From positions 1 to 64,000 of IMG/VR virus record IMGVR_UViG_3300020433_000002: 64,000 nt of DNA, one strand, 5' to 3'. Below are positions 1 through 64,000 of the stretch, one piece after another (within the stretch, counting starts at the first letter, position 1; each line of letters opens with the position of its first letter). The position numbers and the translations under genes were made by a program. The notes under the pieces were generated by a model that was given only the letters and a program-made list of their open reading frames with translations, was not told the origin of the DNA and searched no databases. The stretch comes from a virus.

Positions 1-2
1 CA

Positions 3-62
3 CTAGACCTAGCATCTGCTGAGTCTTCACAAGTTGCTTTAACAGCACCTTCAATCGGTTAA
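3..62 (+). CDS. psbA: Photosystem II D1 protein, C-terminal end (partial)
   Basis: Only the last 19 codons lie in the window. They read LDLASAESSQVALTAPSIG and then stop, which matches the D1 C-terminus, where processing normally follows Ala in the LDLA segment. The gene begins upstream of the window. It is followed by a terminator and psbD, the usual arrangement in cyanomyoviruses. Phage D1 replaces turned-over host D1 so that photosynthetic electron flow continues during infection. Identification rests on the short C-terminal match and the adjacent psbD. Confidence 0.85.
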   Translation, partial: LDLASAESSQVALTAPSIG

Positions 63-77
63 TAACTTAACTGATAT

Positions 78-83
78 TATAAT
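78..83 (+). promoter_or_regulatory. Possible -10 element overlapping the psbA terminator
   Basis: A perfect TATAAT sits three bases before the 5' arm of the psbA terminator hairpin. No convincing -35 box and no TG extension are visible, so this is weak on its own. Its position would make a transcript start inside the hairpin, allowing psbD transcription to escape termination. Confidence 0.3.
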
Positions 84-85
84 CT

Positions 86-107
86 AGGCACCTTCGGGTG
101 CCTTTTT
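86..107 (+). terminator. Rho-independent terminator after psbA
   Basis: A perfect 7-bp stem AGGCACC / GGTGCCT with a TTCG tetraloop is followed by a run of five T. It lies between the psbA stop (62) and the psbD start (122). Confidence 0.85.
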
Positions 108-121
108 CATCGGAGAAATTA

Positions 122-1201
122 ATGGTAGCATCTACCTTAAAAGCACCTAATTCATTAGGTTGGTTCGATGTTCTTGACGACTGGTTAAAGAGAGACAGAT
201 TTGTATTCATTGGATGGTCTGGTCTTCTTTTATTACCATGTGCCTTTCTATCAATCGGTGGTTGGTTCACAGGAACTACATTCGTTACAAGTTGGTACAC
301 ACATGGTGTTGCATCCTCATATCTTGAGGGTTGTAACTTTTTAACAGCAGCAGTATCCACACCTGCAGACGCAGTGGGTCACAGTCTTCTGTTCCTTTGG
401 GGGCCTGAAGCACAGGGTGACTTCGTTCGTTGGTTACAATTAGGTGGACTATGGAACTTTGTAGCATTACATGGAGTCTTCGGACTTATAGGTTTCATGC
501 TTCGTCAGTTTGAGATTGCAGGTCTTGTAGGGATTCGTCCTTATAATGCATTAGCATTCTCTGCTGTTATCGCAGTCTTCACTAGCATCTTTTTGATCTA
601 TCCTTTAGGTCAACACAGTTGGTTCTTCGCACCTTCATTTGGTGTCGCAGCAATCTTTCGTTATATCTTATTCATTCAAGGTTTCCACAACATTACATTG
701 AATCCATTTCACATGATGGGTGTTGCAGGAATCTTAGGTGGAGCACTACTATGTGCTATTCATGGAGCAACAGTTCAGAATACTTTGTATGAGGACTCCT
801 CCATATACACAGAGGGTAAGATTCAATCTACAACCTTCCGTGCATTCGATCCTACACAGGAAGAAGAAACTTATAGTATGATTACAGCAAACAGATTCTG
901 GTCACAGATATTTGGTATTGCTTTCTCTAACAAAAGATTCTTACACTTCCTTATGTTGTTCGTTCCTGTGATGGGAATGTGGACATCATCTATAGGTATC
1001 GTAGGTCTTGCACTTAACCTCAGAGCATACGATTTTGTATCTCAAGAGATAAGAGCTGCAGAAGATCCAGAGTTTGAAACCTTCTATACTAAGAACATTC
1101 TTCTTAATGAAGGTATGAGAGCATGGATGTCTTCAGTTGACCAACCACATGAGAACTTTGTGTTCCCAGAAGAAGTATTACCAAGAGGTAATGCCTTGTA
1201 A
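122..1201 (+). CDS. psbD: Photosystem II D2 protein
   Basis: A 359-residue D2 reaction-centre protein of the thylakoid membrane. The sequence runs from [15 protein letters not shown] through [12 protein letters not shown] to [12 protein letters not shown]. Canonical residues fall at canonical numbers in the first two thirds: H117, the TyrD residue Y160, H189, the P680 ligand H197 and the iron ligand H214. The second iron ligand is at H275 instead of 268, because about seven extra residues sit in the loop around 226-237. The ATG at 122 is chosen because GGAG lies at 112-115 and because an in-frame GTG at 98 falls inside the psbA terminator. A terminator follows. Confidence 0.97.
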
Positions 1202-1214
1202 TTTACATAATATA

Positions 1215-1223
1215 TGTTATAAT
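1215..1223 (+). promoter_or_regulatory. Extended -10 promoter overlapping psbD terminator
   Basis: TGTTATAAT matches the TGnTATAAT extended -10 consensus, which can work without a -35 box. Initiation about seven bases downstream would fall inside the terminator hairpin and remove its 5' arm. It would drive the gene at 1249. Confidence 0.4.
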
Positions 1224-1248
1224 GAGGGTCAAACGGCCCTCTTTTTTT
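1224..1248 (+). terminator. Rho-independent terminator after psbD
   Basis: The stem GAGGGTC / GGCCCTC has 7 bp including one G-T pair, an AAAC loop and a seven-T tail. It ends immediately before the ATG at 1249. Confidence 0.8.
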
Positions 1249-1761
1249 ATGCTTATATGGAATGACAATATAAAAATTCCTGAGGAACACAAAGATCGTA
1301 TTTTAAATAGAATACAAGAATCATATAGAGATAAAAGAAAATTCTTTACATCACATTCTATGAGTGATAGAAGGTTTGCTGATTTATTAGTTCCTTTCTA
1401 TACAAAAGTCATTGAGAATATGATGAGGGATTTAGGACTCTATAAAAATACTACATATGGTTTTAATCTTTGGGTTCAAATGTATAATTCAGAGAGCACT
1501 ACTCATCCACCTCATTCACATTATGGAATAGGTGGTGCTGAGATAATATCCTTTACTCATATTATTAATGCGTCAAAAAATAAATGTTTTTATTTTTTAG
1601 ATGATCATGGAGATAAAATATATCCAGATCATCAAGAAAGTGGAGACATATTTGCATGGCCATCATGGTTAATACACGGAGTAGATAAGGTGCAAGAACC
1701 AAACTTGAATAGGTTAATTGTAGCAGGAAATGTTGCTTTGGAAACATATTCAAACCCTTGA
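1249..1761 (+). CDS. 2OG-Fe(II) oxygenase-like protein
   Basis: A 170-residue protein with features of the small phage 2-oxoglutarate/Fe(II) dioxygenase-like families: a histidine cluster at H86/H89/H91 (THPPHSHYG), a distal SWLIHG histidine at H143 and an arginine at R155 in a terminal beta-strand. Such enzymes hydroxylate or oxidise a substrate using Fe(II), O2 and 2-oxoglutarate; no substrate can be assigned. The ATG at 1249 directly follows the psbD terminator. An in-frame ATG at 1222 would sit in the terminator stem and is rejected. No clear ribosome-binding site is visible. It is one of four such proteins in the window. Confidence 0.6.
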   Translation: MLIWNDNIKIPEEHKDRILNRIQESYRDKRKFFTSHSMSDRRFADLLVPFYTKVIENMMRDLGLYKNTTYGFNLWVQMYNSESTTHPPHSHYGIGGAEIISFTHIINASKNKCFYFLDDHGDKIYPDHQESGDIFAWPSWLIHGVDKVQEPNLNRLIVAGNVALETYSNP

Positions 1762-1767
1762 TAAATA
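1761..1767 (+). promoter_or_regulatory. T4-like late promoter motif
   Basis: ATAAATA overlaps the end of the preceding gene, 22 nt upstream of the ATG at 1789, matching the late-promoter motif found before many virion genes here. Confidence 0.45.
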
Positions 1768-1788
1768 ATTTTAAATTCAAATTTACCC

Positions 1789-1947
1789 ATGAAAGATTTC
1801 AATATCTTACTTAGAAAATACCAGTTAAAAGTTTACAATCGTATTGCCGATAAATTAGAGCAACGTCTTGCAGGTGTTATTGCAACAAAGCAAAAGTTAG
1901 CAGAGCAGATAGAAAGAGATAAATGTATTGATGAGATTACTAGATAA
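1789..1947 (+). CDS. Small hypothetical protein, 52 aa
   Basis: A short charged, probably helical protein (starts MKDFNILLRKYQLKVYNRI, ends DKCIDEITR). I do not recognise the family. Support comes from context: an ATAAATA motif lies upstream and its stop codon overlaps the start of the next gene (TAATG), a coupling seen throughout this region. The regular spacing of Leu, Ile and Ala around a Lys/Glu-rich stretch is compatible with a short coiled coil. Confidence 0.55.
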   Translation: MKDFNILLRKYQLKVYNRIADKLEQRLAGVIATKQKLAEQIERDKCIDEITR

Positions 1948-2375
1948 TGGACTTCGATTTCTATAACGATGAACATTTACAATCCGCACATCTTTTTCTG
2001 GTGAAAAGGATTTGTAGAGTTTGTGGTGTAGAAAAAGATTTAGTCACAGATTTTTACAAATGTCGTAAAGATCCAACATTAGAATCATCTTATGCATACG
2101 AATGTAAATCATGTGCTATAGTTAGAAACAAAAACAATTATTATAAAAAAAGAATGGATAAAATTGATACGCAAGCAATGTCTTATGGAACTGGTAAAGG
2201 AGATGGGACAAGTATTGAAGAACAACGTGCTGCTATCCCAGATTATATACCAAAAAAGTTAAACATCATAACAGATGAACTTAAGGTAGAACTGAAGGAA
2301 CTCATTAATGAAGTTTTAGATGAAAGGGAAACTGAAAAAAAACTAAATGGCCCATATGACTTTCCAGAAGTATGA
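1947..2375 (+). CDS. Zinc-ribbon-like hypothetical protein
   Basis: A 142-residue protein with two CxxC knuckles in the first third (RICRVCGVEKD, and YECKSCAIVRNK about 30 residues later), which probably bind one zinc ion. Similar four-cysteine N-terminal modules occur in small cyanophage proteins related to HNH nucleases, but no HNH histidines follow, so nuclease activity is not claimed. The C-terminal half is hydrophilic and ends in an acidic/basic helix. It overlaps the genes on both sides by a few bases, suggesting co-translation. DNA or RNA binding is a guess from the zinc ribbon. Confidence 0.7.
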   Translation: MDFDFYNDEHLQSAHLFLVKRICRVCGVEKDLVTDFYKCRKDPTLESSYAYECKSCAIVRNKNNYYKKRMDKIDTQAMSYGTGKGDGTSIEEQRAAIPDYIPKKLNIITDELKVELKELINEVLDERETEKKLNGPYDFPEV

Positions 2376-2512
2376 GCAAAAAACAATACTATGAGTTAGT
2401 CTATAAAGATGGTATGACTCACTCATCATACAATTACAAACTTATAAAAGAAATATGGGAACAAGATAAGGATCTTATATCTCATATGAAACAAAGGGAA
2501 TGTCATGACTAA
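2372..2512 (+). CDS. Small hypothetical protein, 46 aa
   Basis: A short ORF beginning MSKKQYYELVYKDGM. It starts with an ATGA overlap to the preceding stop and its own stop lies inside the next gene. Composition is polar with several aromatic residues; no signal peptide or membrane segment is visible. The family is unknown to me. The overlap pattern on both sides is the main evidence that it is translated. Confidence 0.55.
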   Translation: MSKKQYYELVYKDGMTHSSYNYKLIKEIWEQDKDLISHMKQRECHD

Positions 2513-2741
2513 AGAACAACACGAAGATCGCACATCTTGGAGAAAAGAATACTTAGGAATGAAGGTCGTATCCAAGAGACAAAGAGAACTCTTGGAAGAA
2601 GGGCCTCATTCTCTTAGTCAGAGTTGGTTACTTATGGCAATGCACAATGATTATAAAAAGATGAAGGGGATCAAGGAACCTCCCTATCGAGAGTCTGGAT
2701 ACCAAATAAGTATGAAGGAGTGGTTCAAAACCTATGAGTGA
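2505..2741 (+). CDS. Hypothetical protein, 78 aa
   Basis: A 78-residue basic protein starting [19 protein letters not shown] and ending WFKTYE, with no recognisable catalytic motif or membrane segment. It overlaps the 46-aa gene upstream by 8 bases, and its stop overlaps the gcvP start, so it probably belongs to the same polycistronic unit. No function is proposed. Confidence 0.65.
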
Positions 2742-5475
2742 ATTTATTCAAAGACATATCGGTATAACCGATGATCAAAAGAATAGTATGTTGGAAGATT
2801 TAGGTCTTTCTACTATAGAAGATTTAGTAAGAGAAGTAGTACCGACTTCAATTCTACTTCGTGGTGATGATAAATTACCAGAGGGTTGTAGTGAACAACA
2901 GGCACTTGCAGAATTAAAACAAATTGCAGAAAAAAATATTATTAAAAGAAGTCTGATTGGTCAAGGATATTATGGTACAATTACACCACCAGTAATCCTA
3001 AGAAATGTATTTGAGAATCCTGCTTGGTACACTTCTTATACACCATATCAGGCAGAGATATCACAGGGTAGATTAGAAGCACTATTTAATTATCAAACAT
3101 TAATCACAGAACTTACAGGGTTACCAGTATCTAATGCATCATTGTTAGATGAAGGAACGGCAGCTGCTGAAGCAATGATACTAGCACATTCAGTTGGTAA
3201 AGAAGATAGATTTGTAGTTGATAGTAAAGTATTTCCACAAACTTTAAAGGTCTTACAGACGAGAGCAAAACCACTTGGTATTAAAATAGTATTGGTTGAT
3301 TTTGATGGATCAATACCACTAGCAGAATTAAAGAGTGCGTTTGGAGTCCTAGTACAACTACCCAATAGTCATGGTACTTTAAAACATCGTGATGGTTTAA
3401 TTACAGCATGTGATGTATGTAAGTGTATGAAGATTGCGATTGTTGATCCTTTAGCACAGGTTCTAATGAAACCTGTAGGAGAGATGGGATTTGATATTGC
3501 TGTTGGTAGTATGCAGAGGTTCGGAGTTCCTATGGGATTTGGAGGCCCTCATGCAGCATTTTTTGCAACCACTGAGAAATATAAACGTAAGATTCCTGGA
3601 CGTATTGTAGGACAGTCGGTAGATACCCAAGGTAATAAAGCACTACGGCTAGCGTTACAAACAAGGGAACAACACATAAGACGAGACAAAGCAACATCCA
3701 ATATATGTACTGCTCAAGCACTCCTCGCAAATATGGCAGGTTTTTACGCTGCTTACCACGGTGCGGAAGGTCTGAAAAAAATAGCAACCAGAGTATTAAA
3801 ATATAGACAGACGTTACTACTAGCATTGAAATGGTGTGGAATAGAAACAGATGAATCAGAAGGATTTGATACTGTAAGATTTAAAACCTCGATTACTTTA
3901 GAGAATTTTAATGTAAATTACGAAGATGGTTGGTGCATCTTATCATTAGATGAGTGTACTACATTAGATGAATTGCATCAAATCATTGATTCTCAAGTTG
4001 ATTTTCCTAATAAAGCAGATACTATTGATCATGTTTTAGATGCTGTAGGAGAATATAAGTGGACAACAATTCCTGTAAGAAAAGGAAAGTGGTTAACTCA
4101 AGAAGTATTTAACAAGTATCATAGTGAAACTGATATGATGAGATACATTCATGAGTTAGTCTCTAAAGATTTCTCATTAGTGAATGGTATGATACCACTT
4201 GGTAGTTGCACTATGAAATTAAATGCAGCTGCAGAACTGATGCCAGTTTCATGGCCTGAGTTTGCAAACATACATCCATTTGCACCAAAGGGTCAAACGC
4301 AGGGTTATCTAAAAATTATAGACGATCTGCAGAAATGGTTATGTGATATCACAGGGTTTGATTCTATATCATTACAACCAAATGCAGGTTCGCAAGGTGA
4401 GTATGCAGGTCTTCTTGCAATACAAGAATACCATAAAAGTCGTGGAGATACAAAGAGAAATGTATGTTTGATTCCTACAAGTGCTCATGGAACTAATCCT
4501 GCAAGTGCAGTTATGGCTGGTATGGAAATAGTTCCTATCAAATGTGATGATGATGGTAACATTGATCTAAAAGATTTAGAGAAGCAAGCACTCATGAACA
4601 TGCTTGAGTTGTCTTGTATCATGATCACATATCCATCAACTCATGGTGTGTTTGAACCAACTATTAAAGACATCTGTAAAATCGTACATGAGAATGGTGG
4701 TCAGGTATATCTTGATGGAGCAAATCTAAATGCACAGGTAGGACTAGCAAAACCTGGTAAATATGGTGCAGATGTATGTCATCTTAATTTACATAAGACA
4801 TTTTGTATTCCTCATGGTGGTGGTGGGCCAGGTGTTGGGCCAATTGGAGTTGCATCACATCTCACACCCTTTATAAATCAAAGAGTATCGGCATCTAAAT
4901 TTGGTAGTGCAAGTATTCTTCCTATCAGTTGGATGTATATAAGAATGATGGGTGGAGAAGGACTTCGTAAAGCAAGTGAGATATCACTTCTTTCTGCAAA
5001 CTGGTTAGCACATAAAATAGATGATTCATTTAATGTATTATATAAAGGTGCAAATGGAAGAGTTGCCCATGAGTGTATCTTTGATGTTCGATCAATGCCC
5101 GTAACAGCAGAGGATGTTGCAAAGAGATTGATGGACTATGGTTTCCATGCTCCTACACTATCTTGGCCAGTTACAAATACTATGATGGTGGAACCTACAG
5201 AATCAGAGTCACTTGATGAGTTACAAAGGTTTGTAGATGCTATGAAAGAAATAAGAAGGGAAATTTATACTCAAAAGGAAATATTACAAAACGCACCACA
5301 TACAGCAAGGGTTGTCTGTTCAGACAAATGGGTGTATAATTATAGCCGTGAGCAAGCAGCATACCCTGTAGATCAAACTAATAAGTTCTGGCCTGCAGTA
5401 TCACGAATTGATAATGTTTACGGTGATCGTAATTTAGTATGCTCTTGTGCATCTTACTTCGATGAAACTACATGA
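2734..5475 (+). CDS. gcvP: Glycine dehydrogenase (decarboxylating), glycine cleavage P protein
   Basis: A 913-residue, full-length P protein (bacterial homologues are about 950 residues). It is a PLP enzyme that decarboxylates glycine and passes the aminomethyl group to lipoylated H protein, ultimately giving methylene-THF, CO2, NH3 and NADH. Visible family signatures are the N-terminal [20 protein letters not shown] opening the second half, [17 protein letters not shown], and the PLP lysine K688 in [18 protein letters not shown]. No T, H or L protein is encoded in the window, so host partners would be needed. It overlaps purN by four bases (ATGA), implying coupled expression of two one-carbon enzymes. 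No frameshift or missing core segment is seen. Confidence 0.96.
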
Positions 5476-6008
5476 GATTAGCAGTCTTATGTTCTGGTAA
5501 CGGAACTAACTTTGAAAACATTTTGAGGTCTTGTTGGGAAGACGAAGTTGTTATTATGATCCACAACAAAAAAAATTGTGGTGCTGTTAAGAGAGCAAAC
5601 AAATTTGGTATCCCACATTGTTTTATTGAACATGAGGATGAAGACCTAATGATTATGACTCTTAAAGCAATGGATGTTGATCTTATTATACTCGCAGGGT
5701 ATATGAGAATCCTATCTAAGAAATTTGTAGATTCTTTTGATAAGATCATAAATGTTCATCCCTCATTACTACCAAAGTATAAAGGGTTAAATACAGTACA
5801 ACGAGCCTTAGATGCAGGGGATACTGTTGTAGGGTGTACCGTACACTACGTAACAGAAGAACTTGACTCTGGTGATATAATATACCAAGGGCTAGTTGAT
5901 GTTGAACCCAATGATACTGTTAAAACTTTAACAAAAAAAATTCAACGACAAGAATACTCAATTTTACCTGAGGCAATTAGACTAATTAAAAACCATGCAA
6001 ATACCTGA
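5472..6008 (+). CDS. purN: Phosphoribosylglycinamide formyltransferase (GART)
   Basis: A 178-residue PurN that transfers a formyl group from 10-formyl-THF to GAR in step three of purine synthesis. The N-terminal SGNGTN loop binds the nucleotide phosphate. The catalytic triad corresponding to E. coli N106/H108/D144 is seen at N94, H96 ([13 protein letters not shown]) and D132 (EELDSGD), with identical spacing. It is slightly shorter than typical PurN (about 200 residues). Translation is coupled to gcvP through an ATGA overlap and it overlaps the next gene by 14 bases. Purine-pathway genes are common in cyanophages; pairing with gcvP is the unusual part. Confidence 0.95.
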
Positions 6009-6660
6009 TACACCTGAAGCGGCTAAATTAAGTCCTGAACAAAGAGAACTTATCTCTAAGGCTAAATCAAAAAGAGATATTGGAGGAGTTGATTATATAT
6101 TTCCTGTTCCAATATATGTTAACTATATTGATAATTATCAAGAGATTCAAGATGAGTTACTAACTGGTGTTAGTCATTGTGATTTTGGAATGCATCCTAA
6201 TTGGGGTCATACTCACTTCTTATCTGATGTTACTTTTGATCAACATTTTGTAAATGATAATAGATGTGATAAATTTAAGGAAGAATTAGACTGGCATGTT
6301 CGAAAGTATGCTAAAGAATCTGGTATGGTGGATCAACACTCAATAGATAAGTTTGATTACGATCTTAAAGATTCATGGGTTGCTCTTTTTAAAAAACATA
6401 ACTATGCACACATACACTCACATGGTGAAGCTGATATATCAGGTGTGTATTATATTCAAACTCCACCAAAAACCACACAGAATGTAGGTAAAATTTTCTT
6501 TCAAGATGATAGAATGTCTCAAGAAAGAAGTGTTGAAATTCCTTCTGATCAAGGAGTTATCATACTATTTCCTGGCTACTTAAAGCATGGAGTACAAACA
6601 AATATAAGCGACATAGAACGTCTTAGTTTATCCTTTAACATTAAAATTAAAAAGAAATGA
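5995..6660 (+). CDS. 2OG-Fe(II) oxygenase family protein (TIGR02466-like)
   Basis: A 221-residue protein of the phage/marine 2OG-Fe(II) oxygenase group with the order HSHGEADISGVYYIQTP, then a FFQDDR loop, VIILFPGYLKHGVQTN and RLSLSFNI. Likely metal ligands are in the H139/H141/H143-D147 cluster plus H198, with R209 for the 2-oxoglutarate carboxylate. The target is unknown. It overlaps purN by 14 bases and the next membrane-protein gene by four bases, so it is in the gcvP operon. Confidence 0.8.
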   Translation: MQIPDTPEAAKLSPEQRELISKAKSKRDIGGVDYIFPVPIYVNYIDNYQEIQDELLTGVSHCDFGMHPNWGHTHFLSDVTFDQHFVNDNRCDKFKEELDWHVRKYAKESGMVDQHSIDKFDYDLKDSWVALFKKHNYAHIHSHGEADISGVYYIQTPPKTTQNVGKIFFQDDRMSQERSVEIPSDQGVIILFPGYLKHGVQTNISDIERLSLSFNIKIKKK

Positions 6661-6923
6661 TTTCATTTTTACTTTTCAGTGCAAGTCTTCTTAATTTTGC
6701 ATTTTATATCTTTGCAATAGGTTTTGTTATTGCATTAGTTTTAGAACAATTTGTGAGAAGAACAGACAATGAGAGGAACCTCTACATAGTAGAAACAAAT
6801 AGAAAATATCTATGGAGACAAACATGGATAGTTAATATCAATTGGTTTGCATGCAATGTAGGTTTGTATTTTTTTGTAAGGAATTTACAATCACCTGTAG
6901 ATACTTTTTGGAACGGGATTTAA
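6657..6923 (+). CDS. Small membrane protein, 88 aa
   Basis: Begins with a long hydrophobic segment (about residues 2-30, rich in Phe, Leu, Ile and Ala) followed by a charged loop with VRRTDNERN, and a second hydrophobic stretch around residues 57-74. This predicts two transmembrane spans. It starts with an ATGA overlap to the oxygenase gene. I recognise no family; an inner- or thylakoid-membrane location is inferred from hydrophobicity only. Confidence 0.65.
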   Translation: MISFLLFSASLLNFAFYIFAIGFVIALVLEQFVRRTDNERNLYIVETNRKYLWRQTWIVNINWFACNVGLYFFVRNLQSPVDTFWNGI

Positions 6924-6924
6924 C

Positions 6925-7011
6925 ATGAACAACATCGGATTAGAAATAGTTTTCTGGACTGTATTATCAGTTTACTTATTAGCAAAAGCAGGAGTCTTTA
7001 AGAAGAGATGA
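6925..7011 (+). CDS. Single-span membrane peptide, 28 aa
   Basis: A 28-codon ORF (begins MNNIGLEIVFWTVLSVYLL, ends GVFKKR) that forms one transmembrane helix followed by a positively charged tail. It starts one base after the previous stop and its own stop overlaps the next ATG (ATGA). The size resembles small photosystem or cytochrome subunits, but I see no match to PsbI, PsbT, PetG or PetN. Evidence is context and composition only. Confidence 0.5.
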   Translation: MNNIGLEIVFWTVLSVYLLAKAGVFKKR

Positions 7012-7238
7012 AGTTAACACAAGAGATGATTGACGAGATCCAAAGACTCATGGAACATACCAAGAAAGATGGTAGTATGAATTGGGTTGATGGTGAAGAA
7101 ATAGAAATTAATTTAGCAGGTACATTTGCTGCTGATAGATTTATTGTTATCAACAATAGATCCAAGAAACCTTGGGAACCATCAAAACCTCATCCCAGAT
7201 TTGATTACGAAAAAGGAGAGTTTATAAAAGATGAATGA
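7008..7238 (+). CDS. Hypothetical protein, 76 aa
   Basis: A 76-residue soluble protein (starts MKLTQEMIDEIQRLMEHTKK). An N-terminal helix is followed by a strand-rich part containing FIVINNRSKKPWEPSKPHP. No catalytic motif is recognised. It is coupled by overlap on both sides within the gcvP-containing run of genes. Confidence 0.65.
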   Translation: MKLTQEMIDEIQRLMEHTKKDGSMNWVDGEEIEINLAGTFAADRFIVINNRSKKPWEPSKPHPRFDYEKGEFIKDE

Positions 7239-7368
7239 AGAGGAAATCGTGCAATTAATTAAAAATCTTGCAGAAGAGTTAGGAGGTACTACAACTCAGT
7301 TGACTAGGGCTAATAGTCAGGGTAGATCATCTAAGGTAATAGAAATAGAATACGATATAGAAGTATAA
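7231..7368 (+). CDS. Small hypothetical protein, 45 aa
   Basis: A short acidic ORF (begins MNEEEIVQLIKNLAEELGG, ends IEIEYDIEV). The start overlaps the previous gene by eight bases. No family is recognised. It is the last member of the overlapping run before a gap of 44 bases and the HNH gene. Confidence 0.55.
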   Translation: MNEEEIVQLIKNLAEELGGTTTQLTRANSQGRSSKVIEIEYDIEV

Positions 7369-7412
7369 GAAAATATTAAATTTATAATATAATACAAAAG
7401 TCGCAATCCTGT

Positions 7413-7733
7413 ATGGAAATTTTATCTTCTCCTCAAGCATATGTTTTTAATTTACACACAACAAGTTCGGCAGAAGCAAAAAGAATATGGAGGAGAAAGA
7501 TAAAAGAAAGGTGGAATTGGGAATGTGCCTATTGTGGTTCTGATGAGAACATTACAATAGACCACGTAACTCCACGCTGTAAAGGTGGCCAAGATACCAT
7601 AGGAAATATGGTGTCGTGCTGTAATAAATGTAATCAAAGTAAATCACATACTCTTTGGGAAGAATGGTATTTTTCTCAGGAGTTTTTTAGTTTAGAACGG
7701 TATGCAAAAATCAAGGAAATGCAACTTGGATAA
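7413..7733 (+). CDS. HNH endonuclease
   Basis: A 106-residue free-standing HNH nuclease with the ordered elements C38xxC41, the catalytic DH pair at D50-H51 (TIDHVTPRCKGG), N65, and C70xxC73-N. The two CxxC pairs form the zinc site and the histidine pair with a metal cleaves DNA. It sits alone between the metabolic cluster and the late structural genes. Small HNH genes in T4-like phages are often mobile or homing nucleases, but no intron or recognition site can be seen. TATAAT-like sequences around 7383-7393 lie upstream without a -35 box. Its stop overlaps the late promoter for the fibre genes. Confidence 0.85.
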   Translation: MEILSSPQAYVFNLHTTSSAEAKRIWRRKIKERWNWECAYCGSDENITIDHVTPRCKGGQDTIGNMVSCCNKCNQSKSHTLWEEWYFSQEFFSLERYAKIKEMQLG

Positions 7734-7736
7734 ATA
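7730..7736 (+). promoter_or_regulatory. T4-like late promoter
   Basis: ATAAATA (preceded by GG) lies 50 nt before the ATG at 7787, heading the large block of structural genes. Confidence 0.6.
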
Positions 7737-7786
7737 ACTGAAGGCAGTATATACTGTTCTTTTTCTGGTACATACCGATAATATAA

Positions 7787-10591
7787 ATGGCTACCCCTAT
7801 TAGGATCAAACGATCTGCGGTGCCTGGAAAGGCCCCGACAGCATCTGACTTGCAAGTTGGAGAATTAGCTCTTAATACCTATGATGCTGAACTCTACACT
7901 CTGAGGTCTAGGCCTGGGATAGGCACGAATGTTGTTAAGATCGGTGGAGCAGCAGTAAAGAACGTAATATATGTCAATAAAGATGGTGACGATACAAATA
8001 GTGGAGATACATTAGGAAGAGCAAAGGCAACAATTAAATCTGCAGTAGGAATTGCCTCAGAAGGAGATGTAATTAAAATTTCTGCGGGAGTATATGTAGA
8101 AAATAATCCACTTAAAGTAGCAAAGCAAGTTAGTCTTATTGGAGATAGTCTTAGAGAAGTAACAGTAGTACCTCAGAATGCTAATGAAGATCTATTCCAT
8201 GTAAATCCAGGTGTTTATATATCTGATATGTCCTTCACAGGGACAATGAATGCGGGAAAAGCAATAACAGCATTTGAACCAGACAACATAGAATATTTCG
8301 CTCAGTCAGCATATGTTCGTAACTGTACTAACTTTGTTACGAATAGTATTGGAATGAAGATAGATGGTAATAAGTCTTTAGGGCCATTTAAGAGTATGGT
8401 TACTGACTCCTTTACTCAATATAATTCTAATGGTATAGGAGTATCAATTACTAATGATGGATATGCACAGATAGTTTCAATGTTTACTATTAATAGTGAC
8501 GTTGGAATTTTTTGTGGTAGTGGTGGGCAGTGTGATGTAACAAACTCCAACTCTTCCTTTGGTAACTTTGGATTAATATCTGATGGAGTTGGTGCAAGAA
8601 AATATACAGGAATATTAACTGCTGCTACTACAGTAGATTCAGATACTTTTGAATTGGATCTGACTGTACCAGTACAGAGCATTAAGACTGCTGAATATAC
8701 TGGTGAAACAGGTATGATGACTGTGACTACTCATGTTCCTCATGGATTTGAAGTAGGGCAGGGAATAGATTTTAGGAATATGGGTTGGACTTGTTACTAT
8801 GGAGACTATTCACATATATTTGTAAGTGCTGATCCTGCAGCAATATTCAGTGGTGGAGATTACACACATCAATTTGTAGGTGCTACTTCAGGTGCAATCA
8901 ACATTAATAGTGGAGCATCAATCGGTAATCAATTAGATATTACTGATGCAATATACACTGCATCTACAGGTCTTTTAGAATTAACATCATCTGCTGCTCA
9001 TGGAATGAGTACAAATGATAACGTTGCTGTAGATATTCTTTCACTTAGTTTTACATGTTCTAGAGATAATTATCAATCAGTTCATACATATCCACGTTCT
9101 ACAGATCCTATTGCTGGAATCAATACAGCAGTTGTAGTGACTGGTGCTAGTACCTTTAATATTAATGTTGGATCTTCTCCTATTCATAATGATCAACCCA
9201 CAGATGCTACCTATAATCCTAATACTGGAGACATGGTACTGACCATTGGTGCTCATGATTTCACTGGTCAAACTACTTTGACTGCAGGTAGTGGTAGTAC
9301 ATATAATGGAGCTACTGGAGTTCTTACAATTAATACTACTAATCCATCACATGCTTTAGTGACTGGAGATTATGTTAGATTTGATCATGAGTCTTTAACA
9401 TTCTCATGTTCTAAAGATGATCATGCTACTAATCATGCATACCCAAGAGTAACAGATCCTACTTATAATCAGTGGTTACCTGTAACCAGAGTAGATGCAA
9501 ATACTTTTACATGTAATGTTGGTATTTCAACTGCAGGAGATTTTACTCATACATTTGTTTCAGCAGTCAGTCAGGGTATTAAGGTTGCAGAAAGTACTGT
9601 TGGTATTAAGACTGAGGGTATAGTATTTACATGTTCTAAAGATGATCATGCAACTAACCATCCATATCCTAGAGTTACTGATCCAGCATACTATAGACAG
9701 ATGGGTGTAGGTGCTACCACTGCAGATAGTATAACAATTAATGTTGGAGTATCTACTCTTGATGTATTCCCAAGTGGTGTAAATGGATATGTCTTTGAGG
9801 TGAATGAGGTTGTTGGTATTAATACTTTTGTAGTTCACGTTGGGCCTAATCGTTTCCCACATCAATATGTTTCAGGTGGAGCTGCACAGGTAGATGTTAT
9901 AAGACCATTCGATGGTCAAGTAGTTTACTTTGATGCTTTATATAATACTGTAGGTAAAATAAAAGTTGGATCTGCTGGAACTGGATATATAAGAGCACCC
10001 GAAATAACTATTGATCCTCCTTCTGAACCATGGGGTATAAAAGCCACTGCTGTTGCCTCAATAAAGAATGGTAAGGTTGATGAAATTGATATAGTTTCTA
10101 GTGGAAGAGGTTATACCTCAGTACCAAATATTGTTCTATCATCACCACAGTCAGGAATAAATACTGCAACAGCTACACTAGAACTAAAACCAACTTACTA
10201 CGCTATTACAAAATCAACTGAAATATCTGGTGGTATCTCCACTATAACTGTTTCGGACAATGTTCCTTTCGCAGTTGGAGTAGGAACTACAGTTCCATTC
10301 TATAAACAGAGTAGAATCTTAGCATCAAGTCATTCATTTGAATACATTGGAACTGGAGTTGATCCAGTTACCTCATTACCTTCTAAGGGTGCTGTTCCTA
10401 TACAGGACAATGAGGTTGAAGATGCGAATGGTGGATTGACTATATTTACAAGCACCGATCAGACAGGTAATTTCCGAATTGGTGATGGTGTTATTATTAA
10501 CCAACAAACTGGAACCATATCAGGAACCTTTTATTCAAAGAGTTTATTTTCAACGATGACACCATTTATACTAGCATTAGGAGGAGATTAA
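7787..10591 (+). CDS. Virion structural protein, beta-helix tail fibre
   Basis: A 934-residue protein. The N-terminus (IRIKRSAVPGKAPTASDLQ followed by VGELALN) resembles the N-terminal domain of phage receptor-binding proteins such as major tropism determinant. Residues about 60-290 show a right-handed beta-helix (pectate-lyase-like) pattern, for example GDVIKISAGVYVENNP. The middle carries repeated modules with C-S-K/R-D and YPR-TDP signatures (three copies), also present in the 24721 gene. Near 720-800 there are GxGY repeats (GSAGTGYIRAPEITI). Probably a fibre or baseplate-attached adhesin on the virion. It is the first gene after a late promoter; the next gene starts 4 nt downstream. Confidence 0.8.
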   Translation: MATPIRIKRSAVPGKAPTASDLQVGELALNTYDAELYTLRSRPGIGTNVVKIGGAAVKNVIYVNKDGDDTNSGDTLGRAKATIKSAVGIASEGDVIKISAGVYVENNPLKVAKQVSLIGDSLREVTVVPQNANEDLFHVNPGVYISDMSFTGTMNAGKAITAFEPDNIEYFAQSAYVRNCTNFVTNSIGMKIDGNKSLGPFKSMVTDSFTQYNSNGIGVSITNDGYAQIVSMFTINSDVGIFCGSGGQCDVTNSNSSFGNFGLISDGVGARKYTGILTAATTVDSDTFELDLTVPVQSIKTAEYTGETGMMTVTTHVPHGFEVGQGIDFRNMGWTCYYGDYSHIFVSADPAAIFSGGDYTHQFVGATSGAININSGASIGNQLDITDAIYTASTGLLELTSSAAHGMSTNDNVAVDILSLSFTCSRDNYQSVHTYPRSTDPIAGINTAVVVTGASTFNINVGSSPIHNDQPTDATYNPNTGDMVLTIGAHDFTGQTTLTAGSGSTYNGATGVLTINTTNPSHALVTGDYVRFDHESLTFSCSKDDHATNHAYPRVTDPTYNQWLPVTRVDANTFTCNVGISTAGDFTHTFVSAVSQGIKVAESTVGIKTEGIVFTCSKDDHATNHPYPRVTDPAYYRQMGVGATTADSITINVGVSTLDVFPSGVNGYVFEVNEVVGINTFVVHVGPNRFPHQYVSGGAAQVDVIRPFDGQVVYFDALYNTVGKIKVGSAGTGYIRAPEITIDPPSEPWGIKATAVASIKNGKVDEIDIVSSGRGYTSVPNIVLSSPQSGINTATATLELKPTYYAITKSTEISGGISTITVSDNVPFAVGVGTTVPFYKQSRILASSHSFEYIGTGVDPVTSLPSKGAVPIQDNEVEDANGGLTIFTSTDQTGNFRIGDGVIINQQTGTISGTFYSKSLFSTMTPFILALGGD

Positions 10592-10595
10592 GAAA

Positions 10596-10937
10596 ATGGC
10601 ATTAGCATTAAACGTCTTTCAAACAATACCATATGTTGTACCAACGTCGCAGGTTGGGATTTATACTGCACCCGTTGGGTATACTGGTGTTGTTTTGTTA
10701 GCACAAACAGCAAATATTGGATCTGAAACACATACAGTTTCCTTTTCTCATGAAAGATCTGTCGCTGGAACGGCAGTTACAACAGAAATTTTAAAAGACT
10801 TACCTATTGAAGCAAGCGATACTGCTAATCTTTTACCAGGTAAACTTGTTCTTGAGCAGGGTGATATTCTTAAAATCTCTGGAAGCAATGCAACTGATCT
10901 TAAATTTTTAGGAAGCATATTAGAGACACTTAACTAA
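10596..10937 (+). CDS. Small virion structural protein, 113 aa
   Basis: A beta-rich 113-residue protein (starts MALALNVFQTIPYVV) with strongly alternating hydrophobic and polar residues and no membrane segment. It lies four bases after the large fibre gene and one base before the next, in the same late operon. Similar short proteins occur between fibre genes in cyanomyoviruses. The specific role is unknown; a fibre accessory or joint protein is an inference from position. Confidence 0.65.
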   Translation: MALALNVFQTIPYVVPTSQVGIYTAPVGYTGVVLLAQTANIGSETHTVSFSHERSVAGTAVTTEILKDLPIEASDTANLLPGKLVLEQGDILKISGSNATDLKFLGSILETLN

Positions 10938-10938
10938 A

Positions 10939-13572
10939 ATGGCCATAAAATACGTTAGCGGTAAGACTAAAGAACTTAAAGTTGGTTTGTCCAGTTATAG
11001 TGAGGGTAAACCATCCTTACAAGTTACTGGAAACGTTGGTGTGGGAACTACCAACCCACTTAAGAAGGCTAATCCTGCTAATACTTCAGTTGTTAGTTCT
11101 GGTATTGTAACTGCATATCAGATCTATGCTCAGATATACTCAGGTTCTGATGCTGGAACTGGTAATGGAACTTTTGATCGCCAAGCTAACATAGCGATAG
11201 GTGATACATTTACTGGAAATACGGGAATAGTTAGTGATTATAAGTATGCAAACATAAGCATTGGTAATTGTGCAGGTAAATCTATATTTGGTGGTGCTCA
11301 GAAGAATGTTTTAATAGGAGAGAATGCAGGTGCTGGTATTTTAGATGGTTCTAAAAACGTCGTAATTGGTGATAATGCATTAGGTAAATCTGGTATTAGT
11401 GGGGATGAAAACTTCGCAGTCGGTGATACTGCAGGTTACAATTTGACCTCAGGCTCTCACAATATTATGTTTGGTGATCAGGCTGGTGGTTTCACTTCCA
11501 CTGGTGGATGTAATGTCATGATCGGCCGAAGAGCTGGAATGGGTAATCAGACTGGAAATAATAATATTGTACTTGGAAATCTTGCAGGGTATAATAATGG
11601 AGATGGTAGTGATAATATTTTCCTAGGTACTTGTGCGATGGGTGCTTGCCTCAATCCATCGAATACTTTAGTTATTGGACACTATAACCACCAGTGGATA
11701 CACGGAGATTCAAATTATAGTATTGGTATTGGTATTACAAATCCTTCAGTCGCATCTGTTGCTATAGGAAATACACAGAAGTTAGCTGCTGGTATTGTTA
11801 CTGCTTATACTATTTTTTCTGATCAGTTAAATGTAACTGGTATCGCTACAATTAATACTTTAGATAGTTTAAATATATCTGGTGTCTCAACCTTTGCTGG
11901 TATATCTACTTTTTATAATAAGGTATATTTTGAAGATGATGTTTTTGTAGGAGCAGGTGGGACAGTTGGATTTGGAACTACTGCTTACTTTGGTTATAAC
12001 AATGATTTTAAAATCTATGATGATACTGCCATAGGGCAATCTTCTAAAATTCATACAAGAAATTCACTTCAATTCAAATCTACTGCACCAAGTGGTTTTG
12101 TTGGAATAAAAAGTGAAGTTACCCTTACATTTGGTATGGGTACTACATTTTGGGAAACAGACCTATTTTATTTGCAAACAACTTCTGGTCAGTTAATTGA
12201 AGCTGATGCTCGTGCTGGTGGGTTTGTAAAACTTAAGTATGGTAATTCGACAAAATTAACTACTAGAGATTATGGTATTGATGTAACAGGACATGTTGAG
12301 ACTGACACCTTAAATGTTACTGGTATCTCTACCTTCAATGATGATGTAGAGTTTATTGGTAATGCTGCTGGTATTACATCTGCTTTCTGGGATAAGTCTG
12401 CTAATGAATTAAAGTTTTATGATGGTTCAAAAGCATCATTTGGTGATGGCCAAGATTTACAAATCTATCATAGTGGTAGCCATTCTTTCATAGATGATAC
12501 TGGAACTGGTAATTTAAAACTTAGATCAAATAATTTAAGATTATCTAATGCAGATGAATCTAAATTATTTGCAGCATTCCAAGCAGGAGCTGTTGAATTA
12601 TACCATGAGAATGCAGAACGACTTAGAACTACTGGAATAGGAATTTCTGTTGTTGGTGTTGGTAGTACAGCATACATTGAAGGCCCAGATAATATAATAA
12701 TAGATCCACATCCATATGGTATTGGTGCTACTAGTGGTAACGTTTTCATTAGAGGTGATTTATATGTAGAAGGTACAGAATTTATTGTTGATGTAGATAA
12801 GATAGAACTTGGTGATTTCCAAATTGGTATTGCAACAACTGCAGGTACTAATGCACTTCTTGATGGTGCAGGTATTGGTATTGGTTCTACTAATATTAGA
12901 AAGTTTATTACTTGGAATAATGCAACCAATGCATTGATGACTAGTGAGAACTGGAACCTAGCATCAGGAAAACACTATGAGATTAATGGTACTGATGTAC
13001 TAACTTCTGATACATTACTGGTTGGAACGGGAGCATCAGTTCATTCACCTTCAAATAATATATTAACTCTTCATACGAATGGAGCTGAGAAACTTCGTAT
13101 AGATGCATCAGGTAATCTAGGTATTGGAACTGCTGTACCAACAGACTCTGCTAATGCAGCAAATTCATCAGTAACTTCTGCGGGTATTGTTACTGCACTT
13201 GAATACTACGGTATATTTAAAGGATCTATCCCTGGCTTCTCAACTGTATTCTCATCATCATCAGGATCATTTAGTGCAACTCCTGGTGTTCCTTATACTA
13301 TAGATACTTTTGCATTCTCAACTCATGATTATCAAATTGCAGAATACACTTTACACTTTGTACATGCTAATGGAATACAAGCACAGAAAGCATTAGTTAT
13401 GCAGGATAATTCTGTTGCATATTCAAATGAGTATGGAGTCATGTATGATTCTGAATTACTTGTTTCTATTGGTGCAACAGTTGTAGGTGGTAATGTTAAC
13501 ATCACTGCTACACCTGAAACTGGTATCAGTGGAGTGACTACATTTAGATGGAGAAGGGAGGTTCAAACCTAA
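10939..13572 (+). CDS. Tail-fibre-like protein with 17-residue solenoid repeats
   Basis: An 877-residue structural protein. After an N-terminal attachment region with a VGIGTTNP motif, about nine repeats of roughly 17 residues of the form N-(V/I)-x-(I/L)-G-x-x-A-G follow (around residues 105-245), resembling the head region of YadA-like trimeric adhesins. The array closes with a QWIHGDSNYSIGIG cap. The centre has VTGISTF/VTGIATI segments and the C-terminus ends GISGVTTFRWRREVQT, typical of phage fibre ends. It overlaps the protease-containing gene by one base (TAATG). Probably a trimeric host-contact fibre. Confidence 0.8.
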   Translation: MAIKYVSGKTKELKVGLSSYSEGKPSLQVTGNVGVGTTNPLKKANPANTSVVSSGIVTAYQIYAQIYSGSDAGTGNGTFDRQANIAIGDTFTGNTGIVSDYKYANISIGNCAGKSIFGGAQKNVLIGENAGAGILDGSKNVVIGDNALGKSGISGDENFAVGDTAGYNLTSGSHNIMFGDQAGGFTSTGGCNVMIGRRAGMGNQTGNNNIVLGNLAGYNNGDGSDNIFLGTCAMGACLNPSNTLVIGHYNHQWIHGDSNYSIGIGITNPSVASVAIGNTQKLAAGIVTAYTIFSDQLNVTGIATINTLDSLNISGVSTFAGISTFYNKVYFEDDVFVGAGGTVGFGTTAYFGYNNDFKIYDDTAIGQSSKIHTRNSLQFKSTAPSGFVGIKSEVTLTFGMGTTFWETDLFYLQTTSGQLIEADARAGGFVKLKYGNSTKLTTRDYGIDVTGHVETDTLNVTGISTFNDDVEFIGNAAGITSAFWDKSANELKFYDGSKASFGDGQDLQIYHSGSHSFIDDTGTGNLKLRSNNLRLSNADESKLFAAFQAGAVELYHENAERLRTTGIGISVVGVGSTAYIEGPDNIIIDPHPYGIGATSGNVFIRGDLYVEGTEFIVDVDKIELGDFQIGIATTAGTNALLDGAGIGIGSTNIRKFITWNNATNALMTSENWNLASGKHYEINGTDVLTSDTLLVGTGASVHSPSNNILTLHTNGAEKLRIDASGNLGIGTAVPTDSANAANSSVTSAGIVTALEYYGIFKGSIPGFSTVFSSSSGSFSATPGVPYTIDTFAFSTHDYQIAEYTLHFVHANGIQAQKALVMQDNSVAYSNEYGVMYDSELLVSIGATVVGGNVNITATPETGISGVTTFRWRREVQT

Positions 13573-16550
13573 TGACTGAAGAAGAATATAATCAGCGAAA
13601 AGCGGCCTTTGAAACACATAAAAACACATTAGAAAAAGAACCATCAGGATCAGATGTAAAGAAAGAATATTGGGTAGGATGTTATTCAAAAGATGATTGG
13701 GAAATAATACATTCACTGCTTCTTGAGGATGGTACTCTAGAAGATAACATTCCTAATGATCATGTAGATTGTCCTAATGATTGTCGTCAAAGTGAGACTA
13801 GAGCTGTATATCTATTAACAGATACAGAAGTAGCTGCACTTAAAAATCATGAACTAGTAAGATACGTACATATTAATACTGCAAAATATCCAGGAACATA
13901 TGCATCAAATCCTGATGATATTAAAATGGATGGTAGAACTTTTAGATATTCTTCTACAACAAAACATAAAAGAGATACCTCTACTAATCAGTCAGATTAT
14001 TTACCAAGTTCACCAGATGCTACATTACTCAATAGAGGATGTTATAATTTATTAAGACATACAGAAAAGAAAGATCCTTGGAGAGCAGGATTGTCTTCTT
14101 CATTCACATCTGCTGGAACTTATAGTTGGACTGCTCCTGCAGGAATAGCAACTGTAAGTGTTGTTTGTGTTGGAGGTGGTGGTGCTGGTGATGGTACAGG
14201 TTGGAGTTCTGGTGGTGCAGGTGGAGGATTAGCTTGGAAAAATAATATTTCTGTAACACCTGGCCAATCTTATGTGGTTCAAGTTGGGTCTGGAGGTACT
14301 AGAGGTGGAGCAGCTCCTGATGGTGCAAATGGTGGAACATCATTTTTCATTAGTACTTCTATAGTTGCAGCAAGTGGAGGTTACGGACATTATAATTCAA
14401 CACCTCAGAATCCACCAGGTGGAGAAATGTTAGCTGGAGATGGTGGTGGAAGTGGTGGTCTAGGAGGATATTATAGTGGTAGTTATGCAGGATATTATGG
14501 TGGTGGCGGTGGAGCTGGTGGATATGCTGGTACTGGTGGAAATGGTGGTACCAATGTTCCAACACATCCTATTCAAGTAAGTGCTGGTACTGGTGGTGCA
14601 GGTGGTGGCGGCTGGGCCGTTCAAAGTGCTGTTGAATCCTCTTCTGGTACTGGTGGAGGAGTAGGAATATATGGTCAAGGAGTAAGTGGTGCTGCAGGTA
14701 CCAGTACTAGTAGTAGTACATGGGGTGGTCGTGGTGGATCTGGTGGAGAAGATGGTGGATCAACTGGTAGCGATGGTGCTGATTATGGAGCTGGAGCTGG
14801 CGGTGGTGGTAGTATTGGTGGCGGTGGTGCTGTGAGAATAGTTTGGGGAGAGGGCAGACAATTCCCATCACAAAATGTTCAGGAAGTAGTCTCTGATTCG
14901 ACTATACTTGATAGTAAGATCCCTCAATATGCAACAGGAAAAGGTATTGATTTAATTGTGTGTGATGAAGATATGTGGTTTGGACATATTGAATTTATGA
15001 ATCCAAGTGGTATAACAGATATTAAACAATCAGATAATTCAACTGCTGCGACCACTGCTGCACCAGCTAACTATGTTGGAACGAATGTTTTGAAGTCTGG
15101 TTTTGCTACTTCATCTACAACTGGAATATGTGAATTGTTAGATTTAGTTTTAGATGCTCCTTATTATATTGATAAGGAATGGTTTGAAGCAGATGCAGGA
15201 AATAGATTAATGACTCGTTGGGATGGAACAAAAGTTCCAGTTGAATCTGTTGCAAGATCTTGGTGGTCTAATTCATCAAATAGATCTGCTGCATTTTCAA
15301 GTGCAGGTACTGTATCAGTTCCTGCTGCATATACTAGAGCAAATAGTAATGGAAGTTATACTGCATATCATACTGGTTCTGGAAATCATGGAACTCCTTG
15401 TGCATCACAAGCATATGGAAGACAATATGGTTGGGCTTATAATGCAAACAAATGGTTCTTAAATCTTTATGGAACTAATAGTGTAGGACTTGAAGCAGGT
15501 TTTGATTTACAAAAAATATTTCATCAGAACAAACCAGTAAATCCAGAGTATGGAAATAAGAATCCAACTGTATCAAGTAACAGTTGGGGATTGAGACAAT
15601 CACCTACAACCTCTGGGTATTATTATTTCAGACAAGGTGTAACTGGAGGAACTGGAACAAGTTATAGTAGTCTTCCTGCATTTATGAATTATTTTACGGG
15701 TGATGGATTAAATAGAAGATCACCAGAATATGTTGATGGTCATGCAGCAATTACTGCTGGTGATGAGATGATAGAGGCAGGTGTTATCTTTGTATGTTCA
15801 TCTGGTAATAATAATCAGAAGCAAGTTCAAAGTAATCATGCAGATTTTAATAATTATTATGCATCAGGTTCAAGTGTAAACTATGCAAATGCAACAACTA
15901 ATAGCATATATTCATTAATGAATTTCACACCCACTTATAATAGTTTGAATCGACGAGGGTTTCCAGCACAGATAGGTGTTGATAGAAGCACTACTCCATA
16001 TACTTATAAAACAATATCTATTGGTGCTTTAGATGATGATCATACTGCTGAAGGATTAGAACGAAAGGCATCCTACAGTAACATGGGTAATAGTGTTGAT
16101 TGTTTTGCTGCTGCAGATCAAACACTATCTGCATCAGATGATAATTCCAGTCCAAGGTTCAATAGATATGATGCATACTATGATATTGGAACAACACAAG
16201 CTGTTGAATCAGAAGATAAAAACTTTAACGGAACTAGTTCTGCATGTCCTATAGCTGCAGGATTGATTGCTACTAAGTTAGAGAATAACAGAACTTGGAC
16301 ATATGCTGATGTTAAAAATTGGTTAGCATCTGATGTTGAGAATACGTCAGATGCATGGTTCTATAAAGGAACTGAAGCAACTACAGCAACTGATACTACT
16401 AATTGGGGTGATTATTATAATTTGCAGGGAGCACAATTGAAAATCATATATGATACACCACCACCAGTACCCTCATCAGAAGATTCGGATGCAAAAGTAT
16501 CAGTTACTGGTAGCAATATATCATTCGGTGGTAACTTCTCAATCATTTAA
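13572..16550 (+). CDS. Structural protein with embedded subtilisin-like (S8) protease domain
   Basis: A 992-residue protein with three parts. Residues 1-110 include RAVYLLTDTEVAALKNHELV and then RYVHIN, resembling a subtilase inhibitor/propeptide (I9-type). Residues about 200-425 are a Gly-rich domain (GGGGAG, GGGGSIGGGG). Residues about 455-960 are a subtilase fold with candidate catalytic Asp465 (LIVCDEDMW), His606 (GNHGTPCASQAYG), oxyanion Asn746 (CSSGNNN) and nucleophile Ser889 (FNGTSSACPIAAG). The order D-H-N-S is correct for family S8. The ATG at 13572 is preferred over an upstream in-frame ATG at 13548 because GGGAGG at 13556-13561 precedes it. Context suggests a virion fibre enzyme. 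Confidence 0.8.
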   Translation: MTEEEYNQRKAAFETHKNTLEKEPSGSDVKKEYWVGCYSKDDWEIIHSLLLEDGTLEDNIPNDHVDCPNDCRQSETRAVYLLTDTEVAALKNHELVRYVHINTAKYPGTYASNPDDIKMDGRTFRYSSTTKHKRDTSTNQSDYLPSSPDATLLNRGCYNLLRHTEKKDPWRAGLSSSFTSAGTYSWTAPAGIATVSVVCVGGGGAGDGTGWSSGGAGGGLAWKNNISVTPGQSYVVQVGSGGTRGGAAPDGANGGTSFFISTSIVAASGGYGHYNSTPQNPPGGEMLAGDGGGSGGLGGYYSGSYAGYYGGGGGAGGYAGTGGNGGTNVPTHPIQVSAGTGGAGGGGWAVQSAVESSSGTGGGVGIYGQGVSGAAGTSTSSSTWGGRGGSGGEDGGSTGSDGADYGAGAGGGGSIGGGGAVRIVWGEGRQFPSQNVQEVVSDSTILDSKIPQYATGKGIDLIVCDEDMWFGHIEFMNPSGITDIKQSDNSTAATTAAPANYVGTNVLKSGFATSSTTGICELLDLVLDAPYYIDKEWFEADAGNRLMTRWDGTKVPVESVARSWWSNSSNRSAAFSSAGTVSVPAAYTRANSNGSYTAYHTGSGNHGTPCASQAYGRQYGWAYNANKWFLNLYGTNSVGLEAGFDLQKIFHQNKPVNPEYGNKNPTVSSNSWGLRQSPTTSGYYYFRQGVTGGTGTSYSSLPAFMNYFTGDGLNRRSPEYVDGHAAITAGDEMIEAGVIFVCSSGNNNQKQVQSNHADFNNYYASGSSVNYANATTNSIYSLMNFTPTYNSLNRRGFPAQIGVDRSTTPYTYKTISIGALDDDHTAEGLERKASYSNMGNSVDCFAAADQTLSASDDNSSPRFNRYDAYYDIGTTQAVESEDKNFNGTSSACPIAAGLIATKLENNRTWTYADVKNWLASDVENTSDAWFYKGTEATTATDTTNWGDYYNLQGAQLKIIYDTPPPVPSSEDSDAKVSVTGSNISFGGNFSII

Positions 16551-16551
16551 C

Positions 16552-16558
16552 ATAAATA
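16552..16558 (+). promoter_or_regulatory. T4-like late promoter
   Basis: ATAAATA directly follows the preceding stop codon, 20 nt upstream of the ATG at 16579. Confidence 0.55.
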
Positions 16559-16578
16559 ACTAAACGGTAATAAATCCC

Positions 16579-18714
16579 ATGGCAGATAAAGCATTTGGTG
16601 TAAAACAACTGAATATAATTGGTAGTGGTACTCCAACTATTGAAAGTCCTGGTGACTTGAGTTTGAAGGCTGGTACCGTAGCAATTAGTACCAACTTATA
16701 TGTCGGTGGTATAACAACTCATATTGGATTAACAACAACTACAAATGATTTGTATGTAGGACTGGGTTATACTATTCACGGAAATGGTAGTCAGATATAT
16801 AAGGCACCATGGGGTCATGATGGTAAATCTAATTATCTTAGTGATTATCAGATAACAAATCCTGCAGTCGCAGCTTATGGTAGTTCAATAAGTGGTAATT
16901 GGAATGTTGTAGCAGGATATTTTGCAGCATGTTGTGGTACTACTATGGGCTACAACGTAATTTTTGGTGAGAGTGCTGGAAGAAAATTAACGAGTGGTAA
17001 TAGAAATATTTTACTTGGATCAAAAGCAGGTTGTCTTCTTGATGATGCTCAACAAAATGTTATTATAGGATCCTGTGCAGGAACTGAAGCAACAGGAAGT
17101 TATAATGTATCATTAGGAATGTGTTCTGGCCAATGTTTAACTGGTGACTTTAATATTGTATTAGGAAAGAGTGCGTCTGAAAATTTACAGGCTGGAGATA
17201 AAAATATTATACTTGGTTTTTATGCTGGTTCTGATGTTGGTGCTGCTGGTACAGACAATGTGTTTATAGGATCCTATGCTGGCCAGAGTCGTGGGTCAGG
17301 TGAAGCTAGTGTTGCTATCGGACAACGTACTTTATATAATTCATATGGTGGTTGCAACGTTGCAATTGGTAATGAAGCACATCTAGGTGAAGCAATGGGA
17401 GAAGGTTCTGAGAATATTTCAATAGGTTCTCAAGCTGGTTACGGAATTAATTCAGGAAATCATAATATATTTTTAGGAAAATGTTCTGGTGCAAAATCTG
17501 GTTCTGTATCCCATAATATTTTCATGGGTTGTGGTACAGGATGTTGTACTACTGCTGGTTCATATAATGTATATCTTGGCCATGAAACTGGTAAATGTAA
17601 TCAGGGTGGTGCTTGTAATGTTTACATTGGAAACAGAACAGGATTTGCTGCTACTGGTGGTGAACAAAACGTAGCCATTGGCCAAAGTGCAGGTTATAAC
17701 AACAATATTGGTTCATATAATATTTTCTTTGGTTCTAATGCTGGAACTAATAATGATAGTGCAAATAAAAATATAGCCATTGGCCAAAAAGCAGGGTTTT
17801 CTAATACCACGGGCCAATGTAATGTATTCATTGGTGCTTATGCTGGATGTAAATCAAACAGTGATGGTTCAAATAATTTATTAAATGTTGCTATTGGACA
17901 TTGTGCAGGATTTTGTAATGCTGGTAATCGTAATGTTACTATAGGTTGGAAATCAGGTTGGATGAGTGAGTCTGGTACAGACAATATTATCATTGGTTCT
18001 GAATCTGGTCACTGTATTAATAGTGGTAGTACCAATGTTTTGATTGGCCAAAAAGCAGGATTCTGCCAGACTAGTGCAAATAGTAATGTCTTTATTGGAT
18101 GTTGTGCGGGATATGATGCTCTTAGTGGAGGTGGTAACGTTGCTCTAGGTGGTGATGCACTGAAAGTAACTCATGGTAGTTATAATATTGGCCTTGGCTT
18201 TGCAGCTGGCGATGATATTACGAGTGGTAGTAGAAATGTAACTATTGGATGCAATGTTCAAGTGCCTAGTGCAACTGGTAGTGATCAATTAGCGATTGGT
18301 TCTGGTTCTAATACTTGGATCAATGGTGATAGTAATTTTGATGTAGGTATAGGAACCGCTACACCAACATCTAAGCTCCATGTGATTGGAGACTTTCTAC
18401 TAACAGGTATTGCAACTGCTATAGATTTTGATTCAACATCTGATATAAGATATAAGAAAAATATTCAAGCAATTGAAGATCCAATTTCTAAGGTTGTAAG
18501 GATTGAAGGTGTATCATTTAATTGGAAAGAAGATGATAGAGCTGCACTTGGTGTTATTGCTGACCAAGTTGAAACAGTACTACCAGAACTTGTTCGTGGT
18601 ACTGATCCAAAGACAGTTAATTATAATGGTTTGATTGGATTATTAATTGAGGCGGTAAAGGAACAGCAAATTCAGATAGATAAACTGAACGAAAGAATTT
18701 CTAAATTAGAGTGA
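16579..18714 (+). CDS. Solenoid-repeat fibre protein with S74 intramolecular chaperone
   Basis: A 711-residue protein. Residues about 130-590 are an almost continuous array of roughly 26 repeats of about 17 residues (N-V/I-x-I/L-G-x-x-A/C-G). The array closes with a QLAIGSGSNTWINGDSNF cap and a VGIGTATPTSKLHV linker. The C-terminal 95 residues are a peptidase S74/endosialidase-type chaperone domain starting TSDIRYKKNI, with the expected self-cleavage Ser at S621 and Lys at K626, ending in a coiled coil (QQIQIDKLNERISKLE). Such domains trimerise the fibre and then cleave themselves off. Many repeats carry Cys. It has its own late promoter. Confidence 0.85.
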   Translation: MADKAFGVKQLNIIGSGTPTIESPGDLSLKAGTVAISTNLYVGGITTHIGLTTTTNDLYVGLGYTIHGNGSQIYKAPWGHDGKSNYLSDYQITNPAVAAYGSSISGNWNVVAGYFAACCGTTMGYNVIFGESAGRKLTSGNRNILLGSKAGCLLDDAQQNVIIGSCAGTEATGSYNVSLGMCSGQCLTGDFNIVLGKSASENLQAGDKNIILGFYAGSDVGAAGTDNVFIGSYAGQSRGSGEASVAIGQRTLYNSYGGCNVAIGNEAHLGEAMGEGSENISIGSQAGYGINSGNHNIFLGKCSGAKSGSVSHNIFMGCGTGCCTTAGSYNVYLGHETGKCNQGGACNVYIGNRTGFAATGGEQNVAIGQSAGYNNNIGSYNIFFGSNAGTNNDSANKNIAIGQKAGFSNTTGQCNVFIGAYAGCKSNSDGSNNLLNVAIGHCAGFCNAGNRNVTIGWKSGWMSESGTDNIIIGSESGHCINSGSTNVLIGQKAGFCQTSANSNVFIGCCAGYDALSGGGNVALGGDALKVTHGSYNIGLGFAAGDDITSGSRNVTIGCNVQVPSATGSDQLAIGSGSNTWINGDSNFDVGIGTATPTSKLHVIGDFLLTGIATAIDFDSTSDIRYKKNIQAIEDPISKVVRIEGVSFNWKEDDRAALGVIADQVETVLPELVRGTDPKTVNYNGLIGLLIEAVKEQQIQIDKLNERISKLE

Positions 18715-18718
18715 TTGT

Positions 18719-18725
18719 CTAAATA
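18719..18725 (+). promoter_or_regulatory. T4-like late promoter variant
   Basis: CTAAATA lies 39 nt upstream of the ATG at 18765, the same variant seen before 38244 and 56205. Confidence 0.4.
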
Positions 18726-18764
18726 TTAATAACAAATACTACCCAGTGTATACGAGGACGGTAG

Positions 18765-21700
18765 ATGGCCATTAAGTTATCGGGTTCTACTATTATAGAT
18801 GATAGTAGGCAGATTATAAATGCGGGTAATGTCGGAATAGGAACGACAGACCCTACAGCAAAAGTAACAGCATCTAATACTGCAGTAGTGGCTGCTGGTG
18901 TTGGTACTTTTCATAAAGTATACGGTGATGGTAGTGAGTTAATCAATATTGGTTTAGGTGGTACAGATACTTGGAATCAAGATGCACAAGGTAACTTAGT
19001 TGCTGGTGTAGGTGCTGGTGTAGCGAGAGATAATGATACTTGTAGTAACCTTTTCATAGGATGTAAAGCTGGTGCTGCTGTAAATTCAGGAGATAGAAAT
19101 ATATTTCTTGGTTATTATGCAGCCAAAAATACATTTACATCAGGTAGTTGTAATATTGCTATTGGTGATGAAGCAGGAAAATGTGGTAACGGTAGTAATC
19201 AAGTCTTCTTAGGATCTGCTGCAGGATTCTGTATGAGTGGTAACGGTGGTGTTGCCATCGGTATGAATGCAGGTCGTCATAAGACTAGTGGTATAGCTAA
19301 CGTATTCATAGGTTGTTATGCTGGTTCATGTGGTGGTACTGATGGATGTACTACTATTGTTGGTGCTTTAGCAGGTAAATGTAGTGAAGGTGGTTGCAAT
19401 GCAATCTTTGGTGCTAGAGCAGGATTTAATAATGCATCAGGAGATTTTAATACATTTCTTGGCTTTGATGCAGCTTGTTCTTCTACTTCTGGTTCAAATA
19501 ATGTTGCTATTGGTAAGGCAGTTCAACTTCCTTCACTAACTGGTGATACACAATTAGCAATTGGTGCTGGTGCTACCACTTGGATTACTGGTAATGATAC
19601 TTTTAAGGTAGGTATAGGAACTACAACTTATACAGCTTCATTAAATGTTCATAAAGATATTGGTGGTTACCAAGTTTTAAGTGCAGAAGGTGAAGGATCC
19701 ACTACGCTTACAGTTATAACAATTGATAAAACTGCAAAGCACAGATATCCTAGTGGTGGAGGTTCTAGTACTAAAGGATATGAAATAGATGGTGCTGAAG
19801 CACCATACCTAACTCTAACACCAGGTAGAACATATAGATTTGAACAGTCTGATAGTAGTAATGATAATCATCCTTTAATATTTTATCTTACAGCTGATAA
19901 GAATACAGAATACACACAAGGTGTAAGTTATTATGCTGATGGTGCACGAACAAACTCTACAGATTTTAGTTCCAATTATAATTCAGCATCAGTTAGATAT
20001 ACAGAAATTACAGTAAGTGATGAGACACCTTTGGTGCTTCACTACCAGTGCTATAACCATGGTTACATGGGAAATGCTATTAGTTTCCCTAATAATGTTC
20101 TCAATACAAACTATCAATCAACCATTAGAGCAGACCTTCATGTTACTGGTATTGCTACTTTTGGTAGTGCATCACTTAAGTTAGATGGTAGTAATAATAT
20201 TATTAATGTTGGAGCAGCATTAACTCTTGGACATTCACAAGGTATTCAATATCATACTCAAAATTTACATGCTACTGGTTTCGAAGTTAATCAAATTAAT
20301 GCTTCAGGTATTACAACATTCACTGATCTAAAAGTTGGAACTGGTGCAACAATAGAATCGAATGGTAATGCAACTCTAGGTATTGTAACAGCAAAATCAT
20401 TCCATGGTAGTGGTGCAGGATTAACTGGTATCACAGCAGAATTTGATCCTGATGCACAAGAGAACTTATATGCTGGTACTGATGCTGGTAAATGTTCTGG
20501 TTCTGATAATTGTTATAATGTTGCTATTGGATATCATGCTGGTTGTAAGATAGGAAATAGTTCTTCTCAGGGTGATGATAACGTTTTCTTAGGTAGAGAA
20601 GCAGGTGTAAACGTTGATGCAGGTATAGCTAATATCCACATAGGTTACTTTGCAGGATGTCAGAATCAAAGTGGCCATAATAATGTGGCAGTTGGTAAGC
20701 AATCACTTAGATCACTCGCAACAGGCAATAATAACGTAGCACTTGGTAATCAGGCAGGATGTCTGTCTCAGGCTCAAGGCAATACCTTCTTGGGATCTTA
20801 TGCTGGTAGAAATTTAGTCTCTGGATGTTGTAATATTGTTATTGGTTGTGGAGCTCAAGTTCCACTTCCAAATGAAGATAAGCAATTAGCAATTGGTATT
20901 GCTGATAATAATTGGATCTACGGTAATGCTAACTGGAATGTTGGTATTGGAACAAATGATCCAGATGCTCCTGTTGGTGCTGGAGTTACTGCTAAGTTAT
21001 CGGTTGGTATTGTATCTGCCTTTGCTTACTATGGTGATGGTTCTAATTTAACTGGTCTTGTTGCTAGTGGACAAGGTATTCAAATTAGAGATAATGATTC
21101 TTTGATTGGTACTGCTGGAACAATAAACTTTTCTACAAACTTATCTGTCTCTGCTATTTCTGGTGCTGCTGTTACTATAACCAGTCAAGGATTATGGACT
21201 GCAGACGTACAAGAAAATTTATTTGCAGGAACTTGTGCAGGATATAATAGAGACGCAGATACCTGTTTCAATATTGGTATAGGTCAAAGTGCAGGTTACG
21301 CATTAAATGAAGGTGATGAGAATATCTTTATAGGTAGATGTTCAGGTACAAAAGCAACCGCAGCTAGCAATAATGTTTTCTTAGGATCACTCACTGGTGA
21401 ATGGGGTTTCATTGGTGAAGATAACGTTTATGCAGGAACTGCTGCTGGTAGATGTAAACAGGGTGGTAGTGAAAACGTTGCACTAGGCCCATTTGCATTA
21501 CTAGGTTCTTCAATACCAGGTCAGAACCAAGGTAATAGTAATATTGCTATTGGAATGAGAGCAGGTGCACTAGCACAAAATGGTAGTTGTAATGTTTTGA
21601 TAGGTAGAGATGCAGGTATCTGCATAGCCAATGGAAATGAGAACGTTGCAATCGGCCGTTCAGCAATGGGTAGTCAGGCTATTTCCAGTGATCATAATAT

Positions 21701-23624
21701 TGCAATTGGTTGTTTGGCTGGTATTAACATTACTAGCGGTAATAATAATATATTCTTGGGAAGACAGTCGGGTGGTCAAAATTCTGGTGGACTTACTCTT
21801 ACTGGTTCTTATAACGTAGCACTTGGTCGTGAAGCAGGATGTAACTTACAAGGTAGTACTGATGGTAACGTTTTTGTAGGAGGTTATGCAGGTAAGGTAA
21901 ACAGCACTGGTGATTTTAATATTGCACTTGGTTATAATGCGGGAAGTAATCATAGTACGGGTAATAAAAATATATCAATTGGATGTAACGTACATGTACC
22001 TCAGGATGCAGATACACAATTAGCAATTGGTATGGGTGCCACTCATTGGCTTACTGGTGATAATCAATTTAACTTAACTCTTGCTGGACTTTCAACTGCA
22101 AAAACTGATGGAACATTCCAAACTAACCAATTAATGGTAGGTGGTAACGTTGCTTCTGGTATTGCTACCTTTACTGGTTTATCGAATGTTCTGACTATTA
22201 ATTCTACATCATCAAATCCTGCAGCATTATTCCAACAGAGTGGTACTACCAAAGGAAGTATAGAAGCAAGATCTGATGGTATTAGATTACAAACCTCAGC
22301 TGATAACAGAACAATTATTGCAGCTAATACTAGTGGTGGTACTGCTGGTCTTGTAGAAGTTGAAACTTGGATAAATGGTTCAGGTAATTTAGTTAATAGT
22401 TTTGAAGTTACTGGTTTTGGTACTGTTACTGCTAAACATCAAGATAATGTAAGACTTAGAACTACTCTAGAGGGTATTGAACTTGCTGGTATAGTTACAG
22501 GTATTTCAACTATTAATTCAGGAATCGTAACTTACTATGGTGATGGTTCAAAACTACAAGGTGTTGCAGGTGGTCTTAATGTTCAGGATGAAGGTACTCC
22601 ATTAGCAACACAAGCAACCACTCTTAACTTTGAAGGTGCTGGTGTTGTTGCATCTGGTACTGGTGCAACTAAAACTATTACTATTTCTGGTGGTGGTGGA
22701 ACTGCTGCTTGGTCTCCTGATGATGATCAAAACTTATATGCTGGTACTAGAGCTGGTAGATGTTTAGATGGTACTAATGCTTGCTACAACGTCATGCTTG
22801 GTTGCAATGCTGGTCAAGCAACTGATTCTGGTGCTGAGAATATATTTGTAGGTAGGGGTGCAGGTTTTGGTAACGAAGGTGGTGATTATAATATTTTCCT
22901 AGGCTCTTATGCAGGTAAATGCAATACTACTGGCTATGGTAACGTATTGTTTGGTAAAGAAGTTGGATTCTGTTTAACTACAGGTATTCATAACTTCTAT
23001 GCACTAGAAAGAGCAGGTAGTAACGCTTATCAAGGTTGCGATAACATTGCAATAGGTAGGTGTGCTGGTTATGAAATGATGGCCAATGATAACATTCTCT
23101 TAGGCCGAAATGCTGGTAGAGGACAAGTCTTTGGTAGTCGAAACGTTATCATCGGTATGGATGCTGGTAGATGTGGTGACGCTGGTGATAATAATGTAAT
23201 GATTGGTTGCAATGCAGGTCGTTGTAACCAAGGAACAGGTAACGTATTCTTAGGCCATAATACTGGTTCTGCTGTTACTAGTGCTAGTGGTAACGTTGTT
23301 ATTGGTTGCAATGTATCACTTGCATCTTCTGTTCAGGATCATCAACTAGCAATTGGTGTTGGTAATACAAACTGGATCACTGGTATTGAGAACTACAACC
23401 TCGGTATCGGAAGTGATAGACCAAGAACTGCTCTTGATGTTGCTGGAACGGTAGCAACAAGAACGTTCTTCCAGAATGAAGTTGAATTGCGTACTAGTGA
23501 AACCTTCCCTAAAGAAGGTGGCCCAGTAAATGGAGGTGTATTTGGCCCATACACTATCGGAACTGGTGCTTGTCTTACTATTGGGCCTGGGTCTACATTT
23601 ACTATCATTGGAATACCTGAATAA
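18765..23624 (+). CDS. Giant solenoid-repeat fibre protein with cupredoxin-like domain
   Basis: A 1619-residue fibre protein composed of four similar cassettes. Each has an opener (D-x-Q-x-NL-x-AG...C), an array of about 17-residue N-V/I-x-I/L-G-x-x-A-G repeats, and a cap (QLAIG-x-G-x3-W-I-x-G). Openers start near nt 18970, 20445, 21195 and 22710; caps are near 19553, 20885, 22019 and 23345. Between cassettes 1 and 2 lies a cupredoxin-like domain (about residues 319-445) with H369, C429, H432 and M435 in the order of a type-1 copper site. Each inter-cassette linker has a fibre motif such as YGDGSNLTGL. Probably a long, possibly trimeric adhesin. Confidence 0.85.
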   Translation: MAIKLSGSTIIDDSRQIINAGNVGIGTTDPTAKVTASNTAVVAAGVGTFHKVYGDGSELINIGLGGTDTWNQDAQGNLVAGVGAGVARDNDTCSNLFIGCKAGAAVNSGDRNIFLGYYAAKNTFTSGSCNIAIGDEAGKCGNGSNQVFLGSAAGFCMSGNGGVAIGMNAGRHKTSGIANVFIGCYAGSCGGTDGCTTIVGALAGKCSEGGCNAIFGARAGFNNASGDFNTFLGFDAACSSTSGSNNVAIGKAVQLPSLTGDTQLAIGAGATTWITGNDTFKVGIGTTTYTASLNVHKDIGGYQVLSAEGEGSTTLTVITIDKTAKHRYPSGGGSSTKGYEIDGAEAPYLTLTPGRTYRFEQSDSSNDNHPLIFYLTADKNTEYTQGVSYYADGARTNSTDFSSNYNSASVRYTEITVSDETPLVLHYQCYNHGYMGNAISFPNNVLNTNYQSTIRADLHVTGIATFGSASLKLDGSNNIINVGAALTLGHSQGIQYHTQNLHATGFEVNQINASGITTFTDLKVGTGATIESNGNATLGIVTAKSFHGSGAGLTGITAEFDPDAQENLYAGTDAGKCSGSDNCYNVAIGYHAGCKIGNSSSQGDDNVFLGREAGVNVDAGIANIHIGYFAGCQNQSGHNNVAVGKQSLRSLATGNNNVALGNQAGCLSQAQGNTFLGSYAGRNLVSGCCNIVIGCGAQVPLPNEDKQLAIGIADNNWIYGNANWNVGIGTNDPDAPVGAGVTAKLSVGIVSAFAYYGDGSNLTGLVASGQGIQIRDNDSLIGTAGTINFSTNLSVSAISGAAVTITSQGLWTADVQENLFAGTCAGYNRDADTCFNIGIGQSAGYALNEGDENIFIGRCSGTKATAASNNVFLGSLTGEWGFIGEDNVYAGTAAGRCKQGGSENVALGPFALLGSSIPGQNQGNSNIAIGMRAGALAQNGSCNVLIGRDAGICIANGNENVAIGRSAMGSQAISSDHNIAIGCLAGINITSGNNNIFLGRQSGGQNSGGLTLTGSYNVALGREAGCNLQGSTDGNVFVGGYAGKVNSTGDFNIALGYNAGSNHSTGNKNISIGCNVHVPQDADTQLAIGMGATHWLTGDNQFNLTLAGLSTAKTDGTFQTNQLMVGGNVASGIATFTGLSNVLTINSTSSNPAALFQQSGTTKGSIEARSDGIRLQTSADNRTIIAANTSGGTAGLVEVETWINGSGNLVNSFEVTGFGTVTAKHQDNVRLRTTLEGIELAGIVTGISTINSGIVTYYGDGSKLQGVAGGLNVQDEGTPLATQATTLNFEGAGVVASGTGATKTITISGGGGTAAWSPDDDQNLYAGTRAGRCLDGTNACYNVMLGCNAGQATDSGAENIFVGRGAGFGNEGGDYNIFLGSYAGKCNTTGYGNVLFGKEVGFCLTTGIHNFYALERAGSNAYQGCDNIAIGRCAGYEMMANDNILLGRNAGRGQVFGSRNVIIGMDAGRCGDAGDNNVMIGCNAGRCNQGTGNVFLGHNTGSAVTSASGNVVIGCNVSLASSVQDHQLAIGVGNTNWITGIENYNLGIGSDRPRTALDVAGTVATRTFFQNEVELRTSETFPKEGGPVNGGVFGPYTIGTGACLTIGPGSTFTIIGIPE

Positions 23625-23627
23625 ATA
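23621..23627 (+). promoter_or_regulatory. T4-like late promoter
   Basis: ATAAATA overlaps the stop codon of the giant fibre gene, 21 nt before the ATG at 23649. Confidence 0.55.
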
Positions 23628-23648
23628 ATAAAACAATTGAAATAGATT

Positions 23649-24188
23649 ATGAGTACTTTAGTTCTTAAGGGAGACATCTCTGGGTTCACAAAATTGCAGG
23701 CCCAAGATCAAGCATCATGTAAGATATTGAAATTACCTAATACAGGTAGCTTTAAATGGGAAAGTTACGCAATAGTATTGGATAAAAAAAATTCTGGTAC
23801 TACTAGTGGTACTTTCACTAGAGGTTCTTGGGAAACAAGAGATTTGATTACAAAGACAGATATAGATAATATTATATCTCTCTCTAATAATCAATTTACA
23901 TTAGGTGCAGGTAGATATTTAATTAAATGGTCAGCACCTGTATATAATGTAGATGGTCATCAAACTAGATTAAGAAACATGAGTGACCTGACTACAGACA
24001 TTATTGGTTCTTCAGAATCTGATAACTCAAGATCTTTTGGTGCTGGTGTTGTAACTATTCTTGAAAATAAAACTTTTGAGATACAACACAGATCAGAAAC
24101 TACTGTAACTGATAATGGATTTGGTTTTAATTTAGATTTTGGTGAGGATAATATTTTCACCGTGGTTGAAGTATATAAAGAGTCGTGA
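23649..24188 (+). CDS. Fibre-tip protein with C1q/TNF-like fold (putative)
   Basis: A 179-residue beta-rich protein. The C-terminal 120 residues follow a pattern common at phage fibre tips: GAGRYLIKWSAPVYNVDGHQ, then a TRLRN loop, TFEIQHRSETT and IFTVVEVYKES. This resembles a jelly-roll (C1q-like) domain. It is preceded by an ATAAATA motif and lies between fibre genes, so a receptor-binding or fibre-decorating role is inferred. No enzymatic motif is seen. Confidence 0.65.
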   Translation: MSTLVLKGDISGFTKLQAQDQASCKILKLPNTGSFKWESYAIVLDKKNSGTTSGTFTRGSWETRDLITKTDIDNIISLSNNQFTLGAGRYLIKWSAPVYNVDGHQTRLRNMSDLTTDIIGSSESDNSRSFGAGVVTILENKTFEIQHRSETTVTDNGFGFNLDFGEDNIFTVVEVYKES

Positions 24189-24246
24189 ATGATGCAGTTT
24201 CTAAAACCAATAAATAGTAAAAACTGGTTAAATCTAACCACTATTG

Positions 24247-24254
24247 TATAAATA
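24247..24254 (+). promoter_or_regulatory. T4-like late promoter
   Basis: A full TATAAATA is located 20 nt upstream of the ATG at 24275. A second AATAAATA lies at 24209-24216, and a perfect 6-bp inverted repeat TGGTTA/TAACCA (24225-24240) sits between them. Confidence 0.65.
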
Positions 24255-24274
24255 GACAAAGGTATTCAGAGAAT

Positions 24275-24679
24275 ATGGGAGTTCTAAACGCAGATAGAGT
24301 TAACGCTGGTATTTTCAGTGGTGACGGTTCCCTACTGTCTAATGTAACAGCAGTTGGAACTGGACTAGCGGTAGAAAATAGTGGTGTATTAGTTGGAACT
24401 GCACTTACACTTGACTTCAATACAGGTGTTGACGTTCAATTTAGTGGTGGTATTGCTACTATTACTAGTCAGGCAGCAACTTGGCAGGGTAACCAAAGTG
24501 GTACGTTCACCTTAAATTCAGTTGGTATTGGTACAACCAACGCACAATCAGTCGCAGGTGTTGCAAATACGTCACAACTAACTGTGGGTATTGTCTCATG
24601 CTATCAAATTTTTGAAGACTCACAACGTCTTGCAAAAGAAGCAAATGTTATAGTTTATGCTGTAGCACTGGGTGGCTAA
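24275..24679 (+). CDS. Small fibre-related structural protein, 134 aa
   Basis: A 134-residue protein starting MGVLNADRVNAGIFSGDGSL, with a SVGIGTTNAQSVAGVANTSQ motif and a C-terminus AKEANVIVYAVALGG. The same GDGS and VGIGTTN elements occur in the attachment regions of the large fibre proteins here, so it looks like a free-standing connector or trimmed fibre N-terminus. It has its own TATAAATA promoter and is followed by another before the 2121-residue gene. Confidence 0.65.
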   Translation: MGVLNADRVNAGIFSGDGSLLSNVTAVGTGLAVENSGVLVGTALTLDFNTGVDVQFSGGIATITSQAATWQGNQSGTFTLNSVGIGTTNAQSVAGVANTSQLTVGIVSCYQIFEDSQRLAKEANVIVYAVALGG

Positions 24680-24685
24680 TCCATC

Positions 24686-24693
24686 TATAAATA
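24686..24693 (+). promoter_or_regulatory. T4-like late promoter
   Basis: TATAAATA is located 27 nt upstream of the ATG at 24721. AGGACAGGGG between them may supply ribosome binding. Confidence 0.65.
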
Positions 24694-24720
24694 AAACAAG
24701 GACAGGGGTATCTGTAAGAA

Positions 24721-27700
24721 ATGGCAAAACATCTAATTTATAACTATACTTTCACACCAGGCACTAGTCTGAATGGTACGATAGTTGTTGAAGGTAATTA
24801 TCCTGTTAGAACTTGGCAGTTAGTTACAAATACAGGAACAGCAGGTGATTATAATCATACTTTCGTAAGAGACGACCTTGCTTCTACTACGGGTGCGATT
24901 GATATTATAAGTGGAGGTAGCGGAGGTAACCTTACAGTTGCTGAATCAGGTACAAGTTATGATCCTATTTCAGGTATCATGACTGTGACTACAACTACTA
25001 GCCATGGTCTAGTTAATGGTGATACTATACAATTCCGTCAAGATTCACTTATCTTTACTTGTGAGAAGGACGGAAACAACGCAGAGAAATCATATCCAAG
25101 AACAACTGACCCTACTTTTGGCCAGAATATAGTAATTACTAAAGTTGATGCTGATACATTTACTTGTTTTGTATCTGATGCGTCAACAGATAACGAAATA
25201 ATATATAACTTCTCTGATAAGACTTTATCTGGATCAACATATTATAATAGTGTACTTGATACAACTACAATGACGTTGCTTGCGGATACATCCGATATGG
25301 ATTACCGTGATGAACTACAGATCTTTGTAGATAAACAACATTCAGAGATAGAATTTTCAGAAACTTTTATTGACCCTGTAAGTAAATTAAGAGTTTCTAA
25401 TCCACAAAACTTAATTGATACCGACTTTGAGTATGGACTACAACCAACAAAGTGGGAGACTATAGAGCTTGTAAATCAGGTTCCATCATTCTATTCTAAT
25501 TCATCAGACTACTCTATTGCAGACGTTACTTCTGTTGAAACTTTCCAAGATAGTACAAACGTCACTGTAAATACTATTGCTGATCATGGATTAGTGGTTG
25601 GTGCACCTATTGATGTTCAAGGTCTTTCTTCTAGAACAGCAGAAGGAAAGTATCTTATAACAGCAGTTCCTTCTGATAACTCATTCGTTTATAGAGCAAC
25701 AAAAAAACAAGAAAAAACAGGAAGAATTGATGGTAGTTATACTGTTATTACACCAGGTCAGTTCTATAATGGATCTGAAATTCAATATAACGAAGAGATT
25801 GGAATTGAAACAGATGGTGCTGAACCATCCACACTAAAATTATTCACCAATTATGTTCATGGATTTGTTGCAGGTTCTAGTTTATACTTTACTAATACTA
25901 TTGGATCTCTAAAATATACAATAGAAGAGACTGCAACTGATATTGCTCCTGATGGTAGACCTTATGTTGATTTCTCAAACACAGCAACTGTAAACTTTAA
26001 CCCAGATATTTCACAGACAGAAACAAGAGTAAAGAGATCTACTTATACTAGGAAATTTAAGACTGGTGATGTTGATACTGCTAATAATGCAATTTCATGG
26101 CCAAATCATAGATTAAGACAGGGTGATGCTGTTCTTTATTCTCCTCCTGCAGGAGACGCAGCAGTTGGTGGACTACAAAGATTCCAAATTTATTACATTA
26201 AAGATTCTTCTAATCCAAATGCTGTTACCTTATGTGAAACTACAAACGGACAGTTTAATAATAACGCAGAAATTAATATAACAAGTGCAGGTACCTCTTC
26301 TTATGGATACCATGCCTTGATGTTATGTTATGAAATGGGTAGGGTCTATAGTTATTCTGGATATCAAACTAGAATATACAGTAGAAGATATTACTTTGGT
26401 AGTGGTTCTGGTTGGGATTTAACCAACTACAGCATAGGTTATAATAGCGGTAGATGGGTCGGTATTGGTGGCCAACGTCCTGGTTATATTATGATGATGG
26501 ATAAGAAGACATCTACAGAACTTAATTATAACTCATTTAAAGATCCTATTTATTCTACACGTTCTAACTCAAACTTTACCTTCAATAAAGGTGGAACTGT
26601 ACCTGATGGATATGAATTCACAGAAGACTGGCAGAGATGGGATCAATATTCTACTACAGGAGATGGTACTGAGAACCAAGTATATGCTACTTATGGTAGA
26701 GCAATTGTCTATCAGGCACATGACTATAGAAGTAGTTACAGCAACCAGTATGGTGGAAACTACAGTAGTGGTGGTAGATGGTTCTGGATGTATCTAACAG
26801 ATGATGGTGAAGCAGATTCATTCTTCTTTGCTAACCATGGTTTAGAAGATCAAAGTAGTTTGACTGTTACTGTAGGTTCTGGTGCATCTATTAGGTATAG
26901 AACTGATGCTGGTACTACTTATAATACAACACCTGAATTTGGATACATTGGTTCTGGAACAACTCATAGTATTACTGTTGTTGGTGATGATAGATTCAAA
27001 ATTAATACTGCATTAAGATTAAGCAGTGCTTCAGGAAGTTACACATTTGCTGGTGAGGGTAATAACCCACTTAAGAACTCTTTCTACATTAATGACTCAA
27101 GAATAACCAACAGACAAATGGGAACTATTGGTGTTGGTGTTGGTGGTTCTATTCCTACTTCACTATCTGGCCCTGTTGTACCAACTGTTGAAACTATTGA
27201 TGTTGTTCATGAATCAGTGAAGGCCAAGATGGATGTTGTTAGAGGTCAAACTGGTGGTGATGCTATCAGAATGCTTTATGATAGTAGTAATAATAATGGA
27301 TATGCACCATTCCAAAGTTGGAATAGTAATGTAGATGGTGGTTATCAGTATGTCTCACACTACAGATATAATATGTACATATATCTGATGAATACTTCTG
27401 GATCTACAAATAGTTACTACAGTGGAAATTTGAGTAGTAAACCAAAGTTTGGAACTGGTACCAGACAAGATTTATTCTCAACAACAGGTCTTGCTGGTTT
27501 GGGATTTGATATGATTGAGACACCATATACCAATAATACATATACAAATTACTGGTATAGTATTAAACAATTCCCTGATCTAAGCAATATTGGTTTGACT
27601 GTTAATGGATTACCTGTTAACAGAGCTAGATGGGACTGGTCTAGTTATTGGAGTTACTGTCAGGGTACTTATGGTCAAGTTAACTCTAACCAAAATGCTA

Positions 27701-30700
27701 ACTATACCAATTATGATACATCAATTGGTAATGGTTGGAGATATAACTACGTAGCGAAGTACACATATGGTAGTAACTATAATGATTACATCCAGATGGC
27801 TTTGGTTATTGATAATAGCAACTGGCCTGGTTACTATAATAATATTAATGGAAGTCATTACTATACTCCTTGGTATAGTCTACAACCAAGAGATTACTGT
27901 TATGGTGGTCAGAGATATGTTATTGATATGGTATGGCCTCTTAATAGAAACACTACTAACAGTAAGTATGGCCCTTCAGGTAGTACACTTACTCATGCTC
28001 AGATAGCAAACACCATTGCAACAGGTATTGCAGCTAGTATGACCAGTACAGAATTAACTGCTGGTGTAGTTCAATTTGAACAACTCAATTCTGTTAGATT
28101 TGCATTGAGAGATCCTAACGATACTCAGTATGATATTACCAATCCAGGTATGACTCCATTGGTATTCACTACATTAGAATCAACAGGTGGTGTTGACGGT
28201 TTCTATGGTATTGATGTTGTTGGTGCTGGTGGTACTCAAATGCAATCCTTCTCCTCAGGATTAATTCCTAAGAGAGAAATTGGATTTACTTCTACTGCAG
28301 TTGAGGAATTGAGTAGTGTAATGTACATTAATCTTCCTAACCATAAGATGCAGAACAACCAAAGGTTTGTCTTTGGTACTGATGGAAGTGGAGTGGTACC
28401 AGGATTAACTGGTGATTCTACTTACCATGCTCTTGTAAGTGGCCCAGATCACATACAGGTAGCAGATAGTCCAGACGGAGCACCAATTGGTATTGGAACA
28501 ACAGATGCTGGTAACTTTACATTAACGGTTCCATCGGTAGCAGGAATTTCATCTGCTGTTGGTACTGTTGCTATCTCAACTGTTTCCCCAACAATCACTG
28601 GAACAGACACACTATTCAGAAGATTCTTCAAGGCAGGTGACTCCTTTAAGGTTAATGATACAACCATATCACCACCAACATATACAGAATTTATTGTTGA
28701 CTCGGTGATTGATGATACTAACTTAACCGTTACAACTCAACCAACATCTGGTATTACAACCACACAATATTATGTTACAACCAAGATTAACACTCGACCA
28801 GATGGTGCTTTCTTACACAGACCATTTGACGGTGGAGTTGAGATTGATGCTGGTACATCACCGAATAGTTCAATTGTAAGACAGACACGTAAGTATTTCC
28901 GTTATCAGTCAGGTAAAGGTATTCAGTGTTCATTAGCGATTAACTTTAACCCATCCAGAGTAGCAACAGCACTCGTAAGTAGTGGAAACACTGCACTACC
29001 TAGTGAGGTGTACAGATTTAATCTTAATAATAATGAAGGAAACTCTTGGAACGTTTCTGGTGCTGCTAGAGATGGACAAATCTTTGGTGAAAACCCTCCA
29101 ATCAATATCGTTAAAGGAGATTACCTCACCTTTACTGTTAATGCACCAGGCCAACCTCTTTGGATTAAGACTGCTCCAAGCACTGGAGTAGGTAATTCTG
29201 TTGCTGCTGTTGGTAATGGTACTGATTCTGGTACAATTACATTACAGACAGATGGATTAGGTATCGGAACTTACTACTATCAAAGTGAAAACTCTGCTCC
29301 TATGGGTGGACTTATAAACATTGAGGCAGTTGGTTCAGCAACAACAATCGCTAAAGTAACTACCAAATATCCTCATGGTATAACCAGAGTTAACAAAGTA
29401 ACAATTAAAGGATCTGAAGATCAAGCATACAACGGAACTTTCCAAGTTAGAGCATCTACAGACTTTACCTTTAGATACTACATAACTGATGCTACTACAA
29501 CTAGTGTTCCAAATGGTATTATTGAATATAATATTGACTCATGGCAAAATAGTAAGGTTCGTTGTGGACTATTTGATTATCAGAACGGAATGTTCTTCGA
29601 ATTTGATGGTGAAACCTTATGGGCAGTAAGAAGATCCTCAGTTCAACAGTTACCTGGTACTGGTGCTGTTACTAAAGGAAGTAACATTATGAATGGTACT
29701 GATACTAACTTCACAGGTCAACTAGTTGTTGGTGATAAGATTGTAATCAGAGGTCAGAGTCATAGAGTTACTCATATTCCAGATAAGACTACACTTCATA
29801 TGCAACCATCATATCAAGGTGTTGATGCTGCTGATATTATTATCACGAAGACAATTGATGTTAGAATTCAACAAACTGAATGGAATATTGATAAGGCAGA
29901 TGGTACAGGGCCTTCAGGATTCTTATTAGATCTAACTAAGATTCAGATGTGCTACCTTGATTACTCTTGGTACGGTGCTGGTAAGATTAGATTTGGATTT
30001 AAAGATACCTATGGTCACGTTAAGTACATGCATGAATTCCGTCACAACAACAGACTGGAAGAAGCATACATGAGAACTGGTAACATTGCTGGTAGATATG
30101 AGATTGAGAACGAAGGAATTCCAACTTATGTTCCATCACTGTTCCACTGGGGTACTTCAATCATTATGGATGGTAAGTTTGACGATGATAAAGCGTACTT
30201 ATTTACTGCTCCATCTAAGACACTAGTGTTTACAAACGGTGACTCTAACGCTGTTACTACAAACGGTAACTCTGCTCTAACATATAGAGGTGGTTACTAT
30301 AGAGATTACTATGTAAGAATTCCATTCAACCAAAGTGATCAGGGTAAGTTTAGTTCTGGTGCTGCACTTTATACCGCAGACTTAGCATTGAATGGTACAA
30401 ATGCAACACCTTATCCACACATTATAGATTACACTGACTTTAATGGTGGTAACTTCAACGTTTACATATACGTAGGATCATACTATCGCTGGCAGACACC
30501 TGGTACATATCCATATGTTGCAAGCGGAACTGCAGTTAACGTTGGTGCTCCTGCATCTGGTGCTGCTGATGATGAACTAGTTAACAAGATTCCACTTGTA
30601 AGTATCCGTCTTGCACCATCTGTTGATAACAACCTCACAGGTGCCTTAGGAGCAAGAGAAATTGTTAACAGAATGCAATTACAGATGAAGTCTTTGGGTA

Positions 30701-31086
30701 TTACGTTGACTCATGACTGTACTGTTGACCTAATCTTGAATGGTGCAAGTAGTAACAGAACATTTAGTGATGTTGCATCTCCATCATTATCAGAACTGGT
30801 TCAACACTCTGCTGGTGATAAGATCGTTGGTGGATCAGTCATCTACTCCTTGAGAGCATCTGGTGGTGCTGAAGCAAGTGGTGGTAGAAGACTTCCTGCA
30901 ACATCTGACTTCGACCTATCACAGATTACTGACTTAGGTAACTCTATATTAGGTGGAGATGGAACGTATCCAAACGGGCCTGACTTATTAACTATCGCTA
31001 TTGTACCTGTTGATACTGCATCTATTAACGCTGACTCACCATTAGAAGTATCCTCTAGGATATCATGGACAGAATCACAGGCATAG
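24721..31086 (+). CDS. Very large virion structural protein, 2121 aa
   Basis: The longest gene in the window. The N-terminal part has a C-E-K-D...YPR-TTDP module like those in the 7787 gene. The central section (about residues 540-1110) is exceptionally rich in Tyr, Asn, Ser and Trp. Around residues 1455-1540 there is a cupredoxin-like fold (INIVKGDYLTFTVNAPGQPL, and YYYQSENSAPMGG) in which the copper ligands are absent. The C-terminal 250 residues contain KIPLVSIRLAPSVDNNL and end SSRISWTESQA, similar to conserved cyanomyovirus structural proteins. A tail fibre or baseplate appendage is the likeliest role; no enzyme motif is visible. Confidence 0.8.
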   Translation: MAKHLIYNYTFTPGTSLNGTIVVEGNYPVRTWQLVTNTGTAGDYNHTFVRDDLASTTGAIDIISGGSGGNLTVAESGTSYDPISGIMTVTTTTSHGLVNGDTIQFRQDSLIFTCEKDGNNAEKSYPRTTDPTFGQNIVITKVDADTFTCFVSDASTDNEIIYNFSDKTLSGSTYYNSVLDTTTMTLLADTSDMDYRDELQIFVDKQHSEIEFSETFIDPVSKLRVSNPQNLIDTDFEYGLQPTKWETIELVNQVPSFYSNSSDYSIADVTSVETFQDSTNVTVNTIADHGLVVGAPIDVQGLSSRTAEGKYLITAVPSDNSFVYRATKKQEKTGRIDGSYTVITPGQFYNGSEIQYNEEIGIETDGAEPSTLKLFTNYVHGFVAGSSLYFTNTIGSLKYTIEETATDIAPDGRPYVDFSNTATVNFNPDISQTETRVKRSTYTRKFKTGDVDTANNAISWPNHRLRQGDAVLYSPPAGDAAVGGLQRFQIYYIKDSSNPNAVTLCETTNGQFNNNAEINITSAGTSSYGYHALMLCYEMGRVYSYSGYQTRIYSRRYYFGSGSGWDLTNYSIGYNSGRWVGIGGQRPGYIMMMDKKTSTELNYNSFKDPIYSTRSNSNFTFNKGGTVPDGYEFTEDWQRWDQYSTTGDGTENQVYATYGRAIVYQAHDYRSSYSNQYGGNYSSGGRWFWMYLTDDGEADSFFFANHGLEDQSSLTVTVGSGASIRYRTDAGTTYNTTPEFGYIGSGTTHSITVVGDDRFKINTALRLSSASGSYTFAGEGNNPLKNSFYINDSRITNRQMGTIGVGVGGSIPTSLSGPVVPTVETIDVVHESVKAKMDVVRGQTGGDAIRMLYDSSNNNGYAPFQSWNSNVDGGYQYVSHYRYNMYIYLMNTSGSTNSYYSGNLSSKPKFGTGTRQDLFSTTGLAGLGFDMIETPYTNNTYTNYWYSIKQFPDLSNIGLTVNGLPVNRARWDWSSYWSYCQGTYGQVNSNQNANYTNYDTSIGNGWRYNYVAKYTYGSNYNDYIQMALVIDNSNWPGYYNNINGSHYYTPWYSLQPRDYCYGGQRYVIDMVWPLNRNTTNSKYGPSGSTLTHAQIANTIATGIAASMTSTELTAGVVQFEQLNSVRFALRDPNDTQYDITNPGMTPLVFTTLESTGGVDGFYGIDVVGAGGTQMQSFSSGLIPKREIGFTSTAVEELSSVMYINLPNHKMQNNQRFVFGTDGSGVVPGLTGDSTYHALVSGPDHIQVADSPDGAPIGIGTTDAGNFTLTVPSVAGISSAVGTVAISTVSPTITGTDTLFRRFFKAGDSFKVNDTTISPPTYTEFIVDSVIDDTNLTVTTQPTSGITTTQYYVTTKINTRPDGAFLHRPFDGGVEIDAGTSPNSSIVRQTRKYFRYQSGKGIQCSLAINFNPSRVATALVSSGNTALPSEVYRFNLNNNEGNSWNVSGAARDGQIFGENPPINIVKGDYLTFTVNAPGQPLWIKTAPSTGVGNSVAAVGNGTDSGTITLQTDGLGIGTYYYQSENSAPMGGLINIEAVGSATTIAKVTTKYPHGITRVNKVTIKGSEDQAYNGTFQVRASTDFTFRYYITDATTTSVPNGIIEYNIDSWQNSKVRCGLFDYQNGMFFEFDGETLWAVRRSSVQQLPGTGAVTKGSNIMNGTDTNFTGQLVVGDKIVIRGQSHRVTHIPDKTTLHMQPSYQGVDAADIIITKTIDVRIQQTEWNIDKADGTGPSGFLLDLTKIQMCYLDYSWYGAGKIRFGFKDTYGHVKYMHEFRHNNRLEEAYMRTGNIAGRYEIENEGIPTYVPSLFHWGTSIIMDGKFDDDKAYLFTAPSKTLVFTNGDSNAVTTNGNSALTYRGGYYRDYYVRIPFNQSDQGKFSSGAALYTADLALNGTNATPYPHIIDYTDFNGGNFNVYIYVGSYYRWQTPGTYPYVASGTAVNVGAPASGAADDELVNKIPLVSIRLAPSVDNNLTGALGAREIVNRMQLQMKSLGITLTHDCTVDLILNGASSNRTFSDVASPSLSELVQHSAGDKIVGGSVIYSLRASGGAEASGGRRLPATSDFDLSQITDLGNSILGGDGTYPNGPDLLTIAIVPVDTASINADSPLEVSSRISWTESQA

Positions 31087-31095
31087 TGCTATAAT
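31066..31095 (+). promoter_or_regulatory. Sigma70-type promoter with extended -10
   Basis: TGGACA (31066-31071), an 18-nt spacer and TATAAT (31090-31095) preceded by TGC form a near-consensus promoter. It lies across the end of the 2121-aa gene and 40 nt upstream of the sulfotransferase ATG, so this metabolic cluster can be transcribed independently of the late fibre genes. Confidence 0.6.
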
Positions 31096-31135
31096 AGTTC
31101 TAAGAGTTATCATGTAAAATTGAATTCTATATTAT

Positions 31136-32023
31136 ATGAATAAAAAATATTATTTTATGGGAGGGCTTCCACGTTCTGGAAGTACCCTCCTTTCTTCTAT
31201 CTTAAATCAGAATCCAAGATTTTACTCAGGCCCATCAAGTCCTGTGCTTAGTGCAATGTTCTCTGCTCATGATAGTTTTATGGGTAATGAACTATATCAT
31301 GGGTATCCAAAACCATATCAGGTCAATGAAATTGTTGGTTCAATTATAGAACATTGGTATAGTGATGTAGATAAACCAGTAATTATTGATAAGAATCGTG
31401 CGTGGACATCTAATATTTCATACATTGAAGGATACTTGCACATAGAACCGAAGATAATTGTACCAGTAAGAAGAGTTGATGAGATATTAACATCCATACT
31501 TGAGATGATTCATCGCAATCCTTTTAAAGAAGGACAACCAAGAATTAATTTTGTAGATGAATTTCTAGTAAAAAATAATATTCCTATCAATGATGAGGAA
31601 CGTTGTAATCATCTTTTAAATCCTAGTGGTATTGTTTATGAGTCATTAAATGCTATCATGGAAGGGTTTAAGGCTCAAAAACGTGACAAATTTCACTTTA
31701 TAGACTATAATGATTTGGTAAACGATCCACAGAAAGAGTTGGATAGCATCTATGATTTCTTAGGTGAAGAATCATTCGAACATAGTTTTGATAATTTATC
31801 TAATGAATATAGGGAAGATGATCTTAATACATATGGTCTAACTGATATGCATGAAGTTCGTTCAAATATAGTAAAGACTTCTGATCATCCATCCAATATT
31901 CTTCCCCCTTCTATTATTGATCTATATAATAGAAATAGACAGAACTTAGAGTTTTGGACTGAACCTGAGGTTGTTAAAATTAATCCTCCCAAGGCACCTA
32001 CATCATATAATATCTTTTCATAA
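31136..32023 (+). CDS. Sulfotransferase family protein
   Basis: A 295-residue protein with the PAPS 5'-phosphosulfate loop GLPRSGSTLLSSIL at residues 10-23 and a 3'-phosphate-binding-like segment KIIVPVRRVDEILTSIL. This matches the Sulfotransfer_3-type fold, which moves sulfate from PAPS to hydroxyl groups of carbohydrates, peptides or small molecules. The acceptor is unknown. The next gene (GT9-like) starts two bases downstream and a carbamoyltransferase follows, so a glycan substrate is plausible. The start is supported by an upstream extended -10 promoter. Confidence 0.85.
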   Translation: MNKKYYFMGGLPRSGSTLLSSILNQNPRFYSGPSSPVLSAMFSAHDSFMGNELYHGYPKPYQVNEIVGSIIEHWYSDVDKPVIIDKNRAWTSNISYIEGYLHIEPKIIVPVRRVDEILTSILEMIHRNPFKEGQPRINFVDEFLVKNNIPINDEERCNHLLNPSGIVYESLNAIMEGFKAQKRDKFHFIDYNDLVNDPQKELDSIYDFLGEESFEHSFDNLSNEYREDDLNTYGLTDMHEVRSNIVKTSDHPSNILPPSIIDLYNRNRQNLEFWTEPEVVKINPPKAPTSYNIFS

Positions 32024-32025
32024 TT

Positions 32026-32919
32026 ATGGCTAAAAAATATTCTTTGTTCCATGTACAAGGTGGGTTTGGAAAACATATTGCAGCAACCGCAGTAGCAAAA
32101 TGTATAAAAAATAATCATCCAAGTAGAGAATTAATATTAACTGCTGTTTATACAGAAATATATCAGAACCTTCCATTTGTAGATAGAGTATATCAATTAG
32201 GAAACACAAGTTACTATTATCAAACTTATGTGGAGGACATGGATTCATTAATCTTTGCTAATGAGCCATACTTTACAACTGATCATGTAAATAAAAAACT
32301 ACCTTTGGTACAGACTTGGAGTAAGATGTATGGTCTGAAGTATAAAGGTGAGATGCCTCAGATTACATTCAATCATCTTCAAAAAAAGATTGCTAAAGAA
32401 TTTTGGACTGGTAGAGCAAATGGTAAACCTATCATGGTCATACAAACCAATGGTGGTTTATTAAATGAACAAAGACCTTATCTATGGGCTAGAGATATGC
32501 CTATAGCATTAGCACAAAAACTTGTAGATCATTATGAAAAGGATTATCATATCTTCCAGATAACTAAACCAGCTGGTGAAGTATTAGATGGTGTAGAAGT
32601 TATTAAGGATCCTATGAGTAACATGGAACTCGTGAGTGTTCTTTTACAAAGTGAAAAGAGAATACTTATTGATAGTTGTATGCAACATGCTGCAGCCGCA
32701 TTGAAGATGCCTTCAGTAGTTCTATGGAATGGTACAAGTCCAAAAGTATTTGGATGGGATATGCATACTAATATACAAGCAAGAAAACCTGCTAAGTTTA
32801 AACTACCTAATAGTGTGTTCTTTGACTTTGATTTTATTGGTGTTGAAGCAGAGTATCCATACGTTGATGAAGACGAAGAGATCTTTGATTTTGATAAGAT
32901 TATAGAGGCAGTTGGTTAG
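32026..32919 (+). CDS. Glycosyltransferase family 9-like protein
   Basis: A 297-residue protein resembling ADP-heptose:LPS heptosyltransferases (GT9, GT-B fold). The N-terminus FHVQGGFGKHIAATAVAKCI corresponds to the acceptor-domain GxGD/N loop, and DSCMQHAAAALKMPSVVLWN followed by GTSP matches the C-terminal nucleotide-sugar motif (usually DSGPMHLAAAL...). The middle of the protein is divergent and the donor cannot be assigned. It is flanked without gaps by the sulfotransferase and carbamoyltransferase genes. Likely target: host LPS or a virion glycan (inference). Confidence 0.7.
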   Translation: MAKKYSLFHVQGGFGKHIAATAVAKCIKNNHPSRELILTAVYTEIYQNLPFVDRVYQLGNTSYYYQTYVEDMDSLIFANEPYFTTDHVNKKLPLVQTWSKMYGLKYKGEMPQITFNHLQKKIAKEFWTGRANGKPIMVIQTNGGLLNEQRPYLWARDMPIALAQKLVDHYEKDYHIFQITKPAGEVLDGVEVIKDPMSNMELVSVLLQSEKRILIDSCMQHAAAALKMPSVVLWNGTSPKVFGWDMHTNIQARKPAKFKLPNSVFFDFDFIGVEAEYPYVDEDEEIFDFDKIIEAVG

Positions 32920-34620
32920 ATGAATGTTGTTGGACTTTATGGTGCTATAGGTTGGAACGTTGTACTTTCTAACAATCCTAAGTTAGAAAAGGAAGTAAAC
33001 AATAGTTGGACACATGGTGCTAGTGTAACCTTATTTAAGGATGATAACCATATATGTAGTGTAAGTGAGGAAAGACTTAGTAGAGTAAAGTATGATGGTA
33101 ACTTCCCCAGAAAGTCTATAGAATATTGTTTGTCTGTTGGTAATTTAGACAAGAAAGATATTGATTTGGTAGTCATTCCTTCTATGGCTAACCAAGAGCT
33201 TTATAAGTATTGGATTAATGGTACTCTTACAAAAAAAGTTAAAAGAAATTTTCCAAATGCAAGAGTGCAGGTAGTATCTCATCACATATGTCATGCAGCA
33301 TCAACAGTATTTTCTTGTGATTATAATGAAGGTGCTTTTGTTACATTAGATAATGCAGGATCAGTTTTGTTTGATACTGTAGGACAAATATTTGCCTGTG
33401 AAAATCATTCATTAGGTTATTTTAATAAGAGAAAAGGTATATTCAAATATTTTCCTGGTGTTCCTCAGATGAATAACTTTGGAAATTATTATTGGTTGTG
33501 GGCATATCATATCTACGTTAATAAAATTGATAAAGATATTAAATTAACTGATCCATATTATAGGGAGACATTCTGCGGTAAGGTAATGGGTCTCTCTGCC
33601 TATGGAAATTTAAAAGACCTACCAAAGGATGGTAGAGTTGCTATGGAAGGTATGCCTCAGGTTGCTATGGAATTTCTACCTCAGGCAGGTAAAATGGGCC
33701 CATATGAAAAACTAACACCAGAAAATAAGGCACAACTCCTTCAACATAATTTTGAACAAGGTATGTTAACGTACTTTAAATTATTAAAAGAAGAAACATA
33801 TATTCAAGATAATCTTTGTCTTGCAGGTGGTGTCTTTCTAAACATCCTTGCTAACTCTGTGCTTCATAAGAATAATATTGCAGATAATATACACATACCA
33901 CCATTCCCTGATGATACTGGACTCTCATTTGGAGCAGCATGTTATGGAATATTTAAAAATAAAGGAAAGGTAAACCTACCTCATAACATATCATTATTAG
34001 GTAAGTTTTATACTGATGAAGAGATTGAACAAGCACTTGGAGATACCAAGTATAAGAAGTATGATAACTTTGATGAATTATGTGAGGTAGTATCAGGATA
34101 TCTTGCAGACAATAAAATTGTAGGATGGTTTCAGAACAGATCTGAATTTGGGCCTAGAGCACTTGGTTCAAGGTCTATCCTTATGAACCCACAACCAAAG
34201 AAGAACAAGGACATTGTAAACTCACGCATCAAGCATCGTGAAGAGTGGAGACCCTTTGCAGGTATTATGTTAGAGGATCATCAAGAAGAGTACTTTGAAG
34301 ATACATATCCTAATGATTATATGCTATACTCTTTGACTGTACGGAAACATAAGAGAAAAAATCTTGGTGCTATTACTCATGAGGATGGTTCTTGTAGAAT
34401 ACAGACAGTGAATAAGAAACTACATCCACAAGTCACTATTCTTCTAGAAAAATATAAAGAAGAAACAGGGTGTCCTATTCTTCTAAATACATCTTTCAAT
34501 GATAATGGCCAACCAATTGTTGAGACTCCAGAACATGCTGTTGATACTTTTAACAATATTGACTTGGATTACTTATGTATCGGTAACTACATTATAAATA
34601 AAAATTTCAAGGATACATGA
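32920..34620 (+). CDS. Carbamoyltransferase, NodU/TobZ family
   Basis: A 566-residue two-domain enzyme that forms carbamoyl-adenylate from carbamoyl phosphate and ATP and transfers the carbamoyl group to a hydroxyl. The N-terminal YrdC/Kae1-like part has VSEERLSRVKYDG and the metal-binding H121-H122-x2-H125 (SHHICHAAS). LAGGVFLNILAN and FGPRALGSRSIL...WRPFAG are classic family motifs, and TSFNDNGQPIVETPEHA is in the C-terminal domain. Length matches the family. It directly abuts the GT9-like gene and overlaps glutaredoxin by four bases. Family members are recorded in other cyanomyoviruses; the acceptor is unknown, probably a sugar given the context. Confidence 0.92.
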   Translation: MNVVGLYGAIGWNVVLSNNPKLEKEVNNSWTHGASVTLFKDDNHICSVSEERLSRVKYDGNFPRKSIEYCLSVGNLDKKDIDLVVIPSMANQELYKYWINGTLTKKVKRNFPNARVQVVSHHICHAASTVFSCDYNEGAFVTLDNAGSVLFDTVGQIFACENHSLGYFNKRKGIFKYFPGVPQMNNFGNYYWLWAYHIYVNKIDKDIKLTDPYYRETFCGKVMGLSAYGNLKDLPKDGRVAMEGMPQVAMEFLPQAGKMGPYEKLTPENKAQLLQHNFEQGMLTYFKLLKEETYIQDNLCLAGGVFLNILANSVLHKNNIADNIHIPPFPDDTGLSFGAACYGIFKNKGKVNLPHNISLLGKFYTDEEIEQALGDTKYKKYDNFDELCEVVSGYLADNKIVGWFQNRSEFGPRALGSRSILMNPQPKKNKDIVNSRIKHREEWRPFAGIMLEDHQEEYFEDTYPNDYMLYSLTVRKHKRKNLGAITHEDGSCRIQTVNKKLHPQVTILLEKYKEETGCPILLNTSFNDNGQPIVETPEHAVDTFNNIDLDYLCIGNYIINKNFKDT

Positions 34621-34859
34621 ACTTCACAGTTTACACAAAAGACGGTTGCCCATATTGCGACAAGGTAAAAAAAGTTTTAAAGTTGACAGAGAGTAAGTTT
34701 GTAGTGTATAATTTAGGCCAACACTTTGATAAAGATGCATTCTATGAAGAGTTCGGAGAAGGTGCTACTTTCCCTCAAGTTTCTGTTAATGGTAAAAAAT
34801 TAGGAGGTTGCGTTGACACAATCAAATTCCTCAAAGAAGAAAAAATCATCCAAACCTAA
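34617..34859 (+). CDS. grx: Glutaredoxin
   Basis: An 80-residue glutaredoxin with the active site CPYC at residues 10-13 (TKDGCPYCDKVKK), the cis-proline segment TFPQVSVNG and the GGC substrate-binding loop. It uses glutathione to reduce disulfides, classically supplying electrons to ribonucleotide reductase, which T4-like cyanophages carry. It overlaps the carbamoyltransferase stop (ATGA). Confidence 0.93.
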   Translation: MNFTVYTKDGCPYCDKVKKVLKLTESKFVVYNLGQHFDKDAFYEEFGEGATFPQVSVNGKKLGGCVDTIKFLKEEKIIQT

Positions 34860-34860
34860 C

Positions 34861-34867
34861 ATAAATA
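34861..34867 (+). promoter_or_regulatory. T4-like late promoter motif
   Basis: ATAAATA immediately follows the glutaredoxin stop, 32 nt upstream of the ATG at 34900. Its position supports that start for the next small gene. Confidence 0.45.
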
Positions 34868-34899
34868 AAACGAACACTACTAATCGTGGTGTAGAACTC

Positions 34900-35031
34900 A
34901 TGCTTTCGGGAGGTAAAAGAAAGAAGAAACCTTTACATATAATATGGAATAAGATGATCTGTTTATGGAATACAGAAATAGATATCCACTTTGAGTTTTC
35001 CTTATCGGCAAGGAAAAAAAATAAAAAATAG
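34900..35031 (+). CDS. Small basic hypothetical protein, 43 aa
   Basis: A short Lys-rich protein starting MLSGGKRKKKPLHIIWNKMI and ending SARKKNKK. A longer in-frame start at 34813 would overlap glutaredoxin by 47 bases and precede the late promoter, so the ATG at 34900 is preferred. No family is recognised. The high charge and Trp/Ile content would suit nucleic-acid or membrane-surface binding, but nothing specific shows this. Confidence 0.5.
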   Translation: MLSGGKRKKKPLHIIWNKMICLWNTEIDIHFEFSLSARKKNKK

Positions 35032-35040
35032 GAGTGTAAA

Positions 35041-35271
35041 ATGGATTTTACCATAGTAACCTTGACATTAACAACGTTAGTGTCTATACTTGCATTATTA
35101 GTTGGTGGTATGATAGGATGGATGGCGAGACAGCATTCATACGACACTACACCCCAAACAGTGTATGCTCATCCCGAAATGTTTGATGAACATGGTAACC
35201 TAACCCCAGACGAAATTGTAGCTGTACGTTTTGAAAATTATGACCCAATCGACGAAGAAGAAGACGACTAA
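35041..35271 (+). CDS. Single-span membrane protein, 76 aa
   Basis: An N-terminal hydrophobic helix spans about residues 4-28 (TIVTLTLTTLVSILALLVGG). A polar tail with HPEMFDEHGNLTPDEIVAVR follows and ends in an acidic DEEEDD. Probably an inner-membrane anchored protein with a cytoplasmic acidic domain. The ATG is preceded by AGGAG at 35031-35035. The next gene starts within its 3' end. I do not know its function; proteins of this shape recur in cyanomyoviruses. Confidence 0.7.
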   Translation: MDFTIVTLTLTTLVSILALLVGGMIGWMARQHSYDTTPQTVYAHPEMFDEHGNLTPDEIVAVRFENYDPIDEEEDD

Positions 35272-35836
35272 ACCTAAGAGAACCTTACAGGTTAAAACTC
35301 TTCCAGAATTACCAAGCAATCCTTTTATCTTTGAGATTCTTGATCTAGCATCAAGACAAAGATCTAAGGCCAAAAAGATAGAAGTACTTAGAAAGTATGA
35401 TCACAAGGCACTGAGACATGTCTTGATCTGGAACTTTGATGAAGCAATAGTTTCTATACTACCAGAAGGAGAGGTTCCTTACGTAGGATATGATGAGAAC
35501 GTTTCTTACAGTGGATCTTTAACCACTAAACTTTCTCATCAGATACGTACCATGCATGAGAAAGGTAACTTCTCTTTAGGTGCAGGTGATCAGCAAGGTC
35601 ATACTACTATTCGAAGAGAGTCTAAACACTTCTATAGATTTGTAAAAGGTGGTGACGATAGATTAAATGCTATCCGTAGAGAGACAATGTTTATTAACAT
35701 TCTACAAGGTCTACATCCATTAGAAGCAGAGATTGTTTGTCTTATAAAGGATAAAAAACTATCTGACTCCTATAATATTACAAGAGAAGTTGTTGCAGCA
35801 GCATTCCCTGATATTGTATGGAGAGATGGTAAATGA
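35240..35836 (+). CDS. Conserved phage hypothetical protein (DUF6433-like)
   Basis: A 198-residue soluble protein. After a Lys/Thr-rich start (MTQSTKKKTTKPKRTLQVK) comes an all-alpha-looking core containing DLASRQRSKAKKIEVLRKYD, RESKHFYRFVKGGDDR and ILQGLHPLEAEIVCLIKDK. This resembles a conserved family of T4-like cyanophages near the replication genes; the DUF number is from memory. The ATG at 35240 is chosen; a TTG at 35231 is an alternative. It overlaps the membrane-protein gene by 32 bases and the next gene by four. Confidence 0.7.
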   Translation: MTQSTKKKTTKPKRTLQVKTLPELPSNPFIFEILDLASRQRSKAKKIEVLRKYDHKALRHVLIWNFDEAIVSILPEGEVPYVGYDENVSYSGSLTTKLSHQIRTMHEKGNFSLGAGDQQGHTTIRRESKHFYRFVKGGDDRLNAIRRETMFINILQGLHPLEAEIVCLIKDKKLSDSYNITREVVAAAFPDIVWRDGK

Positions 35837-36159
35837 CGACCACACCTAAAAAGAAATCAATATGGTCTACAGAAGAATTAGAAAAACTATCTGAGGTCTA
35901 TGGTACAAGTATTATTATAGAGAATGGTACAGACGAGGAAGTAAAAACAACTCAAGCACCTAACGATGCATATATTGTTCAGTATGTGTACGAGGATTCG
36001 GTTCGCTATGACCTTACAAGAGGTACTAAGATGGCCGTGTTTGATATGTACTATGATAAAATTAAAAGGGGTTTGAAGTCCATAGACTATGGTAAGGGAA
36101 CCATTAAACCTAACCTCTGGGGTTACAAATCACCGCAAGGAAAAAAGAAAAAGAAATGA
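35833..36159 (+). CDS. Hypothetical protein, 108 aa
   Basis: A 108-residue hydrophilic protein starting MTTTPKKKSIWSTEELEKLS, with a Tyr-rich middle (YIVQYVYEDSVRYDL) and a basic KKKKK tail. No known motif. It overlaps the upstream gene by four bases and the downstream zinc-ribbon gene by four bases, consistent with an operon. DNA association is possible from the basic tail but not shown. Confidence 0.65.
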   Translation: MTTTPKKKSIWSTEELEKLSEVYGTSIIIENGTDEEVKTTQAPNDAYIVQYVYEDSVRYDLTRGTKMAVFDMYYDKIKRGLKSIDYGKGTIKPNLWGYKSPQGKKKKK

Positions 36160-36326
36160 ATTGTTGGCACTGTAATACTGAACTTATATGGGGATCAGAT
36201 TTTGATGCTGAAGACTATGGATGTGAAGAAGAGTACTCTATTGTAACTAACCTTACATGTCCTAAGTGTGAGTCATTTGTACAAGTATATTATCCTAATG
36301 AAGATCAAAGACAAGTTTCTAGATAA
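36156..36326 (+). CDS. Small zinc-ribbon protein, 56 aa
   Basis: A 56-residue protein with two CxxC knuckles, CWHC near the start (MNCWHCNTELIWGSD) and CPKC about 30 residues later (TNLTCPKCESFVQVYYP), predicting one bound zinc. It overlaps the preceding stop by ATGA and the following oxygenase start by 29 bases. Its role is unknown. Confidence 0.65.
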   Translation: MNCWHCNTELIWGSDFDAEDYGCEEEYSIVTNLTCPKCESFVQVYYPNEDQRQVSR

Positions 36327-36807
36327 ATATACCTTCTATAGAATTAAAAAAACCATATTTAATTATGAAGATACTCCTTGGAGATGCATTAAGGATGTCT
36401 CTGGTTTAGGTAAGGAGAGGGATTGTTATTTTACTCATTCATTATATGAAACTTATATGGATGAGAATTTAAAATTAAATTCATATGCAACACCTTGTAG
36501 TCCTCACTCTTGGATAGCAGATATATTAAAAGAGGCTATAGGTGCAGAACATTTAATTAGGGTAAAGGTAAATCTATATCCTAGAACAGATATTCTAGTC
36601 AGTCATAGGCCTCATAAAGATTATAATTTTCCACATAAGGGAGCATTGTTTTCTTTGAATACGTGTGATGGCCATACTAATGTTGATGGTACACCAGTTG
36701 ACTCTGTTAAAAATAGAATGCTATTCTTTGACCCTCAAGTCACACATAATAGTACTAACTGTACTGATGAACAGTTTAGATGTAACATCAATATTAATTA
36801 CCAATAA
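36298..36807 (+). CDS. 2OG-Fe(II) oxygenase-like protein
   Basis: A 169-residue protein with an H-x-D metal motif at H106/D108 (RPHKDYN), a distal H150 (PQVTHNSTN) and R161 (EQFRCNININYQ), the order expected for 2OG-Fe(II) oxygenases. The substrate is not deducible. The ATG at 36298 (MKIKDKFLDKY) is chosen; it overlaps the zinc-ribbon gene. A 260-nt region with a hairpin, a promoter and two aptamers separates it from the next gene. Confidence 0.65.
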   Translation: MKIKDKFLDKYTFYRIKKTIFNYEDTPWRCIKDVSGLGKERDCYFTHSLYETYMDENLKLNSYATPCSPHSWIADILKEAIGAEHLIRVKVNLYPRTDILVSHRPHKDYNFPHKGALFSLNTCDGHTNVDGTPVDSVKNRMLFFDPQVTHNSTNCTDEQFRCNININYQ

Positions 36808-36836
36808 CCTCTGGCCACCAAAATTGACTTTAGCTT

Positions 36837-36874
36837 TCAAAAATCGGGAGAAAAAAACTCCGCAAAATTTTTGA
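36837..36874. repeat. Inverted repeat (possible bidirectional terminator)
   Basis: Outer arms TCAAAAAT / ATTTTTGA (8 bp) enclose a GC-richer inner stem GGAG / CTCC around an A-rich loop. The T-rich 3' arm and A-rich 5' arm would suit termination in either direction, but there is no separate T-tail. Confidence 0.4.
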
Positions 36875-36916
36875 GCCACAGGATTTTGTATCAGATGCTA
36901 CTGTTCTACTTGCCTA

Positions 36917-36922
36917 TATAAT
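36917..36922 (+). promoter_or_regulatory. Putative -10 box before riboswitch leader
   Basis: TATAAT within CTATATAATATAC lies 25 nt before the first aptamer. No clear -35 box is visible. It would start a leader of about 140 nt covering both aptamers and the DUF4278 gene. Confidence 0.45.
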
Positions 36923-36946
36923 ATACATGTGTTAGAATTAACACAA

Positions 36947-36989
36947 CGTTCATCTCCTTCGGGAGACGCAAGTAAGCCGACTCGGAACG
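36947..36989 (+). ncRNA. Glutamine-riboswitch-like aptamer, copy 1
   Basis: A 43-nt unit opens CGTTCA and closes GGAACG, so the ends pair. Inside are a 5-bp hairpin TCTCC-TTCG-GGAGA, the CGCAAGTAAG segment and a CCGACTCGG mini-hairpin. This order and the flanking CGTTCA/GGAACG resemble the glnA / Downstream-peptide glutamine riboswitches of cyanobacteria and marine phages. A second copy follows after four bases. Confidence 0.7.
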
Positions 36990-36993
36990 GAAT

Positions 36994-37036
36994 CGTTCAT
37001 CCTCGCAAGAGGACGCAAAAGCCGACTAAAGGAACG
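36994..37036 (+). ncRNA. Glutamine-riboswitch-like aptamer, copy 2
   Basis: A second 43-nt unit with the same CGTTCA opening and GGAACG closing. Its hairpin is TCCTC-GCAA-GAGGA, a different stem and loop (GNRA) that preserves pairing, followed by CGCAAAAGCCGACT. The covariation of the stem between copies supports a structured RNA. It lies 32 nt upstream of the ATG at 37069, whose likely ribosome-binding site is GAGG at 37057-37060. Confidence 0.7.
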
Positions 37037-37068
37037 GGCCTAAAAATCCAACTACTGAGGACAAGCAA

Positions 37069-37212
37069 ATGGCAACAGTTACTTACCGTGGTGTCGAATA
37101 CGACACTGAAGAGTACAACGCAAAAGTTGTTGATGAAGCAGCTAAGCGTGAAAGACACGATTTAATGTATCGTGGTCTCAAGGTTAAAAGCAAGGCATCA
37201 CCTTGCAGTTAA
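37069..37212 (+). CDS. DUF4278 small protein, candidate PirA-like PII-interacting regulator
   Basis: A 47-residue protein with the repeated TYRGVEYD and MYRGLKVK elements typical of DUF4278 cyanobacterial proteins. From memory, the founding characterised member (Synechocystis PirA, Ssr0692) binds PII and modulates flux into arginine synthesis. The phage protein lies directly downstream of two glutamine aptamers and is followed by a strong terminator, so it is a self-contained glutamine-responsive unit. The PII-related function is inferred from family and regulation; no experiment is implied. The start is supported by GAGG eight bases upstream. Confidence 0.7.
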   Translation: MATVTYRGVEYDTEEYNAKVVDEAAKRERHDLMYRGLKVKSKASPCS

Positions 37213-37218
37213 CATTAG

Positions 37219-37244
37219 GGAGGGGTTGATCCCCTCCTTTTTTT
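37219..37244 (+). terminator. Rho-independent terminator after DUF4278 gene
   Basis: The stem GGAGGGG / CCCCTCC (7 bp) has a TTGAT loop and a run of seven T. It closes the riboswitch-controlled unit. Confidence 0.88.
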
Positions 37245-37275
37245 ATGCTATACTTAGTGAAATGAAATTTTATCT

Positions 37276-37437
37276 ATGGATCGAAGAAAGTTAAAAGACA
37301 TTGTTCGTACATTAGAATTAACAGTTGATGCACTTAAAGCAGAGGTCTATTCTGACGTAGATGCTTATTCTACCTCAAATACCTCAAAAAAGATATTGAC
37401 TGATTACGACGAAATTTTTGAGGACGACGACGGATGA
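37276..37437 (+). CDS. Small acidic hypothetical protein, 53 aa
   Basis: Starts MDRRKLKDIVRTLELTVDAL, a helix with a basic N-terminus, and ends in an acidic FEDDDG. It begins 32 nt after a terminator, so it must be transcribed from a nearby promoter; TATACT near 37250 is a weak candidate. Its stop overlaps the next gene (ATGA). The family is not recognised with certainty. Confidence 0.6.
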   Translation: MDRRKLKDIVRTLELTVDALKAEVYSDVDAYSTSNTSKKILTDYDEIFEDDDG

Positions 37438-37592
37438 GACAAAAGCAAATTCTTAAGAATTTAAAAGAAGCACTTAAACAAGACTATTTGTACACTTCTG
37501 AAGAGCTTTCATTTATGAAAGAACAACTTGCTGTTCTTGAAAAAGAGACATTAGCTAGAAAAAGAGAAAAACCCGAAGGATTTGGTAAATGA
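37434..37592 (+). CDS. Small coiled-coil hypothetical protein, 52 aa
   Basis: A 52-residue Lys/Glu/Leu-rich protein (MRQKQILKNLKEALKQD...) with heptad-like Leu spacing (LSFMKEQLAVLEKETLA), probably a coiled coil. It overlaps the upstream stop and the thyX start by four bases each (ATGA), so it is translationally linked to thyX. No function is assigned. Confidence 0.6.
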   Translation: MRQKQILKNLKEALKQDYLYTSEELSFMKEQLAVLEKETLARKREKPEGFGK

Positions 37593-38221
37593 ACGTAAAA
37601 CTTGTTAGTATCACTCCTGATGCAGAACAAACAATGGCTTATATCGCCAGAGTGAGTAATCCCTCAAATCAGGATAATGAAAAATACTCAGGCTTATTAA
37701 AGTATTGTATTAAGCATAATCATTGGAGTGTATTTGAACAATCCTCGATGAGCTTGGAGATCGAGACAAGCCGAGCTATCGCTGCTCAAATTTTGAGACA
37801 TAGGAGTTTTACGTTCCAAGAGTTCTCACAGAGATATGCAGCAAGCACCGCATTAGGGGATATTCCACTACCAGAACTCAGAAGGCAGGATGAGAAGAAT
37901 CGTCAAAATTCTACAAATGACTTGGAACCCGAAAAAATCGAAAAATTCGAAAAACAGATGGAAACCCTGTTTAGTTCTGCAAAGTCACTCTATGAGCAAA
38001 TGTTGAGTCAGGGTGTTGCGAAGGAATGTGCAAGAATGGTGTTACCTCTATGTACTCCTACCAGAATCTATATGACTGGAAGTTGTCGTTCATGGGTTCA
38101 CTATATTAATCTGAGATCTGCACACGGTACTCAAAAAGAGCATATGCAGATTGCAGAGGAATGTAGAAAGATCTTTATAGAGCAATTCCCGAACGTATCA
38201 GAAGCCCTAGAATGGGTCTAA
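37589..38221 (+). CDS. thyX: FAD-dependent thymidylate synthase ThyX
   Basis: A 210-residue flavin-dependent thymidylate synthase that converts dUMP to dTMP using methylene-THF as carbon donor and reduced FAD as reductant. The ThyX signature RHRx7SxRY is complete at residues 70-83 (RHRSFTFQEFSQRY). The C-terminal SCRSWVHYINLR with downstream HMQIAEECRKIF completes the dUMP site. Length is normal. ThyX is near-universal in T4-like cyanophages. Within this genome it competes for the same folate pool that phage GcvP would feed. Confidence 0.96.
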   Translation: MNVKLVSITPDAEQTMAYIARVSNPSNQDNEKYSGLLKYCIKHNHWSVFEQSSMSLEIETSRAIAAQILRHRSFTFQEFSQRYAASTALGDIPLPELRRQDEKNRQNSTNDLEPEKIEKFEKQMETLFSSAKSLYEQMLSQGVAKECARMVLPLCTPTRIYMTGSCRSWVHYINLRSAHGTQKEHMQIAEECRKIFIEQFPNVSEALEWV

Positions 38222-38224
38222 ATA
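38218..38224 (+). promoter_or_regulatory. T4-like late promoter variant
   Basis: CTAAATA overlaps the thyX stop codon, 19 nt upstream of the ATG at 38244. Confidence 0.35.
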
Positions 38225-38243
38225 AATTACCCGATAAAATATT

Positions 38244-38492
38244 ATGGCTACATACCCTGTTGTAAATACAAAAACTGGAGATAAGAGAGAAGTCACGATG
38301 AGTGTACATGACTGGGATCAGTGGTGTACCGATAATCCTGATTGGAGTAGAGATTACTCTGATCCATCAACATGTCCAAGTGCTGCAGAAGTGGGAGACT
38401 GGAGAGATAAACTACGTAAATCAAAGCCTGGCTGGAATGAAGTTTTGGAGAAAGCATCCAAATCGCCAGGTGCCCGTAATTTGAAACTATAA
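38244..38492 (+). CDS. Conserved cyanophage protein, 82 aa
   Basis: An 82-residue soluble protein starting MATYPVVNTKTGDKREVTMS, with Trp-rich central DWDQWCTDNPDWSRD and KPGWNEVLEKASKSPG near the end. Its opening resembles FmdB-like or zinc-ribbon regulators, but no CxxC pairs are present. It lies one base before phoH, a pairing I recall from other cyanomyoviruses. Its function is unknown. Confidence 0.7.
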   Translation: MATYPVVNTKTGDKREVTMSVHDWDQWCTDNPDWSRDYSDPSTCPSAAEVGDWRDKLRKSKPGWNEVLEKASKSPGARNLKL

Positions 38493-38493
38493 A

Positions 38494-39252
38494 ATGGCCC
38501 GTAAAAGAAAAACCTCTGGGGATCAACCTATTGGTGTGGGGATGACTGGTAAACAGATGAGGAGGAAAAAACCTCTGAATGCTGATTATTTGATTGATAT
38601 TCAACCTCTTACTGAAAATCAAAAAAGACTATTTGATTCCTATAAAGAAGGAAAACACCTCGTTGCCTATGGAGCAGCTGGGACAGGAAAAACTTTCGTT
38701 ACTCTCTTCAATGCTCTAAAGGACGTTTTAAACGATAGGACTCCTTATGAAAGAATCTATATTGTAAGATCATTAGTATCTACAAGAGAGATTGGATTTT
38801 TACCAGGTGATTATGAAGATAAATCAGACATCTATCAAGTGCCTTACAAGCACATGGTAAAGTATATGTTTGAAATGAACTCTGATGCTGATTTTGAGAT
38901 GCTTTATGGAAATCTAAAAGCACAGGATACAATTAAATTCTGGAGTACCTCGTTTTTAAGAGGAACTACACTCGATAATGCTATTGTGATTGTTGATGAA
39001 TTTCAAAACCTCAATTTCCATGAACTCGATAGTATTATTACCAGAATAGGAGAAAATAGTAAGATATGTTTCTGTGGGGATGCTAGACAATCTGATTTAC
39101 TTAAAACTAATGAAAGAAACGGTATAGTGGACTTTATGAACATCTTGCGTAAAATGAATTCTTTTGATATAATAGAATTTGGAATTGATGATATCATTCG
39201 TTCTGGACTCGTGAAGGAGTATATTATTGCTAAACTTGAGATGGGTATGTAA
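38494..39252 (+). CDS. phoH: PhoH-like ATPase
   Basis: A 252-residue PhoH-family P-loop ATPase with Walker A GAAGTGKT at residues 60-67, Walker B IVIVDEFQN and the PhoH-specific FCGDARQSDL. PhoH relatives are predicted RNA helicase-like ATPases; in host bacteria the gene can belong to the phosphate regulon, but no pho box is visible here. The basic N-terminal extension (MARKRKTSGD) is typical of phage versions. The gene overlaps the nuclease start by one base (TAATG). Confidence 0.94.
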   Translation: MARKRKTSGDQPIGVGMTGKQMRRKKPLNADYLIDIQPLTENQKRLFDSYKEGKHLVAYGAAGTGKTFVTLFNALKDVLNDRTPYERIYIVRSLVSTREIGFLPGDYEDKSDIYQVPYKHMVKYMFEMNSDADFEMLYGNLKAQDTIKFWSTSFLRGTTLDNAIVIVDEFQNLNFHELDSIITRIGENSKICFCGDARQSDLLKTNERNGIVDFMNILRKMNSFDIIEFGIDDIIRSGLVKEYIIAKLEMGM

Positions 39253-39941
39253 TGTTTAAACATATTGATTTGAATCTCCCTAAACTTAGTAGGGAGACTA
39301 TTGATGGAGTTCGTTATTACTCAGTACCAGACGAAGATGAGTTACTTAGACTTGTTTCAATTACTTCCGTCACTAGCCACTTTAATAAAGAAATCTTTGT
39401 TGATTGGAGAAAGAGGGTAGGTAATGAAGAGGCAGATCGTATCACGAAAGCGGCTACAACCCGTGGAACTGATATGCACTCACTCACGGAACATTATTTA
39501 AAGAACGATCAATTACCTCAGGTTCCTCCTATTTCTGATTTTTTATTTAAAATCTCAAAGGGGGAACTCAACAAAATAGATAATATCCACACCCTTGAAG
39601 GTGCCCTATATAGTAAACAACTGGGTATTGCAGGAACCGTTGACTGTATCGCAGAATATGATGGTGAGTTAGCAATAATAGATTTTAAAACATCTAAGAA
39701 ACCAAAGCCAAGAGAATGGATAGAACATTATTTTGTCCAAGCGATGGCATACGGTTGTATGTTGTATGAACTAAAAAATATATCAGTTAAAAAATTGGTC
39801 ATTATTATGGCTTGTGAAAATGGAGAATGTGTAGTTTATGAAGAGTACAACAAAGCAAAGTACATCAAACTTCTCGACAAATATATTAGAAAGTTTGTTA
39901 GAGATAAACTGGAAATCTATGGAACCGAACAAAGAACTTGA
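39252..39941 (+). CDS. PD-(D/E)XK family nuclease
   Basis: A 229-residue RecB/Cas4-like nuclease. The catalytic core is GIAGTVDCIAEYDG (D131) and LAIIDFKTSKKPK (D144-x-K146), with Q163 in YFVQAMAYG and an upstream RGTDMHSLTEHYL (H76) as in phage exonucleases of this family. No iron-sulfur cysteine cluster is seen, which argues against Cas4 proper. Probable role: DNA end processing in recombination-dependent replication. It is adjacent to phoH and gp33. Confidence 0.85.
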   Translation: MFKHIDLNLPKLSRETIDGVRYYSVPDEDELLRLVSITSVTSHFNKEIFVDWRKRVGNEEADRITKAATTRGTDMHSLTEHYLKNDQLPQVPPISDFLFKISKGELNKIDNIHTLEGALYSKQLGIAGTVDCIAEYDGELAIIDFKTSKKPKPREWIEHYFVQAMAYGCMLYELKNISVKKLVIIMACENGECVVYEEYNKAKYIKLLDKYIRKFVRDKLEIYGTEQRT

Positions 39942-40179
39942 GCAAGTAATGGAGAAGAAGTTTCTTACTCCCGCTAAATTTGCAATGGAAATTGAGTCAA
40001 TAGTATCTAAAGAAGATATGAATTACATTGATGCAATATGTTACTATTGCGAAATCAATGGACTTGAGATAGAATCAGTAACAAAGTTAGTTTCTAAACC
40101 ACTCAAAGAGAAATTGAAGTGGGATGCACAAGAACTTAATTTTATGAAAAAAACATCAAGAGCTAAATTACCACTATAA
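39919..40179 (+). CDS. gp33: Late transcription coactivator gp33
   Basis: An 86-residue protein whose core (FAMEIESIVSKEDMNYIDAI, CEINGLEIESV, PLKEKLKWDA) aligns by eye with T4 gp33 (FIIEKMVEEFGMSYLEAT, LEENSIPETQ, IIEKIQSEA). In T4 gp33 links the gp45 sliding clamp to RNA polymerase at late promoters. It would act on the TATAAATA promoters scattered across this window. The ATG at 39919 is chosen, overlapping the nuclease gene by 23 bases; an ATG at 39949 is an alternative. The terminal SRAKLPL would suit a clamp-binding tail. Confidence 0.8.
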   Translation: MEPNKELEQVMEKKFLTPAKFAMEIESIVSKEDMNYIDAICYYCEINGLEIESVTKLVSKPLKEKLKWDAQELNFMKKTSRAKLPL

Positions 40180-40832
40180 TGGCGACTTTAATTAGTAATA
40201 TGCCCGCAGAGGAAGTGTGGGTAAGAAAAGAATATCTTACCGACTTCGAATCAGGACATGGTGAATTTACACCAGGTGTCTGGGTATCTGCAAAATCCAT
40301 TCCTGGCCGTGCTTTTTATTTTGAGACATACTTACCAGAATATGCAGCAATATTTGATAAACTACCTATCAGTGCTTTTTTAAGTAGACCTCAAACACCT
40401 GATCCAGACATGGATCTACCTAACTTACAGTTCTGGAACTGTATGGATTATGGTGTTACGACTATATGCAAACAGTTTATAGGTTCTATGGATTATGAGT
40501 GTTATACTAGAGATTTTGGAACACAGCAAGGAAAATATGTGGTCACATTAGATAATTATCACTGTGATATTGATACTCCTGATTTTAGTACATCAGAAAC
40601 ACCCGCAGAACATAAGAGTCATAATCTTATAGAATTGAACAATGGACAGTTCGCACTGTATCCTAATAATAGATTGAGAATTTACGACAATTCCTTAACT
40701 CCTAAAAATCCTAAAATGCCTGATTTTAAAGTATCCACAAAATACTTTAGTGTTGAGAGAGGACATATGGAAAGGTATGGAGATACTAACGATTATCATT
40801 ATGGTTTAAATGAAGATTCCGAACAAAACTGA
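40179..40832 (+). CDS. Conserved cyanophage hypothetical protein, 217 aa
   Basis: A 217-residue protein starting MATLISNMPAEEVWVRKEYL. It is rich in aromatic and acidic residues (GVWVSAKSIPGRAFYFETYL, FWNCMDYGVTTICKQFIGSM) and contains LYPNNRLRIYDNSLTP. No catalytic signature is recognised. The start overlaps the gp33 stop by one base and its end overlaps the next gene. Probably a conserved member of the replication/transcription block; the function is unknown. Confidence 0.75.
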   Translation: MATLISNMPAEEVWVRKEYLTDFESGHGEFTPGVWVSAKSIPGRAFYFETYLPEYAAIFDKLPISAFLSRPQTPDPDMDLPNLQFWNCMDYGVTTICKQFIGSMDYECYTRDFGTQQGKYVVTLDNYHCDIDTPDFSTSETPAEHKSHNLIELNNGQFALYPNNRLRIYDNSLTPKNPKMPDFKVSTKYFSVERGHMERYGDTNDYHYGLNEDSEQN

Positions 40833-41013
40833 ACTAACACATTTACGTCTTCAAGCAATGCTCAGAGAACATAGTTTCCCTGATCTTAAATATATTGGAG
40901 AGAAAAAAAGTTGGAAATCAGGAGAAATTGAGCACTGGTATAAAATCGGTAATCATGAAGTGCCTGTTGATGCAATTGACTCTTTAGAGGCTGAAGAAGA
41001 TGAAGCAGATTGA
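40810..41013 (+). CDS. Hypothetical protein, 67 aa
   Basis: A 67-residue protein starting MKIPNKTELTHLRLQAMLRE and ending in an acidic EAEEDEAD. A short helix is followed by a beta segment with HWYKIGNHEVPVDAI. It overlaps both neighbours. The family is not recognised. Confidence 0.65.
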   Translation: MKIPNKTELTHLRLQAMLREHSFPDLKYIGEKKSWKSGEIEHWYKIGNHEVPVDAIDSLEAEEDEAD

Positions 41014-41626
41014 AGTATTGCCTCAGACCATATATGAATTTTATGCTGATCCAAAGATTACAGCATTAGGTGTAGAATTGCTTAAAAAGGAAAAATTAAT
41101 TCATCAAGAACATTCTACAACTTATCAGATTTCGGGGATGACTGAAGATGCCCGTCTGAATCTCAGACCTGAGTATGCACCTATTATGAATTGGATACTT
41201 GCATGTTTAGATGAGGTAAAAATATCAAGAAATTTGCAGTGTGATCGTATAGATATTACTCAGTCTTGGGGTGTAGTCACCACATATAATACACACCAAC
41301 CAAGACATTTTCATACCAATTCTTATATAAGTGGTGTTCTTTACTTGACGGATTCACCTACAGGTACTACACTATATCAGAATAGTATATGGGAATTAGA
41401 AAATCACCCATTAGTAACTGTTAGGAGTATGGATGACTCTCGTGAAATTACTCATAAAGTACGTGCAAAAGCAGGTACTCTAAGTTTATTTCCCTCTAAT
41501 CTGGAACATGAGGTAAAACCAAGTAATGATTTTAATGATAGATATAGTCTAGTAGTCAATACTTTTCCAGCTGGTAGAGTGGGTCATTACAGATCCTTTA
41601 GTGGAATGGAAATTGAGATTAAATGA
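41000..41626 (+). CDS. 2OG-Fe(II) oxygenase family protein
   Basis: A 208-residue protein with THQPRHFHTNSYISGVLYL (metal motif within H103/H105/N107), GTLSLFPSNLEHEVKPS (H170) and RYSLVVNTFP (R181), in the order of the phage 2OG-Fe(II) oxygenase group also represented at 5995-6660. The putative acidic ligand is Asn rather than Asp, so catalytic competence should be checked. It sits between unknown replication-block genes and gp59. Confidence 0.75.
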   Translation: MKQIEVLPQTIYEFYADPKITALGVELLKKEKLIHQEHSTTYQISGMTEDARLNLRPEYAPIMNWILACLDEVKISRNLQCDRIDITQSWGVVTTYNTHQPRHFHTNSYISGVLYLTDSPTGTTLYQNSIWELENHPLVTVRSMDDSREITHKVRAKAGTLSLFPSNLEHEVKPSNDFNDRYSLVVNTFPAGRVGHYRSFSGMEIEIK

Positions 41627-42219
41627 AAGTGACACCATTTGAGACTTACCAAACATATCTTTCAATGAAAAGTCATTTTACTAACCCTAAGTATGACTTT
41701 ATAAAATATGGTGGTAAGTCAAGGGCTACAATGTCTGCCTTTAACAAAAGAAAAGACAAATACTGGTTTGAAAAAACATCCAGAAAATACTCTGACGAAG
41801 AAGTCGTAAACTTCCTATTAGCAAACTTTGTAACAACCGATAACCCACAAAACTTATGGATTGGAGAAATTATCAATTCTGGAGAAAGAAACTACGCAGA
41901 TTGGAAAAGACGCAAACAGAGTTTGACTTACTTATTCAAAGAACAAGTAGAGAAATTAATATACGAAAACAACTTAGAAGAAGTATTCGATTGCTCGAAG
42001 GGCCATCCACCATTACTAAAAAAGTATCTGGGTGGAGAAGTAAGTTTAGAAACGCTTACGATACTGGAAAAGGTTTTTTCTTTCGCAAAAAACTTTGATA
42101 AAAAACTAAAAGATCCAGTGTGGGAATCCGTCAGTTTAAAGATAAAAAAATACATTCCCTTTATAAATATTAATGTATTCCATTATAAAAACGTATTAAG
42201 AGACATTATCAATGAGTGA
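41623..42219 (+). CDS. gp59: Loader of DNA helicase gp59
   Basis: A 198-residue homologue of T4 gp59, which loads gp41 helicase onto gp32-coated forks. Matching segments are TYLSMKSHFTNPKYDFIKYG, KRKDKYWFEKTSRKY and the LWIGEI strand, followed by a helical C-terminal domain. In T4 gp59 is 217 residues. It overlaps the upstream oxygenase by four bases and the next gene by eight; gp32, its direct binding partner, is two genes downstream, as in T4-like phages. Confidence 0.9.
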   Translation: MKVTPFETYQTYLSMKSHFTNPKYDFIKYGGKSRATMSAFNKRKDKYWFEKTSRKYSDEEVVNFLLANFVTTDNPQNLWIGEIINSGERNYADWKRRKQSLTYLFKEQVEKLIYENNLEEVFDCSKGHPPLLKKYLGGEVSLETLTILEKVFSFAKNFDKKLKDPVWESVSLKIKKYIPFININVFHYKNVLRDIINE

Positions 42220-42544
42220 ATTTTTCGATTCAGAAATAGTTCGTAAAGAACTAAAAGATATCAATAAACTTCAACAGGAAGTTTATGGTACATTAATGAA
42301 TTTTAATACAATGCCCGATGAGGAAAAGATGGAACACGTTGATAAACTAAGTTCTTTACTTGAAATGCAAAAGGTCATGTACACAAGGTTATCCTTGTCT
42401 GATGATCCTGCAGCTGAAGAGATGAAAAAGAATTTAGAACAATCACTTACCATTTTGGGTTTCCCAGAAGGTACTGATATACTTACATTATTCCAAGGAA
42501 TGGATAAAACCATTCAAAAAATGAAAAACCATCTTGACGATTAA
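42212..42544 (+). CDS. DUF1825-like protein
   Basis: A 110-residue all-helical protein starting MSEFFDSEIVRKELKDINKL, with VMYTRLSLSDDPAAEEMKKN and a C-terminal GMDKTIQKMKNHL. The opening FFDSEIV and the F/Y-x-x-R-x-x-LSDD segment resemble the cyanobacterial DUF1825 family, which suggests a host origin. It lies between gp59 and gp32, where T4 has no counterpart. T4 gp33 shows no resemblance, and a better gp33 candidate lies at 39919. The gp32 promoter's -35 box overlaps its last codons. Confidence 0.75.
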   Translation: MSEFFDSEIVRKELKDINKLQQEVYGTLMNFNTMPDEEKMEHVDKLSSLLEMQKVMYTRLSLSDDPAAEEMKKNLEQSLTILGFPEGTDILTLFQGMDKTIQKMKNHLDD

Positions 42545-42562
42545 GTCAATGTATGGTATAAT
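42534..42562 (+). promoter_or_regulatory. Sigma70-type promoter of gp32
   Basis: TTGACG (42534-42539), a 17-nt spacer and TATAAT (42557-42562) preceded by TGG give a nearly perfect early-type promoter with an extended -10, 41 nt before the gp32 ATG. Confidence 0.8.
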
Positions 42563-42603
42563 CTAAACATCCCCCGAATCCAAATTAATCCGAGGTAATC
42601 TAA

Positions 42604-43518
42604 ATGTCATTCGCAGACTTAAAAAAACAATCCAAACTTGGCTCTTTAACTGCAAAGTTAGTTAAAGAAGTTGAGAAAATGAATAACAACGGTGCATCAG
42701 GTGATGACCGTCTTTGGAAATTAGACGTAGATAAATCAGGTAACGGCTATGCTGTTATAAGATTTCTACCTGCACCAGAAGGTGAGGATCTACCATTCGT
42801 AAAACTATACTCTCATGCCTTCCAAGGGCCTGGTGGTTGGTATATCGAAAACAGTTTGACTACTCTTGGTCAAAAAGATCCTGTTTCTGAGTACAATACC
42901 CAACTCTGGAACAATGGAACAGATGCAGGTAAAGATACTGCAAGAAAACAGAAACGTAAACTCACTTATATTAGTAACATCTATGTTGTGAAGGATCCTG
43001 CTAATCCTGAGAACGAAGGTAAAGTATTCTTATTCAAATATGGTAAGAAAATCTTTGATAAACTAACTGCAGCAATGCAACCTGAGTTTGAAGATGAGGA
43101 AGCAATTGATCCATTTGATTTCTGGCAAGGTGCTAACTTCAAATTGAAGGCTAAGAACGTTGCAGGTTATAGAAACTATGATTCTTCCGAGTTCGCAGCT
43201 CAAAGTCCACTATTAGACGATGATGAAGCGATGGAAGGATTATGGAAGAAGCAAGCATCACTTCAAGAGTTTGTAGGTGCTGATCAATTCAAATCATATG
43301 AAGATTTGAAGAAACGTCTAGGTTACGTATTAGGTAACAAGACTTCTGCACGTCCTGCATTCGATGAAGACTTAGAAGACTTAAGCGAAGGCCTAAGCAA
43401 GGCAGAACAAGTTGTTGCTGACGCAGTTTCTGCAACTCCTGCACCAGTAAGTGTTGGAGCTCCTGATGAAGAGGAAGATGATACACTATCATACTTTGCG
43501 AAACTCGCATCAGAATAA
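42604..43518 (+). CDS. gp32: Single-stranded DNA-binding protein gp32
   Basis: A 304-residue gp32 homologue. The N-terminal LKKQSKLGSLTAKLV corresponds to the cooperativity (LAST) region. The OB-fold core includes AVIRFLPAPEGEDLPFVKLY and SHAFQGPGGWYIENSLTTLG. The C-terminus is acidic (PDEEEDDTLSYFAKLASE), the docking tail for other replication proteins. The zinc ligands of T4 gp32 (three Cys after the WYIEN segment) are absent here, replaced by Ser/Asp residues. GAGG at 42592-42595 is the likely ribosome-binding site. A strong promoter precedes and a terminator follows. Confidence 0.95.
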   Translation: MSFADLKKQSKLGSLTAKLVKEVEKMNNNGASGDDRLWKLDVDKSGNGYAVIRFLPAPEGEDLPFVKLYSHAFQGPGGWYIENSLTTLGQKDPVSEYNTQLWNNGTDAGKDTARKQKRKLTYISNIYVVKDPANPENEGKVFLFKYGKKIFDKLTAAMQPEFEDEEAIDPFDFWQGANFKLKAKNVAGYRNYDSSEFAAQSPLLDDDEAMEGLWKKQASLQEFVGADQFKSYEDLKKRLGYVLGNKTSARPAFDEDLEDLSEGLSKAEQVVADAVSATPAPVSVGAPDEEEDDTLSYFAKLASE

Positions 43519-43525
43519 ACATAAT

Positions 43526-43551
43526 AAAAGGGGTCTTACGACCCCTTTTTT
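43526..43551. terminator. Bidirectional terminator between gp32 and gp53
   Basis: AAAAGGGGTC / GACCCCTTTT (10 bp) with a TTAC loop and T-run on the plus strand, and an A-run before the stem that serves as T-run for the minus strand. It separates convergent gp32 and gp53. Confidence 0.9.
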
Positions 43552-44209
43552 ATTGCACTGTAACTTTAGTATTTTCCGTTCGACTTAACTTATCAGTAAC
43601 ACGATTTGAAGATCTTTGTACTACCATTATATCTCTCATATCGTTGAGGAACTGATTAAGATAACGTTTTTTAAGAATATGTATAGAACTCTTCTCTATA
43701 TTTTTCTTTAGTTCATATTCAAAATTTGTAACTCCTTGTATTGTATCTACAGAAGCTGGAGTTATGTACTGATTGTAATAGAAATAAGTAACTGAAAAAT
43801 TACCATCAACTCTTTTACCTTTAGGAAGAATTAATCTTCCTTCCCCATCTATAATTTCTTTTGTTTCATAATGACGAATAGCATTTATATCTGCACCATA
43901 CTTATCTACACAGAAATTATATAATTGTTGATTAGTTAGAGGCCAATCATCTCTAACATTTAAAATTCCTGCAGTTAATAAAACAACCCAATCTAATTTA
44001 TCATCGCCATATAATTCCTCTGCAATATTATCAGGTCTAGCACCTTCTTGAATTTCATACTTGTCGAAGACAGTAAATACACCTTCTAAATCATCACGTA
44101 TTTTATTCCTTCTAAAAAGGTTCTTAACTACAATGTAACTTTGAGATGATAGACTATCAGATAAAAAATTCTGATATGCTACATCTGGTAACTCTCTAAA
44201 ATATCCCAT
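43550..44209 (-). CDS. gp53: Baseplate wedge subunit gp53
   Basis: A 219-residue protein matching T4-like gp53 (196 aa in T4). The N-terminal ELPDVAYQNFLSDSLSSQSY, the IQEGARPDNIAEELYGDDKL wedge-assembly (LysM-like) segment followed by DWVVLL, and DDWPLTNQQLYNFCVDKYG are typical. gp53 joins neighbouring wedges during baseplate assembly. It overlaps gp48 by one base in a minus-strand operon gp4-unknown-gp48-gp53. Confidence 0.88.
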   Translation of the reverse strand: MGYFRELPDVAYQNFLSDSLSSQSYIVVKNLFRRNKIRDDLEGVFTVFDKYEIQEGARPDNIAEELYGDDKLDWVVLLTAGILNVRDDWPLTNQQLYNFCVDKYGADINAIRHYETKEIIDGEGRLILPKGKRVDGNFSVTYFYYNQYITPASVDTIQGVTNFEYELKKNIEKSSIHILKKRYLNQFLNDMRDIMVVQRSSNRVTDKLSRTENTKVTVQ

Positions 44210-45144
44210 TAGAATCCAACTCCGTCTGAAGTATCTTCGTATGCTTTATAATCTTCATTGTAAACTGGTGTAAGTTCTGTAAAACTTAAAGCCATAGTCA
44301 TAGAAACTGGTGCACCATCATTATATGTTGCCCAAGTTCCATCTGCAGTATAGTTAACATTACATGATTTCAATGCACATAATTTAATTCTATTCAAATA
44401 ATCTGCTGCTTTTCCAAGATATTGAATTTCAAAAACTTTTGGTGTTTTGATCATAGCAGCACCCGCACCTTCTGGAGCCATATTTCTTTTGAATGCTTTG
44501 ATTATAGTTCTTACAGTTTGTGCTTCTTTCTGAAATCTTGGTGTAAATTTAAAATTAAAACTGAAATTTCTAATAGTTGGCCCTTTGAATAATAATTCCA
44601 TATTTGGATTCAATACTTGACCTGATCCTCTTGCTAATACATCAGCAGCACTAACATTACCTCCAACAGCACTAACTGCCTGTGCTGCAAAGTAATCTTT
44701 AACTAAAGGATTATCTTTAAGTTGATTAACTAAATTCTTTATTTCATTACCAGTTCCTTCCATATTTCCACCCATCACATTTCTAGCTGCATTAACACCA
44801 CCTGCTTCCAGAAAATTCATATTGCTTTGTCCCCAGTTAGCATTGTTACTATCTTGTAGTTGTGCGGGTACTGGTAGAATAATATTACCCAGTAGATCTG
44901 CTTTTAACCCATTACTATCTCTTGTTATTTGTCCACTTCTTTTATACTTAAAAATAGTAAACTTTAAAAAATCTTGAGTATTATCTACTGTACTATATGG
45001 ATATCTTAAACCTGTAGGTAGTTTTTCTGGAGCTGCTGGTTTTGGCTTAGCAGTAATCAGAGATTCATATTCTTTTACAACATCACTCTGTTGTTTATCA
45101 GTAAGTTTCTGATCTGTTGTTGTACTTGTTGTCTCTTCGGGCAT
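44209..45144 (-). CDS. gp48: Baseplate tail-tube cap gp48
   Basis: A 311-residue protein similar in plan to cyanophage gp48. A Thr/Lys-rich start is followed by LRYPYSTVDNTQDFLKFTIF, an Ala/Gly-rich middle, and a C-terminal tube-like fold with RNFSFNFKFTPRFQKEAQTV and VSMTMALSFTELTPVYNEDY. In T4, gp48 with gp54 forms the platform from which tube polymerises. A minus-strand TATAAATA lies 22 nt upstream. Confidence 0.8.
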   Translation of the reverse strand: MPEETTSTTTDQKLTDKQQSDVVKEYESLITAKPKPAAPEKLPTGLRYPYSTVDNTQDFLKFTIFKYKRSGQITRDSNGLKADLLGNIILPVPAQLQDSNNANWGQSNMNFLEAGGVNAARNVMGGNMEGTGNEIKNLVNQLKDNPLVKDYFAAQAVSAVGGNVSAADVLARGSGQVLNPNMELLFKGPTIRNFSFNFKFTPRFQKEAQTVRTIIKAFKRNMAPEGAGAAMIKTPKVFEIQYLGKAADYLNRIKLCALKSCNVNYTADGTWATYNDGAPVSMTMALSFTELTPVYNEDYKAYEDTSDGVGF

Positions 45145-45160
45145 AACAATTACAGTTTTA

Positions 45161-45634
45161 TTATCTATTTATACGGATATTCTGAAAAGGTATCTCTTGT
45201 GCGTCTGGAAGTTCCTCAGCAGTGATTAAATATAGTCCACCAGCGATCTCATCCCATGTATATTGTCTCATTTCACCCCAATGAAAGTTAAGTCCTTTGA
45301 ATCCCCAACTAAACACATTTGATACTGCAACTAAAGGGTTTTGATCATATTGGATATTTGGTGTTTTGGGTCGATATACAAATGTATAATAGTTCCCTGC
45401 TGTTGGTACTTTACCACTTTCACGTAATGCATTCATTACTTCTAACATCAAATCATCTGCACTTTCAGTACCAGTCATATTATCTAAAACTTCACGCAAT
45501 CTATTTAATTTAGCATCAGTAGGTCTTTTTTCTCTTTGATTTGCAGGAACAGGTAAACCTGTATATTGGCCAGGTTTAGTAGGATTTCTAGCATCAATCT
45601 CTGCTTTTATCTCTTCATAACTTTGTTTAGACAT
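45161..45634 (-). CDS. Conserved structural-operon protein, 157 aa
   Basis: A 157-residue protein starting MSKQSYEEIKAEIDARNPTK. The second half reads GNYYTFVYRPKTPNIQYDQN, then PLVAVSNVFSWGFKGLNFHW, a pattern (YTFxYxPKTP...PLV...GFxGLNFH) that recurs in phage virion operons. I cannot assign a T4 gene number. It lies between gp4 and gp48, overlaps gp4 by one base and contains the gp48 late promoter near its 3' end. Confidence 0.7.
   Translation of the reverse strand: MSKQSYEEIKAEIDARNPTKPGQYTGLPVPANQREKRPTDAKLNRLREVLDNMTGTESADDLMLEVMNALRESGKVPTAGNYYTFVYRPKTPNIQYDQNPLVAVSNVFSWGFKGLNFHWGEMRQYTWDEIAGGLYLITAEELPDAQEIPFQNIRINR
45166..45173 (-). promoter_or_regulatory. T4-like late promoter, minus strand
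   Basis: TATAAATA on the minus strand lies 22 nt upstream of the gp48 start, inside the 3' end of the preceding gene. Confidence 0.6.
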
Positions 45635-46071
45635 TACTTAATACCTAATTCGTCTTCTGTTAATACTTTAAATTCCCACATTCGGTCAGCACAATACTCT
45701 CTTGCTGCTTTCCATTTTGCTTGATTTCTAGCATATTCATAAACTTCGTAGATATACCCTTTTGTTTTCTTTTTTTGAGGTTTAGGTTCTACGCATTGTT
45801 TTTTTGGTTTGACCTCAATTAAATATTTTTTAACATGACCCGTTGATTCTTTAACCTTGATATAGAAATCTGGAAAGTATCTATGAATCCTATTATCAAC
45901 TGGAGATCTGTACGGGAGGAATATCTCTTCACTTCCCCACTCCAAAATGTTTTCGTTTTTATCACAGTAAACCATGAATTTACGTTCCCACAGAGAACGG
46001 TAAATTATGTTTCGAAAGTTACCTTTGTACTTCAATGGGTTACTTGGCTGATATCTTCCTTTGTAAGACAC
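45634..46071 (-). CDS. gp4: Head completion protein gp4
   Basis: A 145-residue homologue of T4 gp4 (gp50/65), needed to finish filled heads. The opening SYKGRYQPSNPLKYKGNFRN, IIYRSLWERKFMVYCDKN and EWGSEEIFLPYRSPVDNRIH match closely. FPDFYIKV and YLIEVKPKKQ give a PD...ExK arrangement, consistent with the TnsA-like endonuclease fold. The start is GTG at 46071. A divergent late promoter lies upstream. Confidence 0.92.
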   Translation of the reverse strand: MSYKGRYQPSNPLKYKGNFRNIIYRSLWERKFMVYCDKNENILEWGSEEIFLPYRSPVDNRIHRYFPDFYIKVKESTGHVKKYLIEVKPKKQCVEPKPQKKKTKGYIYEVYEYARNQAKWKAAREYCADRMWEFKVLTEDELGIK

Positions 46072-46104
46072 TAAATAGAAATATAATAATATAACTATAT
46101 TTAG
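46071..46104. promoter_or_regulatory. Symmetrical divergent late promoter region
   Basis: CTAAATA on the plus strand (46071-46077) and its reverse complement TATTTAG (46098-46104) face outward toward two genes, 28 nt before the plus-strand GTG at 46106 and 26 nt before the minus-strand GTG at 46071. Confidence 0.5.
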
Positions 46105-46105
46105 A

Positions 46106-46744
46106 GTGGCTGGACTTATTTCAAAATATAAAATGGGTACTCTTACTAGGATGGATCTTAGTAAGGTCTCTTTGAATAACCAATATCAGGTACATATTGC
46201 AGGTATATCATTCGAATTAAAGAGATATCTTCAACAATATTATGATCTGCCTAATGATTATGCAAATGGTAATAAGGTTGGTATAATGTGTGCTGAAGCT
46301 ACATTACCTACCAGTTCATTTGCTACATCAGAAGTTAAAGATAATTATCAAGGAATCAATCAACAGTTTGCACATACAAGAATATATGTTGATAGTGATT
46401 TCTCATTCTACGTAGATCAAGATTATAATGTTCTTAAATTTTTTGAGGGATGGATGGATTATGTTGCAGGTGATGATAACTTTAAAGGTATCACCCGTAC
46501 TGATGATAACAATTACTATAGAAGATTAAACTATCCTATGAACAGAGATAACAAGATAGGATACAAGTCTGGATCATTAACAATTACAAAATTTGAAAAG
46601 AATCTAGATCCAAAGAAAAGTATTACTTATGAATATGTAAATGCCTTTCCAAAGTCAATGACTTCAATACCCGTGCAATATGGTGGTGCTGATCTTGTAA
46701 AGGTAAATGTTCAGTTTGCTTACGATAGATATAGAATGAAATAA
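46106..46744 (+). CDS. Tail-tube-fold baseplate protein, probable gp54
   Basis: A 212-residue protein with tail-tube character: AEATLPTSSFATSEVKDNYQ, FSFYVDQDYNVLKFFEGWMD and VNVQFAYDRYRMK at the C-terminus. Both the gp19 tube subunit and the gp54 tube initiator share this fold. Position beside gp48, gp53 and gp26, and single copy at the head of the hub operon, favour gp54 (320 aa in T4, so this would be shortened). GTG start at 46106. Confidence 0.6.
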   Translation: MAGLISKYKMGTLTRMDLSKVSLNNQYQVHIAGISFELKRYLQQYYDLPNDYANGNKVGIMCAEATLPTSSFATSEVKDNYQGINQQFAHTRIYVDSDFSFYVDQDYNVLKFFEGWMDYVAGDDNFKGITRTDDNNYYRRLNYPMNRDNKIGYKSGSLTITKFEKNLDPKKSITYEYVNAFPKSMTSIPVQYGGADLVKVNVQFAYDRYRMK

Positions 46745-46791
46745 AAAGTCGGTGAAACCCGTATATATAATATATAATGATTTGATTTATT

Positions 46792-47514
46792 ATGCCCTTA
46801 CCAAAAATTAATACCCCCGTCTATGAATTGGTATTACCTTCTAGTGGAAGAAAAGTTAAATATAGACCATTCTTAGTTAGAGAAGAAAAGATTTTAATTA
46901 TGGCCTTGGAATCTGAAAATCAAAAGCAGATTTCTGAAGCAGTTAAAACAGTAATAGGACAGTGTGTTCAAACACGAGGTATCAAGGTCGAAAAAATGGC
47001 GACGTTTGATATCGAATATCTATTTTTAAATGTTCGTGCAAAATCTGTTGGTGAATCTGTTGAGGTCAATGTAACCTGTCCTGATGATGGAGAAACACAG
47101 GTTGTAATGGAAATCGACATTGATGCTATCAAAGTTCAAAAGAATCCAGACCATAGTGATATTATTAAATTAGATGATAATTTATCAGTTAAAATGGCTT
47201 ATCCATCTATGACTCAATTTATTGAGACTAATTTTGAACTGGATACTGAGAAAGCTCAAGTAGATCAATCTCTTGAAGTTATTATGAAATGCATTGATCA
47301 AGTATATACTGCAGAGGAATCTTGGGATGCTTCTGACTGTACTAAAAAAGAATTGAAGGAATTTGTTGAGTCTATGAACTCTAAACAGTTTAAGGACATT
47401 GAAAAATTCTTTGATACAATGCCTAAACTACAACATAAAGTTGAGGTATTTAATCCAAAGACTAAAGTAAAAAGTGAAGTGATGTTGGAGGGTCTAGCAA
47501 GTTTTTTCGCTTAG
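46792..47514 (+). CDS. gp26: Baseplate hub subunit gp26
   Basis: A 240-residue protein resembling cyanophage gp26 / T4 baseplate protein family (T4 gp26, 208 aa). The start MPLPKINTPVYELVLPSSGR, KYRPFLVREEKILIMALESE and VTCPDDGE are typical. In T4 it is part of hub assembly. Its last codons contain the heptamer T-TTT-TTC, two codons before the stop, and a -1 shift there would extend it into the gp51-like frame. TATAAT-like sequences at 46766-46778 precede it, with no obvious late promoter. Confidence 0.85.
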   Translation: MPLPKINTPVYELVLPSSGRKVKYRPFLVREEKILIMALESENQKQISEAVKTVIGQCVQTRGIKVEKMATFDIEYLFLNVRAKSVGESVEVNVTCPDDGETQVVMEIDIDAIKVQKNPDHSDIIKLDDNLSVKMAYPSMTQFIETNFELDTEKAQVDQSLEVIMKCIDQVYTAEESWDASDCTKKELKEFVESMNSKQFKDIEKFFDTMPKLQHKVEVFNPKTKVKSEVMLEGLASFFA

Positions 47515-47537
47515 CTCTAGCTCATGAGAGTCTAGAG
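47502..47537 (+). other. Putative programmed -1 frameshift site
   Basis: The canonical slippery heptamer T TTT TTC (47502-47508, in the gp26 frame) is followed after six bases by an inverted repeat CTCTAG/CTAGAG (47515-47520 / 47532-47537) that can form a stimulatory hairpin. The gp26 stop is at 47512-47514. The -1 frame is open from before the heptamer to 47693. Confidence 0.6.
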
Positions 47538-47693
47538 AATTACTATCGGACTAATTTTGCCCTCATGCAACACCATAAATATAGCTTAACAGAGTTAGAA
47601 AACATGATTCCTTGGGAAAGAGAGATTTATGTTTCACTTCTCCAGCAATATATTGAAGAAGAAAATCTAAAAGCACAACAACGACGTGGCTAA
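47508..47693 (+). CDS. gp51-like C-terminal extension of gp26 (-1 frame)
   Basis: After the slippery site the -1 frame encodes 61 more residues (RLALAHESLENYYRTNFALM, then HHKYSLTELENMIPWEREIY and QQYIEEENLKAQQRRG). A shifted product would be 300 residues. The first ATG of this frame is at 47565, giving a 42-residue ORF, but no convincing ribosome-binding site precedes it. The SLTELENMIPWEREIY segment resembles short gp51-like hub assembly proteins and the T part of GT-type tail chaperones. The next gene starts inside its last codons. Confidence 0.6.
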   Translation, partial: RLALAHESLENYYRTNFALMQHHKYSLTELENMIPWEREIYVSLLQQYIEEENLKAQQRRG

Positions 47694-49254
47694 AGTAGCA
47701 AAAGCAAAACCTAAAATTAAAGCATCAAAAGTAACTGCTCTTGGTGGGAAAGGTGCTGCTCCAATCAAAAGAAGAGGAAGACCAAAGAAGTTACAGACAC
47801 TCGCAGAGGTAAAGGCTGCGATAGATGCAAAAAACCCAACGTTTGTGAGTCCTATTACAGGAGGTAAATTACCAGGCACAGGGCCTAAGATAGATCCAAG
47901 TAAACTTGTACCTGATACTGTTGATGATGAATTAAGACAGAAAGTTGAAAATAATTCCATAAAAATCACTAAACTTAAGAATATACTTAAATTAAGAAGA
48001 GAGAATGATCCTACTGATGAGATAGCAGAGGTATCTTTAATACTTCAAGATATTGGTAATGCATTGAGTCAAGATTTTGCAAATAGAATTACGCAAGAGA
48101 AAGATGCGATAGCAACTTTAAGAGGAACAGCAGACAGAAAGAAAAGAACGGGTGCAGAAGCAGGAATAGAAGCTGTTAAGAAGATCGGTGGTACAATAGG
48201 TAAGGCATTTGATACAGTAACTGCACCAGCAAAGAATATACTTGATAAAGTTATAAATTTCTTTGCGGCCATAGCGGGAGGATTTATTGCAGATAAAGCA
48301 ATAACATGGTTAGCCAATAATAATGAAGCAATTACAAGTTTCTTTAAATTCTTAGAGAATCATGGTCAGAAACTTCTAATTGGATTAGGAGCCATTGTTG
48401 GTGGTGTTCTTGTTATGAAAATTTTCAAGAAAGTTAAAGCACTTGTTAAGTTTGTTAATAGTGTCTTTAAAGGATTGAATAGGGCTAGACGACTGGCTAG
48501 AGTCTTCTTAAAACGAACGCTCCCAAAAATGCTTAAAAATGCTAAGACATTAATTAAGAATGGTGTGTCTGCAATTAAGAATTTTGCTAAGAATCTACCT
48601 GGTGCAAAAGGTTTATTTAAACTAGGAAAAAATATAATAAAAGGTGGAAAGAATTTAATAAAAGGTGGAAAGACTCTATTAAAGAGTGGTGGTAAATTAC
48701 TGAAGAGTGGTGGAAAAAGTTTACTTAAAAATTTAGGTAAGGCAGGAGGTAAGTCACTCCTTAAAAAGATCCCTATTGTTGGACTAGGTTTAGGTGCTGC
48801 ATTTGCTGTAGGTAGATTAATGTCTAAACCACCAGATTGGAAAGGTGCTTTAGGTGAAATGGCTTCTGGTGCTGCTTCTATGATTCCTGGTGTTGGAACT
48901 GGTCTTTCACTTGCTATTGATGCTGGTATGATGGTGAGAGATAATAAGTTGAGTAAGGATGAGAAGAATCTAAAAGATGCTATGGGTGATTATGAAAAAA
49001 CAGCAGAAGCAATCGCAGGTAAAGAACAACAACTTAACTTCAACAAAAATGTTAGTCCTACAGGAGATCTTACAGATCCTAATGCGGATGGTGTGACTAC
49101 AGTTCTAGACCCCATAACAATTTCTCAACAAGCACAACAAAAACAGGCTGACTTTTTGGGTGGTGAGTTTGATAGTGTACCTCTTATTGGTGCAGAGGAT
49201 ATGAGTAACTATTATATTCTTCAAACTAAAGAAAAACTAGGGATATACGTATAA
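47686..49254 (+). CDS. Tape-measure-like tail/hub protein, 522 aa
   Basis: A very basic protein beginning at GTG (VAKVAKAKPKIKASKVTALG). A central hydrophobic stretch includes ILDKVINFFAAIAGGFIADK. Around residues 310-365 there is a run of Gly/Lys amphipathic repeats (IIKGGKNLIKGGKTLLKSGG, SLLKNLGKAGGKSLLKK), then a Gly/Ala-rich hydrophobic segment (GLGLGAAFAVG). It follows the gp26/gp51 genes, where tape-measure proteins follow frameshifted chaperones in other tailed phages. It may correspond to T4 gp29 by position, but sequence similarity is not evident to me. Its start overlaps the gp51-like frame by eight bases. Confidence 0.65.
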   Translation: MAKVAKAKPKIKASKVTALGGKGAAPIKRRGRPKKLQTLAEVKAAIDAKNPTFVSPITGGKLPGTGPKIDPSKLVPDTVDDELRQKVENNSIKITKLKNILKLRRENDPTDEIAEVSLILQDIGNALSQDFANRITQEKDAIATLRGTADRKKRTGAEAGIEAVKKIGGTIGKAFDTVTAPAKNILDKVINFFAAIAGGFIADKAITWLANNNEAITSFFKFLENHGQKLLIGLGAIVGGVLVMKIFKKVKALVKFVNSVFKGLNRARRLARVFLKRTLPKMLKNAKTLIKNGVSAIKNFAKNLPGAKGLFKLGKNIIKGGKNLIKGGKTLLKSGGKLLKSGGKSLLKNLGKAGGKSLLKKIPIVGLGLGAAFAVGRLMSKPPDWKGALGEMASGAASMIPGVGTGLSLAIDAGMMVRDNKLSKDEKNLKDAMGDYEKTAEAIAGKEQQLNFNKNVSPTGDLTDPNADGVTTVLDPITISQQAQQKQADFLGGEFDSVPLIGAEDMSNYYILQTKEKLGIYV

Positions 49255-50292
49255 ATGAGCCAGAAACAAGAAGTAAAAAAACTGAAGATAACTGCTGTTA
49301 ATCTTAGGAGTGTACTAACAGATAAGACTAAAGAACTTGGAAAGTTAGGTGATAAGAAGAAAATTCTTGTCCGTAAGCAAAGATTACAGGCAGAGAGGGC
49401 CGCTGCTGAGAAAAAAATTGAACAAGCGGGAGGTAATAAAGGCCCTGTAGCAAGTGTACTTGGTAATGTTGGTGGAATGGTAATGAGTATCAAAGATAGA
49501 GTAATGAATTTCTTTGGATATCTTTTAATGGGATTTGTTGTTCAGAAATTACCACAGATTATTTCTTTCTTAACATCAGCATATGATAAAATAGCACCAT
49601 TCGTAAAGGTTGTATGGAAGGTTATAAGTTCGATTGCATCAGCACTGGTAAAATTTGGTGGTTGGGTTTCTCAACTGTGGAAACCTAGTGAGGCAGAATC
49701 TAACGTAGCTCAGTTAGAAACTGTAAAGAAAGATATGGAAGGTGAAGTTGATAAAATAGAAGAACCTAAAGAAGAAGAAGATGGTGGTGGTGAAGAGACT
49801 AAAGAAGGTGAAGAGGATGCTACTCCTATAGATTTCTCTCAAGTGGATAAGTTTGAGAAAGGTGGTGGTGAAGGTTTAGGTCAGACTGCGGATAAACAAG
49901 AAGGTGAAGATGAAGCATTGATAAATGCAACAGGTACTACCGATACAGAAGCACAAGGAGAAGGAGAACAGGTAGAAAATCCATTAGAAAACTTAATTGC
50001 AATAGATCCTGAGAAAATTGCGAAGACTGGAGCTGATGGTGAAAAGAAAGAGGATGTAACAAAAGAAGATGATAAGGTAGAGAAAGTTATAGATGCTAAT
50101 GTTAATAATATATTGAACAAAGTTCATAAAGTTACTGGTGACTTAAAGATGCAAAATGGTGGAAATAATCTCAATACCGTAATTATTCCTGTAGAAGTTC
50201 TTGCAACTACTGATGCTAATGGTGATACACCTAAAAATCGGACTGAGGTAAGACCAGAACCAGAAGTCTCTAATCATAGGGTGATAGATTAA
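49255..50292 (+). CDS. Tail/hub-associated protein, coiled coil and acidic tail, 345 aa
   Basis: The N-terminal 65 residues are a Lys/Glu-rich coiled coil (VRKQRLQAERAAAEKKIEQA). A hydrophobic region with FFGYLLMGFVVQKLPQIISF then spans about 80-150. From about 165 on the protein is strongly acidic with Gly (EEPKEEEDGGGEETKEGEED). The plan mirrors that of the preceding gene (charged helix, FFgyl/ffaaiaGGF hydrophobic part, low-complexity section), suggesting a related tape-measure or tube-lumen protein. It starts directly after the previous stop and its last base is the first base of the hub gene. Confidence 0.6.
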   Translation: MSQKQEVKKLKITAVNLRSVLTDKTKELGKLGDKKKILVRKQRLQAERAAAEKKIEQAGGNKGPVASVLGNVGGMVMSIKDRVMNFFGYLLMGFVVQKLPQIISFLTSAYDKIAPFVKVVWKVISSIASALVKFGGWVSQLWKPSEAESNVAQLETVKKDMEGEVDKIEEPKEEEDGGGEETKEGEEDATPIDFSQVDKFEKGGGEGLGQTADKQEGEDEALINATGTTDTEAQGEGEQVENPLENLIAIDPEKIAKTGADGEKKEDVTKEDDKVEKVIDANVNNILNKVHKVTGDLKMQNGGNNLNTVIIPVEVLATTDANGDTPKNRTEVRPEPEVSNHRVID

Positions 50293-51719
50293 TGGCAGTA
50301 CAATCCTCAAAATACGAAGTATTTAAAATTAAATCTTCCAATGGTGAAAGAGAAGTAGATCTTATAGATGGCCCTTATGCGGGTGGAACTAGAATTGTTA
50401 ACATATATTATTATGAAAATGTATTATCACCACATATAACTGGAGTCATCACTCTTGTTAGTACTGGAGATGCAGTTTCTAAAGAAGGAGATGAATCAAC
50501 AACAGGTTCTTTATATGAATATCTTCCACTTGAAGCTGGTTGCGAAATTTTTATGAGAATTAAAACTGAAATTGGTGAGGGTATAGATTTTGCTGTTAAG
50601 GATGATCCTCATAGGATATTATATGTTAATGAGGTTCAAATATTAAGTAAACAGGCAAATAGTGAAACTATTCAAATAAGATTCTGTTCTAGAATTGGAG
50701 TATTAAATGCTGTTAAAAAGGTTACAGCATGTTATAAAGGTAATATATCAGAATCTGTTGCATCAATATGCAAAGATGTTTTAACATTACCTCCAGATAG
50801 GATATTAGTTTCAGAATCTAGCAACACTTATACCTTTGCTGGAATGACTAAAAGACCATTTGATTTAATTGCTATGCTTGCAAAACAAACAATACCAATG
50901 AATACTGCTAATCCTGGTTATTTTGCGTATGAAACAAAAAGTGGATTTAAGTATGTATCAGTAGATAGTTTAATTAATACAGAACCAGATGATCAAACTC
51001 ATCATTATTTTTATAACTCACAAAATAAAGATGTTCATCAGAAAGATGATGATAGTAATAATTTTAAAGTATCTGCATTAGTTGTAGGTAGAGATCAAAA
51101 TCTTACCAGTCAAATTAGATCTGGTATCTATGCAAGTAAAAATATATTCTTTAATCCAGCGACCTATCAGTTTACTGAAATTGATATTAATGTTGTTGAT
51201 GGTAAATTAATAGATGATGAGAAATTTAGTTCTTTAGGTAATAAACCAACAGTCGCTAAAATTCTTGATGAAGAATTTGAAGGAGGAACAAGATTTCATA
51301 GAGTATCAACTGCTGTAATGAATATTGGTGGAGCAGATACCAGTGTAGATGCTAATAATAGTCCTGAGTTATATTATGCTGCTGGTGCTGCAAGATACAA
51401 TATATTATTCTCTCAAAACTATTCTATTGTTGTTCCGTGTAATACTGACTTAGAGGCAGGAGATACAGTTAAACTTGAAGTTGAGGTTATAAGTAGTAAT
51501 AAGGATCAAGGCCCTGATCAAAAGACAAGTGGTAATTATATAATACAATCACTATGTCATTTCTTTGAGGCTGAAAAATCTGTTACTTCTATGAAATTAA
51601 TAAGAGACTCTTATGGAATGCATTTCTCTAAAGGTGAAACACCTAAACCTGCAATGAAAAAAGTAGCTATTAAAAATAAGAGGGGTAGAACTACTGGTTA
51701 CAAATATGTGGAGGTTTAA
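50292..51719 (+). CDS. Baseplate hub subunit, gp27-like
   Basis: A 475-residue protein with the layout of phage hub (gp27/gpD-like) proteins: SSKYEVFKIKSSNGEREVDL near the start, LPLEAGCEIFMRIKTEIGEG, NEVQILSKQANSETIQIRFC, AGMTKRPFDLIAMLAKQTIP and, near the end, SIVVPCNTDLEAGDTVKLEV. The following gene is a gp5-like OB-fold protein, matching the T4 gp27-gp5 pairing. Sequence identity to T4 is not visible by eye, so the name rests on layout and order. Confidence 0.7.
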   Translation: MAVQSSKYEVFKIKSSNGEREVDLIDGPYAGGTRIVNIYYYENVLSPHITGVITLVSTGDAVSKEGDESTTGSLYEYLPLEAGCEIFMRIKTEIGEGIDFAVKDDPHRILYVNEVQILSKQANSETIQIRFCSRIGVLNAVKKVTACYKGNISESVASICKDVLTLPPDRILVSESSNTYTFAGMTKRPFDLIAMLAKQTIPMNTANPGYFAYETKSGFKYVSVDSLINTEPDDQTHHYFYNSQNKDVHQKDDDSNNFKVSALVVGRDQNLTSQIRSGIYASKNIFFNPATYQFTEIDINVVDGKLIDDEKFSSLGNKPTVAKILDEEFEGGTRFHRVSTAVMNIGGADTSVDANNSPELYYAAGAARYNILFSQNYSIVVPCNTDLEAGDTVKLEVEVISSNKDQGPDQKTSGNYIIQSLCHFFEAEKSVTSMKLIRDSYGMHFSKGETPKPAMKKVAIKNKRGRTTGYKYVEV

Positions 51720-51721
51720 TC

Positions 51722-52369
51722 ATGCCTGATCAGGATACCTATGGATCTGGTACTAATGAATTTCTTGGTATCATTCTTCCATTAGAATCACAAAAAGAAC
51801 AACAAAATGGCGACGAAGGTGTCGGTTACAGATATAGAGTTGCTGTAATGGGAAGTCATCCTAGTGATGAAACTGTAAAAGATACTGATATCATTTACGC
51901 AATGGTAGCTCTTGGAGTATCTGATGGAACGGGTGCAGGAGGTAAGAAAAAAACACCTGCAATATCACAAGGTGATGTTGTTATGGGTAAATTCATGGAT
52001 GGTGATAGGAAACAAAATCCTGTTATCACAAATGTTTTAGGTAGAACCAAAGGTGTTAAATATGGAACGGGAAGGTTTGATATTAAAACGGGATATGTTG
52101 GTAATAATACAGATGGTAACTTACTTGATCAATCTGAATTTAGTGAGACTGTACCAATATGTACACCTTCTGCTAGAGTGGATAACAGTACAGATAAGAG
52201 AGAAACTAAAGATGAAGATTTGGCCAAATCTGGATTAGGTGGAGGTAATGAAGTTGGTGCATTAAAACCACCAGAAGATCCAAAACCACAGAGAAGAGAT
52301 TTTGGAGGTGGTCGTGGTGGAGCGGCTTCGTATAATAGAGCTTTACGAAACTGGAAAGCACGTCAGTAA
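51722..52369 (+). CDS. gp5-like OB-fold spike base without lysozyme domain
   Basis: A 215-residue protein. NEFLGIILPLESQKEQQN, YRYRVAVMGSHPSDETVKDT and GDVVMGKFMDGDRKQNPVIT followed by VLGR are typical of the N-terminal OB domain of gp5/gpV spikes. No lysozyme domain (T4 gp5 residues 174-342) follows; the C-terminus is Gly/Arg-rich (RRDFGGGRGG) and ends RALRNWKARQ. It begins two bases after the hub gene. Confidence 0.75.
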   Translation: MPDQDTYGSGTNEFLGIILPLESQKEQQNGDEGVGYRYRVAVMGSHPSDETVKDTDIIYAMVALGVSDGTGAGGKKKTPAISQGDVVMGKFMDGDRKQNPVITNVLGRTKGVKYGTGRFDIKTGYVGNNTDGNLLDQSEFSETVPICTPSARVDNSTDKRETKDEDLAKSGLGGGNEVGALKPPEDPKPQRRDFGGGRGGAASYNRALRNWKARQ

Positions 52370-52375
52370 CAGTAG

Positions 52376-52382
52376 ATAAATA
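52376..52382 (+). promoter_or_regulatory. Late promoter motif very close to a start codon
   Basis: ATAAATA ends only five bases before the ATG at 52388, so any transcript from it would be almost leaderless. It may be inactive or an internal motif. Confidence 0.25.
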
Positions 52383-52387
52383 AAGTC

Positions 52388-54112
52388 ATGAGCAAAACAC
52401 CAGCACCAGCAAAATTAGATGATTTAAGTATTCAAACCGTAAAGGATTTGATAGAGGCTAATCCTGCTGATCCAAAATTACAAAATATAATAAGTCAGTA
52501 TAAAAATAATTATCCTTCAACTTTTGAAGGTGTAATTCCCAAACCTTTAGGTTCACTTACTAAAGAAGCACAGGAAAAAAGGCAAGCTTTTATTAGAGCA
52601 TTACAAGAGTGTACTAAATCTGATAGTAATGTTGTTGGAGTTACTGTTACACAAGCAGATCCTTGTAAGGATACTGCTATGAGTGAAGTTAGTAATTCTT
52701 TAAATAATTTCTTCAATAAGGTTCAGGCAAGTGGAAATCAAGTATTAAATATGCCTCAAGAAATTAGAAATGTATCAGATTTAGTTGCCCGTAGTATGAC
52801 TAGTGTAACTAATAAAATGACGGGTGAATTAAATAATAAGATGGAATCGGAGTTTAAGGCAGGGTTGGGTAAAGTTCATGATTCAGTTATGGCCTTAGTA
52901 CCAACTACTTTACCTAAACCTGCAGCAGTCGCAATAATTAAAGGAATACAAGGAGGGATGTTAAGTCCTATGCAAAGTGCATTTGATGGTGCAACTTGTG
53001 GTATGCAGAGTATTACAGATGCTATGCAAGGTGTTGTTAGTGATTTGGTAACAGCAGCAGCAAAAAATATAACTAATGCACCAGCATGTGCAGTTCAGGA
53101 ATTGATGAGTGCGGTCACTAGTAAAACTACTGATATGATGGATTCAGTTGCTGGCCCAATAATGGCACCTATTGAAAAGACATTAGGTTTTGCATTTAAT
53201 ACCAAACAATTCCTAACAAGTGGTGTTGATATGTTATCAAAGGCTGAGGGTTTATTATCTTGTGGTGAAAAAATGGATTGTCCTCCTAGCACCAATTATG
53301 TAACAGGTAAAGGTGATAGACCAAGCCCTTCAGATTCTACTCAGAATGAAGACTTTAGAAAAATGTTCTCAGGAACAGCAGTCACAGCAGCAGCAAGTGA
53401 TAAATTAACAGCATTTGAAAAAGAGTATGGATCTTGGGATATTTTTGGAGGTAAGTCACCAGCATCCGATATTGGCCCATGTGGAGATCCAGCTGAGCAG
53501 ATCTGTGGAGGCCCAACTGTTAGCATCTTTGGTGGTGGAGGACAAGGTGGAGCAGGTAGAGTTATACTTGGAAAATTCATTAATAGGTTAGATACTAATG
53601 ATATGTTTGCTTCAGTACAAAGAACTGCAAGTATTATTGGAGTAGAAGTTACAAATCCTGGTGCAAGATATATCAGTGAACCTATAGTAACTTTTGATGA
53701 TCAATGTCAGAAAGGAGAAGGTGCTTATGGTAAAGCAACTATTGATTATAATCCAAAATCTCCAACTTATGGTCAGATTACTAGTATCACTATGACTACT
53801 ATTGGTAGTAAATATCCTGCCGAAACTGAAGATGATGCTTTTGTGACTGGAGTTCTAATTGACGCACCTGGCTCAGGTTATGAGGATGCTACTTTAGATA
53901 ATTTTGAAGTAGTAATTACAGATGGTAAAGTTACTGGTGTTAATGTTGTGAATCAAATTGCATATCGTGATTTTCCAGATATGAAAATTAAAAGTGAAAC
54001 AGGATCTGGTGCTAGACTAAGACCTATAATGTCTAATACTCGACCTCAAGGAAAAGTTCTTGAGATTATTGATTGTGTTGGTAAATCATACACTAGTGGG
54101 GAGGTTAATTAA
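52388..54112 (+). CDS. Baseplate/tail structural protein, 574 aa
   Basis: The N-terminal third is helical with several Cys (ALQECTKSDSN, TQADPCKDTA, GATCGMQSITDAMQG, NAPACAVQELM). The middle has a Cys-containing loop region (CGEKMDCPP, GPCGDPAEQICGG). The C-terminal third carries repeated GxGY/GARY modules (VEVTNPGARYISEPIVTFDD; VLIDAPGSGYEDATLDNFEV) like those in the 7787 and 56205 fibre genes. It lies between the OB-fold and needle-like genes, so a baseplate-hub periphery role is likely. No enzymatic motif is seen. Confidence 0.65.
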   Translation: MSKTPAPAKLDDLSIQTVKDLIEANPADPKLQNIISQYKNNYPSTFEGVIPKPLGSLTKEAQEKRQAFIRALQECTKSDSNVVGVTVTQADPCKDTAMSEVSNSLNNFFNKVQASGNQVLNMPQEIRNVSDLVARSMTSVTNKMTGELNNKMESEFKAGLGKVHDSVMALVPTTLPKPAAVAIIKGIQGGMLSPMQSAFDGATCGMQSITDAMQGVVSDLVTAAAKNITNAPACAVQELMSAVTSKTTDMMDSVAGPIMAPIEKTLGFAFNTKQFLTSGVDMLSKAEGLLSCGEKMDCPPSTNYVTGKGDRPSPSDSTQNEDFRKMFSGTAVTAAASDKLTAFEKEYGSWDIFGGKSPASDIGPCGDPAEQICGGPTVSIFGGGGQGGAGRVILGKFINRLDTNDMFASVQRTASIIGVEVTNPGARYISEPIVTFDDQCQKGEGAYGKATIDYNPKSPTYGQITSITMTTIGSKYPAETEDDAFVTGVLIDAPGSGYEDATLDNFEVVITDGKVTGVNVVNQIAYRDFPDMKIKSETGSGARLRPIMSNTRPQGKVLEIIDCVGKSYTSGEVN

Positions 54113-54114
54113 TT

Positions 54115-54678
54115 ATGTCTAATCAATCAGGATATCATGCAACAGTTCAGGACATGTGGAGTCCTTTATGTTACCTAGAAACACGTAACCCTAATGAAAG
54201 TAAATGTGGTGCAGAATCTGCAGCATTAAAATTTACTAATGAAGCAGGGTGTAGATTTGTGATAGCACATCATGAAGGCCCTATAACCAGATTAGAAACA
54301 GAGCAAACATTTCAAATAGATGCTAATAGTAGTGGTGCTAATGATACTACTGGTATTCAGATGACTGCTCACAATGGAAATGTTAGTATTACTTCATCAA
54401 AGAACTCTATAGGAATAAAGGCTGCACATACAATTACACTAGAGGCAGACAGTATTATCATTAAAGCTAAGAGAAAATTAGCATTAGGTGGTACAGAATC
54501 AAATTATTGTAGACATATCCAAATTGAAGGAATGAAAATTGATGTTCCTAGTCGTTTTAATGGATCTTTGGGTAGGATATTGAAGAAATCATGGAAAATG
54601 AATGTTGCTATGGCTCCAAAAGTATTAGTTGGTGCTATAGCAGAAAAAGTATTTAATAGTTCACCAAACGGAATATAA
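54115..54678 (+). CDS. Spike/needle-like protein, 187 aa
   Basis: Residues about 45-140 alternate hydrophobic and polar residues in a beta-strand pattern typical of spike beta-helices (TFQIDANSSGANDTTGIQMT, GNVSITSSKNSIGIKAAHTI, TLEADSIIIKAKRKLALGG). This could be the separate C-terminal needle of a split gp5-type spike, whose OB domain is at 51722. It starts 2 bases after the preceding stop. The C-terminal part is basic and helical. Confidence 0.6.
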   Translation: MSNQSGYHATVQDMWSPLCYLETRNPNESKCGAESAALKFTNEAGCRFVIAHHEGPITRLETEQTFQIDANSSGANDTTGIQMTAHNGNVSITSSKNSIGIKAAHTITLEADSIIIKAKRKLALGGTESNYCRHIQIEGMKIDVPSRFNGSLGRILKKSWKMNVAMAPKVLVGAIAEKVFNSSPNGI

Positions 54679-54682
54679 GAAG

Positions 54683-55450
54683 ATGGCTGAAGAACCAAAC
54701 ACTAATTTTTTTGCTGATGAGATTTTTGTTGATAAAATTACTGCTACTGAATCAATAGAAGCAAACAAAGTTGTAATCTCAGGTGAATTAGATGCAGGTA
54801 CTATTACGGGAGATGGTTCTAAATTAACGGGTGTAACTAATGGATTCACCTTCCCCGACGTAGATGGGAACTCTGGTGATGTTCTACAGACAAATGGGAA
54901 TAAGGCACTCTCATTCGCAACTGCAGCTTCATGGACAGTTCATAAAACATATACTGGTAATAATTCTCATTTTGAGGCAACAGATTTAAACAATCCACAA
55001 GTAGTTAAACTTGTTTTTAATGAGATTAGGTACTCACTAGGTGGTAGAAATCATATGTATATTGGTTTTGGGCCTAGTTATCAGACTTCAGGATATTATG
55101 ATATAGGTTATAATGTTGAGGCTGGCGGTTCAGTAACTCGTTTCAAACGAATTGATCAATTTAATTGGTATCCTATGGATTATAATTTCATCAATACTAA
55201 TGCTTTGTATAGTGGTGAGATAGTCATAAGCAGAGTATCAACTGGTAATGATGTACAACCATATTATTACACCTATCGTTCTTGCATGGAGGCTGGTACT
55301 GGTTGGTCTGGATGGAGTGGTGCTGATCTTTATGAAATATCTGCTAGAGGTCATAATAATGATTTTACATATCCGTTGAACAAAGTAAAACTAGAGAATG
55401 GAAATGGTGGTGAATATACTGGCAATCTTACAATTTTATCACAACGATAG
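54683..55450 (+). CDS. Tail-fibre-like structural protein, 255 aa
   Basis: An acidic start (MAEEPNTNFFADEIFVDKIT) is followed by a fibre motif ISGELDAGTITGDGSKLTGV shared with other phage fibres, then an aromatic-rich beta domain (MYIGFGPSYQTSGYYDIGYN) and a C-terminus GNGGEYTGNLTILSQR. Probably a small fibre or baseplate appendage. Its stop codon overlaps the -35 box of a promoter for the next small genes. Confidence 0.7.
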   Translation: MAEEPNTNFFADEIFVDKITATESIEANKVVISGELDAGTITGDGSKLTGVTNGFTFPDVDGNSGDVLQTNGNKALSFATAASWTVHKTYTGNNSHFEATDLNNPQVVKLVFNEIRYSLGGRNHMYIGFGPSYQTSGYYDIGYNVEAGGSVTRFKRIDQFNWYPMDYNFINTNALYSGEIVISRVSTGNDVQPYYYTYRSCMEAGTGWSGWSGADLYEISARGHNNDFTYPLNKVKLENGNGGEYTGNLTILSQR

Positions 55451-55476
55451 ACAAACCAGCATATATATGGTATAAT
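55448..55476 (+). promoter_or_regulatory. Sigma70-type promoter with extended -10
   Basis: TAGACA (55448-55453), a 17-nt spacer and TATAAT (55471-55476) preceded by TGG lie 20 nt before the ATG at 55497. Its first bases are the stop codon of the preceding gene. Confidence 0.65.
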
Positions 55477-55496
55477 ATTCTATATGTTCTGAGTTT

Positions 55497-55700
55497 ATGA
55501 TGGAAGGTCAATTAGTAAAGGAGACTATTATAGATCTTTGTAATAGATCCTTTCTTATAATTTCCGACAATGGTTATGAAAAAAAGATTAGGTGTGAAAC
55601 ACCCGATCAGTTTTTAGATGTGATGGAAGTAGTGAATGATTTATTAGAACCTGAGAGAATAAAGTACGCGAGTCTTGCCATTTATGAAAAAGACAAATGA
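55497..55700 (+). CDS. Hypothetical protein, 67 aa
   Basis: A 67-residue mixed alpha/beta protein (MMEGQLVKETIIDLCNRSFL, then a charged SDNGYEKKIRCETPDQFLDV). It has an early-type promoter within 25 nt, which suggests early expression although it sits among late structural genes. The next gene overlaps its end by 17 bases. The family is not recognised. Confidence 0.65.
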   Translation: MMEGQLVKETIIDLCNRSFLIISDNGYEKKIRCETPDQFLDVMEVVNDLLEPERIKYASLAIYEKDK

Positions 55701-55830
55701 ACCAAAGATTAAACTTAATTTTGAAAGTTGCTACAACTATAACAAATTAAAGGATGAAGGTTTAATTGACGAACAACACGATATTGATGAAATAGTTCGC
55801 ATACATACTACACATGATGACGGGCCATGA
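55684..55830 (+). CDS. Small hypothetical protein, 48 aa
   Basis: Starts MKKTNEPKIKLNFESCYNYN and ends in an Asp/His-rich TTHDDGP. It overlaps the upstream gene by 17 bases and is followed after three bases by the next, so it forms part of the three-gene cluster under the promoter at 55448-55476. The function is unknown. Confidence 0.5.
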   Translation: MKKTNEPKIKLNFESCYNYNKLKDEGLIDEQHDIDEIVRIHTTHDDGP

Positions 55831-55833
55831 ATA

Positions 55834-56154
55834 ATGGTAAATACATTTGTGATAGAAACCACTTACTGTTGGTACAGTGAGGAACTTGAAGGTACGATTG
55901 AAAGAATCGTTTTGATGTATTTCATTAACGGTATTCCTTTTACCTATGATGAACTGGAAGATTTGGATCGAACAGAAGAAGATCTTCCAATGATTACAAC
56001 TATTGCTGATTATGAAAGACGATATACAACTGATGAATTGTACAAATATTATGCATATTTAATGTATGAGGAAATGCATCCAATGGTATTTCCGATAGAA
56101 TTAGAAAACCCAGAAGATCTTCCTCCCGATTTCGTGGAAGAAGAGGAGTTCTAG
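55834..56154 (+). CDS. Acidic hypothetical protein, 106 aa
   Basis: A strongly acidic 106-residue protein starting MVNTFVIETTYCWYSEELEG and ending PPDFVEEEEF, with LEDLDRTEEDLP in the middle. The charge is reminiscent of DNA-mimic or polymerase-binding phage proteins, but that is speculation. It is the third gene of the small early-type cluster. Confidence 0.65.
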   Translation: MVNTFVIETTYCWYSEELEGTIERIVLMYFINGIPFTYDELEDLDRTEEDLPMITTIADYERRYTTDELYKYYAYLMYEEMHPMVFPIELENPEDLPPDFVEEEEF

Positions 56155-56159
56155 GGTGA

Positions 56160-56166
56160 CTAAATA
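56160..56166 (+). promoter_or_regulatory. T4-like late promoter variant
   Basis: CTAAATA starts 5 nt after the preceding stop and lies 38 nt before the ATG at 56205. Confidence 0.4.
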
Positions 56167-56204
56167 ACTTATAGTAATAATTTTAGTAGTCATAAGGAAA
56201 ACTC

Positions 56205-59200
56205 ATGCCTCTGAATAAATTAGATAATTTCATAAAGAACACTGAAGGCCGTATTCTTTATGTGAGTCCAAGCGATTTAGACTCAACCGATAGTATTAGT
56301 AATGAAGGTAATTCTCTTGCTAGACCATTTAAGACCGTTCAAAGAGCACTGCTAGAAGCGGCTAGATTTTCTTATGTTAAAGGAAGAAGTAATGATGAGA
56401 TAGCTAAAACCACTATAGTATTATATCCTGGTGAGCATATTATTGATAACAGGCCAGGTTATAGAATTTTTAATGAAAATGGAGTTGCTAAAGTTCAACC
56501 AGCTGGTGGTGGAACAGTATCTAATGCATTAACAACTTTAGATTTAAACCTAACAAGTAATTTTGATTTAACACAAGCAGATAATATACTCTACAAATTT
56601 AATAGTGTTTATGGTGGTATTATTCTACCTAGAGGAACATCTATTGTTGGTATGGATCTTAGAAAAACTAGGATAAGACCTAAGTATGTTCCAAACCCAA
56701 CTGATCCAAATGTAGCTCATTCAGCAATCTTCAGAATGACTGGTACTTGCTATTTCTGGCAGTTCAGTTTATTTGATGGAGATGATTTAGGATTAGTATA
56801 TACAGACCCAGCTAACTTTGCAAAAACAGCAAGTCCAATATTCTCACACCATAAATTATCATGTTTTGAATATGCTGATGGTATCAATTTTGTAACTCTT
56901 GGTAATACCACATATGATATTACAGACCTTGATATGTATTACGCTAAGATAGGTAATGCATATAATGTAGGTTCTGGAAGAGAAATTGAAAGTACTCAGA
57001 AATATCCAGCAGATCCTCTTGCTTTCTGGCCACGAAGACCAGAATTTGAAATTGTTGGTGCTTTTGCTGCTGATCCTATCACATTAACAAGTATTAGAGC
57101 TGGAGACGAAGCAGGTGTAACTAACGTAGTTACTGCAAAAACCTCTAGAGCTCATGGATATAATGTAGGTACACCAATTAAAGTCAGGGGTGTTACTCCA
57201 ACAAACTATAATATATCTGCTACAGTTACCAGTGTAAGTAATAGTGATGATACGGTATTTACATATACATTACCGAATCCACCACTTACTCTGATTCCAG
57301 GTAATACTTCAGCAGCAACAGTAACAGTTGAAACTGATACTGTACTAGGTGCATCACCATATGTGTTTAACTTATCAATGCGTTCAGTCTATGGTATGAA
57401 CGGTATGAACATTGATGGTTCAAAGGCCACAGGATTCAAATCTATAGTTGTTGCTCAGTTTACGGGAATATCACTACAGAAAGATGATAGAGCATTTGTA
57501 AAATATAATCCAGTTGCAAGAACCTATGATGGTATTTCATTAGCATCGGTAGTTGATGGAGCAGCACTGGCAGCTGAATCATCTGCAACTGCAACAGGGG
57601 AAGCATATCATTTAGATTCTTCTGCAATTTATAGAAAGGGATGGGAAACTGCTCATATTAAACTTACTAATGATGCTGTTGCTCAGGTTGTTTCTGTTTT
57701 CGCTATTGGATTTGCAAATCATTTCCTTACAGAGAGTGGTGCTGACCAATCAATTACAAACTCCAACTCAAACTTTGGACAATTATCTCTTGTTTCTGAT
57801 GGATTTAAGAAAAATGCATTTGAGAAAGATAATAAAGCATTCATTACTTCTATCATTCCTCCAAGAAAAATAGAAACAACCAGTAAGGATCTTGACTGGT
57901 TAGCTATTGATAAGGCCAAAACACTTGCTGTTGGTGATAATGCTAAGTTATTCCTAGATGGATATACAAGTGCTGATATTTTACCACCCGTTAATACTCA
58001 AGGTTTTAAAGTAGGTGCGAAGGTAGGAGATGTTCTATTTCTACTTGTAGGTGGTAGTGAAAGATCTGCACAAATTTTAATGCCTGATGGTAGTAGTTCT
58101 GTAAAAGAATATAGAGTAAGCAGTGTTGATGAATTACTTGATAGTTTTACTATTGGTACTAATACACTAGATACTGGTGAGAAAGTTGTTATTACCAGTG
58201 ATGATGGTGATTTACCAGAGAACATAACAAATACTGAACTCTATTTTGCTATTAGAGCTGGTAGTAATGATATTAAATTAGCAGCATCCGAGACAGATGC
58301 TATTGCTGGAAAGGCAATTGATATTGCTGGTGGTACTAATCTTAGAATTTTCTCAAGAGTATCTGATAAAGTTTCTGGAGATTTAGGTCACCCAGTGCAA
58401 TTTGATGCTACTGAAGGTCAGTGGTATATTAATACTAATAATAGTAGTGGTTCTGGTGGAATATATGCTGCTTTAAGCACTGTGGGACTAATCCCAGAAG
58501 ATGTTACTACTGCTACGTTTATCAAGAGAATTGATGATACAAGAAGTTTAGATGAAAAAGTTTATAAGATAAGGGTTGTAATACCTAAGGAACTACAAAA
58601 TGCTAAGAATCCAGAAAATGGATTCGTAATACAGGAATCAAGTAGTACAGGTGCTAGATCTGACGCAGACTTTACCTTTAATAATACTCTAACAACGAGT
58701 GATTATGAATTTGATAAGAATCCAAGATTTATTGCTACATGTAATTCTTCATCTACAACTGGTATCTGTTCTATTAGATCAGAGTTACCTCATAATGTAA
58801 CTGAGGGTGATACTATTATTGTTAAAAATGTAACTGATAGTGTTAATACCACTGGTGTTGCTAATACAGGATATAATGGAACATATAAAGTATTGACTGT
58901 GCATAATTCCATGGAATTTGCATATCAACCCACTACTTTACATGGTCTTAAGTCTACGAACGATACATCACAAAGAGATCTAACATTACCTAGATTTGAA
59001 AAGAATAATCTACAGACAAACCTTTATATCTACAGAGCTCTAAAGATCTCAAATTATGTTCAAGATAAGCAAGATGGAGTATATCACATCTATGCACTAT
59101 CATCAGATCATACAATTGATACTGAGTTTCTTGACTATAGATACAGTCAAAACGTATCTGACTTATATCCACAGTTAGATAGAGATAATCCAGACGATAA

Positions 59201-61844
59201 CCCTAAAGCATCAAAATCTTATGCTTTAAGATCTCCTATTGGTGATGTTTCTACTAATGATCTTAAAAAGAGTTTGACCAGAGAAAGTACAGACTCCTTT
59301 ATTAAAGCATTGGGTATAGGTATTACTTTATCAAATGCTCCAACTGGTGCAAACCCAACACTAACCTTTAGTAGAAGACATGGATATGCAGGTATTGTAA
59401 CTGGATCTATAACTAATCAAGGTAATAGTTATGCTGATGGTGAATATTTCAACATAAAATTATTAAATTCCTCAATAAGTGGCCCTTGGAGAGGTGCTAC
59501 TGCTAGAGTAAGTATTGCTTCTAGTCAAATTACCAGTGTAGATATTCAATCAAAAGGTGCTGGATATGCTGCTGGTGATTTATATTTTGATCCAACATTT
59601 ATTGGTGGTGATGGAACTGCTAGATATTCAATTACAAATGCAGGTATTACATCTGCTGTTGGAAACGTAGCACAGTTTACTGGTATTGGTGTAACTCAAG
59701 ACCAGTACTTTAGAATAACTAGTGTTCCTAACGACACTCAGATTGCTATTGCTAAGACAGTTGGTGGCCCTGAGTTACAGGCAGGTCAATATGTATTTAA
59801 TACTGGTAGAGCAGTAGAAATTGATAGTAGTAGTTTTGATGTTACAACTGGAATAACAACATTCAATTGTGTAAACAGTCATGGTTTGGCTGCAGGTAAT
59901 AGTTTCACAATAGTTGATACAAATGAACACAATTTAGGCTCATATGTTGTTAACTCTGCTGTAGGTGTTACTACATTCAATGCAGTGACTGGAACTAGTG
60001 TAGGAGCTCCTGTATTTGCATATAAGTATGGTCTTAACTCTAACGAAAAACTTTCAGATAAATCTAATGAGAACCTAAGTGCACGTGCAGTACCTATCTT
60101 AGATAGTGAAAGTGCAACTACTATTGATTCAATTCCATCAAGTGGTATTACTACAGTTGCAGTAACAGGTGTTGATAATATAATTAGTAGATTCCCATAT
60201 GGTTCTTACATTCAAATCAATAGTGAGATAATGAGAGTTGCTTCCAAGACTATTGTTGGAAGTGATCAACTTCAAGTTATTAGAGGTGTATTTGCAACAG
60301 GTATCCAAACACACACTGCTGGTTCTGTAATTAAGAAGATTAAACCAATACCTGTTGAATTTAGAAGACCATCTATTCTTAGAGCATCTGGTCATACATT
60401 TGAATATCTTGGTTACGGGCCAGGAAACTACTCAACTGCACTTCCACAGGTTCAAGACAGAACTCTTACTGAGAAGGAAGAATTCTTAGTTCAGTCACAG
60501 GAAAAATCTGGTGGTGTTGTTGTTTACACTGGTATGAACAACAAAGGTGACTTCTATATTGGAAACCAGAAGAAATCATCTGCTACTGGTGAGGAGACAA
60601 CATTCGATACTCCAATTCCAACTGTAACTGGTGAAACACCTGCAAGATTAAGTGCTGTATTTGATGAAGTAACTGTTAAAGAAAGAATAGTTGTTGAAGG
60701 TGGTGACTCTGGAGACATTCTATCTTCCTTTGATGGCCCAACTACATTCAATAAGAGTGTTAAGATCAACAACCCTCTAAAAGTAACAGGTCAAACTCAA
60801 TTAGTTAGCCCTGTTGATTCAACCAGTAAAGAATCAGGTTCTCTTATAGTTACTGGTGGTGTTGGTATTGGTAGTAATCTCTTTGTTGCTGGTGAAAATG
60901 TTGCAATCTCAACTACAACTGGTGCAATTATTGTAGAGAAAGGTGGTGTTGGTATTGCTAAGAGCATACATGTTGGTGAAGGTGGTTTCTATGGTGGTGA
61001 GGTTCATGCTACTAAATTTGTAGGTGATGGAACTCTACTAACTGGTGTTGAAATGCCTGGTGGTTCAATAGGTACTGTATTCTATGATGGTAATTTGATT
61101 GGTTTCGGTGCAAGTACTGGAACTCCTGATATGCGGATTGGTCATGATGGAGCAAATTCTATAATTAAAGAGGAAGGTACAGGAAATCTATTCTTACAAA
61201 GTGATGGTAATGTAAAAATTACAAACGTTGGTGCAAGTCCAAGTAAGGTTTCTATTGATTGTAATACCGATGGAGCTGTACAAATAAACCATAACAACTC
61301 AATACGATTTAAGACTTACTCAGGTGGTGTTGAGATTGGTGATCAAACTTCTAATGGAAACATACGTGCTCGTGGTGATATTACTGCATACTATTCCTCT
61401 GACGCATCATTAAAAGATAATGTTCGTACTATTCATGATCCTCTTGAGAAAGTAATGCAAATTTCTGGTAATACATTTACTTGGAAAGAAAATGATGCTG
61501 GTCATGAAGGTGAGGATACTGGTGTAATTGCACAAGAAATTGAAGCACTTGGATTACCAGGAATTGTTATTACCAGAGAAAATGGTAAGAAAGCAGTTCG
61601 TTATGAAAAATTAGTTCCACTTCTTATTGAAGCAATTAAGGAACTTAGCACAAAACTTGAAGTGCTTGCTGCTACACCAGACATTATGGCTGCTGTAGGA
61701 ATGCTTAATGATATCACACAAGATAGAAATAAGATGATGGAAGAGAGATTGGAAAGGCAAAACCAATCTAAAAAGGATACTGGAAATCCTAATCAAGGCC
61801 CTGTCGGATGGTCGGAACCAATTCCACCCAAAGACGGAATATAA
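56205..61844 (+). CDS. Very large beta-helix fibre protein with S74 chaperone domain
   Basis: A 1879-residue structural protein. The N-terminus has a pectate-lyase-like beta-helix start (GNSLARPFKTVQRALLEAAR, TTIVLYPGEHIIDNRP). The middle contains GxGY-type modules (IQSKGAGYAAGDLYFDPTFI). Around residues 1545-1630 fibre linkers such as VTGGVGIGSNLFVAGENVAI and GDGTLLTGVEMPGG appear. The C-terminal 150 residues are a peptidase S74 chaperone domain (SSDASLKDNVRTIHDPLEKV), with candidate self-cleavage Ser1732 and Lys1737, then a helical tail. Likely a trimeric long fibre or baseplate-anchored adhesin. Confidence 0.82.
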   Translation: MPLNKLDNFIKNTEGRILYVSPSDLDSTDSISNEGNSLARPFKTVQRALLEAARFSYVKGRSNDEIAKTTIVLYPGEHIIDNRPGYRIFNENGVAKVQPAGGGTVSNALTTLDLNLTSNFDLTQADNILYKFNSVYGGIILPRGTSIVGMDLRKTRIRPKYVPNPTDPNVAHSAIFRMTGTCYFWQFSLFDGDDLGLVYTDPANFAKTASPIFSHHKLSCFEYADGINFVTLGNTTYDITDLDMYYAKIGNAYNVGSGREIESTQKYPADPLAFWPRRPEFEIVGAFAADPITLTSIRAGDEAGVTNVVTAKTSRAHGYNVGTPIKVRGVTPTNYNISATVTSVSNSDDTVFTYTLPNPPLTLIPGNTSAATVTVETDTVLGASPYVFNLSMRSVYGMNGMNIDGSKATGFKSIVVAQFTGISLQKDDRAFVKYNPVARTYDGISLASVVDGAALAAESSATATGEAYHLDSSAIYRKGWETAHIKLTNDAVAQVVSVFAIGFANHFLTESGADQSITNSNSNFGQLSLVSDGFKKNAFEKDNKAFITSIIPPRKIETTSKDLDWLAIDKAKTLAVGDNAKLFLDGYTSADILPPVNTQGFKVGAKVGDVLFLLVGGSERSAQILMPDGSSSVKEYRVSSVDELLDSFTIGTNTLDTGEKVVITSDDGDLPENITNTELYFAIRAGSNDIKLAASETDAIAGKAIDIAGGTNLRIFSRVSDKVSGDLGHPVQFDATEGQWYINTNNSSGSGGIYAALSTVGLIPEDVTTATFIKRIDDTRSLDEKVYKIRVVIPKELQNAKNPENGFVIQESSSTGARSDADFTFNNTLTTSDYEFDKNPRFIATCNSSSTTGICSIRSELPHNVTEGDTIIVKNVTDSVNTTGVANTGYNGTYKVLTVHNSMEFAYQPTTLHGLKSTNDTSQRDLTLPRFEKNNLQTNLYIYRALKISNYVQDKQDGVYHIYALSSDHTIDTEFLDYRYSQNVSDLYPQLDRDNPDDNPKASKSYALRSPIGDVSTNDLKKSLTRESTDSFIKALGIGITLSNAPTGANPTLTFSRRHGYAGIVTGSITNQGNSYADGEYFNIKLLNSSISGPWRGATARVSIASSQITSVDIQSKGAGYAAGDLYFDPTFIGGDGTARYSITNAGITSAVGNVAQFTGIGVTQDQYFRITSVPNDTQIAIAKTVGGPELQAGQYVFNTGRAVEIDSSSFDVTTGITTFNCVNSHGLAAGNSFTIVDTNEHNLGSYVVNSAVGVTTFNAVTGTSVGAPVFAYKYGLNSNEKLSDKSNENLSARAVPILDSESATTIDSIPSSGITTVAVTGVDNIISRFPYGSYIQINSEIMRVASKTIVGSDQLQVIRGVFATGIQTHTAGSVIKKIKPIPVEFRRPSILRASGHTFEYLGYGPGNYSTALPQVQDRTLTEKEEFLVQSQEKSGGVVVYTGMNNKGDFYIGNQKKSSATGEETTFDTPIPTVTGETPARLSAVFDEVTVKERIVVEGGDSGDILSSFDGPTTFNKSVKINNPLKVTGQTQLVSPVDSTSKESGSLIVTGGVGIGSNLFVAGENVAISTTTGAIIVEKGGVGIAKSIHVGEGGFYGGEVHATKFVGDGTLLTGVEMPGGSIGTVFYDGNLIGFGASTGTPDMRIGHDGANSIIKEEGTGNLFLQSDGNVKITNVGASPSKVSIDCNTDGAVQINHNNSIRFKTYSGGVEIGDQTSNGNIRARGDITAYYSSDASLKDNVRTIHDPLEKVMQISGNTFTWKENDAGHEGEDTGVIAQEIEALGLPGIVITRENGKKAVRYEKLVPLLIEAIKELSTKLEVLAATPDIMAAVGMLNDITQDRNKMMEERLERQNQSKKDTGNPNQGPVGWSEPIPPKDGI

Positions 61845-61847
61845 ATA
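61840..61847 (+). promoter_or_regulatory. T4-like late promoter
   Basis: A full TATAAATA overlaps the preceding stop and lies 19 nt before the ATG at 61867. Confidence 0.65.
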
Positions 61848-61866
61848 ACAATAAAATCTAGGCTCA

Positions 61867-63861
61867 ATGGCAAATTATAATAAGTCATTTAATTTCAGAA
61901 ATGGTGTACAGGTTGATAGTGATAACTTCATAGTCAACGCTAGTGGCTTGGTTGGAATTGGAACGTCAATTCCAATACGATTCCTAGATGTCCACGGAAC
62001 CTCTGCTCTGCGTGGTCAGACAGACGTTACTGGAATAACAAGTACTAGTGCTTTACGTGTTGCGGGAATCGCTACATTCCATGGTGATGTTGGTATAGGA
62101 ACCACAAATCCTACAGGTAATGCGTTAATGGGGAACACCAATGTACTTAATGTTGGTGTTGTAACTGCTAATTATTTCTATGGTAGTGGTTTGTATATGG
62201 ATGATATTGTCGGTTTCACAACCGATGGTTGGATTGTTCATCAAGCTAAAAATACTGTTGGTACAAGAACTGGTATTGCTACACACTTAAAGGTTGGTAT
62301 TGGAACAACTGAAGCAGATAATGCTTATGATTTAATGATTGGACAGAATCCAACAACTGCTGGTCTAGAAGGTATTGGATTTATAGGAGAGACAGGAGAT
62401 AGTTCAGGTTTTGGTAATCAAATAATAATGAGTGGCCAAATAAAGGCAAACTCTTTTGTTGGTATTGGTACTGAATTAACACAATTAAATGCAAGTTATC
62501 TTGCAAGTGGTACGATTAGTAATAATAGACTTCCAGTAATAGATAACACTAAGTTTCCTGATCCAACTATTCTTAATAGTGGTAATGGTACATTACGGGC
62601 TAAATTTGTAAACTTAGATGCGTCAGTAGGTGTTGTAACCGCAGGTATATTCACAGGTACATCTTCTAAATTCTATGGTCAGCATATTGGTGATGTAACT
62701 GGTAATGCCGATACTGCAACTACATTGAATAGTAATTCAAATGTAAAAACTTCTGGAACATTAGATGCAAGAACACAAGTTGGTGCAGCATTAAGTGTTT
62801 CTGAATCAATAGGTCTTTGTACATCATCCCCTAATGGTGAATTACATATATGTGGGGTTGATACAACTGGTGCAGCTACTATACAAGTAACAAGCCCTGA
62901 GCAAGCATCTCAATTAATCTTAGGATTAAATGCTAATGCACAGGATAATAACAATGGAATCCTTCAGTATGGTAATAGAAGTGCAGGGTTACCATATAGT
63001 CAGCCAGGTTCACTAGATCTTATTAACTATAGTAATGGTACTCATCAGGGTAATGTTAACTTCTACTGTGATGGTGGTGGTGTTGGAGTTAATACAGGAA
63101 GTTTCTACTGGCATGGTGATGGTTCTACTAGATTAGCGGCTCTTACTTATGAAGGTAATTTTGGTATAGGAGTTACAAATCCACAACTGAAGCTAGAAGT
63201 CAATGGTATAGGTACATTTGTAAGTAGTGCATTTGTTGGTTATGATCTTCAAGTTTCTAATGATTTGAGGGTTATGAGTGGTGTTGCAACTGCTCCTGCA
63301 TTTATAGGAAACTTCTATGGTGCGGATTCAACAAGTGTCGTTGACATTACATCTATTGGTTGTACAAACTTAAATGTAGCTGGTGTTACTACTATTAGTT
63401 ACATAAGTTTAGGTATTGGTGGTACTATCCTTATTGGTGACCAAATGCAATTATATGGTGATGCTGCTTCACAGGGGAATTTAATTATCTCTGATGGTAG
63501 TGGAGAAGGTGGTAATATGAGTTGGTTTGATGATAGTGGTTATCTTGGTATCAAAACTGATACTAATTATTCAGATGCTTCAGGGCCAGGTTCTATTGGA
63601 CTTGCTTGTGATCGAGGTGCAATATTCCGTACATTTATTGGTGTTGGTCGAACTAGCCCAACAGCTGGTGTTGACTTCTCAACTGCTAGTGACGACATCA
63701 CAAGAAGATTCATGGTGTTACCAAAACTTACTACTACCCAAAGAAATAACTTAGCTGGTGCAGCAGTCACTGATGGTGCCTTGATTTATAATATCACTAC
63801 AGATCATTTGCAGTTTTATAATGGATCTTCTTGGAGAGAAATAACTGATACATCCGCATAA
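61867..63861 (+). CDS. Tail fibre protein, 664 aa
   Basis: Starts MANYNKSFNFRNGVQVDSDN with VNASGLVGIGTSIPIRFLDV, a fibre attachment pattern. It has VGIGTTNP/ITNPQLKLEVNG repeats through the body, and a C-terminal tip FMVLPKLTTTQRNNLAGAAV followed by YNGSSWREITD, a motif widespread at phage fibre ends. Probably forms a trimeric fibre. It is headed by a TATAAATA promoter; the next structural gene starts three bases after the stop. Confidence 0.8.
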   Translation: MANYNKSFNFRNGVQVDSDNFIVNASGLVGIGTSIPIRFLDVHGTSALRGQTDVTGITSTSALRVAGIATFHGDVGIGTTNPTGNALMGNTNVLNVGVVTANYFYGSGLYMDDIVGFTTDGWIVHQAKNTVGTRTGIATHLKVGIGTTEADNAYDLMIGQNPTTAGLEGIGFIGETGDSSGFGNQIIMSGQIKANSFVGIGTELTQLNASYLASGTISNNRLPVIDNTKFPDPTILNSGNGTLRAKFVNLDASVGVVTAGIFTGTSSKFYGQHIGDVTGNADTATTLNSNSNVKTSGTLDARTQVGAALSVSESIGLCTSSPNGELHICGVDTTGAATIQVTSPEQASQLILGLNANAQDNNNGILQYGNRSAGLPYSQPGSLDLINYSNGTHQGNVNFYCDGGGVGVNTGSFYWHGDGSTRLAALTYEGNFGIGVTNPQLKLEVNGIGTFVSSAFVGYDLQVSNDLRVMSGVATAPAFIGNFYGADSTSVVDITSIGCTNLNVAGVTTISYISLGIGGTILIGDQMQLYGDAASQGNLIISDGSGEGGNMSWFDDSGYLGIKTDTNYSDASGPGSIGLACDRGAIFRTFIGVGRTSPTAGVDFSTASDDITRRFMVLPKLTTTQRNNLAGAAVTDGALIYNITTDHLQFYNGSSWREITDTSA

Positions 63862-63864
63862 ACT

Positions 63865-64000
63865 ATGGTATTACAAAGTTCTGGAGCAATCTCCTACAGC
63901 GACATCAAAAATGAGTTTGGTGAACCAACCAATAAAAATCTTGGTGCATATAGAGTTTCACAAACTATTGGTGGATTATCTAATAGACCTCTAGACACTG
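63865..64000 (+). CDS. Structural protein, N-terminal fragment (cut by window end)
   Basis: The first 45 codons are visible: MVLQSSGAISYSDIKNEFGE, then a segment ending GGLSNRPLDT at the window edge. The ISYSDIKNEFG pattern (SGxISxxxIxxEFG) is common at the start of phage tail-collar or fibre-associated proteins. The frame is open to position 64000. The length and C-terminal domains are unknown. Confidence 0.65.
   Translation, partial: MVLQSSGAISYSDIKNEFGEPTNKNLGAYRVSQTIGGLSNRPLDT

Follow-up and report, generated by a model that had tools for sequence, protein, structure and literature searches.

What does a subtilisin-like protease do among the tail-fibre genes of a cyanophage? The question is raised by a late gene in a stretch of 64,000 nucleotides (hereafter, the window), part of an 84.5-kb virus record in which psbA, gcvP, purN and a Nol-like carbamoyltransferase gene are present. 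In the window, psbA (98-1201) lies near a gcvP-like glycine dehydrogenase gene (2734-5475), followed by a purN-type formyltransferase gene (5472-6008); these are auxiliary metabolic genes. A megablast search with positions 7413-24188 returned a single 37-base match, which we judged to be due to chance. Since the database relatives of the protease all come either from T4-like cyanophages or from marine single-cell virus records, we assign the source to a T4-like cyanophage. Over residues 594-922 the protein matched Pfam PF00082 (Peptidase_S8) far above its cut-off (E=1.3e-12), and it matched PHROG 9158 with E=8.4e-85. Its homology over propeptide and S8 core and its fibre-cluster position (PHROG, alignment, synteny) place it in T4-GC292 / PHROG 9158, a known, unstudied cyanophage family; our literature searches found no functional study of cyanophage S8 proteins. 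What is new in the window protein is its insert (see below).

Counted from its first ATG, the open reading frame spans 13548..16550 and encodes 1000 aa; from the ATG at 13572 the product has 992 aa (P0001). We prefer the latter start, which is also that of the original prediction, because this ATG is part of a TAATG overlap, sharing one base with the upstream fibre gene's stop codon, and because GGGAGG (SD) lies ~10 nt 5' of it. No signal peptide was found in the first 60 residues, where the highest Kyte-Doolittle mean over 11 residues was 0.75. The features of the gene and its surroundings are collected in Table 1.

Table 1. Coordinates of the S8 protease gene, its predicted domains and residues, and the neighbouring features in the window.
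Feature	Position	Strand	Basis or comment
Late-promoter core ATAAATA	7730..7736	+	Precedes block 7787-16550, which ends with the S8 gene
Upstream fibre gene (877 aa)	10939..13572	+	PHROG virion/tail matches; C-terminal ~100-aa domain recurs 5' of S8 genes
S8 (subtilisin-like) protease gene (992 aa)	13572..16550, stop included	+	Pfam, PHROG; start by SD and TAATG overlap
Charged N-terminal extension, helix at residues 3-17	13572..13652	+	AlphaFold2 model; no hydrophobic signal-peptide stretch
I9-like inhibitory propeptide (predicted), residues 28-111	13653..13904	+	Foldseek; Pfam I9 in relatives; pLDDT ~90
Putative mature-enzyme N-terminal motif, residues 155-171, NRGCYNLLRHTEKKDPW	14034..14084	+	Alignment; counterpart of WGLxR in P-SSM2/S-CREM1 homologues
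Glycine-rich insert, residues 179-440, divergent, modular	14106..14891	+	PF21722, PHROG 4474, comparison with L005
S8 catalytic domain, residues 441-961	14892..16454	+	Pfam, alignment, AlphaFold2, Foldseek
Catalytic Asp465 codon	14964..14966	+	Invariant, 100/100
Catalytic His606 codon	15387..15389	+	Invariant, 100/100
Oxyanion-hole Asn746 codon	15807..15809	+	Invariant, 100/100
Nucleophile Ser889 codon (GTSSACP)	16236..16238	+	Invariant, 98/98
Late-promoter core	16552..16558	+	Directly 3' of the S8 stop; serves the next fibre gene
Downstream fibre gene (711 aa), C-terminal S74 endosialidase-type chaperone	16579..18714	+	PF13884, 7.8e-13

The window protein has the D-H-N-S order of family S8 (clan SB), that is, the triad and the oxyanion Asn. 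We aligned it with 99 relatives, taken from isolates and from IMG/VR (100 sequences in all). Asp465, His606 and Asn746 were identical in every sequence, and Ser889 in the 98 that reach that position, the other two ending before it at contig ends. The residue numbers given in the original prediction were correct, and all four residues are invariant wherever homologues extend to them. Pairwise identity over the core in these 100 sequences had a median of 0.45 and a minimum of 0.20; 18 of the 413 well-filled S8 columns were invariant, so that four positions named beforehand would all be invariant by chance with a probability of ~2.6e-6. Structure prediction, which had been proposed as a check, gave a confident proteinase-K-like core: AlphaFold2, run with a 52-sequence alignment, assigned residues 441-960 a pLDDT mostly of 85-98, and Foldseek matched the core to subtilases (best 1s2n, E=1.5e-10; 2b6n, TM 0.72 normalised by target), grouping it with cold-adapted and proteinase-K-like members. 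Together with PF00082 and PHROG 9158, these results bear out the S8 fold. A single-sequence PDB search gave chance BRD matches and no subtilase, but a profile search did recover subtilases.

The original prediction had left activity in doubt, as the window protein has CDED instead of the Asp motif D-[ST]-G. This motif is a common S8 signature and not a strict requirement. Across the 100 aligned sequences the residue at Asp +2 is G in 62, D in 14 and P in 8, and the P-SSM2 and S-SCSM1 homologues have the canonical DTG; with the Asp itself invariant and only the +2 position varying, the doubt is largely removed. The gene encodes a real S8 protease that is probably active. The departure from D-[ST]-G and the variability at +2 could also be taken to point to a catalytically dead S8 scaffold with a structural or binding use only, but pseudoproteases normally lose triad residues, and the invariance of D, H, N and S in all homologues reaching them makes a dead scaffold highly improbable.

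The N-terminal domain was folded alone, and its best Foldseek match was unprocessed pro-subtilisin E. The propeptides of pro-subtilisin E and BPN' came on top, with pro-subtilisin propeptides at ranks 1, 2, 5, 6 and 12 (probability 0.82-0.97; E 0.03-0.28, none at or below 0.001), weak E-values that are expected because the domain has only 95 residues. A PDB profile search with this domain gave ten matches, four of them to subtilisin-type propeptides (E 0.38-1.5 for these four). The Pfam I9 family (PF05922) was detected in 15 of 57 relatives (best E=4.7e-4), and no other family in more than two; PF05922 had no match in the window protein, nor in the search of its own record. Given the Foldseek propeptide matches and the I9 matches in relatives, the view of this confidently modelled AlphaFold2 domain as a predicted I9-type propeptide with a ferredoxin-like fold holds, as the propeptide-like N-terminus noticed at the outset had suggested. 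Further along, we take residues 155-171 (NRGCYNLLRHTEKKDPW) to be the subtilase mature start; a WGLxR segment near the mature N-terminus is typical of subtilases. In members without the insert, the propeptide is followed by a short segment, W-G-L-x-R or N-R-x-x-[WY]-x-x-x-R, and then by the Asp strand.

A propeptide followed by an intact triad would also suit a structural part that processes only itself, cleaving its own propeptide in cis to lock a fibre part into its final shape and having no substrate but itself. The adjacent self-cleaving S74 chaperone shows that intramolecular cleavage is used in this cluster. However, an enzyme acting in trans would likewise be expected to keep every active-site residue, the oxyanion Asn among them, as strictly as is seen here, and we regard cis-only cleavage as rather improbable.

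The glycine-rich block lies after the mature-start motif and before the Asp strand; by this position it should therefore stay with the mature protease instead of being lost with the propeptide. It matched PHROG 4474 with E=3e-51, and PF21722 just below the cut-off (E=1.8e-4; 22.0 bits vs 24.3). The original prediction of a Gly-rich domain was right as to its presence (~179-440), but it is no standard domain of the family: only 2 of the 23 members examined first have it, the window protein and its relative at locus L005, and most of the family lack it. The block is an insert of the window protein and its nearest relative, outside the conserved design. Between these two, amino-acid identity is 55% in the block vs 92-93% in the flanking domains (propeptide, core), so that in this one genome pair the block has the gp38-type feature of a hypervariable segment between conserved flanks. 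The dN/dS ratios between the window and L005 were 0.27-0.61; as they were below 1 in every domain, they do not show positive selection. In the block both terms are high (dN 0.42, dS 0.78), which fits replacement or recombination, and the block behaves as a swappable module. In gp38-type adhesins a Gly-rich block folds as a poly-glycine II (PGII) sandwich; in the window protein, AlphaFold2 modelled most of residues 241-438 at a pLDDT of less than 50. A tblastn search with the block returned one weak match, probably owing to low-complexity masking, and we used phmmer over the collected loci instead. A Gly-rich module like that of the window was also seen on a separate gene 3' of S8 (L108:6897-9899, with several tandem copies, and L019:7902-8300). 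Gly-rich tip domains of T2-type gp38 bind receptors (PMC12892980), and the Gly-rich fibre domain of myocyanophage Pam3 gp24 has been proposed as receptor-binding (PMC9608196); by analogy, the block of the window protein may bind a receptor.

We then asked in what company the gene is expressed. The core of the cyanophage late-promoter consensus NATAAATA (PMC2984593) is depleted in the window (17 observed vs 34 expected), and 9 of its 15 forward copies lie 12-70 nt 5' of a gene start (p ~8e-10). Occurrences of ATAAATA at 7730, 16552, 23621, 24210, 24248, 24687, 42163, 52376 and 61841 provide a map of late transcription units. Because one core precedes 7787 and another follows the S8 stop, the protease gene is probably the last of the late block 7787-16550, with two fibre genes. 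The late-promoter cores, the TAATG and the fibre genes on both sides support the late fibre-cluster context and the overlap with the upstream gene that had been described. The fibre proteins encoded at 16579-18714 (711 aa) and 18765-23624 (1619 aa) have many NVFIGxxAG-type repeats, within which Cys residues are numerous (e.g. GKCS, GCCAG); a regular expression for the repeat, applied to neighbouring genes, was uninformative for distant relatives. The C-terminal ~100-aa domain of the upstream 877-aa protein (13258-13569) is found directly upstream of only 60 of 104 S8 genes and is rare elsewhere in the loci examined. Our searches gave it no PDB identity and a single PHROG match, of unknown function; it might, at a guess, be the point where the S8 protein is mounted. 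At L008 and L043, a further copy of the domain is encoded by the gene that follows an S8 gene.

Other members of the family carry extra modules at differing points of the protein. Cupredoxin-like domains lie after the His in L108 and, as the sequence suggests, between Asp and His in L007, and ~190 extra residues separate Asn and Ser in L066, L071 and L078. Ig domains are C-terminal in L033, L044 and S-TIM54, RCC1 repeats occur in L064, a Laminin-G lectin domain is fused to S8 in the S-SCSM1 homologue, and a carboxylesterase is placed between propeptide and S8 core in S-TIM54. Such variety suits a displayed, host-facing part. The S-TIM54 protein (L009:6995-13429) is a 2145-aa, virion-annotated chain of propeptide, carboxylesterase, S8 and Ig; at L106:3986-7159, an S8 fusion protein ends in an S74 endosialidase-type fibre chaperone; and L043, L045 and L047 have tandem pairs of S8 genes, with catalytic residues intact in both.

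With the window, P-SSM2 and S-RSM4 proteins as queries, we found S8 members in 43-47 phage records. Set against ~460 records named Synechococcus, Prochlorococcus or Cyanophage and having a T4-like terminase, this corresponds to carriage in ~10% of T4-like cyanophage records, ~90% being without a recognisable copy, although distant members may be missed. IMG/VR contained at least 571 relatives. Eight genome contigs also matched; we took these to be viral sequence that had been binned into marine MAGs, and they did not establish a cellular origin.

This distribution bears on one of the roles first suggested for the protease, fibre maturation, in which it would cut the upstream 877-aa or the downstream S74 protein during assembly and then stay in the particle or be lost. 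Such a role is possible: the gene sits between fibre genes in a shared late block, S8 genes often occur together with the upstream protein's C-terminal domain, and a zymogen design suits control during assembly. It is weakened, however, by the ~90% of records that do without a recognisable S8 gene, from which it follows that fibres in general do not need it, and fusions to lectin, Ig, RCC1 and S74 domains are more readily expected of a displayed part than of a soluble enzyme for processing. We thus consider fibre maturation unlikely, although it is the main rival of the reading that we favour (below). Being accessory, the gene is more readily explained by interaction with the host than by a part in fibre assembly in general.

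Evidence on the virion comes from a relative. Mass spectrometry of S-SCSM1 virions detected 45 proteins (PMC9602691), and by our own count 47 genes of the S-SCSM1 RefSeq record are marked "virion protein", so that the two numbers do not match exactly. The mark also appears on detected non-structural proteins (NMNAT, D-Ala-D-Ala carboxypeptidase), and several obvious structural genes do not have it; we read the mark as standing for detection by mass spectrometry. The S8 homologue of this phage, gp144, is marked "(virion protein)", and so are its neighbours, which is good but indirect evidence that gp144 is in the virion. The claim that the window gene encodes a tail structural protein therefore stands through relatives, namely the gp144 mark and the S8-S74 fusion of L106, and for the window protein itself it is an extrapolation. 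The same observations speak against a cytoplasmic protease that acts on host proteins after infection and lies near fibre genes by chance. Synthesis in the cytoplasm and the lack of a signal peptide would agree with such an enzyme, but the late promoter context, the S-SCSM1 tag, the fusions with fibre modules and the repeated fibre-cluster location across homologues do not, and we consider it very unlikely.

We favour, with a probability of about 0.5, a virion-carried zymogen S8 protease on the tail fibre or baseplate, acting at the host surface. Late in infection, along with the tail-fibre proteins, the host cytoplasm would produce an inactive zymogen of a complete subtilisin-type serine protease that has no signal peptide. 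Its I9-type propeptide would fold and then block the catalytic domain, and we infer that self-cleavage just before the NR..YNLLR segment would free the mature enzyme. The Gly-rich block would remain part of that enzyme and form a binding module that is exposed and changes rapidly. We would place the protein on the tail-fibre/baseplate apparatus, its likely seat being the upstream gene's product or a site close by. During adsorption it would cut a protein on the host surface, much as tailspike depolymerases attack surface sugars; this attachment point and this kind of target we likewise infer. For the S-layer in particular, originally named as an example of a target, we find no support: the family is found in phages of Prochlorococcus and several Synechococcus strains, and the sequence holds no pointer to a substrate. 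In its most specific form, the proposal would make the protein a proteolytic counterpart of the tailspike depolymerase, a fibre-mounted zymogen subtilisin on a contractile tail. An embedded Gly-rich receptor-binding module, exchanged rapidly, would direct it to a protein of the host surface, and other members of the family would have swapped in modules of other kinds (lectin, Ig, RCC1, cupredoxin-like or esterase). We advance this version tentatively, at somewhat less than even odds.

Surface-clearing phage enzymes are mostly known as sugar-cutting, and little is yet understood about the way in which cyanophages recognise and breach a host cell. A family that keeps an intact subtilisin in the tail-fibre cluster of phages infecting the most abundant marine phototrophs would open the removal of surface proteins to testing in cultured systems such as P-SSM2, S-SSM7 and S-SCSM1.

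Compared with known systems, the window protein is closest to the T4-GC292 / PHROG 9158 proteins (P-SSM2 PSSM2_297, S-SSM7 SSSM7_232, S-SCSM1 gp144, S-WAM2, S-H9-1), with which it shares the layout of propeptide and S8, the invariant residues and the place among fibre genes; unlike it, most of these lack the Gly-rich insert, several have DTG, and others have different modules. The catalytic fold, the residue order and the I9 propeptide are those of proteinase K / VPR / aqualysin-type subtilases (1s2n, 2b6n, 4dzt). These are secreted enzymes with signal peptides, whereas the window protein has no signal peptide, and has CDED and 260 inserted residues ahead of the Asp strand. Like the Gly-rich fibre-tip adhesins (T2/S16/PP01 gp38; Pam3 gp24), it has a divergent Gly-rich block, and its gene is directly 3' of a fibre gene, as is that of gp38 (PMC12892980, PMC9608196). 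In contrast to those adhesins, the block of the window protein is embedded in a protease; the likeness that we draw is one of composition, divergence and gene position. With tailspike depolymerases it would share the idea of a tail-displayed enzyme acting at the host surface; those enzymes cut polysaccharides and have beta-helix folds, whereas the window enzyme is a predicted peptidase.
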